A DNA stretch of 64,000 nucleotides. It comes from Dechloromonas denitrificans. Its GTDB lineage: Bacteria > Pseudomonadota > Gammaproteobacteria > Burkholderiales > Rhodocyclaceae. The stretch lies in assembly GCF_020510665.1 (NCBI RefSeq), contig NZ_CP075187.1:1322501-1386500 (forward strand), given 5' to 3'. The notes under the pieces are model-generated. The model was not told the DNA's origin and searched no databases. It was given only the letters and a program-made list of their open reading frames with translations. How positions within the stretch are numbered: the first letter of the stretch is position 1; each line of letters begins with the position of its first letter. Shown here one piece after another: positions 1 through 64,000 of the stretch. The position numbers were made by a program, and so were the translations under genes.

Positions 1-680
1 GCCAGTGTCTTGCGCTCGGCTTCCTGCACCTCGATCAACTGGCGGGCCAGCTGGCGCTGGGCGGCCCGTCCTTCGTTGAGTGCGGCGGCCAGATCGTCGA
101 TGGCGCCGGCAACGCGGCTGAACTCGCGCAGCGCGAAAGGGGGCAGGGCGGCTTCGGCTTCACCGCGGGCCAGGCGCTGCAGGCCGGCTTCCAGTTCGCG
201 CACCGGGCTCAGGGCGCGATGCGCTGCCCACCAGGCAACGAGCAGGGTTGCTCCAGAATAGAACAACAGGGTGATGCAAAGTCGAACAGTGTCGCCCAGG
301 CGCTCTTCGATTTCGGAAGCCGGGTTGGGCGCGATGTGCAAGGTCTGCTCGCCGAGCCGGATAGTCTGCGCCGGTTCGTGACGCGGCTCCAGGCCGAGCA
401 GGGCGCTCAGCCCGTTGCGGCTGCCCTCGTCGGCGTCAGCTCCGGGGCCGGGCTGGATGCTCAGGTGGCGCAGTGGCGCTTCGTCCAACAGCGCCTGCAA
501 CTGGGCCTGAGTGGTCGCCGGCTGGCCGGCGGCGAGCAGCACCTTGACCAGTTGGGTCGAAGCCTTGACCTCGGCATCAAGGTCGGCGCGCAGTGAATGC
601 AGATGGATCACGATCGCCATCAGCATCAGGCCGCCAAGCAGGGCGCCGAGATAGCCCACCAGTTTTCTCCTGAGATCCAT
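1..680 (-). CDS. sensor histidine kinase, NarL/LuxR-partner type (3' part beyond window)
   Basis: Reading leftward from ATG at 680, the protein begins MDLRRKLVGYLGALLGG, an N-terminal membrane segment. A periplasmic stretch of about 100 residues follows, then a second hydrophobic segment, a HAMP-like linker (AHRALSPVRELEAGLQRLARGE) and the start of a HisKA_3 dimerisation helix (RQLIEVQEAERKTLA) where the window ends. The phospho-His box (usually ELHDE in this class) is just outside. Its layout matches the kinase at 11005-12366, so the two are probably paralogues. It is divergent from the quinoprotein dehydrogenase at 887, and kinases of this class often regulate such genes. No partner regulator is visible on this side. 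Function as a regulator of the neighbouring locus is inference. Confidence 0.8.
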   Translation of the reverse strand, partial: MDLRRKLVGYLGALLGGLMLMAIVIHLHSLRADLDAEVKASTQLVKVLLAAGQPATTQAQLQALLDEAPLRHLSIQPGPGADADEGSRNGLSALLGLEPRHEPAQTIRLGEQTLHIAPNPASEIEERLGDTVRLCITLLFYSGATLLVAWWAAHRALSPVRELEAGLQRLARGEAEAALPPFALREFSRVAGAIDDLAAALNEGRAAQRQLARQLIEVQEAERKTL

Positions 681-742
681 CGTCTGTCCATTTGTCTGTA
701 ATGAGCAGGTAAGAGCAGGTTTCGTACCGAGGGGCACGCGAT

Positions 743-779
743 CGGGAATTTTTCCCGGTTTGTCGGGGAGCTTCTCCCG
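743..779. promoter_or_regulatory. tandem palindromes upstream of calcium-type quinoprotein ADH
   Basis: Two dyads lie side by side. The first, at 743-757, is perfect (CGGGAA, 3-nt spacer, TTCCCG). The second, at 764-779, is imperfect (CGGGGAG/CTCCCG-like). Their centres, 750 and 771.5, are about two helical turns apart. A good -10 box (TATACT, 803-808) follows with no recognisable -35, so the dyads would fall near -44 and -65 of a start around 815. This geometry fits an activator-dependent promoter, perhaps for a LuxR-type regulator. The regulator assignment is inference. Confidence 0.5.
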
Positions 780-886
780 GGACGGCGGGCAAATCCGCTT
801 TTTATACTCGGCTCGCCTGTCGCCATGGCCAGGCCGGCCCGCAGCATCGGGAACGTTACGATACCAATCTGGAGACTAAACAAAAA

Positions 887-2755
887 ATGCAAGCAACCCG
901 GTTCAACCCCCGCCCGACCCTCCTCGCCGCCCTCGTGGCCGCCACCCTTTGTGCCCCGGCGATGGCCGGCAGCAAGGTGAGCTGGGAGGACATCCTGAAC
1001 GACGACAAGACGCCCGGCGACGTGCTCTCCTACGGCCTCGGCCTGAAGGCGCAGCGCCACAGCACGCTGAGCAAGGTCAATACGAAGAATGTCGAAGCCC
1101 TGGTCCCGGCCTGGAGCTTTTCCTTCGGCGGCGAAAAGCAGCGCGGCCAGGAAGGGCAGGCGCTGGTGCACGATGGCGTCATCTATGCCACCAGTTCCTA
1201 TTCGCGGATCTTCGCGATCGATGCCAAGACCGGCAAACGCCTCTGGGAATACGAGGCCCGCCTGCCCGACGACATCCGCCCGTGCTGCGACGTGGTCAAT
1301 CGCGGTCCGGCCATTTACGGCGACAAGATTTTCTTCGGCACGCTGGACGCCAGCATCGTCGCCCTCAACAAGGACACCGGCAAGGTCGTCTGGAAGAAGA
1401 AATTCGGCGACCACAAGATTGGCTACACGATGACCGGCGCGCCGTTTGTCGTGAAAGATCAGAAGAGCGGCAAGGTGCTGCTGGTGCACGGTTCGTCGGG
1501 TGACGAATTCGGGGTGGTCGGCTGGCTGTTCGCGCGCGATCCGGATACCGGCGAGGAAGTCTGGGCGCGGCCGCTGGTCGAAGGTCACATGGGCCGCCTG
1601 AACGGCAAGGACAGCGTCACCACCGGCGACGCCAAGGCGCCGAGCTGGCCGGAAGGTCCGGACGGCAAGAAGGTTGATGCCTGGAACCACGGTGGCGGTG
1701 CCCCGTGGCAGACGGCCAGCTTCGACGTCGAAACCAACACCGTGGTGATCGGGGCCGGCAACCCGGCGCCGTGGAATACCTGGAAGCGGACCAAGGAAGG
1801 CGACGATCCGCGCAACTGGGACAGCCTGTTCACCTCCGGCCAGGCCTATGTCGACGCCAATACCGGCGAACTGAAGGGCTTCTACCAGCACACGCCGAAC
1901 GATGCCTGGGACTTCTCCGGTAACAACTCGGTGGTCCTTTTCGAGTACAAGGACCCGAAGAGCGGCAAGCTGGTCAAGGCCTCGGCCCACGCCGACCGCA
2001 ACGGCTTCTTCTTCGTCACCGACCGCGAAAAGCTGGCGACCGGCGCCGGCTACCCGAACAAGCCGACGTCGCTGATCGGCGCCTGGCCGTTTGTCGATGG
2101 CATTACCTGGGCCTCCGGCTTCGACCTCAAGACCGGCCGGCCGATCGAGAAGGACAACCGGCCGCCGGCCCCCAAGCCGGGCGCCGAAAAGGGCGAATCG
2201 GTCTTCGTCTCGCCGCCTTTCCTCGGCGGTACCAACTGGCACCCGATGTCCTACAGCCCGAACACCGGCCTGTTCTACATTCCGGCCAACCACTGGGCGA
2301 TGGACTACTGGACCGAGCACCTGACCTACAAGGCCGGCTCGGCCTACCTCGGCCAGGGTTTCCGTATCAAGAAGCTGTTTGACGACCACGTTGGCATCCT
2401 GCGCGCCATCGACCCGAAGAGCGGCAAGATCGCCTGGGAGCACAAGGAGAAATTCCCGCTCTGGGCCGGCACCCTGACCACCGCCGGCGGCCTGTTGTTC
2501 ACCGGCACCTCGGACGGCTACGTCAAGGCCTTCGACGCGAAAAACGGCAAGGAACTGTGGAAATTCCAGACCGGTTCCGGCGTCGTCTCGGTGCCGATCA
2601 CCTGGGAAATGGATGGCGAGCAGTACATCGGCATTCAGTCCGGCTACGGCGGCGCCGTGCCGTTGTGGGGCGGCGATCTGGCCGACCTGACCAAGCAGGT
2701 GACGCAGGGTGGCTCGATGTGGGTCTTCAAGCTGCCGAAGATGGCCAAGCGCTAA
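887..2755 (+). CDS. PQQ-dependent alcohol dehydrogenase, calcium type (ExaA/PedE-like)
   Basis: This 622-residue periplasmic quinoprotein of the methanol/ethanol dehydrogenase family oxidises alcohols with PQQ and passes electrons to a c-type cytochrome. It has a signal peptide (cleavage near AMA-G, residue 27). Repeated beta-propeller motifs are visible, such as GKRLWEYEA and GKELWKF. The adjacent-cysteine pair of PQQ alcohol dehydrogenases is present (C133-C134 in RPCCDVVNRG), as is the catalytic Asp in WDFSG (D342). The residue two after that Asp is Ser344. In this family Ser or Ala here goes with calcium enzymes (PedE, ExaA, MxaF) and Asp with lanthanide enzymes. The gene is followed by a pentapeptide protein and a PedF-like cytochrome. 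Substrate range cannot be read from sequence. Confidence 0.93.
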   Translation: MQATRFNPRPTLLAALVAATLCAPAMAGSKVSWEDILNDDKTPGDVLSYGLGLKAQRHSTLSKVNTKNVEALVPAWSFSFGGEKQRGQEGQALVHDGVIYATSSYSRIFAIDAKTGKRLWEYEARLPDDIRPCCDVVNRGPAIYGDKIFFGTLDASIVALNKDTGKVVWKKKFGDHKIGYTMTGAPFVVKDQKSGKVLLVHGSSGDEFGVVGWLFARDPDTGEEVWARPLVEGHMGRLNGKDSVTTGDAKAPSWPEGPDGKKVDAWNHGGGAPWQTASFDVETNTVVIGAGNPAPWNTWKRTKEGDDPRNWDSLFTSGQAYVDANTGELKGFYQHTPNDAWDFSGNNSVVLFEYKDPKSGKLVKASAHADRNGFFFVTDREKLATGAGYPNKPTSLIGAWPFVDGITWASGFDLKTGRPIEKDNRPPAPKPGAEKGESVFVSPPFLGGTNWHPMSYSPNTGLFYIPANHWAMDYWTEHLTYKAGSAYLGQGFRIKKLFDDHVGILRAIDPKSGKIAWEHKEKFPLWAGTLTTAGGLLFTGTSDGYVKAFDAKNGKELWKFQTGSGVVSVPITWEMDGEQYIGIQSGYGGAVPLWGGDLADLTKQVTQGGSMWVFKLPKMAKR

Positions 2756-2778
2756 ACCGTCAAGGAAAGCGTCGTGCT

Positions 2779-2810
2779 CGACGGATGCCGGTTCCCTGTG
2801 GCATCCGTCG
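2779..2810 (+). terminator. stem-loop after the quinoprotein gene
   Basis: A perfect 11-bp stem (2779-2789 with 2800-2810) encloses a 10-nt loop. It lies between the dehydrogenase stop and the pentapeptide gene. No T-run follows, so it may be an mRNA-processing or stability hairpin rather than a true terminator. It could allow abundant dehydrogenase message with weaker read-through. Confidence 0.5.
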
Positions 2811-2882
2811 CCAAGCAGCAGCGCGAACGGTATGGGTTCTCGCCGCTCCAGGAACGACGCAGACCTTCTTGAAAAGAAAACG

Positions 2883-3464
2883 ATGACGCCCCGACATTTC
2901 ATTTTTTCCCTTTTTTTCCTGTCGACCGCAGCCGTCGCCGCGCCGCCGGAAAATATCGAGCCGCTGATCATCAACGGCTGCGGCATCTGGCCGCATACCC
3001 GCTGCCCCGGTGCCGATCTGCGCCACGCCAACCTGGCCGGCAAGAACCTGGCCGGCGCCGACTTCACCGGCGCCCAAATGGCCCGCGTCGATCTGCGCGG
3101 TGCCAATCTGGCCGGGGCCATTTTCGATGGGGCCGATCTGACGGCGGCTCGCCTGAACAAGGCCAGCGGCCCGACCGCCACCTTTCGCAAGGCCAGGCTG
3201 GTGGGGGCCGATCTCGAATTCGCTCGCCTGTTTCGGGCCGACTTTTCCGGGGCCGACCTCACGGCCGCCAATCTTGAAGCGGCCAAGCTCAATTTCGCCT
3301 GGTTCGCCGGGGCTCGGCTGAGCAACGCCAATCTGCAGGAAGCCAAGTTCGTCACGGTCAATCTGAAAGATGCCAATCTCGCAGGTGCCTATCGCCGCTA
3401 CACCATTTTCCCCGACGCCTTTTTCGAAGGCTGCACCGGCTGCCCGACGGAGGACTGGCAATGA
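2883..3464 (+). CDS. secreted pentapeptide-repeat protein
   Basis: This 193-residue protein has a signal peptide (FIFSLFFLSTAAVAA) followed by a long run of A(D/N)LXX pentapeptides from about residue 40 to 170 (for example GADLRHANLAGKNLAGADF), which fold as a right-handed quadrilateral beta-helix. Cysteines flank the repeat (GCGIWPHTRC near the N terminus and GCTGC at the C terminus). The ATG at 2883 is chosen because the signal peptide starts there; longer upstream reading lacks one. It overlaps the downstream cytochrome gene by 4 bp (ATGA), so the two are translationally coupled. Position between the dehydrogenase and its cytochrome suggests a periplasmic accessory role; the molecular function is unknown. 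Confidence 0.85.
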   Translation: MTPRHFIFSLFFLSTAAVAAPPENIEPLIINGCGIWPHTRCPGADLRHANLAGKNLAGADFTGAQMARVDLRGANLAGAIFDGADLTAARLNKASGPTATFRKARLVGADLEFARLFRADFSGADLTAANLEAAKLNFAWFAGARLSNANLQEAKFVTVNLKDANLAGAYRRYTIFPDAFFEGCTGCPTEDWQ

Positions 3465-3940
3465 TGCTGCGCCTTCGTTTTCGGCTTTCTCTTTCGCGCA
3501 GCCTCGGGCTGCTGGCTGGTTGCCTGGCCTTCGCGGCCGCCGCCGGTGAAGTCACCGTCGCCCCGGTGGTCGATCAATCCGGCCTGCCGCCCCTCGCCGT
3601 CGAAGTCAGGACCAATCCCTATCGGGCCAATGCGCGGGCCATCGAAGTCGGCCAATCCGCCTTCAACCAAGCCTGCGCCCGCTGCCATGGCGTCGACGCC
3701 AATCCGGCCGGCGCCCCGGCCCCCGATCTGCGCCAGCTCAACCGCTATTGCCGGCGCATCGGCGAGCCGGCAGTGCAGGCCGCCTGCCTGGCCGACAACG
3801 ACGCCTATTTCAGCAAGACGGTGGCGAACGGGAAAACCATTGTTGGCGTCATGCACATGCCGCCGTGGAAAAACGTGCTCAGCCCGGAACTGGTCTGGGC
3901 GATCCAGGCCTTTGTCGAAGCCCGGGCGGTGGCGCGCTGA
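3461..3940 (+). CDS. pedF: periplasmic cytochrome c (PedF/c550-like)
   Basis: This 159-residue protein has a signal peptide (about 27 residues) and one class I heme site, CARCHG (C72, C75, H76). Met131 or Met133 in GVMHMPPW are candidate sixth ligands. The stretch RYCRRIGEP with further cysteines resembles the cytochrome c550 PedF family that accepts electrons from PQQ alcohol dehydrogenases. The gene lies between the two quinoprotein genes and overlaps the pentapeptide gene by 4 bp, so it is the probable electron acceptor of both. The family assignment is from recognised sequence features, not a search. Confidence 0.85.
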   Translation: MMLRLRFRLSLSRSLGLLAGCLAFAAAAGEVTVAPVVDQSGLPPLAVEVRTNPYRANARAIEVGQSAFNQACARCHGVDANPAGAPAPDLRQLNRYCRRIGEPAVQAACLADNDAYFSKTVANGKTIVGVMHMPPWKNVLSPELVWAIQAFVEARAVAR

Positions 3941-3977
3941 TGCATTCCGCCGGTCAACTGCCTGAAAACCATGAAAA

Positions 3978-4007
3978 ACGGCGCGGGGGCCGAAGCCGCC
4001 GCGCCGT
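3978..4007 (-). terminator. terminator of the lanthanide-type ADH gene
   Basis: A 13-position stem (3978-3990 with 3995-4007, one mismatch) is capped by a CGAA tetraloop. It is followed on the minus strand by a short T-run, so it ends the minus-strand gene at 4048. On the plus strand it can also end the cytochrome transcript. Confidence 0.7.
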
Positions 4008-4047
4008 GGGGGTCGGGCGCCGGAGCGCCCGCAGGAGAGACTGTTGC

Positions 4048-5829
4048 TTACTTGTGCAGCTTGAACACCCAAACCGAACCGCCCTGTTCGAGGAAGTTCA
4101 CACGCTTGGCAACGTCGCCGCCCCACAGCGGAACAGCGCCGCCCCAGCCGGTCGTCACGGCGATCATCTGCTCGCCATCCTGTTCCCAGCTAACCGGCGG
4201 TGCAACGATGCCGGTACCGGTCTGGAAGGACCACAGTTCCTTGCCGGTCTTGGCATCGACGCCCTTCAGGAAACCTTCCGGGGTGCCATAGAAAATCAGG
4301 CCGCCGGCGGTGGTCAGCACGCCACCCCAAAGCGGGGCGTAGTTCTTGTTTTCCCAGACGATCTTGCCGGTCTGCGGATCCATCGCGCGCAGCACGCCGA
4401 TATGGTCTTCGTTCAGCGCCTTGATGGTGAAGCCGGCGCCGAGGTAAGCGGCGCCCTTCTTGTAGGACACCGGCTCATTCCAGATGTCCATCGACCACTC
4501 GTTGGCTGGCACGTAGAACAAGCCGGTCTGCGGGCTGTAGGCCATCTGCTGCTGGTTCTTGCCGCCGAGGAAGGACGGGGCGGAGAAGACGACCTTGCCC
4601 TTCTTGCCATCGACACCTTGCGTCGGGTCGCCCGGACGGCCTTCTTCGATGTAGTTCGGACGGCCGGTTTCGAGGTTGAAGCCGCTCGCCCAGGTGATCT
4701 TCTTGACGAAGGGGAAGGCGTTGATCAGCTTGCCGTTGGTCCGGTCGTTGACGAAGAAGAAGCCGTTGCGGTCGGCCTTGCCACCGGCCTTGATGATCTT
4801 GCCGGTCTTCGGGTCCTTGTAGTCGAAGGAGACGAATTCGTTCACCCCGTCAAAGTCCCAGCCGTCGTGCGGCGTGTTCTGGTAGTGCCAGGTGATCTTG
4901 CCGGTGTCGGCGTCGATCGCCACGGTGGACGACGAGAACAGGTTGTCGCCCGGACGCAGGTGGCTGTTCCACGGGGCCGGGTTGCCGGTGCCGGCGAAGA
5001 TCAGGTTGGTTTCCGGATCGTAGGTCGCGCCGTTCCAGGTGGCGGCGCCGCCGGTTTTCCACAGGTCGCCTTCCCAGGTGGCGTTGGTCGTGCCGGAAAT
5101 GCCGTTTTCGATGGCCTTGCCGTCGGCATCGTAGCTGTAGCCCATGTGGCCTTCGACCGTCGGACGCGTCCAGATCAGCTTGCCGGTCAGCGGGTTGCGC
5201 GCGTCGATGCGGCCGACGGCACCGAATTCACCGCCGGAGATGCCGGTGATCAGCTTGCCCTTGGCGACAATCGGCGCGGCGGTGGCGGAGTAGCCAGCGG
5301 CGTAGTCGCCGAGCTTTTCCTTCCAGACGACCTTGCCGGTGTCCTGGTTGAGGGCGACCAGCTGGGCGTCGAGCGTGGCGAAAATGACCAGGTTGCCGTA
5401 CAGGGCGGCACCGCGGTTGATCACGTCGCAGCACGGCATGATGCCGTCGGGCAGGCGGTGTTCGTACTTCCACAATTTCTTGCCGGTTTTCGCGTCGACC
5501 GCGAAAAGGCGGCTGTACGAAGCGGTGACGAACATCTTGCCGTTATGGATGACCGGCTGCGATTCCTGGCCGCGCTGCTTTTCGCCGCCGAAGGACATCG
5601 ACCAGGCCGGGACCAGATTCTTCACCGTCTTGGTGTTGATCTGGGTCGACGGCGTGAAACGCTGGCCCTGCGTGCCGAGGCCGAAGCTGACGACGTCGCC
5701 GGTGGTCTTCGCATCATTGAGGATATCGGCGTCAGTAACTTCAGCGCTGGCCGGGCTGCCGGCGAAGGCCGCTGCAATGAGCAGGGCGATGCCGAGTGTG
5801 CGCCGCTGGGGGCGGGTGTGACGATGCAT
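4048..5829 (-). CDS. PQQ-dependent alcohol dehydrogenase, lanthanide type (PedH/XoxF-like)
   Basis: This 593-residue periplasmic quinoprotein has a signal peptide (cleavage near ASA-E). It shows the propeller motifs, the PCCDVINRG adjacent-cysteine pair, and the catalytic motif WDFDG with D325 and D327. The extra Asp two residues after the catalytic Asp is the established hallmark of lanthanide-binding enzymes (XoxF, PedH). The start at 5829 has a clear AAGGAG ribosome site about 7 nt upstream and starts the signal peptide; upstream in-frame codons do not look like protein. It is convergent with the cytochrome gene and divergent from the SoxYZ-like carrier. It is clearly related to the calcium-type enzyme at 887 but not close to identical, so not a recent duplication. 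Confidence 0.93.
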
Positions 5830-6069
5830 GGATTTGTCTCCTTGGTTTATGCATTGATTCCTGCTGTACGGCAAAGGGCGTTCAGCCGCGCTGCCGTGGC
5901 ATGAAAACCGGGGGAGACCGTCCATTCCCTGAAATTTCCCCCCTGGCCGGACAGGCGATCTGCAAGCCCTGTGCCACGACCGTGCCGGCCGCTTGAATCG
6001 GCCCGCTGGCCGGCCTTTCAGGGGTATTTGATGGCGTTGTGCCGGCTTGGGCCAGCGTTCAGGCTGCCT

Positions 6070-6108
6070 GTTCAAAATGAACACAACTGCTCCAAAGTTG
6101 CGCAACCG
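6070..6108. promoter_or_regulatory. inverted repeats upstream of the sigma-54 promoter
   Basis: TGTTCA and TGAACA flank a 3-nt spacer at about 6070-6084, and the perfect palindrome GTTGCGCAAC lies at about 6099-6108. They lie about 85-120 bp upstream of a sigma-54 -24/-12 element, the usual distance for an enhancer-binding activator. No sigma-54 activator gene is in the window. Assignment as upstream activator sites is inference. Confidence 0.4.
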
Positions 6109-6190
6109 CGCTGCTGCGGTCGACGCGATTTTTCAGGCAAAAACGCCGAATCACGCTTGGCACGGTCATTTCCGCCGATGGCTAGCGCTT

Positions 6191-6205
6191 TGGCACGGCC
6201 TTTGC
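6191..6205 (+). promoter_or_regulatory. sigma-54 promoter of the carrier-to-regulator operon
   Basis: TGGCACG (6191-6197), four bases, then TTGC (6202-6205) match the RpoN -24/-12 consensus exactly, including spacing. The element ends 46 bp before the ATG at 6252. A second, weaker TTGGCACG with a poor -12 lies near 6157-6173. The 422-bp region between the two divergent genes (5830-6251) also holds the inverted repeats listed separately and a TGCGGTCGAC word near 6115. Confidence 0.75.
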
Positions 6206-6251
6206 GCAAGTCTTGCCCAAACAGCCCGCAGGGCGACAGGAGCGAGACACG

Positions 6252-7022
6252 ATGAAATTTCCTTTGACCATTGCCGCTATCGCGCTGGCCGCGTTGATGT
6301 CGCCGGCCGATGCCGCCGCGCTGAAAGAGAGCGGTGATCCGCTCGCTTCGGCGCGCTGGGCCGACATGCAGAAAAGCCTGCTGGGCAATGCGCCGGTACT
6401 GTTCGATCCGCGCGTCAAGGTGATCGCTCCGTCGACCGCCGAGAACCCGATGCAGGTGCCGGTGACGATCGATGCCACGGCCTTGCCCGGCGTGCAGGAA
6501 GTGCTGGTTTTTGCCGATTTCAATCCGATCGTCCAGGTGCTGCGTTTCTTCCCCGAAGCCAGTGGTGCCTACCTCGGTTTCCGCGTCAAGTTGCAACAAT
6601 CGACACCGGTGCGCGCTGCCGTGCGCACGGCGGATGGCGTCTGGCATGTCGGCGGCACCTGGGTCAATACGGTGGGCGGCGGCTGCACTGCACCGTCCGG
6701 CGCCTCGGCCTCGAAAGCCTGGCAGCAGAAACTGAATAGGGTCAGCGGCCGGCAGTGGTCGGAAGGCCCGTACAGCGGCCGCGTCCGCTTGAGCATCGTG
6801 CATCCGATGGATACCGGCTTGGTCGCTGGCACGCCGGCCTTCCACCTTGAAGAAATCGAATTGAGCGATGCCGCCGGCCAGCGCCTGATGCGCCTGCAGA
6901 CTTACGAGCCGGTCGCCGAGAACCCGGTGTTCACCCTGCATCGCGGTGCAGTCAGCGGGCCGGTTGAAGCGCGCGGGCGCGACAACAACGGCAACACCTT
7001 CAAGGCGCAGATCGCCCAATGA
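6252..7022 (+). CDS. quinoprotein dehydrogenase-associated SoxYZ-like carrier
   Basis: This 256-residue exported protein has a signal peptide (cleavage near DAAA). The N-terminal part resembles SoxY, with the carrier cysteine in GGGC (C145); the C-terminal part (from about residue 160, SGRVRLSIVHPMDTG) resembles SoxZ. So the two halves of the Sox sulfur carrier appear fused. Such fused carriers are known next to PQQ dehydrogenases, where their chemical role is not settled. The start has AGGAG 9 nt upstream. It is the first gene of a six-gene overlapping operon and overlaps the metallohydrolase by 4 bp (ATGA). Family recognition is good; the mechanism is unknown. Confidence 0.85.
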   Translation: MKFPLTIAAIALAALMSPADAAALKESGDPLASARWADMQKSLLGNAPVLFDPRVKVIAPSTAENPMQVPVTIDATALPGVQEVLVFADFNPIVQVLRFFPEASGAYLGFRVKLQQSTPVRAAVRTADGVWHVGGTWVNTVGGGCTAPSGASASKAWQQKLNRVSGRQWSEGPYSGRVRLSIVHPMDTGLVAGTPAFHLEEIELSDAAGQRLMRLQTYEPVAENPVFTLHRGAVSGPVEARGRDNNGNTFKAQIAQ

Positions 7023-7957
7023 AGCGCCTGATCGCCTGCGCTGCGGCGCTCTTCGCCATCTCGTCCGAGGCCGCCGATTTCGACTACGGCCTGCAGGCCC
7101 AGCCGGTTGCTGAGCAGGTTTACGTCTTCATCGGACGCAACGAGGACTTTTCCACGGTCAACGGCGGAAATATCGTCAATACCGCTTTCATCGCCGGCTC
7201 GGGCGGCATCGTCGTGATCGACAGCGGCCCGTCGCTGCGCTACGGCGAGCAGATGCGCCGCGCGATTGCCCGAATCAGCGAGCAGCCGGTGGCGCTGGTC
7301 ATCAACACCCACCACCATCCCGACCATTTTCTCGGCAACCAGGCCTTTGCCGGCACAGCCATCGCCGCGCTGCCGGCGACCATCGAGGGCATTTCGGCCG
7401 AGGGCAACGCCTTTGCCGAAAACCTGTTCCGGATGAGCGGCGACTGGATGAAAGGCACCGAGGTACTCGTGCCGAATCGTGCACTGTCCGCCGGCACCAG
7501 CGAAATCGCCGGTCGCCGCCTGCGCCTGATCGGACTGGACGGTCACACCGGGGCCGATCTCGCGGTCTACGATGAAAAAAGCGGCGTTTTGTTTGCCGGC
7601 GATCTGGTTTTCAACGGCCGCGCCGCGACCACGCCGCACGCTGATATTACCCACTGGCTGGCCGCGCTCGACCGGCTGGAGGAGATCACCCGCGAACCCG
7701 GTTTCAGCGTGCTGGTCCCCGGTCACGGCGCAGTGACGCGCGACGCCGCGCCGATTCGCCAGACCCGCGCCTGGCTACGCTGGCTGCAAGCCGCGATGCA
7801 GACCGCAGCGCGTGACGGGCTGGACATGAACGACGTGCTGGCCCTGCCGCTGCCGGCCGAGTTCGCCGATCTGCCGGTGGCGGCCAGCGAATACCGCCGC
7901 TCGGTTGGCCACCTCTTTCCGGCGGCGGAGCAGGATGCGCTCGGGGCAGGGCGCTGA
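7019..7957 (+). CDS. quinoprotein relay zinc metallohydrolase (metallo-beta-lactamase fold)
   Basis: This 312-residue protein has an N-terminal signal peptide (about 18 residues) and the metallo-beta-lactamase metal motif HHHPDH (H98-H103 within NTHHHPDHFLGN). Downstream metal ligands appear around GLDGHTGADLAVYD and FAGDLVFNG, with VPGHG near residue 240. Proteins of this type co-occur with the SoxYZ-like carrier and PQQ dehydrogenases. By analogy with SoxYZ-associated hydrolases it may process a group on the carrier cysteine; that is inference. It overlaps the carrier gene by 4 bp and is followed after 1 bp by tonB. Confidence 0.85.
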   Translation: MKRLIACAAALFAISSEAADFDYGLQAQPVAEQVYVFIGRNEDFSTVNGGNIVNTAFIAGSGGIVVIDSGPSLRYGEQMRRAIARISEQPVALVINTHHHPDHFLGNQAFAGTAIAALPATIEGISAEGNAFAENLFRMSGDWMKGTEVLVPNRALSAGTSEIAGRRLRLIGLDGHTGADLAVYDEKSGVLFAGDLVFNGRAATTPHADITHWLAALDRLEEITREPGFSVLVPGHGAVTRDAAPIRQTRAWLRWLQAAMQTAARDGLDMNDVLALPLPAEFADLPVAASEYRRSVGHLFPAAEQDALGAGR

Positions 7958-7958
7958 G

Positions 7959-8702
7959 ATGGCGATGGCGATCAACTTTCCGCCGGAACTGCGCCTGCCG
8001 GTTGTGCCGGCTGGGTTGAGTCGCCGATTTGTCGCCTTGCTCGGCTTGTCGCTGCTCTTCCATGCCGGGCTGTTCGGACTGGTCAGCTGGCAGCGCCATA
8101 GCGTTCCACCCGTCTTGCCGACGATCATCGCCGTGCTGCGCCCGGTCAGCACGCCAGAATCCGGACCCAGCGCCCCGGCTCAAGCCCCGGCGGCGGCTGT
8201 GCTCCCCAGGAAGGTCCGGCAGGTGCCCGTCCATACGCCTGAAAAATCCAGCGTACGGACAATTGCGCCGGCCGGGCCGTCCACCGTTGCGACGCCCGCC
8301 GCACCGAGCGAGGCCGCGCGTCTGCCGGCAGTGACCGTGGCGGCGCCGAGCGAAGCGGTGGCCAGCCGCGAAGTCGTCGTCGCGCCGGCCAAGCCGCAGA
8401 GCGAGGTGCTCGATGCCTATCGCCGTCGCCTCGGTGAGCTGCTGGCCCGCCATCAGGAATACCCGCGCGTTGCCGCGCTGCGCGGCTGGGAAGGTGAAGT
8501 CCGGCTGCGCCTGAAAGTCGCGCGCAAGGGAAATCTGCTCGGTGTGCAGGTCGACCGCAGCAGCGGTTTCGAGGTGCTCGACCAGCACGCGCTGGCCATG
8601 CTCGAAGCGCTGGCCGGCTTGCCGCCGCTGCCGGAAGCGTTGGAAGCCAACGAAATTCAAGTCGTCGTCCCGATCAACTACAAACTCAAAAAAACAACAT
8701 GA
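7959..8702 (+). CDS. TonB-family energy transducer, dedicated
   Basis: This 247-residue protein has one N-terminal membrane helix (about residues 21-44, RRFVALLGLSLLFHAGLFGL), a Pro/Ala-rich periplasmic spacer, and a C-terminal TonB domain (from about residue 155: YRRRLGELLARHQEYPRVA, then GEVRLRLKVARKG and SSGFEVLDQHALAML). The ATG at 7959 lies one base after the metallohydrolase stop; a second in-frame ATG is two codons later. It overlaps the TonB-dependent receptor by 4 bp (8699-8702). No ExbB/ExbD genes are beside it, so it presumably uses a shared motor. Co-translation with the receptor suggests it energises that receptor. Confidence 0.87.
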   Translation: MAMAINFPPELRLPVVPAGLSRRFVALLGLSLLFHAGLFGLVSWQRHSVPPVLPTIIAVLRPVSTPESGPSAPAQAPAAAVLPRKVRQVPVHTPEKSSVRTIAPAGPSTVATPAAPSEAARLPAVTVAAPSEAVASREVVVAPAKPQSEVLDAYRRRLGELLARHQEYPRVAALRGWEGEVRLRLKVARKGNLLGVQVDRSSGFEVLDQHALAMLEALAGLPPLPEALEANEIQVVVPINYKLKKTT

Positions 8703-11005
8703 GACAACATCACAAGCCCACTTTGCTGGCACTCGCACTGAGCGCCGCTTTTGGTCATGCTGGCGCGGTCGACCGCGAAATCCAGGCCGAAACCGTTGAA
8801 GTCGTCGGCAGTACGCCGCTCTCCGGGGTCGGCGTGCCGCGCCTGCACCTGCCGGCCAATGTCCAGTCGATCAGCGCCAGCCAGATGGAGGAGCAGGAGA
8901 GCCTGAACCTGCCCGAGGCGATGTTGCGCCAGTTGCCCAGCGTCAATCTCAACGAGATTCAGGGCAACCCTTTCCAGGCCGATCTGAATTACCGCGGTTT
9001 CACCGCCTCGCCGCTGCTCGGCACGGCGCAGGGCCTGTCGGTCTATCTCGACGGCGTGCGCATCAACGAACCGTTCGGTGACACGGTCAACTGGGATTTG
9101 CTGCCGCATTCGGCGATTGCCGGGATGGATCTGATGCCCGGTTCCAACCCGGTTTTCGGTTTGAACACGCTGGGCGGTGCGCTGGCGATCCGCACCAAGA
9201 GCGGCTTCAGTCATCCGGGCAGCAAACTCGAACTGTCCGGCGGCAGCTTCGGGCGGCGCAATGTCGAGATCGAGCATGGCGGCAACGCCGGCTCGCTCGG
9301 CTGGTATGTCGCGGCTGACTGGTTCAAGGAAGACGGCTGGCGCGATTACTCGAAATCCGAGGCCAAGCAGTTTTTCGGCAAGCTGTCGCATAAAAGCGCC
9401 GCCGGCGAGGCCGATCTGACGCTGAGCCGGGCGGTGACCAAGATGACCGGCAACGGACTGCTGCCGCTCTCGATGTTCGCCGAGCGGCGCGACCAGATTT
9501 TCACCCACCCCGACCAGACGCGTAACGACATGACCCAACTGGCGCTCAGCGGTCGTCTGTGGCTGAACGACAGCCAGAGCCTGAGCGGCAACGTCTATCA
9601 CCGGCGGAGCACGACGCGGACGCTGAACGGCGACGTCAATGACGAGTTCGAAGACGGTGTCTTCGACGGCGTGTCAAACCAGGAGTCGGGGGCCAACAAC
9701 CGGACGCGCACCCGGCAGCAGGGTAGTGGCCTGGGCGTGCAGTGGAATCTGAACAGCGCCCGGCATCAACTGACCCTCGGCACTTCGTTCGACTACGCCC
9801 GGATGAACTTCCGCCAGACCCAGCAACTCGGCCTCATCGACGCCACGCGCGGCATTGCCGATCCCGCCAGCGAACAGGAGCAGAACCGGCTGCGCGGCAC
9901 GACGCGCACGGCCAGCCTGTTTGCCACCGACACCTATGCGCTGCTGCCCAATCTGCATCTGACCGGCTCGGCCCGTTACAACATGAGCCGTGTGACGACC
10001 TTCGACGAACTCGACCGCAGCGCGCCGAATCTTGATGGCGACCACAGCTACCGCAAGCTCAATCCGGCGCTCGGCCTGAGCTGGCAGATCGTGCCGGCGC
10101 TCAATGCCTACGCCGGTTTCAGCCAGGGCAACCGCGTTCCGACGCCGATCGAACTGGGTTGTGCCGACCCGGCCAATCCCTGCACCTTGCCCAACTCGAT
10201 GGCGGCCGACCCTTATCTCAAGCAGGTCGTCACGCAAACCGTCGAAGCCGGTCTGCGCGGCAAGCTGGTCGGCGATATTGGCTGGAATGCCGGGGTCTAC
10301 CGCAGCGTTTCGAGCGACGACATCATCTTTGTCGGCACCTCGACCAGCGCCGGTTACTTCACCAATTTCGGCAAGACGCAACGTCAGGGTCTGGAACTGG
10401 GTTTGAACGGTCGCCAGAATCGTGTCGACTGGTTCGCCAACTACAGCTATCTGCACGCCACCTTCCAGTCGGGCGCTTGCCTGCTGGCTGAAAACAACAG
10501 TACGCGCGGCACCGCGCCGGAATGCACGGCGGGCGGACAGGATGATGAAATCAGAGTGCGCAAGGGCGACCGTCTGCCCGGCCTGCCGACGCACAGCGCC
10601 AAGCTCGGCCTGAACTGGCGAGCCACCGACTGGCTGCGTCTCGGCGGCGATGTCCAGGCCTTCTCCGGTCAGTACGCCCGGGGCAATGAAAACAACCAGC
10701 ACCAGTCCGGCACCTTTACCGATGCGCTGGGCAATACCCGGACTTTCGACGGACCGGGCAAGACGGCCGGCTACGCCATTCTCAACCTGAACGGCGAAGC
10801 CCGGCTGGGCGGCGGCTGGCAGATGTTTGCCAAGGTCAACAACGTCTTCGACAAGCGTTACGCGACGGCTGCCGCGCTGGCTGAAAACCCCTTCGCCGGC
10901 GGCAGCTTCCAGATCGATTCGGGCAACTGGCGGCGCGAAACTTTCGTCGCGCCGGGCGCGCCGCGTGCCGCCTGGATCGGCCTGCGCTACGCCTTCGGCA
11001 ACTGA
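8699..11005 (+). CDS. TonB-dependent outer membrane receptor in quinoprotein operon
   Basis: This 768-residue protein has a signal peptide (cleavage near HAGA). It has a plug domain (about residues 45-165; LPANVQSISASQMEEQ, LYRGF-like NYRGFTASP, LDGVRINEPFGDTVNW) and a 22-strand-type barrel ending in a typical terminal strand (WIGLRYAFGN). The first mature residues (VDREIQAETVEVVGS) could be a TonB box region. It is embedded between its own tonB and a two-component system in a quinoprotein operon. The ligand is unknown. A lanthanide chelate, or another cofactor such as PQQ, is inferred from context only. It is distinct from the PqqU-like receptor at 13748. Confidence 0.87.
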   Translation: MRQHHKPTLLALALSAAFGHAGAVDREIQAETVEVVGSTPLSGVGVPRLHLPANVQSISASQMEEQESLNLPEAMLRQLPSVNLNEIQGNPFQADLNYRGFTASPLLGTAQGLSVYLDGVRINEPFGDTVNWDLLPHSAIAGMDLMPGSNPVFGLNTLGGALAIRTKSGFSHPGSKLELSGGSFGRRNVEIEHGGNAGSLGWYVAADWFKEDGWRDYSKSEAKQFFGKLSHKSAAGEADLTLSRAVTKMTGNGLLPLSMFAERRDQIFTHPDQTRNDMTQLALSGRLWLNDSQSLSGNVYHRRSTTRTLNGDVNDEFEDGVFDGVSNQESGANNRTRTRQQGSGLGVQWNLNSARHQLTLGTSFDYARMNFRQTQQLGLIDATRGIADPASEQEQNRLRGTTRTASLFATDTYALLPNLHLTGSARYNMSRVTTFDELDRSAPNLDGDHSYRKLNPALGLSWQIVPALNAYAGFSQGNRVPTPIELGCADPANPCTLPNSMAADPYLKQVVTQTVEAGLRGKLVGDIGWNAGVYRSVSSDDIIFVGTSTSAGYFTNFGKTQRQGLELGLNGRQNRVDWFANYSYLHATFQSGACLLAENNSTRGTAPECTAGGQDDEIRVRKGDRLPGLPTHSAKLGLNWRATDWLRLGGDVQAFSGQYARGNENNQHQSGTFTDALGNTRTFDGPGKTAGYAILNLNGEARLGGGWQMFAKVNNVFDKRYATAAALAENPFAGGSFQIDSGNWRRETFVAPGAPRAAWIGLRYAFGN

Positions 11006-12366
11006 TGATGCGCCGGCCCAGCCTTCACACCCGCGTCGGCCTGGTCTTTACCGGGCTGGCGGCCAGCCTGCTGCTGGTCCTCGCCGCCTTGTGGTCGCAC
11101 GGCGCGCGCAATGCGACGCATGAAGAGGTTGAGGCGGCCAGCCGGGTGGCCGAACAATGGCTGCGGGCGACGGTCGGTGAAATGCGTCAGTTGCCGCCGG
11201 ACGTACTGCCCGAACGCGTCCTCGGCGTGGTCAAGCCGCTCGGCCGGATTCGTGCCAACGAACTGGAAGTGATCGCCGCCGACGGGCGCCTGCTTTACCG
11301 CTCGCCAGCCCCGACCTACAAGGCTGGGCGCCAGGTGCCGGGCTGGTTTGCCGGGCTGCTGACGCCCGAGTTCGAAGCGCATCGCGTTGCGCTGGGCGAG
11401 CTGCAACTGGTGCTTTATCCCGATGCCTCGCGTTCGGTGATCGATGCCTGGGACGATCTGCAGCGCATGGCCGCCTGGGCGGTGCTGCTGCTCGTTGGCT
11501 TGTTCCTGATCAGCCGCTACGCCCTCGACCGCGCTCTGCGCCCGCTGGCCCAGGTCATGCACGCGCTGGAAAGGACGGGGTCGGGGCGTTTCGATACCCG
11601 CCTGCCGGTTTTTGCCACGCCGGAGCTGGGCCGCCTGTCGCGTGCCTTCAACGGCATGGCCGACCGCCTGAATGCTGCGGTCAACGACAATGTACGGCTG
11701 GAAACCGAACAGGAAGTGGCTGAGCAGATGCAGGGCCGCCTGCAGCAGGAGCGCCAGCTGATTGCCCGCGAGTTGCACGATGAACTGGCCCAGTGCATTA
11801 CCGCTGTCCGCGCACTGGCCGGCGCCATCGTGCAGCGCAGCAGCGATCAGCCGGGACTCAAGCTGCCGGCCGAAAGCATTGTTGCCGTGACCGGCGAGAT
11901 GCAGCAGGGCGTCAGGAATATTCTCCAGCGCCTGCGGCCGGCCTCCGCCGCCGGGCTTGAAGCCGGCCTTGAACGGCTGCTGGTCGCCTGGCGCATGCAG
12001 CATGAAAACATCGAACTGCGCGCAACGATCGAGCTTGAACACGCCCGGTTGAGCGATGCCGTGGCCCAAACCCTGATCCGTATCGTCCAGGAAGGGCTGA
12101 CCAACATTGCCCGCCATGCTGCGGCCAGCCAGGTCGAGCTGCGGCTCGGCGAAGTTGCCGGACAGATCAGGCTGTCGCTGAGCGACAACGGCCGCGGTTG
12201 CGATGGCCGGCGTTCACCGCAAGCCGGTTGCGGCTTCGGACTGGCCGGCATGGCCGAGCGCATTGCCGAACTCGGCGGCGTGCTGACGATGGCACGGCCG
12301 GCGGCTGGCGGCTTTTGTCTGCAGGTTTGCCTGCCCCATCACGAAATCATGGAGGAAGCATCATGA
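11005..12366 (+). CDS. sensor histidine kinase (HAMP, HisKA_3, HATPase)
   Basis: This 453-residue membrane kinase has TM1 at about residues 9-30 and a periplasmic sensor of about 120 residues. TM2 starts at M155 (MAAWAVLLLVGLFLISRY), followed by HAMP to about residue 225. The dimerisation box is ARELHDELAQ with phospho-acceptor H258. The ATP-binding region has DNGRGCDG and GFGLAGMAERI. The start overlaps the receptor stop by one base (TGATG), and its own stop overlaps the regulator start by 4 bp. By position it is comparable to PedS2, the kinase that reads lanthanides and controls pedE/pedH in Pseudomonas putida; that equivalence is inference. It is similar in layout to the partial kinase at the left edge. 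Confidence 0.9.
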   Translation: MMRRPSLHTRVGLVFTGLAASLLLVLAALWSHGARNATHEEVEAASRVAEQWLRATVGEMRQLPPDVLPERVLGVVKPLGRIRANELEVIAADGRLLYRSPAPTYKAGRQVPGWFAGLLTPEFEAHRVALGELQLVLYPDASRSVIDAWDDLQRMAAWAVLLLVGLFLISRYALDRALRPLAQVMHALERTGSGRFDTRLPVFATPELGRLSRAFNGMADRLNAAVNDNVRLETEQEVAEQMQGRLQQERQLIARELHDELAQCITAVRALAGAIVQRSSDQPGLKLPAESIVAVTGEMQQGVRNILQRLRPASAAGLEAGLERLLVAWRMQHENIELRATIELEHARLSDAVAQTLIRIVQEGLTNIARHAAASQVELRLGEVAGQIRLSLSDNGRGCDGRRSPQAGCGFGLAGMAERIAELGGVLTMARPAAGGFCLQVCLPHHEIMEEAS

Positions 12367-13010
12367 ATTCCAATCTGCGCGGCATTCGCGTCATGCTGGC
12401 CGACGATCACGCCATCGTCCGCCTCGGTTTTCGCTTGCTGCTCGAAGGGGCGGGGGCCGAAGTGGTCGGTGAGGCGGAAACCGGCGAGAGCGCCATCCGG
12501 CTCTATGCCGAGTCCACGCCCGATCTGGTGGTGATGGATGTGTCGATGCCCGGCATCGGCGGGTTGGCTGCGCTCGAACGGCTGCTCGTCTGGGCGCCGA
12601 AAGCGCGGGTGCTGATGCTTTCGGCGCACCACGACGACATCGTTCCCGTCCGTGCCCTGCGTCTTGGCGCAAGTGGCTACCTGTGCAAGCGTGCCGCGCC
12701 GGAAGAATTCCTGCGGGCGGTCGGGCAGGTTGCGGCCGGGCGACGCTACATTGATCCCGAGCTGGCGCAGAACGTTGCACTGGCCCAGCTTTCCGGTTCA
12801 GCCAATCCGGTCGATAGCCTGACCGAAAAGGAACTGGCCGTTTTCCTCAAACTGGCCGAAGGGCGCTCGGTCAACGACGTGGCAAGCGATTTTTGCCTTA
12901 GTCCGAGCACCGTCGGGACGCATCTTTACCATATCAAGCAAAAACTCAATTTGCAGAACGCCGCCGAACTGACGCTGGTCGCCGTGCGCAACGGGTTGAT
13001 CGAAGCCTGA
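12363..13010 (+). CDS. LuxR/NarL-family response regulator
   Basis: This 215-residue protein has an N-terminal receiver (acidic pair in MLADDHA, phospho-acceptor D59 in VVMDVSMPG, later LSAHHD and a conserved Lys in YLCKRA). Its C-terminal LuxR helix-turn-helix contains LTEKELAVFLKLAEGRS and LSPSTVGTHLYHIKQKLN. Translation is coupled to the kinase by a 4-bp overlap. It is the last gene of the operon and the best candidate to bind the palindromes at 743-779. Similar regulators (ExaE/AgmR, PedR2) control quinoprotein ADH genes. The target assignment is inference. Confidence 0.92.
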   Translation: MNSNLRGIRVMLADDHAIVRLGFRLLLEGAGAEVVGEAETGESAIRLYAESTPDLVVMDVSMPGIGGLAALERLLVWAPKARVLMLSAHHDDIVPVRALRLGASGYLCKRAAPEEFLRAVGQVAAGRRYIDPELAQNVALAQLSGSANPVDSLTEKELAVFLKLAEGRSVNDVASDFCLSPSTVGTHLYHIKQKLNLQNAAELTLVAVRNGLIEA

Positions 13011-13045
13011 TGGCCGAAACTTTCTGGCAACGGCCAGAACTTGGT

Positions 13046-13522
13046 TTATGTCGGGTCTTGCAGGGCTAAGGCCAGGTATTGCGTGCCGGGCACCGGGTTG
13101 AAGCTGACTGGTTCGGCGACCGAAAAACCGAGCGATTCGTAAAGCTTCTGCGCCGCCACGAACTCCGGTAAAACGTCGAGGCAGATGCGCCGATAACCGG
13201 CCAGCCTGGCTTCGGCGATCAGCTGCTCGACGAGTTTACGGCCGAGTTGTTGGCCTCTCGCCGATGGGCGGACATAAACCCGTTTCATTTCGCAGGTCGA
13301 CGCATCAACCCGGCGCAGGGCGGCACAGCCGAGAACGGCATCCCCTTGGCGGGCCAGGAGAAGACGCCCCTCCGGCGCCGCATACTTGCCCGGCAGCCCT
13401 GCAAACTCCGTCTCGTAATCCTGAAAATCGAGGCTGACAGTCGGACTTTTGACGTACTCGCGAAAAATCGAAATAACGTCGTCGTGTTCATCCGGGAAGC
13501 GGGCTTGTCGAATGGTGAGCAT
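13046..13522 (-). CDS. GNAT-family N-acetyltransferase
   Basis: This 158-residue cytosolic protein has the GNAT core: a beta strand LLLARQGDAVLGCAAL, then MKRVYVRPSARGQQLGRKLV (the acetyl-CoA pyrophosphate loop, R/Q-x-x-G-x-G/A type), then ICLDVLPEFVAAQKLYESLGF near the C terminus. The acceptor substrate is unknown. It is convergent with the regulator operon (35 bp between stops) and is not obviously linked to the quinoprotein system. Confidence 0.88.
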   Translation of the reverse strand: MLTIRQARFPDEHDDVISIFREYVKSPTVSLDFQDYETEFAGLPGKYAAPEGRLLLARQGDAVLGCAALRRVDASTCEMKRVYVRPSARGQQLGRKLVEQLIAEARLAGYRRICLDVLPEFVAAQKLYESLGFSVAEPVSFNPVPGTQYLALALQDPT

Positions 13523-13647
13523 GATGGGCGGGGGGCGTAGAGAGGCTGGTTGCAGTCGTGTGAGGGGGCTTTCAGGCGCGGTGACGTCGATCCATGAGCA
13601 AGCCGCATTATCGCCGAGCGGTTGATGATTCTGCTTGTCACCGGCAT

Positions 13648-13664
13648 CTCATGATTTTCATGAG
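13648..13664. promoter_or_regulatory. palindrome in the pqqU upstream region
   Basis: CTCATGA and TCATGAG arms flank a 3-nt spacer. The perfect 7-bp dyad is about 85 bp upstream of the receptor start, in the 225-bp gap after the acetyltransferase gene. It is a plausible operator; the cognate regulator is unknown. Confidence 0.4.
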
Positions 13665-13747
13665 GTGGCTTTGGCGAATGTGATGGCGCGGTGCAGGCGC
13701 GGGCAGCCGATGATGTGACCTATAACTACATTGACGAGACACCTGCC

Positions 13748-15877
13748 ATGAAACACCGTCTGAGCTGCATTGCCGCCGCATTAGCCCCGATTTTTTCGCT
13801 CGGTACAGCCTGGGCTGCCGATGTGACGCTTGATCCCGTGGCTGTGACCGGTAGCCGCATCGAACACAATACGTTCGACCTGTCTGCTGCGGTCGACGTC
13901 GTCGATGCGGCCAGAATCGGTGCCGATCAGCCGAAGGTCAATGTCTCCGAGGCACTGGCCGGGGTGCCTGGCATTTCGGTGCAAAACCGCCAGAACTACG
14001 CCCAGGATCTGCAGATTTCCTCACGCGGCTTTGGCGCACGTTCGGCCTTTGGCGTACGTGGCATTCGGTTGATGGCCGATGGCATTCCGGCGTCGATGCC
14101 GGATGGCCAGGGACAGGCGGCGACTTTCAATCTTGACCGGGCTGAGCGTATCGAAGTGATGCGCGGCCCGATGTCGTCGATCTACGGCAATCACGCCGGC
14201 GGGGTGATCCAGATGTTTACTGCCGACGGCAAGGGCGCGCCGAGCATTGAAGGCGGCCTGGTGACCGGCAGCTACGGCATGTGGAAGGCCGATCTATCGG
14301 CCCAGGGTGAAGCGGCCGGGATGGGCTATGTGCTCGATACCTCGCGCTTTGCAACCGATGGCTACCGCGATCACAGCAGCGCCCAGCGCGACCAGAGTTC
14401 GGCCAAGCTGACCTTCGCGCCGGATGCCGATAGCCGCCTGATGCTTGTTGCCAATGCCTTTACCCAAACGGCGGATGACCCGCTCGGCGCGAGCTGGTCG
14501 CGCTTCAGCAGCAATCCGCGCAGCGTTGATCCGGTGGCCGAGCAATACAACACGCGCAAGAGCATCGACCACATGCAGGGCGGCGTGAGCTATGAACGCC
14601 GCTTTGGCGACCAAAGCGTGCAGGTTTCGGCCTATGCCGGCCAGCGCACGGTGATTCAGTACCAGTCGATCCCGCGTTCGGTTCAGCTGATTACCGGCGC
14701 GACGCCGGCCAACTCGGCGATTCGTCGTCATTCCGGCGGGGTGATTGATTTTGATCGTGATTTTTCCGGCGTTTCCGGTCGCTGGACAGGCAAGTACGAT
14801 CTCGCCGGCGGCAAGCTGACGACCACCGTCGGTGTCGAATACGAGCAATCCGTCGATCAGCGGCGCGGCTACGAGAACTACATCGGCACAACGCTCGGCC
14901 TGGCCGGCACCCTGCGCCGCAAGGAAGAAGACCGGGTGGCCAGTTTCGACCAGTACGCCCAGGCCGAATGGCAGGGCGAACGCTGGAACTTCACCGGCGG
15001 CCTGCGCCACAGCCGGGTCGCCTTCAAGGTCAAGGACAGCTACATCACGACCGGCAATGGCGATGACAGCGGCAGTGTCAGCTACGAAAAAACCACGCCG
15101 ATGCTCGCCGCGCTCTACCGCCTGACGCCAACGGTCAATCTCTACGCCAGCGCTTCCCGTGGCTTCGAAGCGCCGACCATGAACGAACTGTTCTACTCCG
15201 GCCCGAACAGCAGCTTCAGCTTCGACCTCAAGGCAGCGACCAGCACGCATTTCGAAACCGGCCTCAAGGCGCTGGTCGGCGACGACAGCCGGGTGGATGT
15301 CGCGTTGTTCCAGATCAGGACGAGCGACGAACTGGTCGTCGCCTCCAGCTCAGGCGGCCGAACCAGCTACCGCAATGCCGGCCAGACCCTGCGCCGAGGC
15401 ATCGAAGCGGCGGTCGACAGCCGCTGGGGCCTCGGTTTCACCAGCCGTCTGGCCTACACACTGCTCGATGCGCGCTACGACGAAGCATTCACCACCACGG
15501 TGCTCGGCGCAGCCACGCCGGTCAATGCCGGCAGCCGTTTGCCCGGCGTCGCCGCCCAGACGCTGTTCGGCGAACTGGCCTGGCGACATGCCCCGAGCGG
15601 CTTCCACATCGCCGCTGAAGGCATCGCACGCAGCAAGGTTTACGTCGAAGACAGCAACAGCCAGCAAGCCGCCCCGGCCTACACCATCGCCAACCTGCGC
15701 ATGGGCGTCGATCAGCAGGTCGGGCCGCTCAAAATGCGCGCCTTCGCCCGTCTCGACAACATTTTCGACCGCCAGTACGTTGGCTCGGTCGTCGTCGGCG
15801 ACGGCAACGGCCGATTCTACGAATCAGCCCCCGGCCGCAACTGGCTGCTCGGGGTGAATGCCAAATACGCGTTTTGA
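13748..15877 (+). CDS. pqqU: TonB-dependent PQQ receptor, PqqU (YncD)-like
   Basis: This 709-residue outer membrane receptor has a signal peptide (cleavage near AWA-A), a plug and a barrel. The plug carries blocks I recognise from Escherichia coli YncD/PqqU: VQNRQNYAQDLQISSRGFG, FGVRGIRLMADGIPASMPDG and PMSSIYGNHAGG. Barrel blocks RGFEAPTMNEL, SSSGGRTSYRNAGQT and the C-terminal FDRQYVGSVVVGDGNGRFYE also match. PqqU imports PQQ as a cofactor for apo-dehydrogenases. It has its own upstream region and a strong terminator, so it is a separate transcript. With no pqqABCDE genes nearby, it suggests at least partial reliance on external PQQ, which must be checked genome-wide. Confidence 0.85.
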   Translation: MKHRLSCIAAALAPIFSLGTAWAADVTLDPVAVTGSRIEHNTFDLSAAVDVVDAARIGADQPKVNVSEALAGVPGISVQNRQNYAQDLQISSRGFGARSAFGVRGIRLMADGIPASMPDGQGQAATFNLDRAERIEVMRGPMSSIYGNHAGGVIQMFTADGKGAPSIEGGLVTGSYGMWKADLSAQGEAAGMGYVLDTSRFATDGYRDHSSAQRDQSSAKLTFAPDADSRLMLVANAFTQTADDPLGASWSRFSSNPRSVDPVAEQYNTRKSIDHMQGGVSYERRFGDQSVQVSAYAGQRTVIQYQSIPRSVQLITGATPANSAIRRHSGGVIDFDRDFSGVSGRWTGKYDLAGGKLTTTVGVEYEQSVDQRRGYENYIGTTLGLAGTLRRKEEDRVASFDQYAQAEWQGERWNFTGGLRHSRVAFKVKDSYITTGNGDDSGSVSYEKTTPMLAALYRLTPTVNLYASASRGFEAPTMNELFYSGPNSSFSFDLKAATSTHFETGLKALVGDDSRVDVALFQIRTSDELVVASSSGGRTSYRNAGQTLRRGIEAAVDSRWGLGFTSRLAYTLLDARYDEAFTTTVLGAATPVNAGSRLPGVAAQTLFGELAWRHAPSGFHIAAEGIARSKVYVEDSNSQQAAPAYTIANLRMGVDQQVGPLKMRAFARLDNIFDRQYVGSVVVGDGNGRFYESAPGRNWLLGVNAKYAF

Positions 15878-15898
15878 GGATTGCTGGCTGAAATGAAG

Positions 15899-15921
15899 AA
15901 CCCGCCGGTGGCGGGTTTTTT
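15899..15921 (+). terminator. pqqU terminator
   Basis: A 6-bp GC stem (15901-15906 with 15910-15915), extended by two A-T pairs and with a 3-nt loop, is followed by a T-run. It is a standard intrinsic terminator 20 bp after the receptor stop. Confidence 0.85.
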
Positions 15922-15986
15922 ACTTGGGCGGTCGCTTCAAAATGGCCAGAAACAACATGCGTATGTGCCACATTCTGCGGCACCTA

Positions 15987-16196
15987 TTACGGCGCAATCC
16001 TTGGGGTAGGGATCATGCCCAGTGCCATTTTTTCCTGGTTCGTTGGCTTGGCTTTCCGACAAGGCGATGGATGCATTTCTGCACCTGATAAAACGCCGTG
16101 GCAAAGCATGCAGAAGCCGCCACACACCAGCGCGAAGAACAAACCGCCGAGCAAACTCAGAACACGAGCAATGCCCCGTGTGGACGCGAAATGCAC
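15987..16196 (-). CDS. possible small membrane protein at the left end of the cassette array
   Basis: A GTG at 16196 with AAGGG about 7 nt upstream opens a 69-residue frame with one hydrophobic, cysteine-containing segment (LLGGLFFALVCGGFCMLCHG) and a basic tail. It lies in lower-GC DNA left of attC site C. A different overlapping frame (stop 15937) looks less protein-like. Coding status is uncertain; it may be a decayed cassette gene. Apart from this and the IS remnant at 16288, I see nothing clear between 15922 and 16394. Confidence 0.3.
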   Translation of the reverse strand: MHFASTRGIARVLSLLGGLFFALVCGGFCMLCHGVLSGAEMHPSPCRKAKPTNQEKMALGMIPTPRIAP

Positions 16197-16287
16197 ATGC
16201 GAACCCTTTTTTCGGGGAAATGTGGCGTTGGTATGAACCAATCGCTTGAGCTGCGGCGTAACGGAGCATGGTGTTAGCTGGCGTTTG

Positions 16288-16401
16288 ATCTCAATGAGAA
16301 TGCTGCGGTCGACTTGGAAAAAAAGCCTGAAAACGAAAATGGCGCAGGTCAAACCTGTGCCATTTTCTTGCCGGAAGTCGGGCCGGAAAATGGTTTATTA
16401 C
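16288..16401. repeat. remnant of an IS1182-like right end
   Basis: About 110 bp closely match the right-hand noncoding end of the IS at 17364-19133 (compare with 19020-19133). The match includes the GCCTGAAAACGAAAATGGCG block, a hairpin (AATGGCGCAGGT / ACCTGTGCCATT type) and the terminal TTGCCGGAA block. No transposase remains. Its outer end abuts the crossover side of attC site C. The copy carries a TGCGGTCGAC word that the intact IS has only in weakened form. Confidence 0.6.
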
Positions 16402-16466
16402 GTTATAGGTAAGGGGCGCTGCGCGACGCTTTATCGCGCAGCGTCCCCTGCACCGCAGGGTTAGCC
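16395..16466 (-). other. attC-like site C
   Basis: This 72-bp imperfect palindrome lies directly after the metallopeptidase gene, whose TAA stop lies inside the end box. On the minus strand it begins GGCTAAC, has a strong stem around CGCTGCGCG/CGCGCAGCG, and shows the one extra base on the leading arm that sets attC orientation. The far core box is degenerate (GTAATAA rather than GTTRRRY), probably because the IS remnant joined there. About 46 bp are nearly identical to attC site A. Confidence 0.65.
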
Positions 16467-17348
16467 CGCATTTGCACGGGTAAACTCAATGAGATATTCA
16501 GAGCACAGATCACGAAATGTATTTCCATCGAACTTCCTGTCAATGCCGCGGCATGCGAGTTGAATCTGCATAGTGACCGCAGCAAACGCGAAAACCTCGT
16601 CATCTTCCGGGACCCCCGCGGCGGTCAAACAGTAATCGATGCGTTCAAATGTTGACGGATGAGTCTTCAAAGTGACAAATTGATCTGGACAACGGAAGCC
16701 TTGCAGGGCAAGTATGGCCGCTGCTATTCCGAAGGTTCGCTTTCGTGACTCCTGTTGTACCGTGCTCTTGTCTAGAATCCATTTGGTGGCAGCGACATCA
16801 GCATCCTTTTCCTCTGCAATAGAGCATGTGGTGACCAGTGCTTGATGATTTAGCCGAACGTGGGCGATTTCATGGTGAATGATCCAGGCAAGCGCACAGA
16901 GGAATAGCTCATTCGTGACGTGCCCATCACTTTTTTCGGCAGGGAAGCGTTCCGGTCTAGGAAGGTCTGTAGGCCATAGGTCTGTGCCATTCGCCAAGGC
17001 ATTTCGGCCAGCCCAAGCGAGCAGTTCCATAGCCCTCCTGCTTCGATCGGTGCCGCCAGTATCGAAAGTGCTTGAGCCACTGCGCTGCGCAAGGCCGTAC
17101 TCGTTGTAGAGAATCAGATGCGCGTGAGCGCTGGCCCAGAGAAACTCAAGAGCAGCGACGTTTATCATGATTTCCCGCTCAACTAAGCGAACACGAATAT
17201 TGAATCCTGGCTCGTCCACAACGGTGAGCATCAGGTTATTTACGTCCCGTAATTCAGCAAGTTCACTCTCGCGTTCCGGTGCAATACGAAAAGCGCATCC
17301 GGCTATCGCATTTTCCAACTCAAGGACAGGAGAACGGGGATGTTCCAT
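16461..17348 (-). CDS. HEXXH zinc metallopeptidase-like cassette protein
   Basis: This 295-residue protein contains a clear metal-binding motif, IIHHEIAHVRLNHQAL, followed about 20 residues later by an acidic helix, EEKDADVAATKW, which fits the third zinc ligand arrangement of gluzincins. No signal peptide or strong membrane helix is seen. The start at 17348 lies 3 nt after a GTTAGCC core box, as expected for a cassette gene, and the stop lies in attC site C. The arrangement recalls the U49 group that includes the phage-exclusion protease Lit, but I cannot confirm the family. A cytoplasmic protease, possibly defensive, is inference. Base composition is lower in GC than its neighbours. Confidence 0.75.
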   Translation of the reverse strand: MEHPRSPVLELENAIAGCAFRIAPERESELAELRDVNNLMLTVVDEPGFNIRVRLVEREIMINVAALEFLWASAHAHLILYNEYGLAQRSGSSTFDTGGTDRSRRAMELLAWAGRNALANGTDLWPTDLPRPERFPAEKSDGHVTNELFLCALAWIIHHEIAHVRLNHQALVTTCSIAEEKDADVAATKWILDKSTVQQESRKRTFGIAAAILALQGFRCPDQFVTLKTHPSTFERIDYCLTAAGVPEDDEVFAFAAVTMQIQLACRGIDRKFDGNTFRDLCSEYLIEFTRANAG

Positions 17349-17363
17349 GCTGGCTAACGACGG

Positions 17364-19133
17364 TGTAGAAAAAGTGTATTCATGCCCGCATCGTGCCGTG
17401 AACCATATGGAATAACAAGGCTCCAACCTGAAGTTGAAATCAGTGAGGCGCCATGGCCCGCTACAAAGCAATCGACACCAGCCCGAGGTTTCTCGCGGTA
17501 GATCTGGAGAAGCAGTTGCTGCCCGGTAGTTTCGAGCATGCCGTGCATCACCTGCTCGACCACGAATTCGATCTTTCCCTTTTCGACAGTCGCTACCGCA
17601 ACGATCAGAACGGCGCCAGCGCCTATCCCCCGGGGATGTTGCTCAAAGTCATCCTCTGCGCCTACGCCCAGGGCGTGGTTAGCAGCCGGGGCATTGCGCG
17701 GCTGTGCCGCGAACACGTCACCTTCATCGCCCTCAGCGGCGACTCCGCACCGCACTTCACCACCTTGGCGGCCTTCGTCTCCAGCCTCGACGAAGAAGTC
17801 GCCCGCCTCTTTGCACAGGTGCTTTACCTCTGTCATCGGCAAGGTCTGATCGGCCGGGAAATGTTCGCCATTGACGGCGTCAAGCTGCCCAGCAACGCCT
17901 CCAAGGCCAAGAGCGGCACGCGAGCCGACTTCGCCCATCAAGCCGACAAACTCGAAGCTGCCGCCAAGAAGATGCTGGCCCGCCACCGCGAGAACGACCG
18001 CCAGTCCGTCGAACCTGACCTCGCCGAGAAATCCCGGCAACGGTCCGAAAGCTTGCAGCAAGAGGCCGCCCAACTCCGCCAATGGCTGACCGCCAACCCT
18101 CAAGACAGAAAGGGCAGTAAAGGCGCCATCCGCAAAAGCAATCGCACCGACCCCGAGAGCGCCAAGATGGCCACCAGCAAAGGCGTCATTCAAGGCTACA
18201 CCGGCGTAGCAGCCGTCGATGCCAAGCACCAGATCATCATCGAAGCCCAGGCCCACGGCACCGGCTCGGAACAAGAGCTACTGCTGCCGGTCGTGCGCGC
18301 TACTCAGGCGCAAGCCACTCCGGACACGCTCTACACGGCTGATGCCGGCTACCACTCTGAACGCAACCTCAAAGCCCTGGCCCAAGAGAACATCAACGCC
18401 CTGATTGCCGACAACGGCATGCGCCAACGTGACGAACGCTTCAAGGACCAAGGCAAACACAAAGTGAAGCCTGATCCCCTCTACGACAAGGCTAACCCGA
18501 AGAAAGCCGCCAGGCGTTACCGTCCGCAGGACTTCACACGCGATCCCGAAACTGGCATCTGCACCTGTCCAGCCGGCAAGCAGCTCTACCGCAATGGCAC
18601 GAACTGCATCCACAACGGCCACCTCGCCACCAAATACAGCGGCACTCTGCGCGACTGCCTGCCCTGCGAACAACGCACCAAATGCCTGCGCACGCCGGAG
18701 AAAACCCAAGTCCGGCAAGTTGCGTTCTTTCGAGGCAAAGCCGACACAACCGAAGAAAGCGAGACCGACCGGATGAAGAAAGCCCTCGACAGCGAAGCAG
18801 GCAGAGCCCGTTATGGGCGACGCTTCGCCACCGTCGAACCGGTGTTCGGCAACTTGAGGCACAACAAGCGACTGGATCACTTCACGCTACGTGGGCGGAA
18901 GAAGGTTGATACGCAGTGGAAGCTGTACTGCCTGGTGCACAACATCGAGAAACTGGCGCATCACGGGTTCGGGCAGTAGAGGAAAAAGAAGGGAAATTCA
19001 CCTGAAGGGGCCGAAACAGCTCGCATCGAGAATCACACGGTCAACCTGGAAAAAGCCTGAAAACGAAAATGGCGCAGATCAAACCTGCGCCATGTCTTTG
19101 CCGGAAATCTGGCTGGAAAAGGGTTTTTCTACA
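17364..19133 (+). mobile_element. IS1182-like insertion sequence in the cassette array
   Basis: The 1770-bp span is bounded by 10-bp perfect inverted ends, TGTAGAAAAA (17364-17373) and TTTTTCTACA (19124-19133), with partial similarity continuing inward. It encodes one intact transposase plus a noncoding right end with a hairpin. I found no convincing target duplication. It sits exactly between attC site B and the core box preceding the metallopeptidase cassette. The ends are inferred from the repeats and could be off by a few bases. Confidence 0.7.
17453..18979 (+). CDS. IS1182-family transposase
   Basis: This intact 508-residue transposase has an N-terminal DUF772-like region (YPPGMLLKVILCAYAQGVVSSRGIARL), then a DDE-type core (FAIDGVKLPSNASKAKSGT, TADAGYHSERNLKAL). 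A cysteine cluster typical of the family follows (CTCPAGKQLYRNG, CLPCEQRTKC), and near the end GRRFATVEPVFGNLRHNKRLDHF carries the catalytic Glu. The ATG at 17453 has GAGG upstream. No frameshift is seen, so the element may be active. Confidence 0.92.
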   Translation: MARYKAIDTSPRFLAVDLEKQLLPGSFEHAVHHLLDHEFDLSLFDSRYRNDQNGASAYPPGMLLKVILCAYAQGVVSSRGIARLCREHVTFIALSGDSAPHFTTLAAFVSSLDEEVARLFAQVLYLCHRQGLIGREMFAIDGVKLPSNASKAKSGTRADFAHQADKLEAAAKKMLARHRENDRQSVEPDLAEKSRQRSESLQQEAAQLRQWLTANPQDRKGSKGAIRKSNRTDPESAKMATSKGVIQGYTGVAAVDAKHQIIIEAQAHGTGSEQELLLPVVRATQAQATPDTLYTADAGYHSERNLKALAQENINALIADNGMRQRDERFKDQGKHKVKPDPLYDKANPKKAARRYRPQDFTRDPETGICTCPAGKQLYRNGTNCIHNGHLATKYSGTLRDCLPCEQRTKCLRTPEKTQVRQVAFFRGKADTTEESETDRMKKALDSEAGRARYGRRFATVEPVFGNLRHNKRLDHFTLRGRKKVDTQWKLYCLVHNIEKLAHHGFGQ

Positions 19134-19134
19134 G

Positions 19135-19201
19135 CGTCAACGTTTGAATTCACTGGCCTGCGCGGTTTTTCGCGCAGGTCCGGTGGGATGATGGGTTGGG
19201 C
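19135..19201 (-). other. attC-like site B
   Basis: On the minus strand this 67-bp site starts with the perfect box GCCCAAC. It forms the stem CCTGCGCG / CGCGCAGG around an A-rich loop and ends AAC-GTTGACG. The leading arm carries an extra base, giving the same orientation as the other sites. It begins 15 bp after the stop of the 123-residue gene. Its end abuts the IS. Confidence 0.7.
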
Positions 19202-19216
19202 CTCGGGAAAAGTGCC

Positions 19217-19588
19217 TCATTGGTTTGATTCTCGTTGTTGCTGAAGCTCTTCCCACTCCTTCAAGAGAGCAGTGACAACAGGTTTGGCGGCCTCAATCAT
19301 TTCTTGACGCCCAAATCTATTTTCTAGCGCGACTAATCCGCGCTCCAAGGAGGGGGCAAGCTGAACGCTTGATTGCTGTAACGTGAGCCCCGCACCATCG
19401 AGCATTGCGAGAACCTGTAGTGACGGCCCGGTAACGCCGTTTTCCAAGACGGTGTGGAAGAAGTTATTGCTCATACCTAAGTGCCGCGCAATCTTGTTTC
19501 CATATTTCCTACCTTTGCCTAAACCTCCTCGGGTCCACATGAAAAGTATGAACAGAACGACTATTGCGATAGCGGTATATGTGAGCAT
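19217..19588 (-). CDS. cassette protein with one membrane helix, unknown function
   Basis: This 123-residue protein has one N-terminal helix (LTYTAIAIVVLFILFMW) followed by a basic patch (RGGLGKGRKYGNKIARHLG) and a helical cytosolic part with a glutamate/glutamine-rich end (LLKEWEELQQQRESNQ). I do not recognise the family. It lies between attC sites A and B; the cassette begins at the GTTGGGC box (19644-19650) about 55 bp before the ATG. Moderate GC and the cassette setting point to transfer. Confidence 0.65.
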   Translation of the reverse strand: MLTYTAIAIVVLFILFMWTRGGLGKGRKYGNKIARHLGMSNNFFHTVLENGVTGPSLQVLAMLDGAGLTLQQSSVQLAPSLERGLVALENRFGRQEMIEAAKPVVTALLKEWEELQQQRESNQ

Positions 19589-19643
19589 TTTGATCAGCCT
19601 GAGGATGGCAGGGTTAGAAGGGAATGATTCGTTTCAGCAAGAG

Positions 19644-19739
19644 GCCCAACGTTTTAGGTAAAGGGCGCTGCGCGGCGGTTTATCGCGCAGCGTCCAGCGG
19701 AGGCCGAAGGCCGGAGCGGCTTTGACCGCAATGTTAGGT
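19644..19739 (-). other. attC site A
   Basis: This is the clearest of the five sites. On the minus strand it begins ACCTAAC and ends GTTGGGC, both matching the RYYYAAC/GTTRRRY consensus. The 96-bp palindrome has inner boxes GGTCAAAG and CTTTACC differing by one extra C on the leading arm, the standard extrahelical base that sets strand choice. The TAA stop of the upstream gene overlaps the first box. Confidence 0.85.
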
Positions 19740-20162
19740 GTTGCTGCCGACAAACTCACTGAGACCCTCGCTAAAGCGCAAGTAGTTGAAAGGGCTTTTC
19801 TCCAAGCGCTCTTTCAGCGCTGGAGTGACAAACAAATATTCGTCACCCATGGTGAGAAACCGCTCACCGAGAACGTTTAAATCACGGACCTGATTTGATG
19901 AAAAGTAGTGATTGACCGCCATGAATTGATGGGTTTGAAACTCAATATTTTCACGACGATTCCAGATAACGGCTGGCTGGAAAGCAACTCGCTCGATTTC
20001 TTGTTCTTGAAGAAACGCGGCCAAGTGGTTTTCAAGTAGTACGTACCCTGGGCCGCACATAAGTGGGGTAATTGGGCCTGAATCGATTATTTGAAACCGC
20101 CCATCTTTCAGTTGAAAGAGGCGCGCTGCATGTTGTTCGCAATACGTGTAGAACGGAAGCAT
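19734..20162 (-). CDS. cassette protein, unknown function
   Basis: This 142-residue soluble protein (begins MLPFYTYCEQHAARLFQLKD, ends FSEGLSEFVGSNT) has no signal peptide or membrane helix. Its length and the C-terminal LRFSEGLSEFVG are reminiscent of polymorphic-toxin immunity proteins, but I do not recognise a defined family. The ATG lies 8 bp after the GTTAGGT box of the next attC, and the stop lies in attC site A: a textbook single-gene cassette. Confidence 0.7.
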   Translation of the reverse strand: MLPFYTYCEQHAARLFQLKDGRFQIIDSGPITPLMCGPGYVLLENHLAAFLQEQEIERVAFQPAVIWNRRENIEFQTHQFMAVNHYFSSNQVRDLNVLGERFLTMGDEYLFVTPALKERLEKSPFNYLRFSEGLSEFVGSNT

Positions 20163-20170
20163 GTTGCGAC

Positions 20171-20231
20171 ACCTAACGCCTGAGATAACCGGAAGCCCGT
20201 CAGGGCTTTCCGGTTGATTGAAAAGTTAGAA
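20171..20231 (-). other. attC site E
   Basis: This 61-bp site reads TTCTAAC to GTTAGGT on the minus strand. A 12-bp stem (AACCGGA...AGCCC with GGGCTTCCGGTT) contains a single bulged A on the leading arm, as expected of an attC folded strand. It separates the 142-residue gene from the 70-residue gene. Confidence 0.8.
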
Positions 20232-20254
20232 GTTACGGTCAACAGGAGAAAACG

Positions 20255-20467
20255 ATGAAAAACGAAAAACCGAAATGCACCGTGCGCGGCTCTTTGCGCG
20301 GTGGCCGTGCGATGTGCGGATACGTGATTGTCGGCGGCGAGTTCTGCTCGCTAAAACACGGCGAATGCAACCTGCAAGAAAGCGCGAAACCCGAGGCGGC
20401 GAATGGCGTGCTTGCTGATGCGATGGAAGACGACGGCGGATCTCGGGCTGGCACATGCGACTACTGA
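20255..20467 (+). CDS. small cysteine-rich cassette protein, unknown
   Basis: This 70-residue protein (MKNEKPKCTVRGSLRGGRAM) has five cysteines (KPKC, AMCG, EFCS, GECN, GTCDY), which may bind metal. AGGAG lies about 7 nt before the ATG. The reading direction is opposite to the orientation of the surrounding attC sites, so it is an antisense cassette gene. Its TGA lies 1 bp before attC site F. I do not recognise the family. Confidence 0.6.
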   Translation: MKNEKPKCTVRGSLRGGRAMCGYVIVGGEFCSLKHGECNLQESAKPEAANGVLADAMEDDGGSRAGTCDY

Positions 20468-20468
20468 C

Positions 20469-20526
20469 TTCTAACGCGTGAATTAAACGGCGTGCGCAGC
20501 ACGTCCGGTTGAATGATTTGTTCGGC
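20469..20526 (-). other. attC site F
   Basis: This 58-bp site closely resembles the short attC sites of mobile integrons. On the minus strand it reads from GCCGAAC (one mismatch to consensus) through CATTCAACCGGACGTGC and GTTTAATTCACGC to GTTAGAA, with the extra C in the leading arm giving minus orientation. Confidence 0.82.
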
Positions 20527-20555
20527 GGCAGCTTGAAACGAAGAAAGGAAAAGCA

Positions 20556-20897
20556 ATGGAACGACAGATGACTTTGGCACGCGAGATGATGAAGCGCGGC
20601 GGACGATACAACTGGAAGAACCAGCCCGAGCGGCTGACATATCTCGGCCGCAACTGGAGCGGAAACGGCTACTGGCATCAGTTCGAGAAGGTCGATGCGC
20701 CGGGCCGCGTGTGGTGCGAGGTCTTGGACTCCGACCTGCACATGATCGAAGAAACACCGCCGTGTTCGCCAACCCTGACGGAATGCCCACGGTGCAAGAA
20801 CGATATTCGCCACTGCGACGGCGATTTTGTGACGCCGAACGTGAAGTGGACGGCAAAACCGCCATATAAGCTGGCCAAGCGCCGTATACGCCAGTAA
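20556..20897 (+). CDS. cassette protein with CxxC motif, unknown
   Basis: This 113-residue protein has an aromatic-rich first half (GGRYNWKNQPERLTYLGRNW, GYWHQFEKVDAPGRVWCEV) and a Cys pair plus single Cys (CPRCKNDIRHC) that may bind zinc. GAAAGGAAAAGC before the ATG is a good ribosome site. Like the previous gene it reads against the attC orientation. Similar short proteins occur in phage and mobile DNA as far as I recall, but no function is known to me. Confidence 0.65.
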   Translation: MERQMTLAREMMKRGGRYNWKNQPERLTYLGRNWSGNGYWHQFEKVDAPGRVWCEVLDSDLHMIEETPPCSPTLTECPRCKNDIRHCDGDFVTPNVKWTAKPPYKLAKRRIRQ

Positions 20898-21392
20898 ACG
20901 CGGCACCCCGAATCGTATGCCCAGTGGGCATTTCAGTAGTGTCGGGGAAATATTTACGGGAATAGATGGCAGGCATACGCGGCGTCGTCCAATGATCCCG
21001 GCATTTTGCCTGCTCGTAACGCCTTTGTCATTTTTGTGAGGCTGCTTGGCAAATTAAAGAGACAACAAGGCTCTTCGTCGGCCTTGGGTTATCGATTCCC
21101 AACGCCCATTTTTCACCTGTTTCAGCCTGTTGCATTTCGGCTCAGGCGAGCAACAGCTGTCCGGAAATTGAACGGGTTTTTGCGGGCTGCTTGCCTTGTT
21201 GCAGCAGCTGCTCAATCTTCTGAAACGCCCGTCACGTCGCGGTCGACCGCGAAATTTGGCTGATTTTAGCGGGGCTGGCATGGGCTTCGCGGTATCTCCG
21301 GCACCAAGTCATCTGCGCGATGGCATGGGGCAGAGGGTCGGCTTTTTGCCGATCGAACGGTTCATCAAAATCAAAATATACGGAGACATTCC
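20898..21392. other. gap at the right end of the cassette array and porin leader
   Basis: I see no convincing gene in this 495 bp. Near 20905-20945 there is an imperfect hairpin. A weak, degenerate core-like GTTACGA box (minus strand, 21014-21020) could mark the last cassette boundary. There is no integrase gene. A full GCGGTCGACCGC word lies at 21239-21250. The last 60 bp carry the ribosome site (GGAG) of the porin. Confidence 0.5.
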
Positions 21393-22616
21393 ATGCACAA
21401 ATCCATGTCCATTCGTCCGCTCGCTCTGGCTTTGCTGGCTTGCGCCAGTACCGGCAGCCAGGCGGTCAGTTTTACGCACAACGATGTGACGCTTGATATT
21501 AATGGCACGATCAACGGTTTCTACGTCAATCGTGAAGCCAAGACGATCAACCGTTCGACCGGTGCAGCAACGACGACGACCAACAGCGCGCTGACCAACG
21601 GCTTGTTGCCGGGCTGGATCAACTTTGTGGCGACGACGCAGGCCAACGGCCAGGACATCAAGGCGCATTTCAGCTTTGCGCCGGGCATCAACAACAACTC
21701 GCAGACGGTGGGTTTGCCGATCGGCAATAACGCTGGCGGAGCAGGGACGACCAATCCTTACAGCCAGATCGATACGCGCAATGTGTATTTCCAGTTTGGC
21801 AACAATAGCTGGGGTTCGCTGAAGTTTGGCCGCGACATCGGTTTGTTCGGCCGCGACATCATCCTTTCCGACATGACGCTGCTGGGCGTCGGCGGCACGA
21901 GCAATGCCGGCATTCCGTACAACACCACCTTCGGCATGATCGGCCACGGTTACATGTACACCGGCTTCCAGCCGCAGATCACTTACACGACGCCGAATGT
22001 CGGTGGGTTCCAGGCCTCGGTCGGTATCTTCCAGCCGAGCAAGTTTGCCGGCGACGAAACCAAGGCGCCGGGTTTCCAGGGCGTTGCCACCTATGACTGG
22101 AAGCGTGATGCAGCCAGCGCCAAGGTATGGACCGGCGCGGTCAGCCAGACGACCAGCTGCGCGGTCAGCCCTTGCGCGACCAGTTCCTATACGGCGAATG
22201 GTTTTGAAGTTGGCGCCAAGGCCGGCTACGGCAATTTCGAGGCGGTGGCTTACGCGTTTACCGGCAGCGGTCTGGGCTTGTCCACGGTCGGCGCGCAGTT
22301 TTACGGCGGCAGCAACAATCGCGGCAACAAGACTGAGTCGGACGGCTATTTCCTGCAGGGTACCTACAAGTTCGGCGATACCAAGGTGGGTCTGAACTAC
22401 GGTGAAAACAAGGACAAGGACGGTTTTGCGCTGACCGGCACCAGCCCGCTCAACAGCATCAAGAACCGGGCTTACACGCTGGGCGTCTATCACTCGCTGA
22501 ACAAGTTCATCACGCTGGTCGGTGAGGTCAACGAGGAAAAGGTGACCAATGTGTCGGATACCAATTTCGATAACAAGAATCGCACCTTGTCGTTTGGCGG
22601 CCTGATTTTCTTCTGA
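21393..22616 (+). CDS. Gram-negative porin
   Basis: This 407-residue outer membrane beta-barrel of the betaproteobacterial general porin type has a signal peptide (cleavage near SQA-V) and a first strand VTLDINGTINGFYVNRE. The mid-protein motif SLKFGRDIGLFGRDIILSD resembles the constriction-loop entry of these porins, with repeated amphipathic strands and a final strand ending in Phe (RTLSFGGLIFF) as recognised by the BAM machinery. It is a single-gene unit. Substrate preference cannot be read. Confidence 0.9.
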   Translation: MHKSMSIRPLALALLACASTGSQAVSFTHNDVTLDINGTINGFYVNREAKTINRSTGAATTTTNSALTNGLLPGWINFVATTQANGQDIKAHFSFAPGINNNSQTVGLPIGNNAGGAGTTNPYSQIDTRNVYFQFGNNSWGSLKFGRDIGLFGRDIILSDMTLLGVGGTSNAGIPYNTTFGMIGHGYMYTGFQPQITYTTPNVGGFQASVGIFQPSKFAGDETKAPGFQGVATYDWKRDAASAKVWTGAVSQTTSCAVSPCATSSYTANGFEVGAKAGYGNFEAVAYAFTGSGLGLSTVGAQFYGGSNNRGNKTESDGYFLQGTYKFGDTKVGLNYGENKDKDGFALTGTSPLNSIKNRAYTLGVYHSLNKFITLVGEVNEEKVTNVSDTNFDNKNRTLSFGGLIFF

Positions 22617-22644
22617 TCAACCGACAGCTCTCCGAGAGGCGTTG

Positions 22645-22815
22645 ATGGTGTTCAATGAGTCGTGGGAGGTATCGGCCGGAGGGCCGTTCCTCGCCGTGAT
22701 GGCGCGCTGGGTGGTCATGGTGCTGGCTTTTTGCCTGATTCCTGACGTTTTTCCAGCGGAAAACGAGGCGTCGCAGGCGCCGGTCGTGAGCCGCATGGCG
22801 ACGGCTCAACGTTAG
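22645..22815 (+). CDS. possible 56-residue single-pass membrane protein
   Basis: ATG at 22645 preceded by GAGAGG opens a 56-codon frame, with a hydrophobic segment MARWVVMVLAFCLIPDVF and a short polar tail ending at TAG 22815. It sits 28 bp after the porin and is followed by a strong terminator hairpin, which supports a real small gene co-transcribed with the porin. No homologue is recognised. Confidence 0.4.
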   Translation: MVFNESWEVSAGGPFLAVMARWVVMVLAFCLIPDVFPAENEASQAPVVSRMATAQR

Positions 22816-22844
22816 ATTGGCGCCGTTTTTGGCGCTTGATAGGA

Positions 22845-22881
22845 AAAACGGGGATAAGTGTTCTTTATCCCCGTTTTGTTT
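22845..22881. terminator. strong hairpin/terminator overlapping the first DnaA-box repeat
   Basis: A perfect 13-bp stem (22845-22857 with 22865-22877) with a 7-nt loop is followed by T-rich DNA. The right arm is the TTATCCCCG part of the repeat at 22865-22899. It probably ends the porin/small-ORF transcript. Confidence 0.75.
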
Positions 22882-22899
22882 GGGTAAGTCTGTGGATAA
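22865..22899. repeat. DnaA-box repeat, copy 1
   Basis: TTATCCCCG (22865-22873) and the perfect inverted DnaA box TGTGGATAA (22891-22899) have start points 26 bp apart and share the linker GGGTAAGTC. Downstream similarity with copies 2 and 3 extends about 70 bp further (CCTAAAAAATG block near 22950). No gene is seen in 22900-23124 other than the tautomerase leader. Confidence 0.75.
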
Positions 22900-23124
22900 G
22901 CTCGGGATGAATGCGCCAAGCGCTTGTTGCAATTGATGAAAATCACTTTGCCTAAAAAATGGGCGATTTCGTTGGTTCGCTTGTGCCAAGGCCGTTTCTG
23001 GCGATTCGGCAAGCCCTGTCAAGGGGCTTTTGTTCTCGTTTCGAGATGCGATTGATCGAATTAATCCAATTTACGGCGCTGCAATGCTTGGCTAAGCTGG
23101 CAAGCCATTCAGGAGAAGCCGATC

Positions 23125-23328
23125 ATGCCTTACGTCAATATCAAGATTACCCGCGAAGGGGCCACGCCCGAGCAAAAAGCCGAGCTGATCAGCGGTGTCA
23201 CCGCGTTGTTGCGCGATGTGCTGGGCAAGAACCCGCAAACCACCGTTGTCGTGATCGATGAAGTGGAGACCGACAACTGGGGGATCGGAGGCGAAAGCGT
23301 GACGGTTCGCCGCAGTCGGGGAAGCTGA
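23125..23328 (+). CDS. 4-oxalocrotonate tautomerase-family protein
   Basis: This 67-residue protein (MPYVNIKITREGATPEQKAE) has Pro immediately after the initiator Met, which becomes the catalytic N-terminal base of this superfamily. Length and the pattern LRDVLGKNPQTTVVVIDEV match small hexameric tautomerases. AGGAG lies 10 nt upstream. The substrate is unknown; no aromatic degradation genes are adjacent. Confidence 0.88.
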   Translation: MPYVNIKITREGATPEQKAELISGVTALLRDVLGKNPQTTVVVIDEVETDNWGIGGESVTVRRSRGS

Positions 23329-23364
23329 CCCTGCGGCCTGCCTGGCGACGAACCTGGCAGCCGC

Positions 23365-24264
23365 TCAGTTCGTTTCAGGCCGGGTTTGCAGCCACATCGG
23401 CAGGAGTTGTACGGCCAGGATGCTGATGAAGATCAGGGCGCAGCCGGTGAACTGGATGGCGGTGAGGCGTTCGTCGAGAATCAACGCGCCGGCCAGACCG
23501 GCGAACAGGGTTTCGGCCGAGAGCAGGACGGCGGCGTCGGCGGCCTGGGTGTGGCGCTGGGCGACGACTTGCAGCGTGAAGCCGACGCCGACCGAGAGAA
23601 TGCCGCCATAGAGAATGGCCGGGAGACCGGCCCACAGGTTGCTGGCGTCGATTGTCTCGGTCAACCCGCCCCAGAGGGTCGAAACCACGCCGCAGACGAG
23701 AAACTGGGTGAGGGCGACGAGAATCGGCGTGCCTTTGTCGGCGGCGATGCGTCCGACAAACAAGACGTGCAGGGCCCAGAAAGCGGTGCTGCCGATCACC
23801 CAGTAATCGCCTTCAGCCAGGGCGGATAGTTCGCCGCCGCTGAGCAGGAGCGTACCGACCAGGCTGCCGATGACGGCGGCCCAGACCGAGAAATGCGGGC
23901 GCTGGCGGAGCATCAGCCAGGAAAGTACCGGGACGAGCGGCATGTAGAGCGCGGTCAGAAAGCCGGCGTTGGTCACGGTGGTTGCGCCGAGGCCGATCTG
24001 TTGCAGGATGATGCCGCCGAACAGCAGGCCACCGAGGCCGCACCAGGCGAGCAGGTCGGCGGCTTTGATGCGGACGCCGCGGTCGCTCAGGCGGGCGTAT
24101 TCGCGTAGCGCCATGGGGACGATGATCAAAGCGCCGAGCAGGAAGCGCGAGCCGGTGTAGATGAAGGGGCCGAGGTCTTTCATGACCAGTTGCTGGGCGA
24201 CAAAGGTGGTGCCCCAAATCAGGGCGACCAGCAAAAGAGTCAGGTTGGCGCGTGTTCTCGTCAT
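23365..24264 (-). CDS. EamA/DMT-family inner membrane transporter
   Basis: This 299-residue protein has ten predicted hydrophobic helices in two EamA repeats. The first repeat opens LTLLLVALIWGTTFVAQQLV with the typical WG-x-x-F motif; the second is around VIGSTAFWALHVLFVGRIAA and ILYGGILSVGVGFTLQVVAQ. It probably exports a small metabolite such as an amino acid. The start at 24264 is chosen because the first helix begins there; upstream residues are basic and not conserved-looking. It lies 34 bp downstream of arginase on the same strand. Confidence 0.87.
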   Translation of the reverse strand: MTRTRANLTLLLVALIWGTTFVAQQLVMKDLGPFIYTGSRFLLGALIIVPMALREYARLSDRGVRIKAADLLAWCGLGGLLFGGIILQQIGLGATTVTNAGFLTALYMPLVPVLSWLMLRQRPHFSVWAAVIGSLVGTLLLSGGELSALAEGDYWVIGSTAFWALHVLFVGRIAADKGTPILVALTQFLVCGVVSTLWGGLTETIDASNLWAGLPAILYGGILSVGVGFTLQVVAQRHTQAADAAVLLSAETLFAGLAGALILDERLTAIQFTGCALIFISILAVQLLPMWLQTRPETN

Positions 24265-24298
24265 TTTTTCTTTGAATAGTGTTTGATGCCGCCGGGGT

Positions 24299-25234
24299 CT
24301 AGCGGTGAATGCGGCAAAGCGTGCTTTTGCCAAACAGGCTTTCAATCAGGTCGACCGCAAGTTCGGCGGTCTGGTTGCGGTGATCGAGTGCCGGGTTGAG
24401 TTCGACAATGTCGAGCGAAGCCAGACGGCCGCTGTCGGCGATCATTTCCATGCACAACTGGGCTTCGCGATAGGTCGGGCCGCCACGGACTGTCGTGCCG
24501 ACGCCGGGGGCGATGTCGGGGTCGAGGAAATCGACGTCGAGGCTGATGTGCAGATGCGTCTCGGCATCGATGCCGGCCAGCGCCTTTTCCATCACGGCGC
24601 GCATGCCGTGCTCGTCGACATAGCGCATATCGAAGACTTCGATCCCGAGCTGGCGAAGGAATTGTTTTTCACCTTCGTCGACGCTGCGAATGCCGATCTG
24701 GCGGATGTCGACCGCGTCAAGCGCCGGTACATGGCCGCCGATTTCGTTGAGTTCTCGCGGGCCATGGCCGCACAGGCAGGCGACCGGCATGCCATGGATG
24801 TTGCCCGAAGGCGTCAGCGTTGCGCTGTTCAGGTCGGCGTGTGCGTCGAACCAGAGGACGCGCAGCTTGCGTCCCTGTTCGCGGCAATGGCGGGCGACGG
24901 CGCTGATCGAGCCGATGGCCAGGCAGTGATCGCCGCCCAGCATGATGGGCAAGCGCCCGGCGCACAGTTCGGCATACACGGCATCGTGCAGCAGGGTGTT
25001 CCAGGTAATGACTTCCGGCAGGTGGCGCAAGCCGTTAACCGCCGGCAAGCCGGGGTTGGGCGGGCCAACCAGATCGCCGCAGTCGCGGACATCGACGCCG
25101 AAGGCGCTCAGGGCGGAGGCAATGCCGGCGACGCGCAGGGCTTCCGGCCCCATGCTGCCGCCACGCGTGCCTGCGCCGACATCGGTGGGGGCGCCGATCA
25201 GGCTGACGTGCAGACGGGTATTGGTTTTGATCAT
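24299..25234 (-). CDS. rocF: arginase
   Basis: This 311-residue ureohydrolase converts arginine to ornithine and urea in the cytosol. Mn-binding motifs are complete: GGDHCLAIGS, WFDAHADLN, and SLDVDFLDPDIAPGVGT. The substrate loop SGNIHGMP is also present. ATG at 25234 gives the usual N terminus (MIKTNTRLHVSLIGAP); an ATG ten codons upstream would overlap marC by 14 bp and is possible. It lies between marC and the EamA exporter on the same strand, which may form one transcript. Confidence 0.93.
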   Translation of the reverse strand: MIKTNTRLHVSLIGAPTDVGAGTRGGSMGPEALRVAGIASALSAFGVDVRDCGDLVGPPNPGLPAVNGLRHLPEVITWNTLLHDAVYAELCAGRLPIMLGGDHCLAIGSISAVARHCREQGRKLRVLWFDAHADLNSATLTPSGNIHGMPVACLCGHGPRELNEIGGHVPALDAVDIRQIGIRSVDEGEKQFLRQLGIEVFDMRYVDEHGMRAVMEKALAGIDAETHLHISLDVDFLDPDIAPGVGTTVRGGPTYREAQLCMEMIADSGRLASLDIVELNPALDHRNQTAELAVDLIESLFGKSTLCRIHR

Positions 25235-25250
25235 TGTTGTAGCGCCCTTT

Positions 25251-25847
25251 TCATGGGTTGCCAAAGGCCACCTTGATGCCGGAAATCAGCATTTGGACGG
25301 CCATCGTTGTCAGTACCAGACCCATCAGGCGTTCCATCGCCGCCATGCCGGAACGTCCGAAGAGACGGGCCAGCGGGTCCGACATCAGCAAGATGACGGT
25401 GTTGGCGGCGGAAGCGAGCAGCACGGCGGTCATCCAGGGCAGCGTTTCACCGGATTGGCGGGAAGCCAGCAGCACCATGGCCAGTGCTGAGGGGCCGGCG
25501 ATCATCGGCACGGCGAGCGGCACGATGAACGGTTCGCTGCGCGGTTCGGCTTCGGCGGCATGGTGGCCGGCGGCCGGAAAGACCATGCGCAGGGCGATCA
25601 GGAAGAGAATCAGTCCGCCCGATATTTCAAGCGCCGGATCGGACAGGCGCATGGCGGCCAGCAGCCAGTCACCGACGAAGAGAAAGGCGATCAGCACGCC
25701 GGTGGCGATGGCGCATTCGCGCAGGATGATCTGTCGTTTGCGGGCCGTGGGCAGTTCGCGCAGTAGCGACAGCACGAAGGGCACGTTACCGAGCGGGTCA
25801 AGGACCAGCAGCAGAATGAAAACGGAGGAAAACAGTTCCTGATTCAT
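25251..25847 (-). CDS. MarC/UPF0056-family integral membrane protein
   Basis: This 198-residue protein has six hydrophobic helices. Family hallmarks are the N-terminal SVFILLLVLDPLGNVPFVLSL and the central FIVPLAVPMIAGPSALAMV. MarC-like proteins are annotated as neutral amino acid exporters, but their role is poorly established. Next to arginase and an EamA exporter, an amino-acid-related role is reasonable inference. Confidence 0.9.
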   Translation of the reverse strand: MNQELFSSVFILLLVLDPLGNVPFVLSLLRELPTARKRQIILRECAIATGVLIAFLFVGDWLLAAMRLSDPALEISGGLILFLIALRMVFPAAGHHAAEAEPRSEPFIVPLAVPMIAGPSALAMVLLASRQSGETLPWMTAVLLASAANTVILLMSDPLARLFGRSGMAAMERLMGLVLTTMAVQMLISGIKVAFGNP

Positions 25848-25914
25848 GAGTTTCTCTGCGGGGCTGGCCTCTGGCCCGGGACCAGTGCTGCCGGCCCCGG
25901 GAAAATAGTGAGGC

Positions 25915-27315
25915 TTAGTTGAAGTTGTAGCGGGCCATCAGGTTGAGACGGGACATTTCGCCCTTCTCGCCGATCAGCGTTTCACGCTGACCATAGATCC
26001 ATTCGGCGCCGATATCAACAAACTTGATCGGGTTCCAGATGCCGCCGACGTGCAGTTGCGAGACGCGGCGATTCACCCCGAAACGACCGCCGCCAAAGCC
26101 CTGGGCCAGTGCCAGGTCGGTGTAGGCGTTGTTGAAGTTGCGTTGCGTGCCATAGGCCAAGTTCATGCGCAGCGTATCGCTGAACTTGTGCTGGTAGCCG
26201 AGCACCAGGCCGGCGGCGCGTTCTATCGCGATCGAGTTGTTGCTCGCGTTGTAGGCGGCACCTTCAATGTAGTTGAAGTAGCGGCCAATGCCTTCGCCAC
26301 CGGTTGCGATGAAGCTCAGGGTGTCGTCGCCGGTCGGCTTGTAGGTGCCGCTGGCCGCCAGGCCGTAGCCGCGACGCGAGGCGTCGATGCTGTCGCCGTT
26401 GTCAATCCGGTGTTCATGCGTTACGCCGCGCAGGCTGAGCGTGCCCCAGGTGAAGGGCTTGTCCCAGCGGAGAATCAGGTCGGGCGTGCGCGAGAAGCCG
26501 TTCTTGGTGGCAGCCGGGTCTTCGCCGGCCTTCTTTTCCAGAACGTAGCTGACCGAGTTTTCGATTGCGGCGGTGAAATTGCCGTAGTTCGGCGTCACGT
26601 AGGTGTAGCGGACTTGCGGCTGACGAATGAAGGTCGAGCCGATCGGGCCGTTGAAGTCGACCACTTCCGGTGTTGCATCAACGTCCATGAAGCTCGACCA
26701 GGTCTGGCCGACCAGCCAGGAGCCGACCTGAACGTAGGCGTGGCGCAGGCGGAAGTTGTAGCTGTTGGTCGCCTGTTGCGTGTAAATGTTGTTCAGCGTG
26801 CCGTAGACCGCGGAATTGCCGGTACGCGGGTCGTTATTGAAGTCACCCTCGATTTTCGCGGTCAACTGGCCGTAGGAGGTCGGCATGGCGGCTTCGACAC
26901 CGAGGCGCGAGGTGCGGGCGTGCATATAGGTCTGGCCGCGGCGATTGGCTTCATTGCTGCCGTTGAGCGGGGCGTAGGGCATGAAGGTCGAGTAGTCGCT
27001 GTCGGCGTTGCTGCCGCGTGTTTCGTGCACCAGATTGGCTTCGGCGATGCCGTAGAGACGGATCGAGACATCGGAGTTGGCCAGGCGGTAGGAATTCGGC
27101 AAATCGCCGATGACGACGGCTTCCTTGCCTTGGGCGGTGACTTGATCCTGCAGCTGGGTGATTTCTTCCTTCTGGACTTTCTTCAGCTCTTCGATCTGTG
27201 CCTGCATGGCCTTGAGCTGGGCTTCGAGCTGGGCGATGCGGCTGTTGTCGTTAGCCTGGGCCAAGCCGGCGGCGCCGAAAGCGATCAGCGCCAGGGCGAT
27301 AGGTTTGAGTTGCAT
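25915..27315 (-). CDS. DcaP-like outer membrane porin
   Basis: This 466-residue protein has a signal peptide (cleavage near AQA-N), then a heptad-rich coiled coil (RIAQLEAQLKAMQAQIEELK to about residue 60), a feature of DcaP-type trimeric porins. The barrel opens VSIRLYGIAEANLVHE and ends NLMARYNFN. Such porins take up organic acids and other anions. It lies upstream, on the same strand, of an amino-acid ABC transporter read toward it, separated by 52 bp, so it may be the outer membrane partner of that uptake system. Confidence 0.87.
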   Translation of the reverse strand: MQLKPIALALIAFGAAGLAQANDNSRIAQLEAQLKAMQAQIEELKKVQKEEITQLQDQVTAQGKEAVVIGDLPNSYRLANSDVSIRLYGIAEANLVHETRGSNADSDYSTFMPYAPLNGSNEANRRGQTYMHARTSRLGVEAAMPTSYGQLTAKIEGDFNNDPRTGNSAVYGTLNNIYTQQATNSYNFRLRHAYVQVGSWLVGQTWSSFMDVDATPEVVDFNGPIGSTFIRQPQVRYTYVTPNYGNFTAAIENSVSYVLEKKAGEDPAATKNGFSRTPDLILRWDKPFTWGTLSLRGVTHEHRIDNGDSIDASRRGYGLAASGTYKPTGDDTLSFIATGGEGIGRYFNYIEGAAYNASNNSIAIERAAGLVLGYQHKFSDTLRMNLAYGTQRNFNNAYTDLALAQGFGGGRFGVNRRVSQLHVGGIWNPIKFVDIGAEWIYGQRETLIGEKGEMSRLNLMARYNFN

Positions 27316-27367
27316 GGTCTACCTCTAAATAATCATGAAAATGGGCGGCGCGTGGGCCGCCGCGCGA

Positions 27368-28126
27368 TCAGAAGCCGTGGCGAACCTGGGTCAGGAAAGC
27401 CTTGGCGCGCTCGTGATCGGGATGGGTGAAAAATGCTTCCGGCGTCGAATCTTCGAGAATCGTCCCGTGATCGAAAAAGATCACGCGGTCGGCGACCTCG
27501 CGGGCAAAGCCCATTTCGTGCGTGACGACGAGCATGGTGATGCCGGTGTGGGCCAGTTCGCGCATGACGGCGAGCACTTCGTTGACCATTTCCGGATCGA
27601 GGGCCGAGGTCGGCTCATCAAACAAAAGTACCTTGGGGTCCATGGCCAGCGCACGGGCGATGGCGACGCGCTGCTGCTGGCCGCCGGACAGTTGCACCGG
27701 ATATTTGTGGGCGTGCTCTTTCAGGCCGACCCGTTCAAGCAAGGCCAGGGCCTTGGCTTCCGCATCCGGGCGCGACATCTTGCGGACCCGCATCGGGGCC
27801 AGCGCGACATTGCGCAGGATGGAGAGGTGCGAGAACAGGTTGAAGCTCTGGAAGACCATGCCGACTTCACGGCGAATGGCGTCGAGATTCTTCAGGTCGT
27901 CGTTCAGTTCGATGCCGTCGATCTGGATGCTGCCGCTGTCGTGGGCTTCGAGCCGGTTGAGCGTGCGCAGGAAAGTTGATTTTCCCGAACCGGACGGGCC
28001 GATGATCGCGGTTACCTGGCCTTCGCTGAAACTGGCCGACACATTCTTGAGCGCATGGAAAGAACCGAAGTGCTTGTCGATGTTGCGGGCAACGATGATC
28101 GGGCGGGCATTTTGAGTTGTGGTCAT
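27368..28126 (-). CDS. polar amino acid ABC transporter ATP-binding protein (GlnQ-like)
   Basis: This 252-residue ATPase has Walker [10 protein letters not shown], a Q-loop in [12 protein letters not shown], signature [15 protein letters not shown], Walker [15 protein letters not shown] and a switch His in VVTHEMGFA. Length and sequence match the GlnQ/HisP group. It is the last of three genes SBP-permease-ATPase on the minus strand, 9 bp after the permease. Confidence 0.95.
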
Positions 28127-28135
28127 GCGGCCTCC

Positions 28136-28894
28136 TCAGCGTTTGCGGCCAACGTCGAGCTGGGCTTCCAGGGCAGAAGTCAGCGTCGTGAAGGCGGTGG
28201 TCAGGATTAGATAGATCACGGCAATGGTCAGGAAGACCGGTATCGGCTGATAGCTTTCAGCCTGGACGCGATAGCCGATCATGGTCAGTTCGACCACGCT
28301 GATGGCGTAGGCGAGCGATGAGTCCTTGACCAGCGAAGCCAGGTTGTTGGCCAGCGCCGGCAAGGCGACACGCATGCTTTGCGGCAGCGTGATATCCATG
28401 AAAGTCTGCATCGGCGACAGGCCCAGCGCCCGGGCCGCTTCGATTTGCCCCTGAGGAACGGCCAGGATGCCGGCACGGACGCATTCGGTGTTGTACGCCC
28501 CGATGTTCAGTGACAGCGCGACGACGGCGCAGGCAAAGTCCGACAGCTGGATCGAATCCGGCAGGATTTGCGGCGACACCAGCCAGATGAACAGAATCTG
28601 CAGAAGCAGCGGCGTGCCGCGAATCAGCCAGACATAGGTTTCACAGATCCAGCGGATGACGGCAATCGACGATAGCTTGCCGAGGCCGGCCAGCACGCCG
28701 AGGATGATTCCGACGGTGCCGGAGATCAGCGTCAGCAGCACGGTGATCCGGGCGCCTTCGGCAAATTGCTGGGCCGCCGGGCCGATCGGCTCGGGAGCGG
28801 CCGACAGCGGAATGGCCATGCCCCAAAGAAAAACGAGCAGGCCGATCATCGCGGCGAACATCGCCCAGGCCGGATGTTGCTTGGTCCAGTTCAT
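28136..28894 (-). CDS. polar amino acid ABC transporter permease
   Basis: This 252-residue inner membrane protein of the HisM/GlnP type has five or more helices and the EAA-like coupling motif GQIEAARALGLSPMQTFMDI. Only one permease gene is present, so it would act as a homodimer. It is preceded 13 bp upstream by the binding protein gene. Confidence 0.93.
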   Translation of the reverse strand: MNWTKQHPAWAMFAAMIGLLVFLWGMAIPLSAAPEPIGPAAQQFAEGARITVLLTLISGTVGIILGVLAGLGKLSSIAVIRWICETYVWLIRGTPLLLQILFIWLVSPQILPDSIQLSDFACAVVALSLNIGAYNTECVRAGILAVPQGQIEAARALGLSPMQTFMDITLPQSMRVALPALANNLASLVKDSSLAYAISVVELTMIGYRVQAESYQPIPVFLTIAVIYLILTTAFTTLTSALEAQLDVGRKR

Positions 28895-28907
28895 GTTGGC
28901 TCAGCGC

Positions 28908-29681
28908 TTAGCGGCAGGAGACGTCGGTCTTGAAGTATTTCTGGCTGAGGCTGGCGTAGGTGCCATCCTTGACCACTTCGGCCAGGCCGCGGTTGAACTG
29001 TTCCATCAGTTCCTTATTGTTTTTGCGCATGATCGCCGAGACGCGTTCGACGAACACCTGCTCGCCTGCAACGATGCCGGCATCCGGGTTCTTGTCGAGG
29101 GTGGCCTTGATCAGCCACTTGTCGGAAATCCAGGCGTCGATCTTCTTGGCCTTCAGGGCCGAAAAGACTTCCGGGTCAGCCTTGTAGGTTTTCAGTTCTT
29201 TCAGGCCGGGAATTTTCTTGGCGCTTTCGTAGTAGCTGGTGGCCAGTTGTGCACCGACCGTACGGCCGTTCAGTGCGGCCATTGTCAGGGCGCCATCTTT
29301 CGGCGCGGCAATCTGGCCGCCGGTGCAGTAGTGCGGGTTGGTGAAGTCGACCGACTTGGCGCGCTCTTCGGTATAGCCGTGCGAGGCGATGGCAAAGTCG
29401 AAACGGTCCTGGCGAATCGAGGCGACCTGGGCGTCGAAGGGCACGACGCGCCACTCGATGTTCAGGCCGAGTTTCTTGACGACGGCTTCGGCGACTTCGA
29501 CCTCAAAACCGGTCAGTTTGGAGCCTTCGAAATAGTTGAACGGGAAAAAAGAGCCTTCGGTGACGGCAATAACCGTACCTGCGGCCTTGATCGTGTTCCA
29601 GTCGCGTGCCTGGGCAGTGCCGGTGGTCATTGCAAAAGCAAGCGGCAGCAGGGCGGCGACGAATTTGGCGGTGAAGCGCAT
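28908..29681 (-). CDS. periplasmic amino-acid-binding protein of the ABC transporter
   Basis: This 257-residue family 3 solute-binding protein has a signal peptide (cleavage near AQA-R), then AAGTVIAVTEGSFFPFNYFE, FEVEVAEAVVKKLGLNIEWR and DFAIASHGYTEERAKSVDFT, the core of the type II amino-acid binders. The ATG at 29681 has GGAGG 5-6 nt upstream. It is the first gene of the three-gene unit. The ligand cannot be fixed from sequence. Confidence 0.92.
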   Translation of the reverse strand: MRFTAKFVAALLPLAFAMTTGTAQARDWNTIKAAGTVIAVTEGSFFPFNYFEGSKLTGFEVEVAEAVVKKLGLNIEWRVVPFDAQVASIRQDRFDFAIASHGYTEERAKSVDFTNPHYCTGGQIAAPKDGALTMAALNGRTVGAQLATSYYESAKKIPGLKELKTYKADPEVFSALKAKKIDAWISDKWLIKATLDKNPDAGIVAGEQVFVERVSAIMRKNNKELMEQFNRGLAEVVKDGTYASLSQKYFKTDVSCR

Positions 29682-29947
29682 GATTCCTCCAGAGTTTTGG
29701 ACTGTGGCCGGAATATCTTCGGCTTGCCTTGCGGCAGGCTGATGCATTCGGCGGCTCGTTGGATTTTTGGTTCCGTGCTGTGAGCACGGTATCGTCGCCG
29801 TGTGCATCTTGGGCTTCGATAAAGGGGCGCGATTCTACGCGCTGCACCAATGAGCAACCAGTTCGCAGATCAAGAACTAGTGGTTTACCCGTAGTTCCGG
29901 CGTTGCGTTTTCAGCAAATTTTGTCGTGAATTCTGGATAAACAGAAT

Positions 29948-29982
29948 TTATCCCCGTTTCGGTCGGGTAAGTCTGTGGATAA
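29948..29982. repeat. DnaA-box repeat, copy 2
   Basis: TTATCCCCG (29948-29956) and the inverted DnaA box TGTGGATAA (29974-29982) are at the same 26-bp register as copies 1 and 3, with GGGTAAGTC between and a CTTAAAAAATG block about 55 bp downstream. An ATTCTG/CAGAAT hairpin precedes it. It lies in the 434-bp gap 29682-30115, in which I see no gene. Confidence 0.75.
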
Positions 29983-30115
29983 GCGCTGGGTAAGTTGCCT
30001 AGATGCTTGAAGCAGCTGGATTTTTGATCGACTGCTTAAAAAATGAACAGCAGGCTGCATCCTTGCCAAATTCGTGCAGCCTGTGTTCGCAGCCTTCTTC
30101 AGACTTTGCCGGGGC

Positions 30116-30751
30116 TTAGCCGATTGCCGCAGCGTAGGCCTGGTCGAGTTCCTGGCGGTTGCGTGCGCTGGTTTTCAGATCGAGCAGGCGGCCGTTGTCC
30201 AGGCCATAGATCCAGCCGTGCAGCATCAGTTCCTGGTTTGACTTCCAGGCTTCGATCACCGGGGTGGAGCGGGCCAGGTTGCGGACTTGTTCGATCACAT
30301 TGAGTTCGCACAGCCGTCGCCATTTTGCGGTGGGATCGGGCAGTTTTTCCAGCGCCGCACTGTGGCGTTCGATCACGTCTTCGATATGGCGCAGCCAGTT
30401 GTCGATCATGCCGTTGCTTTGACCATCCAGTGCAGCCTTGACGCCGCCGCAGCCGTAGTGGCCGCAAACGATCACGTGTTCGACGCGCAGCACCTGGATG
30501 GCGTAATGCACGACGGACAGACTGTTCAGGTCGGTATGTACGATCACATTGGCGATGTTGCGATGAACGAAAACCTCCCCGGGATTCAGGCCGGTGATCT
30601 GGTTGGCCGGAACGCGGCTGTCGGAGCAGCCGATCCACAGGTATTTCGGCGCTTGTTGTGCGGCGAGTCGCTGGAAATATTCAGGATCATCCTGAAGTTG
30701 GCGGAGTGACCATCGCTGGTTTTGTTCGAAAAGTTCGGGCAGATATTTCAT
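30116..30751 (-). CDS. can: beta-carbonic anhydrase
   Basis: This 211-residue enzyme interconverts CO2 and bicarbonate. Zinc ligands and the catalytic dyad are visible: C42 and D44 in GCSDSR, and H98 and C101 in GHYGCGG. The start at 30751 gives the usual MKYLPELFEQN terminus. It is 7 bp downstream of the small membrane protein gene and appears to be the third gene of an hpf operon. Confidence 0.95.
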   Translation of the reverse strand: MKYLPELFEQNQRWSLRQLQDDPEYFQRLAAQQAPKYLWIGCSDSRVPANQITGLNPGEVFVHRNIANVIVHTDLNSLSVVHYAIQVLRVEHVIVCGHYGCGGVKAALDGQSNGMIDNWLRHIEDVIERHSAALEKLPDPTAKWRRLCELNVIEQVRNLARSTPVIEAWKSNQELMLHGWIYGLDNGRLLDLKTSARNRQELDQAYAAAIG

Positions 30752-30758
30752 GGTTGTC

Positions 30759-30887
30759 TTAAAGCAGCGTGGCCAAGGCCGCGATGAGCAGGCCGAGGGA
30801 CATGAGGGCGATGAATTTGGTGGAATTTTGTTCGTTGACCGCAGCATGGCCTGCACTGCGCCTGGCGGGATGTTGGGGAGGGCGCAT
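30759..30887 (-). CDS. 42-residue tail-anchored small membrane protein
   Basis: The frame MRPPQHPARRSAGHAAVNEQ continues into STKFIALMSLGLLIAALATLL and stops at 30759. This gives a basic, Pro-rich head and a single C-terminal helix. Its ATG overlaps the hpf stop by one base (TGATG), a strong sign of coupled translation, and carbonic anhydrase starts 7 bp later. It is too short for usual gene callers. Function is unknown; the frame contains the TTGACCGCAGC word in antisense. Confidence 0.6.
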   Translation of the reverse strand: MRPPQHPARRSAGHAAVNEQNSTKFIALMSLGLLIAALATLL

Positions 30888-31282
30888 CAATGAAACACGC
30901 CTGCGTCTGCACGCTGCTGAAACTCTTCGGCCGAAGGATCGTCGGTGATTTCGACAACCGGTTGGCGTACATGGCGGTGCTCGCGCTGGCGCTCCAGGCG
31001 GCGGGCCAGCGAGCGTTCGGCGCGGTCGACCGCACGATTGATCGCCATATAAAGATCGGTTTCGGTATCCTCGATGACCACATCGCTGGTGCCGGGCAAG
31101 GCGATCTGGATGCGGCAGCATTTGTCTTCGCCGCCGCGTGGACCGTTGATGTCATAAAGCCGGACGGCTACCTTGCGAACATCGTAGACCGCCCAGCTCA
31201 GGGCAAAACCCAGGCGGCGTTCGGCATGCTCGCGCAGGGCCGGAGAAAGCTCAAAACCTTTGGCTCGAATATCGATTTGCAT
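30887..31282 (-). CDS. HPF/RaiA-family ribosome hibernation factor
   Basis: This 131-residue protein has the HPF fold pattern: MQIDIRAKGFELSPALREHAERRLG, a central strand pair, and DTETDLYMAINRAVDRAERSLARRLER. It lacks the long C-terminal dimerisation domain, so it is of the short class, with a tail of about 35 residues. It binds the 30S decoding region in resting cells. It heads the unit with the small membrane protein and carbonic anhydrase. Confidence 0.88.
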   Translation of the reverse strand: MQIDIRAKGFELSPALREHAERRLGFALSWAVYDVRKVAVRLYDINGPRGGEDKCCRIQIALPGTSDVVIEDTETDLYMAINRAVDRAERSLARRLERQREHRHVRQPVVEITDDPSAEEFQQRADAGVFH

Positions 31283-31416
31283 GATGTGCTTCCTTTTCGG
31301 GTTGGGACGAAGTTCATCCTAAAGCAGGTCAATGTTCCGAAATAGACGGATTTACATGAGCAATGTTCCGTTATTCTCGAAATATTTTTTGCCAGTAGAG
31401 GATGCGTCCCGGTGCT

Positions 31417-31451
31417 TATCCCCGGTTTGACGGGGTAAGTCTGTGGATAAG
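31417..31451. repeat. DnaA-box repeat, copy 3
   Basis: TTATCCCCG (31417-31425) and the inverted DnaA box TGTGGATAA (31443-31451) are 26 bp apart start to start, with GGGTAAGTC between. It lies in the 414-bp gap between hpf and acnB (31283-31696), which holds no gene I can support. Confidence 0.75.
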
Positions 31452-31573
31452 CACTGGGCAGATCGATCAACTCATTGAGTTGACAACAGTTTTGGGCCGC
31501 TGCCTGATTTTTGGGCGCTGCACGTCCTGAATGCACCGTTTGGCGCTTTCGCGCTTAGCAAAACGTGAATGGT

Positions 31574-31593
31574 TAATATATAATATATAAGAC
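31574..31593. promoter_or_regulatory. AT-rich acnB promoter element with TATATAAGAC
   Basis: A run of alternating A/T (about 31573-31590) ends in TATATAAGAC, about 104 bp before the acnB start. The inverse of its last ten bases nearly matches the palindrome in the mdh/gntR intergenic region (48737-48748). It is a candidate shared operator and promoter; the regulator is not proven. Confidence 0.4.
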
Positions 31594-31696
31594 TTGCGAG
31601 CCGGCTTGGGGTTGCAGTAAACCGAACCATCGGGCCGCCGCCATTGTCGTAGAATATTCGTTTTCCCAGAGCAACCCTTTACGAAAGGAAGTCGCC

Positions 31697-34285
31697 GTGC
31701 TTGAAGCCTATCGCGCCCACGTAGCAGAGCGTGCAGCCCTCGGTATCCCGCCGCTGCCCCTGTCCAAGCAACAGACCACCGAACTGGTCGGCCTGCTGAA
31801 GAATCCGCCGAAGGGCGAAGAAGCCGCTCTGGTCGAGCTGATCACCTACCGCGTTCCGGCCGGTGTGGATGACGCCGCCAAGGTCAAGGCCGAATTCCTG
31901 GCCAAGGTTGCCAAGGGCGAAGAAGCCTGTGCCCTGATCTCCAAGGAAAAAGCCACCGAACTGCTCGGCACCATGCTCGGCGGTTACAACGTCAAGCCGC
32001 TGATCGACCTGCTTGGCTGCGGCACCTGCGGTGCGGTTGCCGCCGAAGGCCTGAAGAAGACCCTGTTGGTGTTCGATTTCTTCCACGATGTCGCCGAACT
32101 GGCCAAGGCTGGCAATGCCAACGCCAAGGCTGTCATGCAGTCGTGGGCCGACGGCGAGTGGTTCACCTCCCGCCCGGCCGTGCCGGCTTCGCAGAAGCTG
32201 ACCGTTTTCAAGGTCACCGGCGAAACCAACACCGACGACCTGTCGCCGGCGCCGGATGCCTGGTCGCGTCCTGACATCCCGCTGCACGCTTTGGCCATGC
32301 TGAAGAACCCGCGTCCGGGTATCGAAGCCGACGAGCCGGGCTCGCGCGGCCCGATCAAGCAACTCGAAAAGCTGGCTGCCAAGGGCAACCTGATCGCCTA
32401 CGTCGGTGACGTGGTCGGTACCGGTTCTTCCCGCAAGTCCGCCACCAACTCGGTGCTGTGGTTCACCGGCGAAGACATCCCCTTCGTGCCGAACAAGCGC
32501 TTCGGCGGCGTCTGCCTCGGCTCCAAGATCGCTCCGATCTTCTTCAACACGATGGAAGATGCCGGCGCGCTGCCGATCGAAATCGCGGCTGACCAGATGG
32601 ACATGGGCGACGAGATTGAACTGACCGTCGATCAAGCTACCGGCAAAGTTGTTGCCACCAAGAACGGTGCCACCATTGCCGAATCGCAACTGAAGACTCT
32701 CGTCATCCTTGACGAAGTCCGCGCTGGCGGCCGTATCCCCCTGATCATCGGTCGTGGCCTGACCACCAAGGCCCGCGAATTCCTCGGCCTGCCGCAATCG
32801 ACGCTGTTCCGCCTGCCGCAAAACCCGGCCGACGACGGCAAGGGCTACTCGCTGGCCCAGAAGATGGTCGGCAAGGCCTGCGGCGTGACCGGCATCCTGC
32901 CGGGCACCTACTGCGAGCCGAAGATGACCACCGTCGGTTCGCAAGACACCACCGGCCCGATGACCCGCGACGAACTGAAGGATCTGGCCTGCCTCGGCTT
33001 CTCCGCCGACCTGGTGATGCAGTCCTTCTGCCACACCGCCGCCTATCCGAAGCTGGTCGACGTCCGCATGCACCGCGAACTGCCGTCCTTCATCTCGACC
33101 CGTGGCGGCGTTGCGCTGCGGCCGGGCGACGGCGTCATCCACTCCTGGCTGAACCGCCTGCTGCTGCCGGATACCGTCGGCACCGGCGGTGACTCGCACA
33201 CCCGTTTCCCGATCGGCATCTCCTTCCCGGCCGGTTCCGGTCTGGTCGCCTTTGCCGCCGCCACCGGCGTCATGCCGCTCGACATGCCGGAATCCGTGCT
33301 GGTCCGCTTCAAGGGTGAAATGCAACCGGGCATCACGCTGCGTGACCTGGTCAACGCCATTCCGCTGTACGCCATCAAGGCCGGCCTGCTGACCGTCGAA
33401 AAGAAGGGCAAGATCAACGTCTTCTCCGGCCGCATCCTGGAAATCGAAGGTCTGCCGAACCTCAAGGTCGAACAGGCTTTCGAGCTGTCCGACGCTGCCG
33501 CCGAGCGTTCCGCTGCTGCCTGTGCCGTCGCCCTGAACAAGGAACCGATGGTCGAGTACATGCGTTCGAACATCACCCTGATGAAGTGGATGATCGCCGA
33601 AGGCTACGCCGATGCCCGCACCCTGAAGCGCCGCATCAACGCCATGGAAGACTGGATCGCCAACGGCGAACTGCTCAAGGCTGACGCCAACGCCCAGTAC
33701 GCCGCGGTCATCGAAATCGACCTGGCCGAAGTCACCGAGCCGATCCTTGCCTGCCCGAACGATCCGGACGATGTCAAGATCCTCTCCGAAGTCGCCGGCG
33801 CCAAGATCGACGAAGTCTTCATCGGTTCCTGCATGACCAACATCGGCCACTTCCGTGCTGCCGGCAAGGTCCTTGAAGGCAAGTCGGACATCCCGACCCG
33901 TCTGTGGATCGCTCCGCCGACCAAGATGGATGCGCTGATCCTGACTGAAGAAGGCTACTACGGCGTCCTCGGCAAGTCCGGCGCGCGCATGGAAATGCCG
34001 GGCTGCTCGCTGTGCATGGGCAACCAGGCACAGATCCGCAAGGGCTCCACCGCGATCTCCACCTCCACCCGCAACTTCCCGAACCGCCTCGGTATCGATA
34101 CCCAGGTTTATCTGGGTTCCGCCGAACTGGCCGCCATGTGCGCCCTGGCCGGCCGCATCGTTACCGTTGCGGAATACATGGAGCAGATCAAGCTGGTGAA
34201 CGCCAAGGCCGGTGAAGTCTATCGCTACATGAATTTCGACCAGATTCCGGAGTTCGTTGAAGTCGCTGCGACCGTCGAGATGTAA
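31697..34285 (+). CDS. acnB: bifunctional aconitate hydratase 2 / 2-methylisocitrate dehydratase
   Basis: This 862-residue AcnB interconverts citrate and isocitrate in the TCA cycle and can also act in the methylcitrate cycle. The N-terminal HEAT-like domain ([19 protein letters not shown]), the swivel domain ([19 protein letters not shown]) and cluster-binding cysteines in [17 protein letters not shown] and [11 protein letters not shown] are all present. It begins with GTG at 31697, with AAAGGAAG upstream. It ends 71 bp before a bidirectional terminator. Confidence 0.96.
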
Positions 34286-34356
34286 TTTGCGAAAATCGGC
34301 CGGTTTTGCCGGTCGACCGCGCCCCGAAGGAAGCCCCCTTGGGGTGAAGTAAATTG

Positions 34357-34390
34357 AAAAGCCCCCGTCGGGAAACCGGCGGGGGCTTTT
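34357..34390. terminator. bidirectional terminator between acnB and cupin gene
   Basis: A 10-bp outer stem AAAAGCCCCC / GGGGGCTTTT with an inner GTCGG/CCGGC extension and a GAAA-type loop serves both convergent genes. A GGTCGACCGC word lies at 34311-34320, just upstream. Confidence 0.85.
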
Positions 34391-34436
34391 GTCTGGCTGG
34401 GATGCTTCACGACAAGCTCGTGAAGCATGCTTTGAT

Positions 34437-34817
34437 TCAGGTTTGTCGGTCGTCGAGTATTTCTGTATCGGTGGCATCGTATGCCGGAGAGCAGCAGCAC
34501 AGAATGCGTAGCGGCACCGGCCAGGTGTTGTGCAGGGCGTGTGGTGTACCGGGGGGGATCAGGATGGTGTCGCCAACGCTGATTGCAAAGCGCTGGTCGC
34601 CCAGAATCATCGTGCCCTGGCCGGCGGTGACGTGGTAAAGCTCTTCCGTGTTGTGGTGGCGGTGGAGCAGGGTGCGCTGACCGCTGTACACCGTGGCCTC
34701 AGCCAGGCTTTGCGCTTGATTGCCGTGGCGTTGCGGGTGCATCAATTCGCGTATTTCAGAACCATCCTTGGTGATAAAGGGTTGGGCGTCATCGTAACGG
34801 CTGAGGTGCTTGTCCAT
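34437..34817 (-). CDS. cupin-domain protein
   Basis: This 126-residue single-cupin protein has motif 1 RTLLHRHHNTEELYHVTAGQG, with metal-ligand His/His/Glu, and motif 2 GDTILIPPGTPHAL with the last His. A short C-terminal tail has three adjacent cysteines (ILCCCSP). The start at 34817 (MDKHLSRYDDAQPF) is preferred over an upstream one. It may be a small-molecule isomerase, oxygenase or sensor; the role is unknown. Confidence 0.85.
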   Translation of the reverse strand: MDKHLSRYDDAQPFITKDGSEIRELMHPQRHGNQAQSLAEATVYSGQRTLLHRHHNTEELYHVTAGQGTMILGDQRFAISVGDTILIPPGTPHALHNTWPVPLRILCCCSPAYDATDTEILDDRQT

Positions 34818-34968
34818 GCGGGCTCCAGGGGTGGTCGGTGCTGCCCGGCGATGAGGCGGGGCAGTCAAGGCAAATGATGGTACTGTAAATCATGGTGTTC
34901 GTAGCTTGCCTGTTCAAAGAGGCTTGAACTTGATGCTCGGTGGCTGGTCAGAGATTCTTCGGTTTTTC

Positions 34969-34980
34969 GCGGTCGACCGC
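34969..34980. repeat. GCGGTCGACCGC iterated word (noncoding copy)
   Basis: This is the full 12-bp palindrome in the gap between the cupin gene and the binding-protein gene, preceded by TTTTTC. It is one of many copies of this word across the window; noncoding copies also lie at 21239-21250 and 34311-34320. No other feature is evident in the 250-bp gap. Confidence 0.6.
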
Positions 34981-35067
34981 AGCAAAAGCCCCATTTCGGC
35001 GCTTCTTCTCCCGTTAGGTGGTTCAAGCTGCGTTACACTGGTTAATTAATGTTTAATTGATTGCACA

Positions 35068-36171
35068 ATGCTTCATCGTCTGGTTTTGTTCGTCGGGCTT
35101 TTATTGACTTTGCCAGCCATGGCCATGTCGGTGGCACTGCTTAATCCGGGAAAAGCAGACGAGGCATTCTGGCTGTCATCGGCGCGCTTGATGGCGCAGG
35201 CTGCGAACAGCCTCGACATTCGTTTCGAAGTTCATTACGCCGAACGCCAGCACACCCGATTGCTTGAAATCGCCCGGAAGATCATTGCCCGACCCGCCGG
35301 GGAGCGCCCCGATTATGTTGTTTTCAGCAACGATTACGCGACCGGGCCTGAGTTATTGCGGCTTTTCGATGCAGCGGGAATCAAGACCTTCATGGCTTAC
35401 AGCGGTCTTTCAGACCCGGCTGACCGATTGGCCATTGGCCCACCGCGCACGCGCTTCAAAGGCTGGCTCGGGTCGCTGGAGGTTCACGCCGAAGATGCGG
35501 GTTACCAGACGGCCAAGAAACTGATTGAAACCGGGCGCCGGGTCGGTGCGGCAGGCAAGGATGGCAAGGATGGCAAGCTGCATCTGCTGGCGCTGGCCGG
35601 CGACCGTTCGACACCGAGTTCGCATCGACGTAGCGCCGGGATGCGGCGGGCCATTGCCGAGGCGCCCGATGCCGTGCTCGATCAGGAAGTATTTGCCGCC
35701 TGGTCGAAGGACAAGGCGGCCGAGCAGGCGGGCTGGTTATACCAGCGTTATCCGGATGCCCGGCTGGTCTGGGCCGGTAGCGATCTGATGGCCTTCGGTG
35801 CGATGCAGTCCTGGGAGAGCCGAGGCGGCAAAGCCGGCAAGGATGCCTGGTTCAGCGCCATCAATACGTCGAACGAGGCGATGGATGCGCTCAAGTCGGG
35901 CCGGCTGGCGGCTTTGTCCGGCGGGCACTTTATTGCCGGTGCATGGTCGCTGGTGATGCTTTACGACTATCACCACGGGCGTGATTTTGCCGATGAAGGT
36001 CTGGAGCTGGATCAGTCGATGTTCGCCTCCTTCACGCCGCACCTGGCTGACCGGTTTCTTGAGCGGTATGGCGACATGCATTTTGAACGGATTGATTTCA
36101 AGCGTTACAGCAAGGTCCTGAACCCGTCGCTGAAGCGCTACGATTTCAATTTCGAGCAATTGCTGCGTTGA
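35068..36171 (+). CDS. periplasmic sugar-type (PBP1) binding protein, sensory partner of a cyclase
   Basis: This 367-residue exported protein has a signal peptide (cleavage near AMA-M) and the type 1 periplasmic-binding fold: MSVALLNPGKADEAFW, DYVVFSNDYATGPELLRLF, LLALAGDRSTPSSHRRSAGM, AWSKDKAAEQAGWLYQRYPD and LSGGHFIAGAWSLVMLYDY. It is not followed by ABC transporter genes. The next gene, 13 bp later, is a membrane diguanylate cyclase with a periplasmic domain. So it probably delivers a ligand signal rather than substrate; that is inference. Confidence 0.85.
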   Translation: MLHRLVLFVGLLLTLPAMAMSVALLNPGKADEAFWLSSARLMAQAANSLDIRFEVHYAERQHTRLLEIARKIIARPAGERPDYVVFSNDYATGPELLRLFDAAGIKTFMAYSGLSDPADRLAIGPPRTRFKGWLGSLEVHAEDAGYQTAKKLIETGRRVGAAGKDGKDGKLHLLALAGDRSTPSSHRRSAGMRRAIAEAPDAVLDQEVFAAWSKDKAAEQAGWLYQRYPDARLVWAGSDLMAFGAMQSWESRGGKAGKDAWFSAINTSNEAMDALKSGRLAALSGGHFIAGAWSLVMLYDYHHGRDFADEGLELDQSMFASFTPHLADRFLERYGDMHFERIDFKRYSKVLNPSLKRYDFNFEQLLR

Positions 36172-36184
36172 CCGGGAAAAGCGT

Positions 36185-37420
36185 GTGAGCGTCGATTTTC
36201 GTCCGATTGCCACTTCATTGATGCGCGCCATCTGGCGCTGGGCGACGCTTTGCGCCTGTCTGATCGGCAGCATTCAGGCAGTTTTTTCCTGTTTTCACGT
36301 TCAGAACGAATTTGAAATGCAGGTCAGGGATGTCGGGCGCTCCAATATTCCGCTCCTGTCGATCAGCATTTGGGATATCGAACCCGACATCGTTCAGCGG
36401 CAGCTTGATGCCATCGCAGAAAAACCCCAGATCGGTTTTGTTTCCCTGACTGTCTCAACCGGTCAGGTATTTACGGCCGGAGAGTCGCCGCCGACCGACA
36501 AGCTGACTGCCGTGCGTTTCGATATTCCACCGCCCGGGCGCCCATCCGGGCATCTCGGCAGGCTGGATATCTACGAAAATCCACAGGCTTTCTATCGCGA
36601 AATGCTCTACAACGTTGCCGTCGCGCTCCTTGGCTACGGCATCCTGACTTTTCTGATCTGCACCCTGGTGGTCTATTTTCTCAAGCGCGAACTGGCCGAT
36701 CCCTTGCGTCACATCGCACGTTTCGTCGCGACGCTGACGCCGGACAGATTGACGACGCCCCTCAAACTGGAGCGTCCCGATGGCCATGTCAGGGATGAAA
36801 TCGATCTGGTGGTCGATGGTTTCAAGGTGCTTCAGGATGGCGTGAATGGCTATATTGCCAATCTCGACGAACTGGTTGCCCAGCGCACGCAGGAACTCGA
36901 AACGGCGATGCTGTCGATCCAGCATCTGTCGAGCGTCGATTCGCTGACCGGCTGCTTCAATCGCCGGCTGTTCAATGAACGCATCGTGCAGGAACTGGAG
37001 CGGGCCGAGCGTTACGAGCGTCCGCTATCGGTGGCTTTTTGCGACATCGACCATTTCAAGCAGGTCAATGACCTGCACGGCCATTGGGCCGGCGATCAGG
37101 TCCTGAAGGCCGTGGCCGGCATTTTTCAGCGCTTGTTGCGCAGCGATGTCGATTGGGTGGCTCGCTACGGAGGCGAGGAATTTGTCATCGTTTTGGCCGA
37201 AACCGGGCTTAACGAAGCCGTTTCAACGGCAGAACGCTTGCGTCTGGCCATTGAGCAGGAAGTGGTTTTCTGCAATGACAAGGCACTGAATATCACTGCC
37301 AGCTTCGGGGTCGCCCAATATAGCGAGGGAGATTCGGTTCAGGTGCTGCTGCAAAAGGCGGATAGCCTGCTTTATGTGGCCAAGCAGGCTGGACGTAACC
37401 GGACCTTGCCGTCGCCCTAG
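36185..37420 (+). CDS. membrane diguanylate cyclase (HAMP-GGDEF)
   Basis: This 411-residue protein has TM1 at about residues 18-38, a periplasmic domain of about 110 residues, TM2 near FLICTLVVYFLKREL, a HAMP-like linker and a coiled coil, then a GGDEF domain with intact active site GGEEF (residues 329-333 in RYGGEEFVIVL). The domain opens DSLTGCFNRRLFNE and is predicted to make cyclic di-GMP. GTG start at 36185. It is paired with the upstream binding protein. It overlaps the convergent membrane gene by 4 bp. Confidence 0.92.
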   Translation: MSVDFRPIATSLMRAIWRWATLCACLIGSIQAVFSCFHVQNEFEMQVRDVGRSNIPLLSISIWDIEPDIVQRQLDAIAEKPQIGFVSLTVSTGQVFTAGESPPTDKLTAVRFDIPPPGRPSGHLGRLDIYENPQAFYREMLYNVAVALLGYGILTFLICTLVVYFLKRELADPLRHIARFVATLTPDRLTTPLKLERPDGHVRDEIDLVVDGFKVLQDGVNGYIANLDELVAQRTQELETAMLSIQHLSSVDSLTGCFNRRLFNERIVQELERAERYERPLSVAFCDIDHFKQVNDLHGHWAGDQVLKAVAGIFQRLLRSDVDWVARYGGEEFVIVLAETGLNEAVSTAERLRLAIEQEVVFCNDKALNITASFGVAQYSEGDSVQVLLQKADSLLYVAKQAGRNRTLPSP

Positions 37421-37722
37421 AAGGCGAACCAGGCGGCGGCGAAAAAGCCGAGCATCAGGAAGCCGGCAATGCCGCCAACCAGCATGGCGCGATCCCCTTG
37501 CCGACCGAGCGCAATCATTTCCGTGACCGGGACGCGTCGACCGTAGCGTTGTTCGCCACGTTGGCCGATACGAATCGAGATCAGGGCCGAAGCAATGCCC
37601 AGGAAGGCAAGGAGCGGGGCCGGGGAATTGTGCAGCGCATACCCGATCAGGCCGCAGAGCAGCACGACCCCCAGCAAGCGTGAAATCAGTCGCCCGGCGA
37701 CGCCGTTTTCCGTTGTGGCCAC
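37417..37722 (-). CDS. small inner membrane protein, unknown function
   Basis: This protein of about 101 residues has three hydrophobic helices (LISRLLGVVLLCGLIGYAL, APLLAFLGIASALISI, AMLVGGIAGFLMLGFF) separated by basic loops. There is no ATG near the start; GTG at 37722 is a plausible start 8 bp after the psd stop, but the true start is uncertain. It is the last gene of the psd unit. Family not recognised. Confidence 0.6.
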   Translation of the reverse strand: MATTENGVAGRLISRLLGVVLLCGLIGYALHNSPAPLLAFLGIASALISIRIGQRGEQRYGRRVPVTEMIALGRQGDRAMLVGGIAGFLMLGFFAAAWFAF

Positions 37723-37729
37723 GCTGGCA

Positions 37730-38581
37730 TCAGCCCGCTTTGTGGCCCATCGCCTCACCCATGCGCAGGGGGCGGGCGGGCGCCCATGCCGGGTTGAAGT
37801 TGAGCGCATTCTTCGGGAAGAGCATGACGACCGTCGAACCGAGCAGGAAACGGCCCATTTCTTCACCTTTTTTCAGGTTGACCGCAGTATTTTCATCGTA
37901 GCGCCATTCGCGGACGACGCCGGGGCGGGGCGGATTGACCACGCCATGCCAGACGGTGGACATGCTGCCGACAATGGTCGCGCCAACAAGGGTAAGCACA
38001 AACGGGCCGGCGGCTGAGTCGAAGACGCAGACGACGCGTTCATTACGGGCAAACAGGCCAGGAACACCGCGGGCGGTGGTCGGATTGACCGAGAACAATG
38101 CCCCCGGAACGTGGATCATGCGCGTCAGGCGGCCATCGACCGGCATGTGAATGCGGTGATAGTCGCGCGGGCTGAGATAGAGCGTGGCAAAGCTGCCGTT
38201 TTCAAATTGTGCGGCCAGTTCGCGGTCGCCGCCGACCAGGGCGGTCGTCGAATAAGTGTGCCCCTTGGCCTGAAAGATCTGGTCGCGCTCGATCGGGCCG
38301 AACTGGCTGATTGCTCCGTCCACCGGGCAGAGAAAATCTGCCTCGGCCAACGGCCGGGCATCGGCCTTGAGCGGGCGGGTAAAGAATTCGTTGAAGCTCT
38401 TGTAGCTGGCGGTATCCGGATTGGCTGCTTCAGCCATGTTGACGCCATAGCGGCGAACAAACCAGTTGATCACGCCGGTGGTCATGGCGCCGGCTTCGGT
38501 GCTGGCCAGTTTTCCGGCCAGAAGAGTCAGGGCCTGCTTGGGCAGCAGGTATTGGGGCAGTACGGCGAGACGATCGGACAC
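37730..38581 (-). CDS. psd: phosphatidylserine decarboxylase proenzyme
   Basis: This 283-residue inner membrane enzyme makes phosphatidylethanolamine. The self-cleavage motif LGST is present (S249 becomes the pyruvoyl group), as are FFTRPLKADARPL and SPRDYHRIHMPVDG with the conserved His. Length is typical of the short bacterial type. It is complete. Confidence 0.95.
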   Translation of the reverse strand: MSDRLAVLPQYLLPKQALTLLAGKLASTEAGAMTTGVINWFVRRYGVNMAEAANPDTASYKSFNEFFTRPLKADARPLAEADFLCPVDGAISQFGPIERDQIFQAKGHTYSTTALVGGDRELAAQFENGSFATLYLSPRDYHRIHMPVDGRLTRMIHVPGALFSVNPTTARGVPGLFARNERVVCVFDSAAGPFVLTLVGATIVGSMSTVWHGVVNPPRPGVVREWRYDENTAVNLKKGEEMGRFLLGSTVVMLFPKNALNFNPAWAPARPLRMGEAMGHKAG

Positions 38582-38665
38582 GATGGAGTTCGCTGAAATA
38601 GGGACCGGCCATTATACCGGTAGCCCTGATTCCAGCGGGGGTAATGCTGTTGCGCTGTTTTCGCC

Positions 38666-39763
38666 TTAGTCGGGCGCGCTCTCGGGAGCGACTTCGCCCT
38701 GCGTTTCCGGGGTGCCGGCAAATGAGCTTGCTGCGGTCGACCAGCGTGCTTTGCGCCATTTCTCGCGGTCGCCGTTGCCGGTAAAGGTCCAGGCTACCAT
38801 GCGGCTTTGTTTCTGGCCCTGGCCCATCGGAATGATGCGCGAATCGACGACGTGGGCTTTTTTCAGCGCCAGTTCGATGTGCTCCAGATTCTCCGCTTTC
38901 GATACCAGGCTGGTGAACCACATGACCCGCTTCGGAATCGTTGCGCTTTGCTCGATCATCAGCTTGACGAAGGCGCGTTCGCCGCCGTTGCACCACAGTT
39001 CCGTTCCGCCGCCGCCAAAGTTGAGGCGTGGCTGGCTGGCCCCTTTCTGGGCGCCGGGCTTGCCCAGGTTGTTCCATTTGCGTTGGCTGACGGCCAATAC
39101 TTCGTCGGGCGAATTGTGGAAAGGTGGGTTGCACATCGACAGGTCGAAGGTTTCACCCGAACGCAGCAGGCCGACAAAAATATTGTCCCAGACGGTCTGG
39201 TGGCGCAGTTCGACTGCTGCGGTCAACCCGGGGTTTTTGCCCAGAATCATCTGGGCGTTGGCCAGTGCCGCTTCGTCGATATCGGCACCGAGGAAGCTCC
39301 AGCCATATTCGGCGTGTCCGACCAGGGGGTAAACGCAGTTGGCACCAACGCCGATGTCGAGAATGCGCACGCCGGCACCGGTTGGAATGGCTTTTTTGTT
39401 GCAACTGGCCAGCAGGTCGGCAGCATGGTGGATGTAATCGGCCCGGCCGGGAATCGGCGGGCAAAGGTAGCCGGCTGGAATTTCCCAGCCGCAGGTTTTG
39501 TAGTGCAGCGCCAGCAGGGCGCGGTTCAATGCCTTGACGGCCGCAGGATTGGCAAAATCGATACTCAGCGTGCCGGCCGGGGTGGTTTTGATGAATCGCT
39601 TCAGGGCCGGAGCGACTTCCAGCATCGCCGGGAAGTCGTAGCCATTGAGATTCTTGTTGCGCGGGTGCAATTCGGCCTTGGCGACGACGGGCTTGCTGAC
39701 CTTCGGTTTGGAAGGCTTGGCGGGCTTGACCGGAGGGGCGGCCGGCGGGGTTTTTGCGGACAT
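38666..39763 (-). CDS. rlmF: 23S rRNA (adenine1618-N6)-methyltransferase
   Basis: This 365-residue SAM-dependent methyltransferase has a Pro/Lys-rich N-terminal extension (KPAKPSKPKVSKPV), then ELHPRNKNLNGYDFPAM, SAM-binding RILDIGVGANCVYPL, and the catalytic N6-adenine motif MCNPPFHNS. These are hallmarks of RlmF. ATG at 39763 (MSAKTPPAAPP) is preferred. Confidence 0.93.
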   Translation of the reverse strand: MSAKTPPAAPPVKPAKPSKPKVSKPVVAKAELHPRNKNLNGYDFPAMLEVAPALKRFIKTTPAGTLSIDFANPAAVKALNRALLALHYKTCGWEIPAGYLCPPIPGRADYIHHAADLLASCNKKAIPTGAGVRILDIGVGANCVYPLVGHAEYGWSFLGADIDEAALANAQMILGKNPGLTAAVELRHQTVWDNIFVGLLRSGETFDLSMCNPPFHNSPDEVLAVSQRKWNNLGKPGAQKGASQPRLNFGGGGTELWCNGGERAFVKLMIEQSATIPKRVMWFTSLVSKAENLEHIELALKKAHVVDSRIIPMGQGQKQSRMVAWTFTGNGDREKWRKARWSTAASSFAGTPETQGEVAPESAPD

Positions 39764-39815
39764 GTTTCGTTCTTTTTCTGGGCGTGAATGCCCGAAGTAT
39801 CCCACGGCCGGCCGC

Positions 39816-40268
39816 TCAGGCCGCCATGTGTTTGGCCAGAAAGCGGTCCAGGGTGTTGCCGAAGGCTTGCCGATCCGCCTGGCTGAAGGCTGCCGGCCCC
39901 CCGGTTTCAATGCCGGCGCTGCGCAGTTCTTCCATGAAATTGCGCATCGTCAGCCGCTCGCGGATATTGGCTTCGGTGTACAGCTCGCCGCGTGGATTCA
40001 AGGCGTGGCCGCCGCGTTCAATCACCCCGGAGGCCAGCGGAATGTCGGCCGTGATGACGAGATCGCCCGGAGTCAGTTGTTCGACGATGTGACGGTCGGC
40101 GACATCGAAGCCGGACGGCACCTGGATTGCCCGGATGTACCGTGACGGCGGTGTGCGCAGCATCTGGTTGGCAACCAGGATGGTCTCTATCTTCAGCCGT
40201 TCGGCCGCCCGAAAAATGATTTCCTTGATGACGCTCGGGCAGGCGTCGGCATCGACCCAGATTTGCAT
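39816..40268 (-). CDS. DUF188 (YaiI/YqxD) family protein
   Basis: This 150-residue cytosolic protein ([18 protein letters not shown], then [26 protein letters not shown]) is of the DUF188/UPF0178 family, which has a PIN-like arrangement of conserved Asp residues. Nuclease activity is possible but unproven. Its ATG overlaps the nnrS stop by one base (TGATG), so the two are coupled. Confidence 0.92.
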
Positions 40269-41428
40269 CAGTGTTCCTTGCCATCGATTCGCGGCTGCAA
40301 AAGAATGGGAATATACCGCCATCCAAGGATGCCGAAGGTGAGCAACCAGCAGCTTGCCGCCAGATGAATCCACATCGGGTAGCGCTCGGGGAACCATTGA
40401 GGGGCAATGACCCGGACGAACAGACCGAGCAATGTGATGTAAAGCGCGATCCGGTCGAGGCCGTCGAAAACGACTTTGCGCCCGGTATGGCCTTTTGAAA
40501 TGCGGATCAGCATGGCCGGAATGACCGTGCCCATGGCGCCAAAAGTAAAGATATGGACTGAAAGGCTGCCGATCCAGACCTGGTTGAAAAGCTGGCCGAG
40601 CGCTTCAATGATCAATTGGGCAACGATGGCCAGGTAGCCGACATACATGATCCCGATGTCGATCCGCTTGAAGGCCAGCTGCGGTTTCCAGAAGATGAAA
40701 CGCACAGCCAGCAGCGCGGCCAGTAGCAGTGCGATTGCTGCGGTCAACGGCCGGGGCAGGGCAAATTCGATGACCATCAACAAGCCGAGCAGCTTGATTG
40801 CCATGTCGAGTTTGGGCTGGCGCAGGATTTGCGCCTGGAAGGCGGCCTTCATGAACTGGGTCAGCGTGCGTTCGAGCATGACCAGGAAAGCCATCCGGAA
40901 CAGACCGATGGCCATGTTGTAGCCGGCGGCAAAGTGGTCGCCATGGAGTATCAGGTACTTGGCAACGAGGAAAGCGGGGAGCATGACAATGAAAAAGGCG
41001 TTGTCGCGATAGTTGTCACGATTGCGGTGGCGCAGCAGCGTCCACAACAACATGCCAATGATGCTGCCGAGGAAAAGGTTGTTCGACAGGGCGAACAAGG
41101 GGGCCGGCCATTGTCCGCCGAAACTCATCCCGAGGCGCTCGATCAGCCAGGCGGCCGTCAGCCAGATCAGCGCTGCACCGTGGTAGCCACGAATATTGAC
41201 CCAGTTTTTCGTCGAGGTCAGCAGGAAGCCGCCGAGGACAGCCCAGCCAAAACCGAAGAACATTTCGTGCGCGTGCCACTGGATGGCCGAGAAGCTTGTC
41301 GTCGGTGCCGGCAGACTGCCGCTGAAGATCAGCGCCCAGGAAAAGGGCAGAATCATCCCGGCCAGGCAGGCCAGTGCGAAGAAGGGACGAAAGCCGACCA
41401 GCCACAGCGGATGGGTCATCATGGACAT
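40268..41428 (-). CDS. nnrS: NnrS-family membrane protein
   Basis: This protein of about 386 residues is polytopic (around 12 helices). It opens with [20 protein letters not shown] and carries [24 protein letters not shown] and [23 protein letters not shown], the conserved His-containing NnrS blocks. NnrS is a heme/copper-containing protein linked to nitric oxide metabolism in denitrifiers. The start a few codons after the first possible ATG (MSMMTHPLW) is chosen by hydrophobic-helix placement. No NO reductase genes are near. Confidence 0.9.
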
Positions 41429-41604
41429 CGAAAACCTTTCGGTACAGTGCATTGCAAAGTGGCAAGTTTAACGACGCCGGGACAAGTTGATCTTGATTTA
41501 TCCCAGAGTGGGCGAGCAAGAAGCGTCACATTGGCGTAAAATCCCGCCCTTAGCCGTGCTTGCGATATCGCATAGAGGCCCGGCTGCTCTTCTGAAGGAT
41601 AGCA

Positions 41605-42858
41605 ATGAAGCGTGTGGACGATTTCCGCTTGCGGTTGGGCAAGCATGAGCTTGTGCCTATCATGATCGGTGGCATGGGGGTTGATATCTCGACGGCCGAT
41701 CTGGCTCTGGAGGCTGCCCGTCTGGGCGGCGTCGGGCACATCTCCGACGCGATGATCAAAACCGTGACAGACCGTCGCTACAAGACGAAATTCGTCAAGG
41801 AAAAGCTCGCGCTCTACAAATACAACGCAGAAAACGAAGACAAGTCACCGGTCAAGTTCGACCTTGGCAAAATCGCCGAAGCCACGCGTCTGCATGTGGC
41901 TAGCACCATGGAACGCAAGCAGGGCTCCGGCCTGGTTTTCGTGAACTGCATGGAAAAGCTGACCATGAACGCCCCGAAAGAGACGCTCAAGGTGCGCATG
42001 ACGGCCGCGCTCGATGCCGGTATCGACGGCATTACGCTGGCTGCCGGCCTGCATCTCGGTTCGTTTGGCCTGATCGAGGATCACCCACGCTTCCGTGATG
42101 CCAAGCTGGGCATCATCGTTTCCTCGGTTCGTGCGCTGCAACTGTTCCTGAAGAAGACCGCGCGGACCAACCGTCTGCCCGACTACATCGTCGTCGAAGG
42201 CCCGTTGGCCGGCGGCCACCTCGGTTTCGGCATGGATTGGGCCGAGTACGATCTGCTGACGATCGTCACCGAAGTCATCCAGTTCCTGAAAAACGAACAT
42301 CTCGACATCCCCGTCATCCCGGCCGGCGGTATCTTCACCGGCAGCGACGCGAGTGCCTTCCTTGAAACCGGTTCGGCTGCGGTGCAAGTGGCAACGCGCT
42401 TTACTGTCGCCAAGGAATGTGGCCTGCCGGAAAAGGTCCAGCAGGAATACTTCAAGGCCAGCGAGGACGATATCGAGGTCAACCAGATTTCGCCGACCGG
42501 CTATCCGATGCGCATGCTCAAGGGCAGCCCGGCCATCGGCGATGGAATTCGTCCGAACTGCGAAGCCTACGGCTACCTGCTGGATGCCAATGGCAAATGC
42601 GCCTATGTCACGGCGTACAACCGCGAAGTAGCAGCGCATCCCGAGCAGCGCAAGATTTCGGTCATGGACAAGACCTGTCTGTGCACGCACATGCGCAATT
42701 TCGATCTCTGGACCTGCGGTCACCTGACTTATCGTCTGAAGGATACGACGCACAAGCGGGCAGATGGCAGCTACCAGATCCTGTCGGCTGAACATATCTT
42801 CAAGGATTACCAGTTCAGCACCGATCAAAAACTCGCCTTGCCGGCACAAGAGGCCTGA
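41605..42858 (+). CDS. nitronate monooxygenase / FMN-dependent enoyl-reductase-like oxidoreductase
   Basis: This 417-residue TIM-barrel flavoprotein has LVPIMIGGMGVDISTADLA, the phosphate-binding VIPAGGIFTGSDASAFLE, and GSAAVQVATRF. These match the NMO/FabK superfamily. A C-terminal extension contains a cysteine-rich block (DKTCLCTHMRNFDLWTCGH) that is unusual for the family and could bind a metal. It may be an oxidoreductase acting on nitronates or enoyl substrates. Single gene with its own terminator. Confidence 0.85.
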   Translation: MKRVDDFRLRLGKHELVPIMIGGMGVDISTADLALEAARLGGVGHISDAMIKTVTDRRYKTKFVKEKLALYKYNAENEDKSPVKFDLGKIAEATRLHVASTMERKQGSGLVFVNCMEKLTMNAPKETLKVRMTAALDAGIDGITLAAGLHLGSFGLIEDHPRFRDAKLGIIVSSVRALQLFLKKTARTNRLPDYIVVEGPLAGGHLGFGMDWAEYDLLTIVTEVIQFLKNEHLDIPVIPAGGIFTGSDASAFLETGSAAVQVATRFTVAKECGLPEKVQQEYFKASEDDIEVNQISPTGYPMRMLKGSPAIGDGIRPNCEAYGYLLDANGKCAYVTAYNREVAAHPEQRKISVMDKTCLCTHMRNFDLWTCGHLTYRLKDTTHKRADGSYQILSAEHIFKDYQFSTDQKLALPAQEA

Positions 42859-42873
42859 TCCTCTTCTGTTTTG

Positions 42874-42906
42874 AAAAGCCCGGTCGATTCGTCGCCGGGC
42901 TTTTTG
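42874..42906 (+). terminator. terminator after the NMO-like gene
   Basis: Stem AAAAGCCCGG (42874-42883) pairs with CCGGGCTTTT (42895-42904), with an 11-nt loop and following T-run. Confidence 0.85.
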
Positions 42907-42986
42907 CTTTTGGGGGCTTGATCAGAATCATTCTTGATTCGGCGCCGGATTCCTAGAATTGCACCAGACTTGTCCCGGAGTGAAAA

Positions 42987-43475
42987 ATGAAATTTCTGAA
43001 CACAGTATTGTTGCTTGCCGGTTTGTCGGTTTGCGTCGCAGGTCTGGCGGAAGAGCTCTCGGCCAGTGGGCGCGACCAGCCGATTCATGATGCGGCGCGT
43101 ACAGGAAGTGGGGCTCAGGTGGCCGCCTTGCTCAAGGCGCAGCCGGCGGCTCGCGATCAACGAACCGCTCAGGGTTCGACGCCGCTGCATCTGGCGGCGA
43201 CCAATCCCGATCTTAGTGCGCTGCAGACGCTGATTGCTGCCGGTGCTGATCCGAACGCACGGGATAACGATGGCACGATGCCGCTGCATCTGGCGGCTTA
43301 CTCGCAAAATGCACGTCATGCCCGCTTGCTGCTTGAGGCGGGTGCCGACCCTTACGCCAAGACCAACGCCGGGCGTGATCCGACCTCGATGGCCCGCAAG
43401 GCGATGGCCAACGAAGCTTCGGGGGTGATTTCGCTTTGGATACTCAAGGGGTGCAAAGCCGGGAAACCTTGTTGA
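42987..43475 (+). CDS. secreted ankyrin-repeat protein
   Basis: This 162-residue protein has a signal peptide (LNTVLLLAGLSVCVAGLA) and three to four ankyrin repeats (QPIHDAARTGSGAQVAALL, STPLHLAATNPDLSALQTL, MPLHLAAYSQNARHARLLLE). A periplasmic protein-binding role is likely; the partner is unknown. GGAG lies 8 nt before the ATG. Confidence 0.9.
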   Translation: MKFLNTVLLLAGLSVCVAGLAEELSASGRDQPIHDAARTGSGAQVAALLKAQPAARDQRTAQGSTPLHLAATNPDLSALQTLIAAGADPNARDNDGTMPLHLAAYSQNARHARLLLEAGADPYAKTNAGRDPTSMARKAMANEASGVISLWILKGCKAGKPC

Positions 43476-43538
43476 AAAGGGAGGTTTTTGTGTTGTCCCT
43501 GATATATATTCACGAGGTCTGATTTTTATTCTTTTGCC

Positions 43539-44768
43539 ATGCGCAACCGCCTCCTTTCCCTTTTTCAGGTACGAGCACCCCGTTCGCGGTTGTTAAGGCT
43601 GGCGCTTGCCGGTCTATGTGTCAGCGCAATGTCCGGTTCGCCGGTGCAGGCTGACGATGCCGCCAGCAATTTCAGCCTGCATGGTTTCGGGACACTCGGC
43701 ATGGCTCGGACGACCAGCAACGATGCCGAATTCGTCCGCGATCTGTCGCAGCCGACCGGGGTTCGAAAGAAATGGGATGGGCGTCTTGATAGCCTGCTCG
43801 GCTTGCAGGCCAATTGGCAAATCAGCCCGCAACTGGAAGCAGTTGTGCAGGGCGTCAGTCGCTATCGTTTTGACCAGAGCTTTACCCCGGAAATCGCCTG
43901 GGCTTACCTGAAATACGATCCGACGCCCTTGTTCAGCTTGCGTGCCGGTCGTCTGGGAACCGAGTTTTTCATGATGGCCGATTCGCGTCTGGTCGGCTAT
44001 TCCTTCATGACGGTACGGCCTCCCGGTGACTTTTTCTGGTATCTGCCGTTTTACAGTATCGACGGTGCGGATGCCGTAGCGACTTTGCCATTGGGCGATT
44101 CCGTCTTGCGCGGCAAGCTGTATTACGGCGTTTCGGATGGCAATGTGCCGCTGGCCGACAAGCAGTGGAAAATCGACGGCTCGGCGATGACCGGCGGTTT
44201 TGTCGATTACCAGACGGGTGCCTGGTTGCTGCGTTTGAGCTACGCCAATATCCGTTTCCGGAGCAATCTCCCGGTCAACGATGTTTTATCGGCTTATTTG
44301 CCGGCAGCGCTCGCCCAGGAAGGGGCTGCGCATCTGACAACGGCCAATACCCGCAGTCACTATTATTCAATTGGTGCCATGTACGATCGTGGACCGTGGC
44401 AGTTGCAATTGATGTTGAATCGTTGCGAGCAGGGTAGCGAGGCTTTCCAGTCTTCAACTTCGGGATATGCGCTGGCAGGCTACCGTATCGGTCCCGTAAC
44501 GCCGTACCTTGGCTATTCCCGCGTATCTTCGGATACCCGTGGCCGGACATTGAACCCGGTGGTGGCGTCGATCATGGCGGACAGTCATGCCGACCAGCAG
44601 ACCACCATTGTCGGTGCGCGCTGGGATGTCGTGCGCAATGTTGCCCTCAAGGCCCAGTGGGATGCCATTCGTGGCGAGTCCGCCTCGATTCTTCCTTACC
44701 GGAAAGAGACGCCGGCCTGGAACGGGAAGATGGATGTTTTTTCGCTGACCATGGATTTTATTTTCTGA
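43539..44768 (+). CDS. outer membrane porin-like protein
   Basis: This 409-residue protein has a signal peptide (cleavage near VQA-D) followed by ASNFSLHGFGTLGMARTTS, a typical first strand. Repeated amphipathic strands follow (FSLRAGRLGTEFFMMADSR, LRGKLYYGVSDGNV), with a terminal strand ending VFSLTMDFIF. It is 4 bp upstream of a small periplasmic binding-protein gene; the two probably form one transcript. Substrate unknown. Confidence 0.82.
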   Translation: MRNRLLSLFQVRAPRSRLLRLALAGLCVSAMSGSPVQADDAASNFSLHGFGTLGMARTTSNDAEFVRDLSQPTGVRKKWDGRLDSLLGLQANWQISPQLEAVVQGVSRYRFDQSFTPEIAWAYLKYDPTPLFSLRAGRLGTEFFMMADSRLVGYSFMTVRPPGDFFWYLPFYSIDGADAVATLPLGDSVLRGKLYYGVSDGNVPLADKQWKIDGSAMTGGFVDYQTGAWLLRLSYANIRFRSNLPVNDVLSAYLPAALAQEGAAHLTTANTRSHYYSIGAMYDRGPWQLQLMLNRCEQGSEAFQSSTSGYALAGYRIGPVTPYLGYSRVSSDTRGRTLNPVVASIMADSHADQQTTIVGARWDVVRNVALKAQWDAIRGESASILPYRKETPAWNGKMDVFSLTMDFIF

Positions 44769-44772
44769 CGCC

Positions 44773-45204
44773 ATGAGTCTCCGCCAAATAAAAAATCTCC
44801 TGATTGGCCTGACCTTGTGTTGTACAGGCCATGCCCAGGCTGAACTGGTGGTTATCGTCAATGCCCGAAGTGGTGTTGCCGCGATGACGCGCAACGAGGT
44901 GATCAATATTTTCTTTGGTCGCTACCGGCAGTTCTTTAATGGGCTTGAGGCGCAGCCTGTCGACCTGGTCGATGGTGTGCCCGAGCGTGCCCGTTTTTAT
45001 GCGGCACTGGTCGGCAAGGATCTGGCCGATGTTGATGCCTACTGGTCGCGCCAGATGTTTTCCGGGCGAATGCGGCCTCCTGTGCGTGTCGCCAATGCAG
45101 ATGAAGTCATCAAGTGGGTCGCAACGCAGCCGGGTGGTATCGGATTTATCGATCTGGCGAAGGCAGATGCACGGGTCCGCGTGATCTATGAATTCAAACC
45201 GTAA
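44773..45204 (+). CDS. short PstS-like periplasmic substrate-binding protein
   Basis: This 143-residue protein has a signal peptide (cleavage near AQA-E) and the compact phosphate-binding-like domain LVVIVNARSGVAAMTRNEVINIFFGRYRQF, with GGIGFIDLAKADARVRVIYEF at the end. It is about half the size of a classical PstS; such short forms sit beside outer membrane or signalling genes rather than ABC permeases. Ligand unknown. Confidence 0.83.
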   Translation: MSLRQIKNLLIGLTLCCTGHAQAELVVIVNARSGVAAMTRNEVINIFFGRYRQFFNGLEAQPVDLVDGVPERARFYAALVGKDLADVDAYWSRQMFSGRMRPPVRVANADEVIKWVATQPGGIGFIDLAKADARVRVIYEFKP

Positions 45205-45235
45205 CATTGATCATCGACAATAAGGCGAAACTGGA

Positions 45236-45307
45236 TTGAACCCTGAGCTGATCGGCATGGTCATCATCTTTATTGCGATTGTGATTGCCGTTATCAAATC
45301 GCAGTAA
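45236..45307 (+). CDS. possible 23-residue membrane peptide
   Basis: A TTG at 45236 with AAGGCG upstream opens MNPELIGMVIIFIAIVIAVI plus KSQ, a single hydrophobic helix, between the binding protein and the CBS gene. The composition is distinctly peptide-like, but the start codon is weak and the frame very short. Treat as a candidate only. Confidence 0.3.
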   Translation: MNPELIGMVIIFIAIVIAVIKSQ

Positions 45308-45376
45308 CAGCTATTGCTTGTTGTGGTGATTTTGGTAAATATGTCGTTACTATTGAATTCAATAACGGAGACAAAA

Positions 45377-45817
45377 ATGCCTAAAAGATTGGTTGGAAAT
45401 CTTGTTCAGGGCCGCGCGCTGATTTCGACGACCAAGGATGTCAGTGTTCGTGCTGCATGCCGCTTGATGGCAAGCAAGCGGATCGGTGCCTTGCTGGTGC
45501 TTGAAAATCAGGGAATTGTCGGCATTTTTACCGAGCGCGATGCACTCAACAAAGTGCTGGCCGCGAGTCTCGACCCCGACACGACGTCGGTTGCTTCCGT
45601 GATGGTGGCTGATCCACAGACAATCCGGGCCGACAAGCCGCTGGCCTATGCCCTGCACATGATGGCGGAAGGTGGATTTCGCCATGTTCCGGTAGTTGAT
45701 GATCAGGGCGCACCGCTGGGCATGGTTTCAGCGCGCGATGCGCTGGGTCAGGATCTGGTTGATCTTGAGCGCGATATGCGGCGTCTCGAAGAGCTGGAAA
45801 ACTCTATCGGTTATTGA
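45377..45817 (+). CDS. tandem CBS-domain protein
   Basis: This 146-residue protein is a Bateman module of two CBS motifs (DVSVRAACRLMASKRIGALLVLENQGIVGIFTERDAL and the second around VASVMVADPQTIRADKPL to APLGMVSARDAL), which bind adenine nucleotides. ATG at 45377 is preceded by CGGAG. A C-terminal charged helix (ERDMRRLEELENSIG) may mediate partner contact. Its 3' end overlaps the convergent truC by 14 bp. Confidence 0.88.
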   Translation: MPKRLVGNLVQGRALISTTKDVSVRAACRLMASKRIGALLVLENQGIVGIFTERDALNKVLAASLDPDTTSVASVMVADPQTIRADKPLAYALHMMAEGGFRHVPVVDDQGAPLGMVSARDALGQDLVDLERDMRRLEELENSIGY

Positions 45818-46544
45818 GTTCGGGCAACCAACCCAGTTGCGCCAGTGTGGTGGCAAATTCGCCCGACACTGGCGCTTTTACGTTGACGCGCTGGCCGCTG
45901 ATCGGGTGGTCGAAACTTAATTCGGTGCAGGCCAGCAGCAGGCGGTTGGCGCCAAAATGTTCGGCAAAAAAGCGGTTGTGACGTCCTTTGCCATGTGTGG
46001 CATCCCCAATGATCGGATGGGCGATGTGTTTCAAATGGCGGCGCAGTTGGTGGCGGCGACCGGTCACCGGCAGTAGCTCAACGAGTGCATAACGGCTGCT
46101 CGGGTAGCGGTCGACCGCGAAAGGCAGTTCGACCGATGCCAGGCGCCGGTAGTGGGTTAATGCGGTCTGCGCCTCGTCGCTTGAATTCTCTCCTTTGAAC
46201 TCGTAGCTGTCGCGTTGGCGGGTCAGTGGGTGATCAATCTCGCCGCTTTCCGGCGGGATGCCACGGACAACCGCGAGATAGCGCTTGTCGACGATACCGG
46301 CCTCGAATTGGCGGCCGAGTTTGCCGGCGGTTTCAATGTCGAGTGCAAAAAGCAGCACGCCGGATGTGCCGCGATCAAGTCGATGCGCCGGCCAAACCCG
46401 TTGTCCAATCTGATCGCGCAGAATCTGGATGGCGAAACGGGTTTCGTGACGGTCGATTTCTGAGCGGTGAACGAGCAAGCCTGGAGGCTTGTCGATGACG
46501 ACAAGGTGCTGATCCCGAAAGAGGATGGGGAGTTGCTCAGCCAA
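45804..46544 (-). CDS. truC: tRNA pseudouridine synthase C (RluA family)
   Basis: This 246-residue enzyme has the catalytic motif HRLDRGTSG (D57). It opens LFRDQHLVVIDKPPGLLVH and contains LPVTGRRHQLRRHLKHIAHPI, matching TruC, which modifies U65 of tRNAs. It lacks an N-terminal S4 domain, also as in TruC. Its start overlaps the 3' end of the upstream lyase gene by 8 bp. Confidence 0.9.
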   Translation of the reverse strand: MAEQLPILFRDQHLVVIDKPPGLLVHRSEIDRHETRFAIQILRDQIGQRVWPAHRLDRGTSGVLLFALDIETAGKLGRQFEAGIVDKRYLAVVRGIPPESGEIDHPLTRQRDSYEFKGENSSDEAQTALTHYRRLASVELPFAVDRYPSSRYALVELLPVTGRRHQLRRHLKHIAHPIIGDATHGKGRHNRFFAEHFGANRLLLACTELSFDHPISGQRVNVKAPVSGEFATTLAQLGWLPELNNR

Positions 46545-47520
46545 AGAAGCGCTGCTTGATCGGTTCCGGCAATTGCATGCCGGTGATGTGGGCGCGTTCG
46601 AGAAGCGCCCAGTAATAGCGGTAGGAGGCTCTGTCGTGCAGTTTGCCGGCGTGCTGGATCGGCCCCCAGTCCTTGTCCTGGGCGGCGCTCAGGATTTCTC
46701 CGGCGGCTTGAACTTCGGAGAAATCGGGGCGCATGGCTTCAACGATGGGCGTGATCTGATTCGGGTGAATGCTCCACATGCGCAGGTAGCCAAATTCGTT
46801 ACGCGCGCGCAGGGCATCGTTCCGGATGTACTCGATATCCTTCAGTTCGGTGGTTACGTTGTGTGCCGGAATGACGCCGCAAGCCAGTGCTGCGGCGCTG
46901 ATTTCGCATTTGGCACGGACGATCAGCGGGTGTTCGAACTGGCCCGGACTTTTCATGGCGGAGCCGGGTATGGCGCCGTGGTGGCCTGAAACAAAATCCA
47001 TCAGGCCAAAATCCAGGCTCTCGACACCTGGCAGTGCGGCGATCTCCCAGACTTCGCGCAAGGCGCCGTGCGTCTCGATCAGCACGTGGACGGGAATGCT
47101 GCGGTCGACATTGAATTCACGTTCGATTTCCCGCAATGCTTCGATCTGGACGAGAACATCTCCTGCGCTGCAAGGCTTGGGAAGTGTAATGAACGGCAGG
47201 CGATTGCCGGCGATGCCGACCAGGATTTCAAGATCCTTGCGCCAGTGCGGGTGAGTTACGTCATGAATCCGTGCGCCGACACGATTGAACTGATTCTCGT
47301 CGCTCATGATCAGTCGGCCGACCATTTCGGCATGTTCCCGCTCGGCACCGGCATGCGCGCCATCTTCACAGTCGCAGGTGATGTCGAAGATCGGGCCGAG
47401 TTCCTTCTGTAACTGCAGCGCTTTGCGCATCAGCTTTTCCGACCCGGCGTAGTGGTCGACCGCGGGAAGGGTGGGGAGGGGCTTTTCGCCGGCGAAGAGA
47501 ACAGCTTTTGGATGGCGCAT
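46537..47520 (-). CDS. HpcH/HpaI aldolase/CoA ester lyase-like protein
   Basis: This protein of about 327 residues is of the citrate lyase beta / malyl-CoA lyase group. Acidic metal site CDCEDGAHAG, basic HWRKDLEILV, LIETHGALREVWEIAALPGVESLDFGLMDFV, and SIHPNQITPIVEAM are conserved-looking. It probably cleaves or forms a malyl-CoA-like ester. ATG at 47520 is chosen; a TTG six codons earlier is possible. It lies downstream of mdh on the same strand but after a strong terminator. Confidence 0.85.
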   Translation of the reverse strand: MRHPKAVLFAGEKPLPTLPAVDHYAGSEKLMRKALQLQKELGPIFDITCDCEDGAHAGAEREHAEMVGRLIMSDENQFNRVGARIHDVTHPHWRKDLEILVGIAGNRLPFITLPKPCSAGDVLVQIEALREIEREFNVDRSIPVHVLIETHGALREVWEIAALPGVESLDFGLMDFVSGHHGAIPGSAMKSPGQFEHPLIVRAKCEISAAALACGVIPAHNVTTELKDIEYIRNDALRARNEFGYLRMWSIHPNQITPIVEAMRPDFSEVQAAGEILSAAQDKDWGPIQHAGKLHDRASYRYYWALLERAHITGMQLPEPIKQRFFG

Positions 47521-47554
47521 GATCGTCAACTTCGTCAATTGAGGAGAAAAAGAA

Positions 47555-47583
47555 AAAGGCCGCGATATTTTATCGCGGCCTTT
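47555..47583 (-). terminator. mdh terminator
   Basis: A perfect 13-bp stem (47555-47567 with 47571-47583) with a 3-nt loop is followed on the minus strand by a T-rich tract. It lies 27 bp after the mdh stop. Confidence 0.85.
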
Positions 47584-47609
47584 CGATGCAGCTAAGAACT
47601 AATGCTGGA

Positions 47610-48596
47610 TTACAGCATGTCCTTGACGGCTTCGGCTTCGTCGGTCAGTTCCTTGAGCGTGAAGTTGATCTTCTCGCGGCTGTACTCGTCGATTTCCAGG
47701 CCCTGGATGATGGTGAATTTGCCACCCTTGCATTCGCACGGGAAGCCGAACACGATGCCGGCCGGGATGCCGTAGGAACCGTCGGAAGGAACACCCATGG
47801 TGACCCATTCGTCGGAACCGAGGACCCAGTCACGCACGTGGTCGATGGCGGCGTTGGCAGCCGAAGCGGCCGAGGACAGGCCACGGGCTTCGATGATGGC
47901 GGCGCCACGCTTGCCGACGGTCGGCAGGAAGACGTCGTTGTTCCAGGCGTGATCGTTGATCAGGGCCTTTACGCTGTCGCCATTGGAGGTGGTGTAGCGG
48001 TAATCGGCGTACATCGTCGGCGAGTGATTGCCCCAGACGACCAGCTTCTTCAGGGAAGAAACTTCACGGCCGGCCTTGGCAGCCAGTTGCGACAGGGCGC
48101 GGTTGTGGTCCAGGCGCAGCATGCCGTGGTAGTTGTTCGGATTGGTGCGGCCAACCTTCTTGGCGGCGGCGGCGGCGATGAAGGCGTTGGTGTTGCACGG
48201 ATTGCCGACGACCAGAACCTTGACGTCTTCCTTGGCGTTCTCGGCAATGGCCTTGCCCTGAACGGTGAAGATGGCGCCGTTGGCGGTCAGCAGGTCGGCA
48301 CGTTCCATGCCCTTGGTGCGCGGACGGGCACCAACCAGCAGGCAAACGTCGGCATCCTTGAAAGCGACGTTCGGGTCATCGGTGGCAACCATGCCAGCCA
48401 GGAGCGGGAAGGCACAATCTTCCAGTTCCATCATCACGCCCTTCACAGCTTGCTGAGCTTGCGGCAGGTCGAGCAACTGAAGGATGACCGGCTGGTCTTT
48501 GCCGAGCATTTCGCCGGAGGCAATGCGGAACAGCAGGCTATAACCGATCTGGCCGGCGGCGCCAGTGATAGCAACGCGCATGGGGGCTTTGGACAT
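47610..48596 (-). CDS. mdh: malate dehydrogenase
   Basis: This 328-residue NAD-dependent enzyme of the TCA cycle has the nucleotide loop [16 protein letters not shown], substrate-binding [26 protein letters not shown], and catalytic His in [14 protein letters not shown]. The length and insertions match the cytosolic-type MDH common in betaproteobacteria. AGGAG precedes ATG at 48596. It is divergent from gntR, with a palindrome between. Confidence 0.96.
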
Positions 48597-48736
48597 GTAT
48601 CGCTCCTGTATGAAACAGCGTGGTTGAAATTGTTGACTCTGCGAGAGCGCCCGTGTCGTTCTGTTGTCTTGCGTATGCGGGCGCGAGAGACTATTGATGT
48701 TAGAAGTTCGGCGCAAAGCTGTCAATTCATCTTGTG

Positions 48737-48748
48737 TCTTATATAAGA
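48737..48748. promoter_or_regulatory. TCTTATATAAGA palindrome between mdh and gntR
   Basis: A perfect 12-bp dyad sits in the 180-bp divergent promoter region. HutC-group GntR regulators bind short dyads of this type, so autoregulation and mdh control are plausible. A near match in one arm occurs upstream of acnB (31584-31593). Binding is inference. Confidence 0.5.
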
Positions 48749-48795
48749 TAACTTTTCGTGGACGCTGGGCTTGAAATGTGCTGAAATTTGAAACT

Positions 48796-49551
48796 ATGAC
48801 CCGTGAAGCTTCCCGTTCGGCAAACCGTACTTCGTCGCCCACATTCAGCCCCTTATACCGTCAGATCAAGGATTTTTTGATCAGCAGCCTGGAGGCTGGC
48901 GAGTGGGGGCCTGGTGATGCGATTCCCAGTGAGGGAGAGTTGGCTGCGCGTTTCAACGTCAGCCAGGGAACCGTGCGTAAGGCCATTGATGAAATGGCAG
49001 CAGAAAACATGCTGGTGCGCCGGCAAGGGAAGGGGACTTTTGTTTCCACGCATAGCGACCCGCGTTCCTTTTATCGTTTCCTGCGACTGGTTCCGGATGC
49101 GGGCGGTGTGGCGCATACCGTCAGCGACCCGTTATCCTGTGTTATTCGGGAAGCAACCGTCGAAGTGGCTACTGCACTCGGTGTGACGGTCGGTGAGCGT
49201 GTTGTTTGCGTCGAGCGTTTGCTGCGCTTCGGCGGCGAGCCGGTTGTATTTGATCAGATTTATCTGCTCGCAGACCAGTTCGAGGGGTTGTCCATCGAGC
49301 GTTTGCAAGGTGGCGAACGATCACTCTATAGTTTGTTCGAGAGTGAATACGGTGTCCGGATGATCAATGCCGAGGAGCGCTTGCGGGCTGTTCCGGCTGA
49401 TCCTTATAGTGCCGGCTTGCTGGGTGTTAAGGCAGGCGATCCCTTGTTGCTGGTTGAACGTACCGCCTATACCTATGGAAATAAACCGGTTGAGTGGCGG
49501 CGTGGTTTGTATTGCACGCGTCATCACTATTACCGGAACGATCTGGGCTGA
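48796..49551 (+). CDS. GntR/HutC-family transcriptional regulator
   Basis: This protein of about 251 residues has an N-terminal winged helix ([51 protein letters not shown]) and a C-terminal UTRA ligand domain ([39 protein letters not shown]). ATG at 48796 or GTG at 48778 may be the start; neither has a strong ribosome site. Located between mdh and the sdh operon, it is probably a TCA-cycle regulator responding to a small carboxylate; effector unknown. Confidence 0.88.
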
Positions 49552-49621
49552 CGAGAGAAGTAGTCCTTGGGGATTAGGTCGGAAATAGCCTGTGCTGGCG
49601 TTTCCAGGCAGATTTTGAATG

Positions 49622-49627
49622 TATAAT
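49622..49627 (+). promoter_or_regulatory. -10 box of the sdh operon
   Basis: TATAAT lies 63 bp upstream of the sdhC start; the matching -35 (TTTCCA-like, about 16 bp upstream) is weak. It is a likely sigma-70 promoter for sdhCDABE. Confidence 0.5.
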
Positions 49628-49689
49628 TATGGTTCTTTTCGAACTACGTACAAGCGGATAACCGCAACTTTACGCGAGGGATGACGTTC

Positions 49690-50076
49690 ATGGCAGAAAT
49701 GACCATCAAGAAACGTCCAAAAAACTTGGACTTGACTACTATCAGGTTGCCTTTACCGGGCAAGGTATCAATTCTTCATCGCGTTAGCGGTGTGGGTTTG
49801 TTCCTGTTTCTCCCGGTATTGCTCTGGCTGTTTTCGGCTAGCCTGACTTCAGCAGATACTTTTGCTACCTTCAAGGCGGTGATGGCCTCCTTGCCGGCAA
49901 AGGTTGTGGCGGCGGGCCTCCTCTGGTCGTTTGTTCACCACTTCTGCGCCGGTATCCGCTTCCTGTTGCTCGATCTGCATGTTGGTATCGAGAAAGAGGC
50001 CGCGCGTCAGTCGGCAGCTGTTGTATTTGCAGTCAGCATTCCGCTGACCCTGGTTCTCTGGGGGGTGCTCCTGTGA
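49690..50076 (+). CDS. sdhC: succinate dehydrogenase cytochrome b556 subunit
   Basis: This protein of about 128 residues has three helices. Family motifs are NLDLTTIRLPLPGKVSILHRVSG and the heme-ligand region LWSFVHHFCAGIRFLLLDLH. ATG at 49690 is preferred because GAGGG lies 9 nt upstream; an ATG three codons earlier abuts that site. It overlaps sdhD by 4 bp (GTGA). Membrane anchor of complex II. Confidence 0.94.
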   Translation: MAEMTIKKRPKNLDLTTIRLPLPGKVSILHRVSGVGLFLFLPVLLWLFSASLTSADTFATFKAVMASLPAKVVAAGLLWSFVHHFCAGIRFLLLDLHVGIEKEAARQSAAVVFAVSIPLTLVLWGVLL

Positions 50077-50420
50077 TTAATCGTACTGTTGTCGGTGCCC
50101 ATTACGGCCTCAAGGACTGGATTGCACAACGTGCTACTGCCGTCATCATGGCTATTTATTCTGTCTTGATGGTTGCTGTCCTGCTGATTGTTCGTCCTGG
50201 TTCTTTTGAAGCTTGGCAAGGTATCTTTGCCAATGGCGTCATCAAGTTCCTGACCTTCCTGTTCTTTGTCAGCCTTTTTTACCACGCCTGGATTGGCGTG
50301 CGTGATATCTGGATGGATTACGTCAAGCCGACCGGCATTCGCCTCAGCTTGCACGTTCTGACCATTGCTGCGCTGGTGGGTTACACGGCGTGGGCTGCTG
50401 CGATTCTCTGGAGGCTGTAA
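50073..50420 (+). CDS. sdhD: succinate dehydrogenase membrane anchor subunit
   Basis: This 115-residue protein has three helices. It opens INRTVVGAHYGLKDWIAQRATAV, with the quinone/heme region FLFFVSLFYHAWIGVRDIWMDYVKP. GTG start overlapping the sdhC stop. It is followed 2 bp later by sdhA. Confidence 0.93.
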   Translation: MINRTVVGAHYGLKDWIAQRATAVIMAIYSVLMVAVLLIVRPGSFEAWQGIFANGVIKFLTFLFFVSLFYHAWIGVRDIWMDYVKPTGIRLSLHVLTIAALVGYTAWAAAILWRL

Positions 50421-50422
50421 GC

Positions 50423-52207
50423 GTGAGTATTCCTGTTCTCAAGTTTGATGCGGTAATCGTTGGTGCCGGTGGTGCCGGTCTGCGTTCCGCAATCCAATTG
50501 TCCGAAGCCGGCCTGAAGACCGCCGTGCTGTCGAAGGTTTTTCCGACCCGTTCGCATACCGTTGCGGCGCAGGGTGGCGTTGCTGCCTCTCTGGGTAACT
50601 CCGAGGAAGATCACTGGACGTGGCACATGTACGATACCGTCAAGGGTTCCGACTGGCTCGGCGACCAGGACGCGATCGAGTTCATGTGCAAGAAGGCCAA
50701 CGAAGTGGTCGTCGAACTCGAACACTACGGCATGCCTTTTGACCGTACCGACGACGGCAAGATCTATCAGCGCCCGTTCGGCGGCCACATGTCCAATTTC
50801 GGCGAAAAGCCGGTGCGTCGTTCCTGTGCTGCCGCTGACCGTACCGGTCACGCCATGCTGCACGCCATGTACCAGCGCAACGTCAAGGCCAACACCCAAT
50901 TCTTCGTCGAATGGATGGCGCTTGACCTGATTCGCGACGAAGAAGGTCATGTCCTTGGTGTTACCGCTATGGAAATGGAAACTGGCCAGATCGTGATCTT
51001 CCACGCTCGCGCCACCATTTTCGCGACCGGCGGCGCTGGTCGTATCTTCTACTCTTCGACCAATGCCTTCATCAACACCGGTGATGGTCTGGGTATGGCG
51101 GCTCGTGCCGGTATCCCGCTCGAAGACATGGAATTCTGGCAGTTCCACCCGACCGGCGTCGCCGGTGCCGGCGTGCTGATTACCGAAGGTGTGCGCGGCG
51201 AAGGCGGCATCCTGCGTAATAGCAGCAAGGAACGCTTCATGGAGCGCTACGCGCCGAACGCCAAGGATCTGGCTTCGCGTGACGTGGTTTCGCGCGCCAT
51301 GGCAACTGAAATCAAGGAAGGCCGCGGCTGTGGCGTCAACAAGGACTACGTCCTGCTCGACATCACCCACCTCGACCCCGCGACCATTATGAAGCGCCTG
51401 CCTGGTATTCACGAAATCGGCCTGCAGTTCGCCGGTGTCGATTGCCTGAAAGAGCCGCTCCCGGTCGTACCGACCTGTCATTACCAGATGGGCGGTATTC
51501 CGACTCATTACTCTGGTCGTGTCGTAATGCCGCAAGGTGGCGACATGAACGCCGTTGTTCCGGGCTTCTACGCCGGTGGCGAGTGTGCCTGCGCCTCGGT
51601 GCACGGTGCCAACCGTCTCGGTACGAACTCGCTGCTCGACCTGCTGGTCTTCGGCAAGTCGGCGGGTGACTCGGCTGTTGAAGATCTCAAGGCTGGCCGC
51701 GCTCATCGCGATCTGCCCAAGGATGTTGCCGACAAGACCCTGGCTCGCATTGCAGCGCTGGATAACCGCAAGGGTGGTGCCAACGTGCACGAAACCCGTC
51801 TGGCCATGCAGCGCACGATGCAGGACCACGCTGGCGTGTTCCGTTTCGGCGACATGCTGAAGCAAGGCGTCGAGAAGATTCTCGAAGTTGAAAAGGCCGC
51901 GCGCAACCTGGAAATCAAGGACAAGTCGCAGGCCTGGAATACGGCCCGGACCGAAGCTCTCGAAATGGAAAACCTGATCGAAGTTGCCAAGGCAACGATG
52001 ATCTCCGCCGAGGCTCGCAAGGAGTCCCGTGGCGCCCACGTTCGCGACGATGCACCGGATACTGCCGAGTTCCCGAATGGCCGTAACGACAAGGAATGGC
52101 TGAAGCACACGCTGTTCTCGCCGGTTGATAACTCGATCAGCTACAAGCCGGTCAACATGCAACCCCTGACCGTCGAGCCTGTTGAGCTCAAGACGCGCTC
52201 GTACTAA
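50423..52207 (+). CDS. sdhA: succinate dehydrogenase flavoprotein subunit
   Basis: This 594-residue catalytic subunit has FAD-binding FDAVIVGAGGAGLRSA and covalent-FAD His45 in TRSHTVAAQGG. Substrate-site blocks QFHPTGVAGAGVLITEG and ARDVVSRAM-like SRDVVSRAMATEI are present, and the C-terminal DDAPDTAEFPNGRNDKEW block is intact. GTG start at 50423 with GGAGG 8 nt upstream. It oxidises succinate to fumarate. Confidence 0.97.
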   Translation: MSIPVLKFDAVIVGAGGAGLRSAIQLSEAGLKTAVLSKVFPTRSHTVAAQGGVAASLGNSEEDHWTWHMYDTVKGSDWLGDQDAIEFMCKKANEVVVELEHYGMPFDRTDDGKIYQRPFGGHMSNFGEKPVRRSCAAADRTGHAMLHAMYQRNVKANTQFFVEWMALDLIRDEEGHVLGVTAMEMETGQIVIFHARATIFATGGAGRIFYSSTNAFINTGDGLGMAARAGIPLEDMEFWQFHPTGVAGAGVLITEGVRGEGGILRNSSKERFMERYAPNAKDLASRDVVSRAMATEIKEGRGCGVNKDYVLLDITHLDPATIMKRLPGIHEIGLQFAGVDCLKEPLPVVPTCHYQMGGIPTHYSGRVVMPQGGDMNAVVPGFYAGGECACASVHGANRLGTNSLLDLLVFGKSAGDSAVEDLKAGRAHRDLPKDVADKTLARIAALDNRKGGANVHETRLAMQRTMQDHAGVFRFGDMLKQGVEKILEVEKAARNLEIKDKSQAWNTARTEALEMENLIEVAKATMISAEARKESRGAHVRDDAPDTAEFPNGRNDKEWLKHTLFSPVDNSISYKPVNMQPLTVEPVELKTRSY

Positions 52208-52219
52208 TTGGAGTCCAGA

Positions 52220-52930
52220 ATGAGCAAACGCATGGTTCAATTCAGTATCTACCGCTACGATCCGGACAAGGACGACGCGCCGTACATGCAGGACATCTCG
52301 GTCGAACTCGAACCGACTGACCGTAAGCTGCTTGATGCGCTGACCAAGCTGAAGGCCAAGGATGATGCGATTTCGTATCGTCGCTCCTGCCGTGAAGGCG
52401 TTTGTGGCTCTGATGCCATGAACATCAACGGCAAGAATGGTCTGGCTTGTCTGACCGACATCGATAGTCTGAAGCAGCCGATCGTGTTGCGTCCGTTGCC
52501 AGGTCTGCCGGTCATTCGCGACCTGATCGTCGATATGACCCAGTTCTTCAAGCAGTACCACTCGATCAAGCCGTACCTGATCAACAACGACCCGGCTCCA
52601 GAGCGCGAACGCCTCCAGTCGCCGGAAGATCGTGAAGAGCTGAATGGCTTGTACGAGTGCATCCTGTGTGCCTGCTGCTCGACCTCCTGTCCTTCCTTCT
52701 GGTGGAATCCGGACAAGTTCGTCGGCCCGGCCGGCCTGCTGGCTGCTTATCGCTTCATCGCCGATACCCGTGACCAGGCAACCAACGAGCGTCTTGATAA
52801 CCTCGAAGACCCGTATCGTCTGTTCCGTTGCCACACCATCATGAATTGCGTTGACGTATGTCCGAAGGGTCTGAACCCGACCAAGGCCATCGGCAAGATC
52901 AAGGACATGATGGTTCGCCGCGCCGTCTGA
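52220..52930 (+). CDS. sdhB: succinate dehydrogenase iron-sulfur subunit
   Basis: This 236-residue protein has the 2Fe-2S motif SCREGVCGSDAMNINGKNGLAC, which is complete, and C-terminal 4Fe-4S/3Fe-4S cysteines (CILCACCSTSCPSFWWN, CHTIMNCVDVCPKGLNP). It carries electrons from SdhA to the membrane quinone. ATG at 52220 with GGAG 8 nt upstream; its stop overlaps sdhE (TGATG). Confidence 0.97.
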   Translation: MSKRMVQFSIYRYDPDKDDAPYMQDISVELEPTDRKLLDALTKLKAKDDAISYRRSCREGVCGSDAMNINGKNGLACLTDIDSLKQPIVLRPLPGLPVIRDLIVDMTQFFKQYHSIKPYLINNDPAPERERLQSPEDREELNGLYECILCACCSTSCPSFWWNPDKFVGPAGLLAAYRFIADTRDQATNERLDNLEDPYRLFRCHTIMNCVDVCPKGLNPTKAIGKIKDMMVRRAV

Positions 52931-53172
52931 TGGAACGAAAAGACTATGAGCGCCTGCGTTGGCGTTGCATCCGTCGGGCTTTGCTCGAACTTGATGTGAC
53001 GCTGACGCGTTTTCTCGACGACGGTTTCGATAAACTGGACGAAGAGGGGCAACGGGCGTTCGTGGCATTAGCCGATATGGAAGACTATGATCTTTGGGAT
53101 CTCATCACCGGAAAAGCCGAGATTGATGATCCCAGGATTACTTCCATCGTGGCGTTGCTTCGTAAGAGTTGA
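52930..53172 (+). CDS. sdhE: FAD assembly factor SdhE
   Basis: This 80-residue protein (MERKDYERLRWRCIRRALLE) carries the conserved RRALLELD and DYDLWDLITGK blocks of the SdhE/YgfY family, which helps attach FAD to SdhA. One-base overlap with sdhB. It is the last gene of the sdh unit. Confidence 0.94.
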   Translation: MERKDYERLRWRCIRRALLELDVTLTRFLDDGFDKLDEEGQRAFVALADMEDYDLWDLITGKAEIDDPRITSIVALLRKS

Positions 53173-53176
53173 GTAA

Positions 53177-53215
53177 GGTGAACGTTCTATCTTTGGAACG
53201 TTTACCGCTTTTTTT
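53177..53215 (+). terminator. sdh operon terminator/attenuator before gltA
   Basis: An 11-bp stem (53177-53187 with 53196-53206, one G-T pair) is followed by a seven-T tract. It lies 42 bp before the gltA start, so gltA either has its own promoter downstream or is fed by read-through. Confidence 0.75.
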
Positions 53216-53256
53216 GGCAGTGCAGTGACTACTAACACCTGTAAAGGGAAGAGACC

Positions 53257-54555
53257 ATGACGACCGAACGCAAGGCAACTTTGACAATCGATGGACAGGC
53301 TCCCGTCGATTTCCCGATCATGTCCCCGACGCACGGCAATGACTGCGTCGATATCCGCACCTTGGGCGCCAAGACCGGTTTGTTTACCTACGACTCCGGT
53401 TTCCTTTCTACCGCCAGCTGCAAATCCAGAATCACCTTTATCGATGGTGACAAGGGCGAGTTGCTGTACCGTGGCTATCCGATCGAGCAACTGGCAGAAA
53501 ACTGCAACTTCCTTGAAGTGACGTATCTGCTCAAGAACGGCGAACTGCCGAACGCCAAGCAGAAAAGCGATTTCGAAAGCACGATCAAGAATCACACGAT
53601 GGTGCATGAGCAACTGTCCAAGTTCTTCTCCGGCTTCCGTCGTGATGCTCACCCGATGGCCGTGATGACTGGCGTGGTCGGTGCGTTGTCCGCTTTCTAC
53701 CATGATGCAATGGACTTTTCTGACGCCGAGCACCGTAACGTCAGCTTCAATCGCCTGGTTGCCAAGCTGCCGACGATCGTTGCCATGGCTTACAAATACA
53801 ACACGGGTGCGCCGTTCATGTATCCGGACAATGAGTTGAGCTATACCGCCAACTTCATGCGCATGATGTTCGGTAACCCGTGCGAGAAGTACGTTCCGAA
53901 TCCGGTTCTGGTCCGTGCCCTTGACACTATTTTCACGTTGCATGCCGACCACGAACAAAATGCGTCGACTTCGACGGTTCGTCTGGCTGGCTCTTCGGGT
54001 GCCAATCCGTTTGCCTGTATCGCAGCAGGTATCGCCTGTCTGTGGGGCCCGGCACACGGCGGCGCCAACGAGGCATGCCTGCAGATGCTGGAAGAAATCG
54101 GCGACGTTTCTCGCGTTCCCGAGTTCATCGCTCGTGCCAAGGACAAGAATGACTCCTTCAAGCTGATGGGCTTCGGTCACCGCGTCTACAAGAACTTCGA
54201 CCCGCGCGCTACGCTGATGCGCAAGGTATGTAATGAAGTCCTGGCTGAGCTGGGTCTGGAAAATGATCGTCTGTTCAAGCTGGCCATGGAACTTGAGCGT
54301 ATCGCTCTGGAAGATCCGTACTTCGTCGAGAAGAAGCTTTACCCGAACGTCGACTTCTACTCCGGTATCGTTCAGAAGGCGATCGGTATCCCGACAGAAA
54401 TGTTCACCTGTATCTTCGCCCTGGCTCGCACCGTGGGCTGGATGACGCAGTGGGAAGAAATGATTTCCGATCCGGAATACAAGATCGGTCGTCCGCGTCA
54501 GCTGTACATCGGTGCCGCACGTCGCGACGTCGTGCCGCTTGCCCAACGCGGCTAA
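53257..54555 (+). CDS. gltA: citrate synthase
   Basis: This 432-residue type II (hexameric) synthase condenses acetyl-CoA and oxaloacetate. Conserved blocks: [68 protein letters not shown] and [10 protein letters not shown], which include the catalytic His and Asp residues. Complete, with its own terminator. Confidence 0.97.
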
Positions 54556-54565
54556 GCTGAAGAAC

Positions 54566-54592
54566 GGGCGGCCGTGTGGCCGCCCTTTTTTT
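54566..54592 (+). terminator. gltA terminator
   Basis: GGGCGGCC/GGCCGCCC stem with a 4-nt loop and seven T residues, 10 bp after the stop. Confidence 0.9.
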
Positions 54593-54661
54593 ACCCGCGG
54601 GGCCTGACCGGCTCCGTGACCCGCAGCTAAAGAGAAAGACAATACCCTCAAGGGGATGCCT

Positions 54662-57499
54662 ATGACTACGATGAATCACCTGTTCGACAGCACGATGTTC
54701 TTCGGCGGCAATGCGCCGTTTGTTGAAGAGCTGTACGAAACCTATCTTGATAATCCGACTGCCGTGCCTGATGAGTGGCGCGACTACTTTGATCGCCTGG
54801 CCCAGATGCCAGGCTTTGTTGCTCGTGATGTGGCGCATGCGCCTGTCATCGCCGCCTTTGCCGAGCTGGGCAAGGATGGTGGTTTCCGTCCGGCCGCAAC
54901 GAGCAGTGCCAGCGACAACAAGAAGCAATCCGCAGTAGGTCAGCTGGTTACGGCCTACCGTTCAATCGGAACTCGCTGGGCTGATCTTGACCCGCTCAAG
55001 CGCCTGGCCCGGCCGAAGATCGAAGAACTCGAACTTTCGTTTTATGGCTTTACCGATTCCGATCTCAACCAGAAATTCAGCACCGGCTCACTGAAGGGCG
55101 TGCCTGAAACGGCTTCTCTGGGCGACATCATGGAAACGCTGAAACAGACCTATTGTGGTTCTGTCGGCGTTGAATACATGTACATGAGCGAGTACAGCGA
55201 AAAACGCTGGCTCCAGGAACGTCTCGAAACCATCCGCTCACGTCCTTCCTACTCTGCTGACCAGAAAAAGCGCCTGCTGGAGCGGTTGACCGCAGCAGAG
55301 ACGCTGGAGCGCTACCTGCATACCAAGTATGTCGGTCAGAAGCGTTTCTCCCTCGAAGGCGGCGAGTCGCTGATCGTGGCGATGGATGAAACCATTCGTT
55401 CCGGCGGCAACTGCGGCATCGATGAAATCGTTATCGGCATGGCCCACCGTGGTCGTCTGAACGTGCTGGTCAACACGCTGGGCAAGGCACCGTCCATGCT
55501 GTTCTCCGAATTTGAAGGCAAGAAGAAGAGCGATCTTTCGGCCGGCGACGTCAAGTACCACATGGGCTTCTCGTCCGACGTGTCGACGCCGCAAGGTCCT
55601 TGCCACCTGACACTGGCTTTCAACCCGTCGCACCTCGAAATCGTCAACCCGGTGGTTGAAGGTTCGGTCTATGCACGTCAGGTTCGTCGTGGCGAAGGCA
55701 GCAAGTCCAAGGTTCTCCCGGTCATCATCCACGGCGACTCCGCTGTTGCCGGTCAGGGTGTTAACCAGGAAATGATCAACTTCGCGCAAACCCGCGGCTA
55801 CGGCACGGGCGGCACGCTGCATATCGTCGTGAACAACCAGATCGGCTTCACGACCAGCGACCCGCGTGACTATCGCTCCGGCCACTACTGTACCGACATC
55901 TTCAAGATGGCCGATGCACCGATCTTCCACGTCAATGGTGATGACCCGGAAGCTGTTGCACTGGTGACCCAGATTGCGGTCGAATTCCGTCAGCAGTTCA
56001 AGAAGGATGTCGTGATCGACATCGTCTGCTTCCGCAAGCTCGGTCACAACGAGCAGGACGAGCCGATGGTCACCCAGCCGCTGATGTACAAGAAAATTGC
56101 CCAGCACCCGGGTACCCGCAAGGTTTACGGCGACAAGCTGATTGCCGAAGGGGTTTTGCCGGCAGATGGTCCGGATCAGATGATCAAGGAATACCGCGAA
56201 CATCTTGATAAGGGCGAACTGCTGTACAACCCGGTTCTGGCAGGCTACAAGCACCCGAACATGATTGACTGGACGCCATTCCTGACCAAGACCTATATCG
56301 AAAATTGCGATACCAAGGTGCCGGCCAAGGAATTGAAGCGTCTGGCTGAGCGTCTGACCACGCTGCCGGAAGGTTTCACGCTGCATTCCCGTGTCAAGAA
56401 GATCGTTGAAGATCGCGCTGCAATGGGTGACGGCAAGCTGCCAGTCGACTGGGGCATGGCTGAAAACCTGGCCTATGCATCGCTGCTGGTTTCCGGCTAC
56501 GGCGTTCGCATTTCCGGTGAAGACGTCGGTCGCGGTACCTTCTTCCATCGCCACGCAGCGTTCCACGACCAGAATCGTGAAAACTGGGATGTTGGTACTT
56601 TCCATCCGCTGAAGAACCTGCAGGAAAAGCAGGCCGGCTTCCAGTGCTACGACTCCGTGCTGTCCGAAGAAGCGGTTCTCGCCTTCGACTACGGCTACGC
56701 TACGGCCAACCCGTACGAACTCGTGGTCTGGGAAGGCCAGTTCGGCGACTTCGCCAACGGTGCACAGGTCGTAATCGACCAGTTCATCGCTTCCGGCGAA
56801 GCCAAGTGGGGTCGTGCCTGTGGTCTGGTCATGCTGTTGCCGCATGGTTACGAAGGTCAGGGTCCGGAGCACTCTTCCGCCCGCCTCGAACGCTACATGC
56901 AGGCTTGTGCCGAAATGAACATGGAAGTGTGCGTGCCGTCCAACGCATCCCAGGTTTTCCACATGCTGCGCCGTCAGGCCGTTCGCATGCAGCGCAAGCC
57001 ATTGATCGTGATGACACCGAAATCCCTGCTTCGCCACAAGGATGCCGCCTGTTCGCTCGACGAACTGGCCAATGGCGAATTCAAGCAGGTCATTGGTGAA
57101 ATCGACGACCTCGATGCCAAAAAAGTTACCCGTGTTGTCCTGTGTTCCGGCAAGGTCTACTACGACCTGCTGGCCGCCCGTCGCGAGAAGAAAATCGCCA
57201 ACATTGCCATCGTCCGCGTTGAGCAGCTCTACCCGTTCCCGAAAGATCACCTCGAGAAGGAACTGGCCAAGTATCCGAAGGCGACTGAAATCGTCTGGTG
57301 CCAGGAAGAGCCGCGCAACCAGGGCGCCTGGTACTGGATTGCTTCGCGCCACCATCTGGATACCCAGATCAGTGGCAAGCAGAAGATGCTGCTGGTCTCG
57401 CGTCCGGCATCGTCCTCGCCTGCAGTGGGCTATCTGGCCAAGCACAACGAGCAACAAAAAGCACTGATCGAGTCCGCACTGGGCAAGATCGAGTACTAA
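54662..57499 (+). CDS. sucA: 2-oxoglutarate dehydrogenase E1 component
   Basis: This 945-residue thiamin-diphosphate enzyme decarboxylates 2-oxoglutarate. N-terminal MTTMNHLFDSTMFFGGNAPF, then IVIGMAHRGRLNVLVNTLGK, thiamin-binding region FRKLGHNEQDEPMVTQPLMY, and AFDYGYATANPYELVVWEGQ are typical. ATG at 54662 is favoured because AGGGG is 7 nt upstream; an ATG two codons before abuts it. It is first of an odhA-odhB-lpdA unit. Confidence 0.96.
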   Translation: MTTMNHLFDSTMFFGGNAPFVEELYETYLDNPTAVPDEWRDYFDRLAQMPGFVARDVAHAPVIAAFAELGKDGGFRPAATSSASDNKKQSAVGQLVTAYRSIGTRWADLDPLKRLARPKIEELELSFYGFTDSDLNQKFSTGSLKGVPETASLGDIMETLKQTYCGSVGVEYMYMSEYSEKRWLQERLETIRSRPSYSADQKKRLLERLTAAETLERYLHTKYVGQKRFSLEGGESLIVAMDETIRSGGNCGIDEIVIGMAHRGRLNVLVNTLGKAPSMLFSEFEGKKKSDLSAGDVKYHMGFSSDVSTPQGPCHLTLAFNPSHLEIVNPVVEGSVYARQVRRGEGSKSKVLPVIIHGDSAVAGQGVNQEMINFAQTRGYGTGGTLHIVVNNQIGFTTSDPRDYRSGHYCTDIFKMADAPIFHVNGDDPEAVALVTQIAVEFRQQFKKDVVIDIVCFRKLGHNEQDEPMVTQPLMYKKIAQHPGTRKVYGDKLIAEGVLPADGPDQMIKEYREHLDKGELLYNPVLAGYKHPNMIDWTPFLTKTYIENCDTKVPAKELKRLAERLTTLPEGFTLHSRVKKIVEDRAAMGDGKLPVDWGMAENLAYASLLVSGYGVRISGEDVGRGTFFHRHAAFHDQNRENWDVGTFHPLKNLQEKQAGFQCYDSVLSEEAVLAFDYGYATANPYELVVWEGQFGDFANGAQVVIDQFIASGEAKWGRACGLVMLLPHGYEGQGPEHSSARLERYMQACAEMNMEVCVPSNASQVFHMLRRQAVRMQRKPLIVMTPKSLLRHKDAACSLDELANGEFKQVIGEIDDLDAKKVTRVVLCSGKVYYDLLAARREKKIANIAIVRVEQLYPFPKDHLEKELAKYPKATEIVWCQEEPRNQGAWYWIASRHHLDTQISGKQKMLLVSRPASSSPAVGYLAKHNEQQKALIESALGKIEY

Positions 57500-57523
57500 T
57501 AACTAGAGCAGAGTGGAGTCACC

Positions 57524-58750
57524 ATGAGCATTATTGAAGTCCAAGTTCCCCAGCTTTCCGAGTCCGTTGCCGAAGGCACCCTCGCATCCTGGAAAAAGAA
57601 AATCGGCGAAGCCGTTGCTCGCGACGAAATCCTGATTGATATCGAAACCGACAAGGTCGTTCTGGAAGTGCCGTCCCCGGCTGCCGGCGTGCTGGTCGAG
57701 ATCGTCAAGGGCGACGCTGAAACCGTTGTCTCCGGCGAACTGATCGCCCGTATCGACACCGAAGCCAAGGCTGGCGCTGCTGCTCCGGCCGCCGAAGCAC
57801 CGAAGGCTGCTGCCGCCGCTCCGGCACCGGTTGCCGCCGCTGCTGCTCCGGCAGGTACGGCCAGCCCATCGGCGCGCAAGATTCTTGACGAAAAGGGTGT
57901 TGCTGCCGCTGACGTCGCCGGTTCTGGCCGTGGTGGTCGCGTCACCAAGGAAGATGCCGTTGCTGCCGCGCCGAAGGCTGGTCCGGTTGCAGCACCGGCT
58001 GCCGCCAAGGCTGCCATGCCGACCCCGCCGGTTGCTGTTGCCCTGGGCGACCGTACCGAACAGCGCGTGCCGATGTCCCGTCTGCGTGCCCGTATCGCCG
58101 AGCGTCTGCTGCAATCGCAACAAACCAACGCCATTCTGACCACGTTCAACGAAGTGAACATGGGCCCGATGATGGCGCTGCGCAAGCAGTATGGCGAGAA
58201 GTTCGAAAAGGCCCACGGCGTTCGCCTCGGCTTCATGGGTTTCTTCGTCAAAGCTGCCTGTGCCGCCCTGCAGAAGTTCCCGGTCCTGAACGCTTCGGTT
58301 GACGGCAACGACATCGTCTATCACGGCTACATCGATATCGGTATCGCCGTCGGTTCGCCGCGTGGCCTGGTCGTGCCGATCATCCGCAATGCGGACCAGA
58401 TGAGCATTGCCGAAATCGAAAAGAAGATCGCCGAATTCGGTGCCAAGGCCAAGGATGGCAAGCTGACCATCGAAGACCTGACCGGCGGTACCTTCTCGAT
58501 CTCGAATGGCGGCATCTTCGGTTCGATGATGTCCACCCCGATCATCAATCCGCCGCAATCCGCGATCCTCGGCATTCATGCCACCAAGGACCGCGCCATG
58601 GTTGAAAACGGTCAAGTGGTCGTGCGCCCGATGAACTATCTGGCCATGTCCTACGACCACCGCATCATCGATGGCCGCGAAGCCGTCCTCGGTCTGGTGA
58701 CCATGAAGGAAGCGCTGGAAGATCCTTCCCGTTTGCTCCTCGGCGTCTAA
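57524..58750 (+). CDS. sucB: dihydrolipoyllysine succinyltransferase (2-oxoglutarate dehydrogenase E2)
   Basis: This 408-residue protein has an N-terminal lipoyl domain with the lipoylated Lys in EIDKV-like [11 protein letters not shown], an Ala/Pro-rich linker, and the peripheral-subunit-binding domain ([18 protein letters not shown]). The catalytic domain has [15 protein letters not shown] (His and Asp). Single lipoyl domain. GGAG 8 nt upstream, 24 bp after the E1 gene. Confidence 0.96.
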
Positions 58751-58763
58751 TTGACGTTTGCCG

Positions 58764-58798
58764 GCGCCAGTTCCCCAATAACGGGGGCTGGCGCTTTT
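58764..58798 (+). terminator. hairpin between E2 and lpdA genes
   Basis: GCGCCAG/CTGGCGC outer stem with an inner CCCC/GGGG and a following TTTT, 13 bp after the E2 stop and 28 bp before lpdA. Probably a partial terminator or attenuator within the unit. Confidence 0.6.
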
Positions 58799-58826
58799 GC
58801 ACATCTGAATTCTGAAAGGTTGTCAC

Positions 58827-60251
58827 ATGTCCAAGCAATTTGACGTGCTCGTTATCGGTGGTGGTCCTGGCGGTTACGTGGCTGCGATTCGCGCCTCCCA
58901 GCTCGGCTTCTCCGCTGCATGCTGCGAATCCAACCCTTATGCCGACCCGAAGGGCGAGCCGCGTCTCGGCGGCACTTGCCTGAACGTTGGCTGTATTCCG
59001 TCCAAGGCGCTGCTCCACACCTCGCACCTGTTCGAGGAAGCCGGCCATAGCTTCGCTGCCCAAGGCATCAAGGTTTCTGCGCCGAGCATCGACGTGCCGG
59101 TGATGAAAGGGCGCAAGGATACGGTCGTTACCCAACTGACCGCCGGTATCAAGGGCCTGTTCAAGAAGAACAAGGTCACCATGCTGGCTGGCCATGGCTC
59201 TTTCGTCGCCAAGGAAGGCGAGTTCTGGAAGGTCAAGGTTGGTGCTGAAGAAGTGCTGGCCAAGCAGGTTATCGTCGCGACCGGCTCCAAGGCTCGTCAT
59301 TTGCCGAATGTCCCGGTCGACCAAAAAATCGTCATGGATAACGAAGGTGCCCTGAACCAGGAATCCGTGCCGAAGAAGCTGGCCATCATCGGTGCCGGTG
59401 TGATCGGTCTGGAAATGGGTTCGGTCTGGCGTCGCGTTGGCGCTGAAGTCACCATTCTCGAAGCCATGCCTGACTTCCTCGCCGCGGCCGATCAGGACGT
59501 CGCCAAGGAAGCCGCCAAGTTGTTCGCCAAGCAGGGCCTGAATATTCAGACCGGCGTCAAGATCGGCGACATCAAGGTCACCAAGAAGGGCGTTTCCATT
59601 GCTTACGAAAGCAAGGATGGCAAGGCCGAGAAGCTCGATGCCGATCGCCTGATCGTCTCGATTGGTCGTACTCCGAATACCGACGGCCTGAACGCCGATG
59701 CGGTTGGCCTGAAGCTGGATGCCCGTGGTTTTGTCGAAGTCGACGGCCACTGCAAGACCAACCTGCCGGGCGTCTGGGCTGTCGGCGACGTAGTCCGTGG
59801 TCCGATGCTGGCCCACAAGGCGATGGAAGAGGCCGTGATGGTTGCCGAGCTGATGGCTGGCCAGGCCGGTCACTGCAATTTCGACACCATTCCATGGGTC
59901 ATCTACACCTCACCGGAAATCGCCTGGGTCGGCAAGACCGAACAGCAGCTCAAGGCCGATGGCGTGGCCTACAAGGTCGGCAAGATCCCGTTCATGGCCA
60001 ACGGCCGTGCGCTGGGCATGGGCGACACCTCCGGCTTCGTCAAGATGCTGGCTTGCGCCCAGACCGATCGCATTCTCGGTGTGCACATCATCGGTGCCAA
60101 TGCATCCGAGCTGATTTCCGAAGCCGTCGTGGCGATGGAGTTCGGTGGTGCTTCCGAAGACTTGGCTCGCATCTGTCACGCTCACCCGACGCTGTCGGAA
60201 GCGGTGCACGAAGCAGCCCTGGCTTGCGACAAGCGTCCGCTGCATTTCTGA
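58827..60251 (+). CDS. lpdA: dihydrolipoyl dehydrogenase (E3)
   Basis: This 474-residue flavoprotein has FAD motif [21 protein letters not shown], redox-active disulfide [16 protein letters not shown] motif [19 protein letters not shown], and C-terminal [15 protein letters not shown] with the catalytic His-Glu pair. It reoxidises lipoyl groups of the 2-oxoglutarate complex. The gene's own terminator has been split by an IS (see 60273-61915). Confidence 0.97.
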
Positions 60252-60272
60252 CCCAGCTCGGGCAGAGACCTC

Positions 60273-60293
60273 AAGAGCCCTTTCCGGGCTCTT
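60273..60293. repeat. left copy of IS-flanking direct repeat (lpdA terminator hairpin)
   Basis: 21 bp identical to 61895-61915. The unit is itself a palindrome, AAGAGCCC/GGGCTCTT around TTTCC. The right copy is followed by the T-run that completes the terminator. This is read as a target-site duplication. Confidence 0.8.
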
Positions 60294-61894
60294 CAGACTG
60301 CTGACGAACCCCCGATTTTTCGGGGGTTTTGTTTTTCTGGTTGGAAATCAGGGAGACTCCTGGCTTCAAGCCGAAGCGAGGCGGATTCTGAAATTCAGGT
60401 TAGGAACCCCGATCTGCCAAAGATGGCGGGCGAATGGGGCGGCAAAACAGGTTCGTGCGAGGATTTTGGCCAATAAGGCTGCCGCCTTGCGGGCCAGCAA
60501 CAGGGCCATCTTCTTCATGTTCTGACAGGCCGCCGAGAGCAGGCACTGCGCCTGCACCTTGGCCAAGCCACGGAAGCGAGCGTAACGGTGGCCATGCAAC
60601 TCCTTGGCATCGGCAAAGCTGCGCTCCACTGTTTCCTTGCGCCGGGCGTACAGCCGTTTGCCCAGGTCGCTCAGGCGATTGGCGTTGATCGCTTCCTTGA
60701 AACCTTCCCAGAGATGCCGGGTCACGAGCGTCTGATGGTTCCGGCTCTGCGTGCATTGCCCGCGCACGCCGCAATCGGCACACCGCGCCGGGTTCGAGGC
60801 GTATTCGCGATAACCCAGCCGGTTGGTCGTCCGGTATGGTAGAACCTCCCCGGCCGGGCAGCGGTAGCAGTCCTGGACCGCATCGTAGAGATAGTCCCGT
60901 TTGTAGAAATAGCCATCGCGGTGTGTGGGTCGCTTGTAGCCCATCACCCCGAACAGTGCCCGCTCGAGAATGCCCTTGCAGACTTGCGGGGTGAAATACC
61001 CGGCATCCAGCCCGACGGCGCCCACGGCCAGATCAAAGCGCTCCATGACCCGATCCAGGCGGGCAAGGTAGGGCTGGCTGTCATGGGCATTGCCCGGCGT
61101 GACATGGGTATCGACGATCAAAGCATGCACGCCATCGACAGTCCGGTGATCCAGATAGAAGAAGCCGGTCGGCTTGTTGTCGCGGGCCATGAAACCTGCG
61201 TCGGGATCGACTGTGCTGACCTTGACCTCCTTCATCGGCGGTGTCGAATCATCGTCATCACGCTTGAGCGACTTCTTGCCCGCGGCGGCTCGGTCCGTTT
61301 CGATGGCTGCATCCAGCTCGGCCAAATAGGCCGCCGGCGTTTGCTCGACCTGATGCACCTCAAAATGCCGTTTGTTGGCATTCGCCTTCAGATGCGTGCT
61401 GTCCGTGTAAAGCACCCGCCCGCCAATCAGCTTATGCTCAATGGCTTGCTCGACAATCCCGTCGAAGATGCGTTGCTCAATGTCCGTCCCGACAAAGCGG
61501 CGACGCCGATTCTGCGACAGCGTCGAGGCATCCGGCACTTTGTCCGTCAGACGAAAGCCGAGAAACCAGCGGTAAGCCACATTGACCTCTATTTCCTTCA
61601 CCAGCCGTCGCTCGGAGCGAATCCCAAACAAGTAGCCAATGAACAACATCTTGAACAACACCACCGGATCAATCGCTGGTCGGCCATTGTTCTCGCAATA
61701 CAGGTGCTGGGTCGCTTCACGAATGAAATCAAACCGGATGTGCTGGTCGAGCAGCCGGAGCAAGTGGTCTTTCGGGACCAATTGCTCCAACGTCACCATC
61801 TCCAGTTCCGTTTGGGCGGGGTAGACAGGCTTGAGCATGCCTGCATTATAAAAAATAAAGCCCCCAATCGCTTGGAGGCTTTGTCAGCAGTCTG
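60294..61894 (-). mobile_element. IS1182-like insertion sequence in the lpdA terminator
   Basis: The 1601-bp element has perfect 12-bp inverted ends, CAGACTGCTGAC (60294-60305) and GTCAGCAGTCTG (61883-61894). Further partial similarity continues inward, including terminator-like hairpins at both ends (about 60307-60330 and 61857-61882). One intact transposase is present. It is flanked by 21-bp direct repeats. Confidence 0.85.
60366..61838 (-). CDS. IS1182-family transposase
   Basis: This 490-residue intact transposase has an N-terminal DUF772-like region (LEQLVPKDHLLRLLDQHI, DPVVLFKMLFIGYLFGIRSE). Its DDE core has LYTDSTHLKANANK and GLDAGYFTPQVCKGI, the zinc-like cysteines CYRCPAGEVLPYR and CADCGVRGQC, and KETVERSFADAKELHGHRYARFRG with the catalytic Glu. 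It is of a different subgroup from the transposase at 17453; the two share the domain plan but little sequence. Confidence 0.93.
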   Translation of the reverse strand: MLKPVYPAQTELEMVTLEQLVPKDHLLRLLDQHIRFDFIREATQHLYCENNGRPAIDPVVLFKMLFIGYLFGIRSERRLVKEIEVNVAYRWFLGFRLTDKVPDASTLSQNRRRRFVGTDIEQRIFDGIVEQAIEHKLIGGRVLYTDSTHLKANANKRHFEVHQVEQTPAAYLAELDAAIETDRAAAGKKSLKRDDDDSTPPMKEVKVSTVDPDAGFMARDNKPTGFFYLDHRTVDGVHALIVDTHVTPGNAHDSQPYLARLDRVMERFDLAVGAVGLDAGYFTPQVCKGILERALFGVMGYKRPTHRDGYFYKRDYLYDAVQDCYRCPAGEVLPYRTTNRLGYREYASNPARCADCGVRGQCTQSRNHQTLVTRHLWEGFKEAINANRLSDLGKRLYARRKETVERSFADAKELHGHRYARFRGLAKVQAQCLLSAACQNMKKMALLLARKAAALLAKILARTCFAAPFARHLWQIGVPNLNFRIRLASA

Positions 61895-61915
61895 AAGAGC
61901 CCTTTCCGGGCTCTT
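61895..61915. repeat. right copy of IS-flanking direct repeat plus restored terminator
   Basis: Identical to 60273-60293. It is followed by a long T-run (about 61912-61921), which makes this copy the original terminator. Confidence 0.8.
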
Positions 61916-61978
61916 TTTTTTTGATGACAATATCTGCATACTCGGTTTTCGTGCCGTTCAAGACCCCGTGGAGTATTC

Positions 61979-64000
61979 ATGCAATGTAACGACGATAGTA
62001 TTGCTTTCCTCGATGATGAAGAAGATGCGCAAGCGGCTGGCAGCACCTTGGGGGTCTGGCGGCTACTGATCGTTGATGATGATGAAGATGTCCACCAGGC
62101 CACCGAATTCGCTTTGCGCGATGTGGAAATTCTCGGACGTCGCCTTGAATTTCTGCACGCCCGGAGCAGCAATGAGGCGATCAGCGTCCTGCGTCAGGCC
62201 GAGCAGGTTGCGGTGGTCTTGCTTGATGTGGTGATGGAGTCCGAAGATGCCGGCCTGAAAGCCATCGGGCGCATCCGGAATGAACTGGGCCTGCTCAACT
62301 TGCGGATCATTCTGCGTACCGGGCAGCCGGGCTATGCGCCGGAGCTTGAAGCGATCAGTTCATACGATATCAACGATTACAAGACCAAATCGGAATTGAC
62401 CCGCAACAAGCTGTTCACCGCGGTAACGGCGGCGGTTCGCTCCTACGACCAGATTGAACGCCTGGATGCCAGCCGGCGTGGTCTGGAACTGATTATCGAT
62501 GGGGCCAATCGCTTTATTGCCGAGCAGGGTTTGCAGGCTTTTGCGGCCGGCGTCATAACCCAGATTGCCGCCTTGCTGGGCGTTCCTCCCGAGGGCGTGA
62601 TGTGCGTCTGTGCCGCGCCTGGTGCGGACAGCCAAACTCCGATCGGTCAGAAATGCACGGTTCTGGCTGCTGCCGGGCGTTATCAGGAATATATCAATCA
62701 GCACGTTGCCGCACTTGAAAACCACGAGCTTTGCGACATCCTGGATACCTGCCTCAGCGAGCAGCGCCACCATGCCACGGAGCGCGGCCTGGCCTTGTAT
62801 TTCCCCGGGCGGCAAGGGCGGAATTTTGCTGCTTATGTCGAGTCCGGGCAGAGCATTCATGAGCCGGATCGGCATTTGCTCGAAGTGTTTTGTGCCAACA
62901 TCGCCATTTGCGGCGATAACGTCGACCTGGTCGAGCGGTTGCGTCAAACCGCCTATGTCGACGGATTGACCTCGCTGCCCAACCGTGCCGCACAAATCGA
63001 GTCACTTGATGCCGCTGGGCAGCATGGCGCCGTGTTGGCACTGATCGATATCGACCAGTTTTCTGAAACAATCGATGCCTTCGGCTACCGCTTCGGCGAC
63101 CTGCAGTTGCAGGCAATCAGCCGGCGCTTGCGTGCGGCGATGCCGCCGGATGTCTATGTAGCCCGAGTTGGTGGCGATGTCTTCAGCCTGTGCGGCGGTC
63201 AAGACGTCGTCAATCCACCGTTGCTGCGCGAAATTCTCGCCGATACTTTCGATAGCGAGCTTGGGCCGCAATCGATTTCTTTCTCGCTGGGGTTCGTGCA
63301 TGTTGCCGACGCCGGCGTCAGTGGTGCCGATCTCTTGCGCAATGCTGCCATCGCGCTCAAGCGGGCCAAGGTCGATGGGCCCGGCAACGAGGCTTATTAC
63401 ACGGCCGAAGTGGCAATCCAGACACGCGAGCGTGTCCGCCTGCTGCAAAATTTGCGGCAGGCTTTTGATAGTCGTCGTCTTTTCGTTGTTTACCAGCCTC
63501 AACTCGGTTTGCCGGAGAGCAAGATCATCGGCGTTGAAGCCTTATTGCGTTGGCGTAATGATGAGGGGCAGTTCGTTCCACCTGATCAGTTCATTCCGGT
63601 GGCAGAACATTCCGGTCTGATTATCGGCGTGGGGGCCTGGGTGCTGCGTACCGCCTTGCAGGCACAGCAAAAGTTTCTTGCCCAGGGATTCAAGCTGCGC
63701 ATGGCTGTTAATGTTTCGGCCATCCAGTTTCGCCACCCGGGCTTCCTGGGCATGCTTGAAGAGGCGATTGCCGAGTCGGGCATTGAGCCGTCGGCGCTGG
63801 AACTCGAAATTACCGAGTCGGTTGCGATGTACGGCTGGGGGCAAGTGCAGGAGCGTTTGCAGGCCATCAAGGATATGGGGGTTTCGGTGGCGATCGATGA
63901 TTTCGGTACGGGCTTTTCGTCGCTCAGTTACCTGGATCGCCTGCCGGCCGACTGTCTCAAAATCGATCGCAGCTTCATTTCTTCCCTCGACGCTTCCGAA
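61979..64000 (+). CDS. receiver-DUF3369-like-GGDEF-EAL response regulator (3' end beyond window)
   Basis: 674 codons are in view. An N-terminal receiver (VWRLLIVDDDEDVHQAT; phospho-Asp in VVLLDVVMES; Lys in DYKTKSEL) is followed by a GAF-like/DUF3369 region (about residues 155-315). The GGDEF domain opens DGLTSLPNRAAQIE but has GGDVF (residues 398-402) in place of GGDEF, so cyclase activity is doubtful. The EAL domain has GVEALLRWR, NVSAIQF, ELEITES, AIDDFGTGFSS and KIDRSFI intact, so cyclic di-GMP hydrolysis is likely. GGAG 6 nt upstream of ATG. Confidence 0.92.
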   Translation, partial: MQCNDDSIAFLDDEEDAQAAGSTLGVWRLLIVDDDEDVHQATEFALRDVEILGRRLEFLHARSSNEAISVLRQAEQVAVVLLDVVMESEDAGLKAIGRIRNELGLLNLRIILRTGQPGYAPELEAISSYDINDYKTKSELTRNKLFTAVTAAVRSYDQIERLDASRRGLELIIDGANRFIAEQGLQAFAAGVITQIAALLGVPPEGVMCVCAAPGADSQTPIGQKCTVLAAAGRYQEYINQHVAALENHELCDILDTCLSEQRHHATERGLALYFPGRQGRNFAAYVESGQSIHEPDRHLLEVFCANIAICGDNVDLVERLRQTAYVDGLTSLPNRAAQIESLDAAGQHGAVLALIDIDQFSETIDAFGYRFGDLQLQAISRRLRAAMPPDVYVARVGGDVFSLCGGQDVVNPPLLREILADTFDSELGPQSISFSLGFVHVADAGVSGADLLRNAAIALKRAKVDGPGNEAYYTAEVAIQTRERVRLLQNLRQAFDSRRLFVVYQPQLGLPESKIIGVEALLRWRNDEGQFVPPDQFIPVAEHSGLIIGVGAWVLRTALQAQQKFLAQGFKLRMAVNVSAIQFRHPGFLGMLEEAIAESGIEPSALELEITESVAMYGWGQVQERLQAIKDMGVSVAIDDFGTGFSSLSYLDRLPADCLKIDRSFISSLDASE

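Follow-up and report, generated by a model that had tools for sequence, protein, structure and literature searches.

Does the six-gene run that diverges from a lanthanide-type alcohol dehydrogenase gene in Dechloromonas denitrificans serve that enzyme and, if so, does it bring in the metal, the PQQ, or something else? We addressed this question using a 64,000-nucleotide stretch of the chromosome (here called the window), the complete genome, and related genomes and loci.

The gene run and its quinoprotein neighbors

Open reading frame coordinates confirm the preliminary description of a carrier, a metallohydrolase, a TonB protein, a TonB-dependent receptor, a histidine kinase (HK), and a LuxR-type response regulator (RR) encoded in one compact run (Table 1). 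The carrier and hydrolase genes overlap by 4 bp, a 1-bp gap separates the hydrolase gene from tonB, and the three remaining junctions are overlaps of 4, 1, and 4 bp, respectively. The first good start is the ATG at 6252 behind AGGAG rather than position 6191, which belongs to the leader. A further ATG is present at 11008 in the histidine kinase gene. We infer from the sequence that the run is made as one transcript. The carrier and hydrolase, previously recognized as a quinoprotein-associated pair, both pass the cut-offs of the corresponding models, and the TonB protein of the operon is among five TonB_C matches in the whole genome.

The best PDB match of the divergent dehydrogenase is PedH (6zcv, 863.5 bits), with both aspartates kept. 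In the alignment to 6zcv, the second aspartate (Asp323/Asp325) and Glu199 ligands are present, where residue numbers follow an excerpt of PMC11845868.

Table 1. Features of the locus (positions are those of the window)
Feature	Coordinates	Strand	Basis
ExaA/PedE-like PQQ ethanol dehydrogenase, calcium type (WDFSG)	887..2755	+	PDB 1flg, 996.9 bits
Pentapeptide-repeat protein, PedD position	2883..3464	+	Family match; position per excerpt of PMC12997753
Cytochrome c, PedF/ExaB-like	3461..3940	+	TIGR04494 108.7 bits, under cut-off 122
PedH-like PQQ alcohol dehydrogenase, lanthanide type (WDFDG), divergent from operon	4048..5850	-	PDB 6zcv
Conserved promoter box CTGCTCCAAAGTTGCGCAA, candidate regulator site in divergent promoter	6087..6105	+	Kept in relatives
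Quinoprotein dehydrogenase-associated SoxYZ-like carrier	6252..7022	+	TIGR04557 214.9 bits, cut-off 140
Quinoprotein relay system zinc metallohydrolase 1	7019..7957	+	TIGR04558 422.5 bits, cut-off 300
Operon tonB	7959..8702	+	TonB C-terminus 63.8 bits, cut-off 27.1
LutH-family TonB-dependent receptor, probable lanthanide(-chelate) importer	8699..11005	+	Plug plus barrel domains
Sensor histidine kinase	11005..12366	+	HAMP+HisKA_3+HATPase
LuxR-type response regulator	12363..13010	+	Response regulator+GerE
PqqU-like receptor, probable PQQ importer	13745..15877	+	Best PDB matches 6v81/9c4o; F/R/R signature

The two receptors and a model for the locus

The operon receptor belongs by homology to the LutH family and probably imports a lanthanide or its chelate. 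This assignment was made through a lanmodulin-linked homologue that is carried by a plasmid of Methylobacterium nodulans (33% identity over 91%, E 3e-107). The gene order on the plasmid is receptor homologue, response regulator, and then lanmodulin (with one gene between), and the lanmodulin was called from its best PDB match (lanmodulin 6mi5, E 5e-38). When the M. nodulans receptor was searched back against our genome, the operon receptor was the best match (183.2 and 177.2 bits), with the next match at 33 bits.

The receptor also tracks lanthanide-type dehydrogenases. Across 150 family genomes, the WDxDG motif occurs in 42 of the 48 receptor-bearing genomes versus 9 of the 102 others (Fisher p 7e-22, a value calculated from genomes that are not independent samples), and in 29 of the 42 genomes having both, the two lie within 15 kb of each other. 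Six receptor-bearing genomes have no motif; in G095, one of these, a contig end truncates the enzyme gene. Conversely, the receptor is absent from 9 of the 51 WDxDG genomes, although some receptors may have been missed because at most seven candidates were scored per genome. In some relatives (L055 and L056), LutH-family receptors lie near PQQ_ABC (PedA1A2BC/LutAEF-like) genes; among 20 PQQ_ABC regions, 5 have a LutH-family receptor and 15 do not. For this transporter type in our own genome, the best PQQ_ABC_ATP score (187.8) falls under the cut-off of 302.25 and PQQ_ABC_bind gave no match.

PQQ is probably supplied by a second receptor, encoded directly behind the operon (13745-15877). It scores 659.8 bits against NF041535, under the strict equivalog cut-off of 1200, and carries F, R, and R at the equivalents of Y99, R304, and R365, along with K at the K274 equivalent, as mapped by hand from the alignment. 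These residues agree with the PqqU signature given in an excerpt of PMC12124388 (an aromatic residue at the Y99 equivalent plus the R304 and R365 equivalents). The operon receptor has L, S, and F at the signature positions, and the signature is found in 0 of 26 LutH-family rows of the alignment versus 9 of 9 PqqU rows. A search of the complete genome gave no match for PqqC and nothing above the cut-off for PqqE, and the organism appears, from its gene content, to be unable to make PQQ. PqqC and PqqE exceed their cut-offs in 36 and 38 of the 150 family genomes, respectively. Fourteen genomes have a PQQ-ADH motif but neither protein over the cut-off; 12 of these carry a PqqU match, and the other 2 are drafts with partial pqq genes.

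We consider it rather probable that the operon works as a unit for acquiring and responding to lanthanides, in the service of the divergent PedH-like dehydrogenase. The ligand, the TonB partnership, the signal sensed, the target of the regulator, and the part played by carrier and hydrolase are predictions of this model. The LutH-family receptor would carry Ln3+, probably chelated, over the outer membrane, presumably powered by the TonB protein of the operon, and the metal would then pass to the PedH-like dehydrogenase in the periplasm. The kinase/regulator pair may report the state of the cofactor, with periplasmic Ln3+ or the loaded enzyme as the most likely signal, and may drive the divergent pedH/operon promoter. 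The PqqU-like receptor would provide the PQQ. An earlier proposal that the run imports and senses a lanthanide chelate or another cofactor of the adjacent enzymes is partly supported. The PQQ half probably falls to the separate PqqU-like protein, which is encoded beyond the coordinates of that proposal.

Because a LutH-family receptor and a PqqU-like receptor occur in a genome without a PqqC match or a PqqE match above the cut-off, the locus looks like a lanthanide-PQQ scavenging island, and a lanthanide-type enzyme in such a genome would have both cofactors taken from others. A stronger version seems doubtful, though conceivable: a self-contained island by which a bacterium that makes no PQQ builds its lanthanide-PQQ enzyme wholly from imports, through LutH and PqqU with one dedicated TonB for both receptors, and uses the kinase/regulator pair as a lanthanide- or holo-enzyme-responsive activator of pedH.

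Signal, cargo, and gene order

There is a substantial chance, though short of even, that import proceeds as described while the signal for the kinase is an alcohol or aldehyde substrate, or PQQ, instead of a lanthanide. The signal may not be a lanthanide because related HK-RR pairs accompany PqqU rather than LutH in L064, L067, G066, G098, G113, and G121 (tblastn matches only for the last four), and the kinases of the LutH-free PqqU operons of L064 and L067 have a similar periplasmic sequence. Furthermore, a second pair, which occupies the PedS2/PedR2 position and diverges from the PedE-like gene, could already sense lanthanides. Identity between the two pairs is 31% for the HK part and 39% for the RR, and the operon pair does not itself lie beside pedE/pedD as PedS2/PedR2 do. 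Lanthanide sensing is favored by the position of the operon pair directly after LutH and beside the lanthanide-type enzyme in the window and close relatives. HK-RR genes occur near the receptor in 47 of 80 named loci versus 25 of 130 random flank positions, a small random set drawn from the same loci.

The kinase of a named Dechloromonas strain is 96% identical to that of the operon. In an AlphaFold model of the operon kinase (mean pLDDT 81.3, pTM 0.44), two long N-terminal helices flank a small domain of mixed alpha/beta structure. Pfam searches with E up to 10 returned no family name for the periplasmic part, which spans about residues 31-150, and the best 50 of 614 Foldseek rows were mostly kinase cores that did not identify the small domain. 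This domain may be of the LapD/MoxY type.

A box in the divergent pedH/operon promoter also argues, weakly, for the lanthanide signal. Allowing up to one mismatch, the box TGCTCCAAAG is found in 23 of the 37 divergent regions examined, at 21 distinct sites. Relatedness inflates this count, and among the 37 the window appears twice (once as L157), as do some genomes. Its 13-base core has no further match in the window at up to two mismatches, which is weak evidence because only 1.68 matches are expected by chance. The box could belong to another regulator. The sites in L161 and L195 are unlike the others.

It is unlikely that the cargo is a ferric siderophore or some other metal chelate, with the receptor gene lying beside pedH only incidentally. 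Its top NCBIfam match is a generic TonB-siderophore model (128.4 bits, below the cut-off of 223.5; the PqqU model scores 97.6), and some homologues lack a quinoprotein neighbor: those of Methylocalor, Ideonella, and Caballeronia have other genomic surroundings, and a PQQ-ADH match lies within 10 kb of the receptor in only 25 of 80 named loci. However, the strong co-occurrence and linkage with WDxDG motifs and the lanmodulin synteny of the M. nodulans homologue speak against this reading, as does the distance from solved siderophore receptors. A profile search of solved structures with the receptor family placed PqqU first (132.8 bits), far ahead of a haem receptor (57.9), BtuB (~43), and siderophore receptors (~40), and a siderophore receptor was rejected as a candidate on this basis. 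A single-sequence PDB search with the operon receptor gave no match. An unrelated ligand among the closest relatives had been named as a danger to the import proposal; the nearest characterized relatives are instead LutH, by homology and lanmodulin synteny, and, of the solved structures, PqqU.

We regard it as similarly improbable that the six genes are only a lineage-specific neighborhood with no joint function. Neighbor genes were counted by tblastn with the window proteins, and the counts rest on these searches because neighbor clustering took in some spurious reading frames. Of the 80 named loci, only 9 have all six genes in order, and the titles of these give Azonexus, Dechloromonas, Azonexaceae, Rhodocyclaceae, or, in one case, Betaproteobacteria; TonB-receptor-HK-RR occurs in 13 of the 80. 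Among 40 regions from 39 of the 48 receptor-bearing family genomes, all six genes are present in 7 (window included), all but TonB in 6, and TonB-receptor-HK-RR without carrier and hydrolase in 4; one region of the same genus (G147) has all but HK-RR, one has only HK-RR, one has only the hydrolase, and in the remaining 20 all five partner genes are missing from their places. Nevertheless, the receptor-HK-RR order persists where TonB, or the carrier and hydrolase, have been lost (in all, 17 of the 40 regions have it) and is still present at 44% receptor identity (G106). In three genomes of another class (G184, G260, and G366), a LutH-family receptor, HK, RR, PQQ_ABC genes, hydrolase, and carrier are again clustered. 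In loci with the titles Azonexus, Dechloromonas, and other Rhodocyclales, the six-gene order again follows a divergent WDxDG dehydrogenase, which makes it more than chance. The conserved linkage foreseen in the preliminary description is thus found within the family, but its view of a complete module with a private TonB looks too strong, given the six regions in which TonB alone is missing and the four without carrier and hydrolase. The same applies to its view of sensing, given that G147 lacks the sensor pair and that in some relatives the related pair travels with PqqU.

Import of PQQ or a PQQ-metal complex by the operon receptor, which we considered on the absence of PqqC and which would suit the apparent PQQ auxotrophy, the PqqU structure as nearest relative, and the HK/RR pairs beside PqqU, is very improbable and was dropped, since the downstream receptor is PqqU-like, the signature separates the two receptors, and 30 of the 48 receptor-bearing genomes own PqqC.

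Comparison with known systems

In Methylorubrum (Methylobacterium) extorquens AM1, lutH (META1p1785) adjoins lanM (META1p1786) in numbering, and lutH mutants lack La deposits, with more La remaining in the medium (excerpts of PMC7391723). LutH-like receptors are reported across methanotroph lineages (excerpt of PMC12482762). With the lut system, our locus shares the receptor family, through the lanmodulin-linked relative, and the tie to lanthanide-dependent dehydrogenases. It differs in that the receptor stands in one run with TonB, kinase, regulator, carrier, and hydrolase, in that the genome is without a LutAEF/PedABC-type ABC transporter, and in that the enzyme is of the ethanol type.

With the ped genes of Pseudomonas putida KT2440, as far as excerpts of PMC12997753 and PMC6115532 describe them, the locus has in common PedE-like and PedH-like enzymes, the PedD pentapeptide protein, a PedF-like cytochrome, a SoxYZ-like carrier, a SoxH-like hydrolase, and a kinase/regulator pair beside pedE. 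Our locus additionally has the receptor, TonB, and a second kinase/regulator pair, whereas PedA1A2BC and PqqC/PqqE were not found. The PQQ_ABC transporter, the route of lanthanide action in P. putida, is missing from our genome, which counts against the model. For the non-methylotroph P. putida, the excerpt of PMC12997753 reports a LutH homologue as absent and describes outer-membrane lanthanide passage as unresolved, and that of PMC6115532 describes the activator of pedH as unknown. Our locus is a candidate for both of these gaps.

The downstream receptor shares the signature of the PQQ importer PqqU, also called YncD (excerpts of PMC12124388), and the apparent PQQ scavenging is as in E. coli, whereas the operon receptor lacks the signature and falls in a separate clade. 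The lanthanide-switch kinase MxaY, as portrayed in the excerpt of PMC6115532, is likewise a membrane histidine kinase near quinoprotein regulation, but here the kinase/regulator pair follows the receptor in one gene run. Searches of open-licence PMC papers gave no recognizable description of this operon. The locus had been put forward as an undescribed system; its receptor family is already known as LutH, and what is new is the arrangement, in which receptor, TonB, and sensor are joined beside PqqU.

The operon and its ped/exa surroundings

A preliminary description held that six genes, joined by short overlaps and one 1-bp gap, form a single operon, and both the genes and these junctions were borne out. 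The D. denitrificans genome (one contig, 3,457,400 bases, 100% complete) matches TonB_C five times, the operon TonB being one, and the operon kinase is 96% identical to that of Dechloromonas sp. TW-R-39-2.

Features of the operon and its promoter, with positions in the window
Feature	Position	Basis
SoxYZ-like quinoprotein carrier	6252-7022	family match
Relay hydrolase 1	7019-7957	family match
TonB	7959-8702	family match
TonB-dependent receptor	8699-11005	family match
HAMP/HisKA_3 kinase	11005-12366	family match
LuxR-type regulator	12363-13010	family match
Conserved, partly palindromic promoter box	6087-6105	match in 23/37 divergent pedH/operon regions

The surrounding genes make up an alcohol oxidation locus of the ped/exa type. 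The PQQ alcohol dehydrogenase divergent from the operon has lanthanide-type PedH as its top solved match (6zcv, 863.5 bits) and carries WDFDG, with the second aspartate present. Beyond it lies an ExaA/PedE-like enzyme with the calcium-type WDFSG (best PDB match 1flg), accompanied by a pentapeptide protein and a PedF-like cytochrome. A second kinase/regulator pair faces the PedE-like gene from the left, where an ExaC aldehyde dehydrogenase (951.6 bits, cut-off 900) is also found, both mostly outside the window. The stretch adjoining this pair on the left (region L197, 3889-8612) encodes a substrate-binding-like protein, a large hybrid kinase, and one exported protein that matched no NCBIfam model. 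On the right, a GNAT-like gene separates the operon from a PqqU-like receptor, downstream of which is an IS1182-family transposase (window 17453-18979).

The promoter box (TGCTCCAAAG, at most one mismatch, one strand) was matched at 21 distinct sites; some genomes appear twice. Its arms agree at a mean of 4.2 of 7 positions versus 1.9 at random positions, and two distinct copies (loci L049 and L088) are perfect inverted repeats, CTGCTCCAAAGTGGAGCAG. The 13-base core has a single match in the window, at 6088, and no second one there at up to two mismatches. A dimeric regulator controlling pedH and the operon may bind at this candidate site. Across 35 kinase sequences, including two encoded in PqqU operons (L064 and L067), the invariant N-terminal residues include E40, E41, R47, G80, R81, R83, Y105, K106, G108, R109, P139, D140, S142, R143, D147, W149, and D150.

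The receptor family and its links to lanthanides

PqqU is marked by an aromatic residue at Y99 together with R304 and R365, according to a passage of PMC12124388. All nine aligned PqqU rows, including the PqqU-like receptor of the window, have F/R/R at these positions, versus none of 26 aligned LutH-family rows, the operon receptor having L/S/F. The operon receptor family forms its own clade (support 93/99) in a tree with only two other receptors, both long-branched. Its nearest solved structure is PqqU (132.8 bits), ahead of a haem receptor (57.9), BtuB (about 43), and ferric enterobactin receptors (about 40).

A plasmid search recovered a Methylobacterium nodulans homologue (33% identity, 91% query coverage). 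The next gene encodes a response regulator, and the one after it a protein with four EF hands and DPDNDGTLD-type loops, for which lanmodulin is the top PDB match (E 5e-38). This lanmodulin (L150, 13287-13691, plasmid pMNOD02) is annotated only as an EF-hand protein. Searched back against D. denitrificans, the M. nodulans receptor retrieved the operon receptor (183.2 and 177.2 bits), with the PqqU-like gene as runner-up (33 bits). In Methylorubrum extorquens AM1, lutH (META1p1785) adjoins lanM (META1p1786), and lutH mutants are described as lacking La deposits, although cells can acclimate (PMC7391723).

Sphingobium and Novosphingobium homologues neighbor a WDFDG dehydrogenase, pedF, a PQQ beta-propeller gene, a relay hydrolase, and a carrier. 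The Variovorax homologue is preceded by a WDFDG enzyme and a HiPIP gene and followed by ABC-transporter, PQQ beta-propeller, and pqqCDE genes. Counting against the lanthanide link, no quinoprotein-type neighbors occur within 10 kb of the Methylocalor, Ideonella, and Caballeronia homologues. The Ideonella receptor (L152, 9839-13036), which is flanked by a kinase/regulator pair and an annotated nickel transporter gene, with methanobactin-related annotations downstream, may have a different ligand. Nine Methylophilaceae and related loci (L084-L087, L091-L093, L095, L097) have a LutH-family receptor in a constant neighborhood, in which the next gene belongs to a cluster represented in L092 by a sigma-54-type regulator. 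PQQ_ABC_bind, from the PedA1A2BC/LutAEF-like transporter genes, exceeds its cut-off in 52 of 398 phylum genomes; among 20 regions taken from such genomes, five contain a LutH-family receptor (G260, G184, G366, G490, G476) and 15 do not.

Co-occurrence and rearrangement

We surveyed 150 genomes drawn evenly across the Rhodocyclaceae family, scoring at most seven receptor candidates per genome, and found LutH-family receptors in 48. Co-occurrence with WDxDG dehydrogenases held for the receptor: WD[FY]DGxxN is present in 42/48 receptor genomes versus 9/102 others (Fisher p 7e-22, which overstates independence because the genomes are related). The six genes were complete in 7 of 40 regions (window included) from 39 receptor-bearing genomes. 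Within 15 kb of the receptor are the WDxDG motif in 29/42 genomes, PqqU in 20/44, the calcium-type motif in 16/23, and PqqC in 2/30. The PQQ_ABC ATPase is over its cut-off in 6/9 WDxDG genomes without the receptor. Genome G148 (L175, C1:877500-897400; single contig, 99% complete) has a LutH-type receptor adjacent to PqqU, with a PQQ-ADH-like gene (39%) nearby; neither WDxDG nor WDFSG was found in it.

Among the best 80 of at least 584 matches, nine named loci have all six genes in order, 13 have TonB-receptor-kinase-regulator, and 21 have the receptor followed by the sensor pair; three (L050, L052, L057) have the divergent enzyme and the four-gene core but neither carrier nor hydrolase. In the 40 family regions, only TonB is missing in six (G026, G060, G086, G110, G115, G145), and carrier and hydrolase are absent from four with the core (G053, G104, G106, G142; G104 and L052 appear to be one contig). 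The sensor pair or the hydrolase is the sole partner in one region each, and 20 have no partner. Only the sensor pair is missing in same-genus G147 (L160, C1:3003500-3023400), where PqqU follows carrier-hydrolase-TonB-receptor and no PqqC occurs. In L050, a NosR-like gene (14436-16565; 524.9 bits, below its own cut-off) directly follows the regulator, and NosR-like cluster genes are also close by in L051, L052, and L057.

PqqU is joined to TonB and the sensor pair in L064, G066, and G121, and to the pair without TonB in L067 and G113; G098 reads carrier-hydrolase-TonB-kinase-regulator-PqqU, with LutH elsewhere. Related kinase/regulator genes sit with PqqU in place of LutH at L064 (15406-17412), L067 (18920-20913), L171, and L168, accompanied by TonB in all but L067. 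These arrangements indicate that neither TonB nor the sensor pair is tied to one of the two receptors, and they favor a sensor of cofactor state over a sensor of one import substrate.

Proposed cofactor scavenging and comparison with known systems

Profile searches of the D. denitrificans genome gave no PqqC match and no PqqE over its cut-off (best 80 bits); the same searches, which cover these two synthesis genes, found PqqC over cut-off in 36/150 and PqqE in 38/150 family genomes, including two of three sampled same-genus relatives. In fourteen family genomes a PQQ-ADH motif is present but neither gene passes its cut-off. PqqU is matched in twelve of them; in D. denitrificans this match adjoins quinoprotein genes (13745-15877; NF041535, 659.8 bits, below the strict cut-off of 1200; about 527 bits to PDB 6v81 and 9c4o). 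The remaining two, G089 and G095, are draft genomes in which PqqC or PqqE matched partially. From these gene contents, D. denitrificans most likely imports PQQ.

The locus would then be a scavenging island for both halves of the lanthanide-PQQ cofactor. The operon receptor likely imports lanthanide, and by position the operon TonB is likely used by it here; other family members do without TonB. Our guess, held at somewhat better than an even chance, is that the sensor pair reads lanthanide or holo-enzyme rather than alcohol or PQQ. No PedA1A2BC/LutAEF-type transporter was found in the D. denitrificans genome, which fits lanthanide being kept in the periplasm, where the kinase sensor would look.

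Searches of open-licence literature gave no account of a LutH-type receptor, TonB, and kinase/regulator in one run, and none of a lanthanide-enzyme locus with PQQ auxotrophy in this group of bacteria. The Rhodocyclales MAGs of one study are said to encode no methylotrophy functions (PMC7589939). For P. putida, passages of two papers state that it is without LutH, with outer-membrane lanthanide transport called unresolved (PMC12997753), and that the pedH activator is unknown (PMC6115532). Weaker similarity to LutH is mentioned for Bradyrhizobium in PMC12628762, and LutH-like receptors across methanotroph lineages in PMC12482762. LutH, PedH/PedE, the relay genes, and PqqU are already known.
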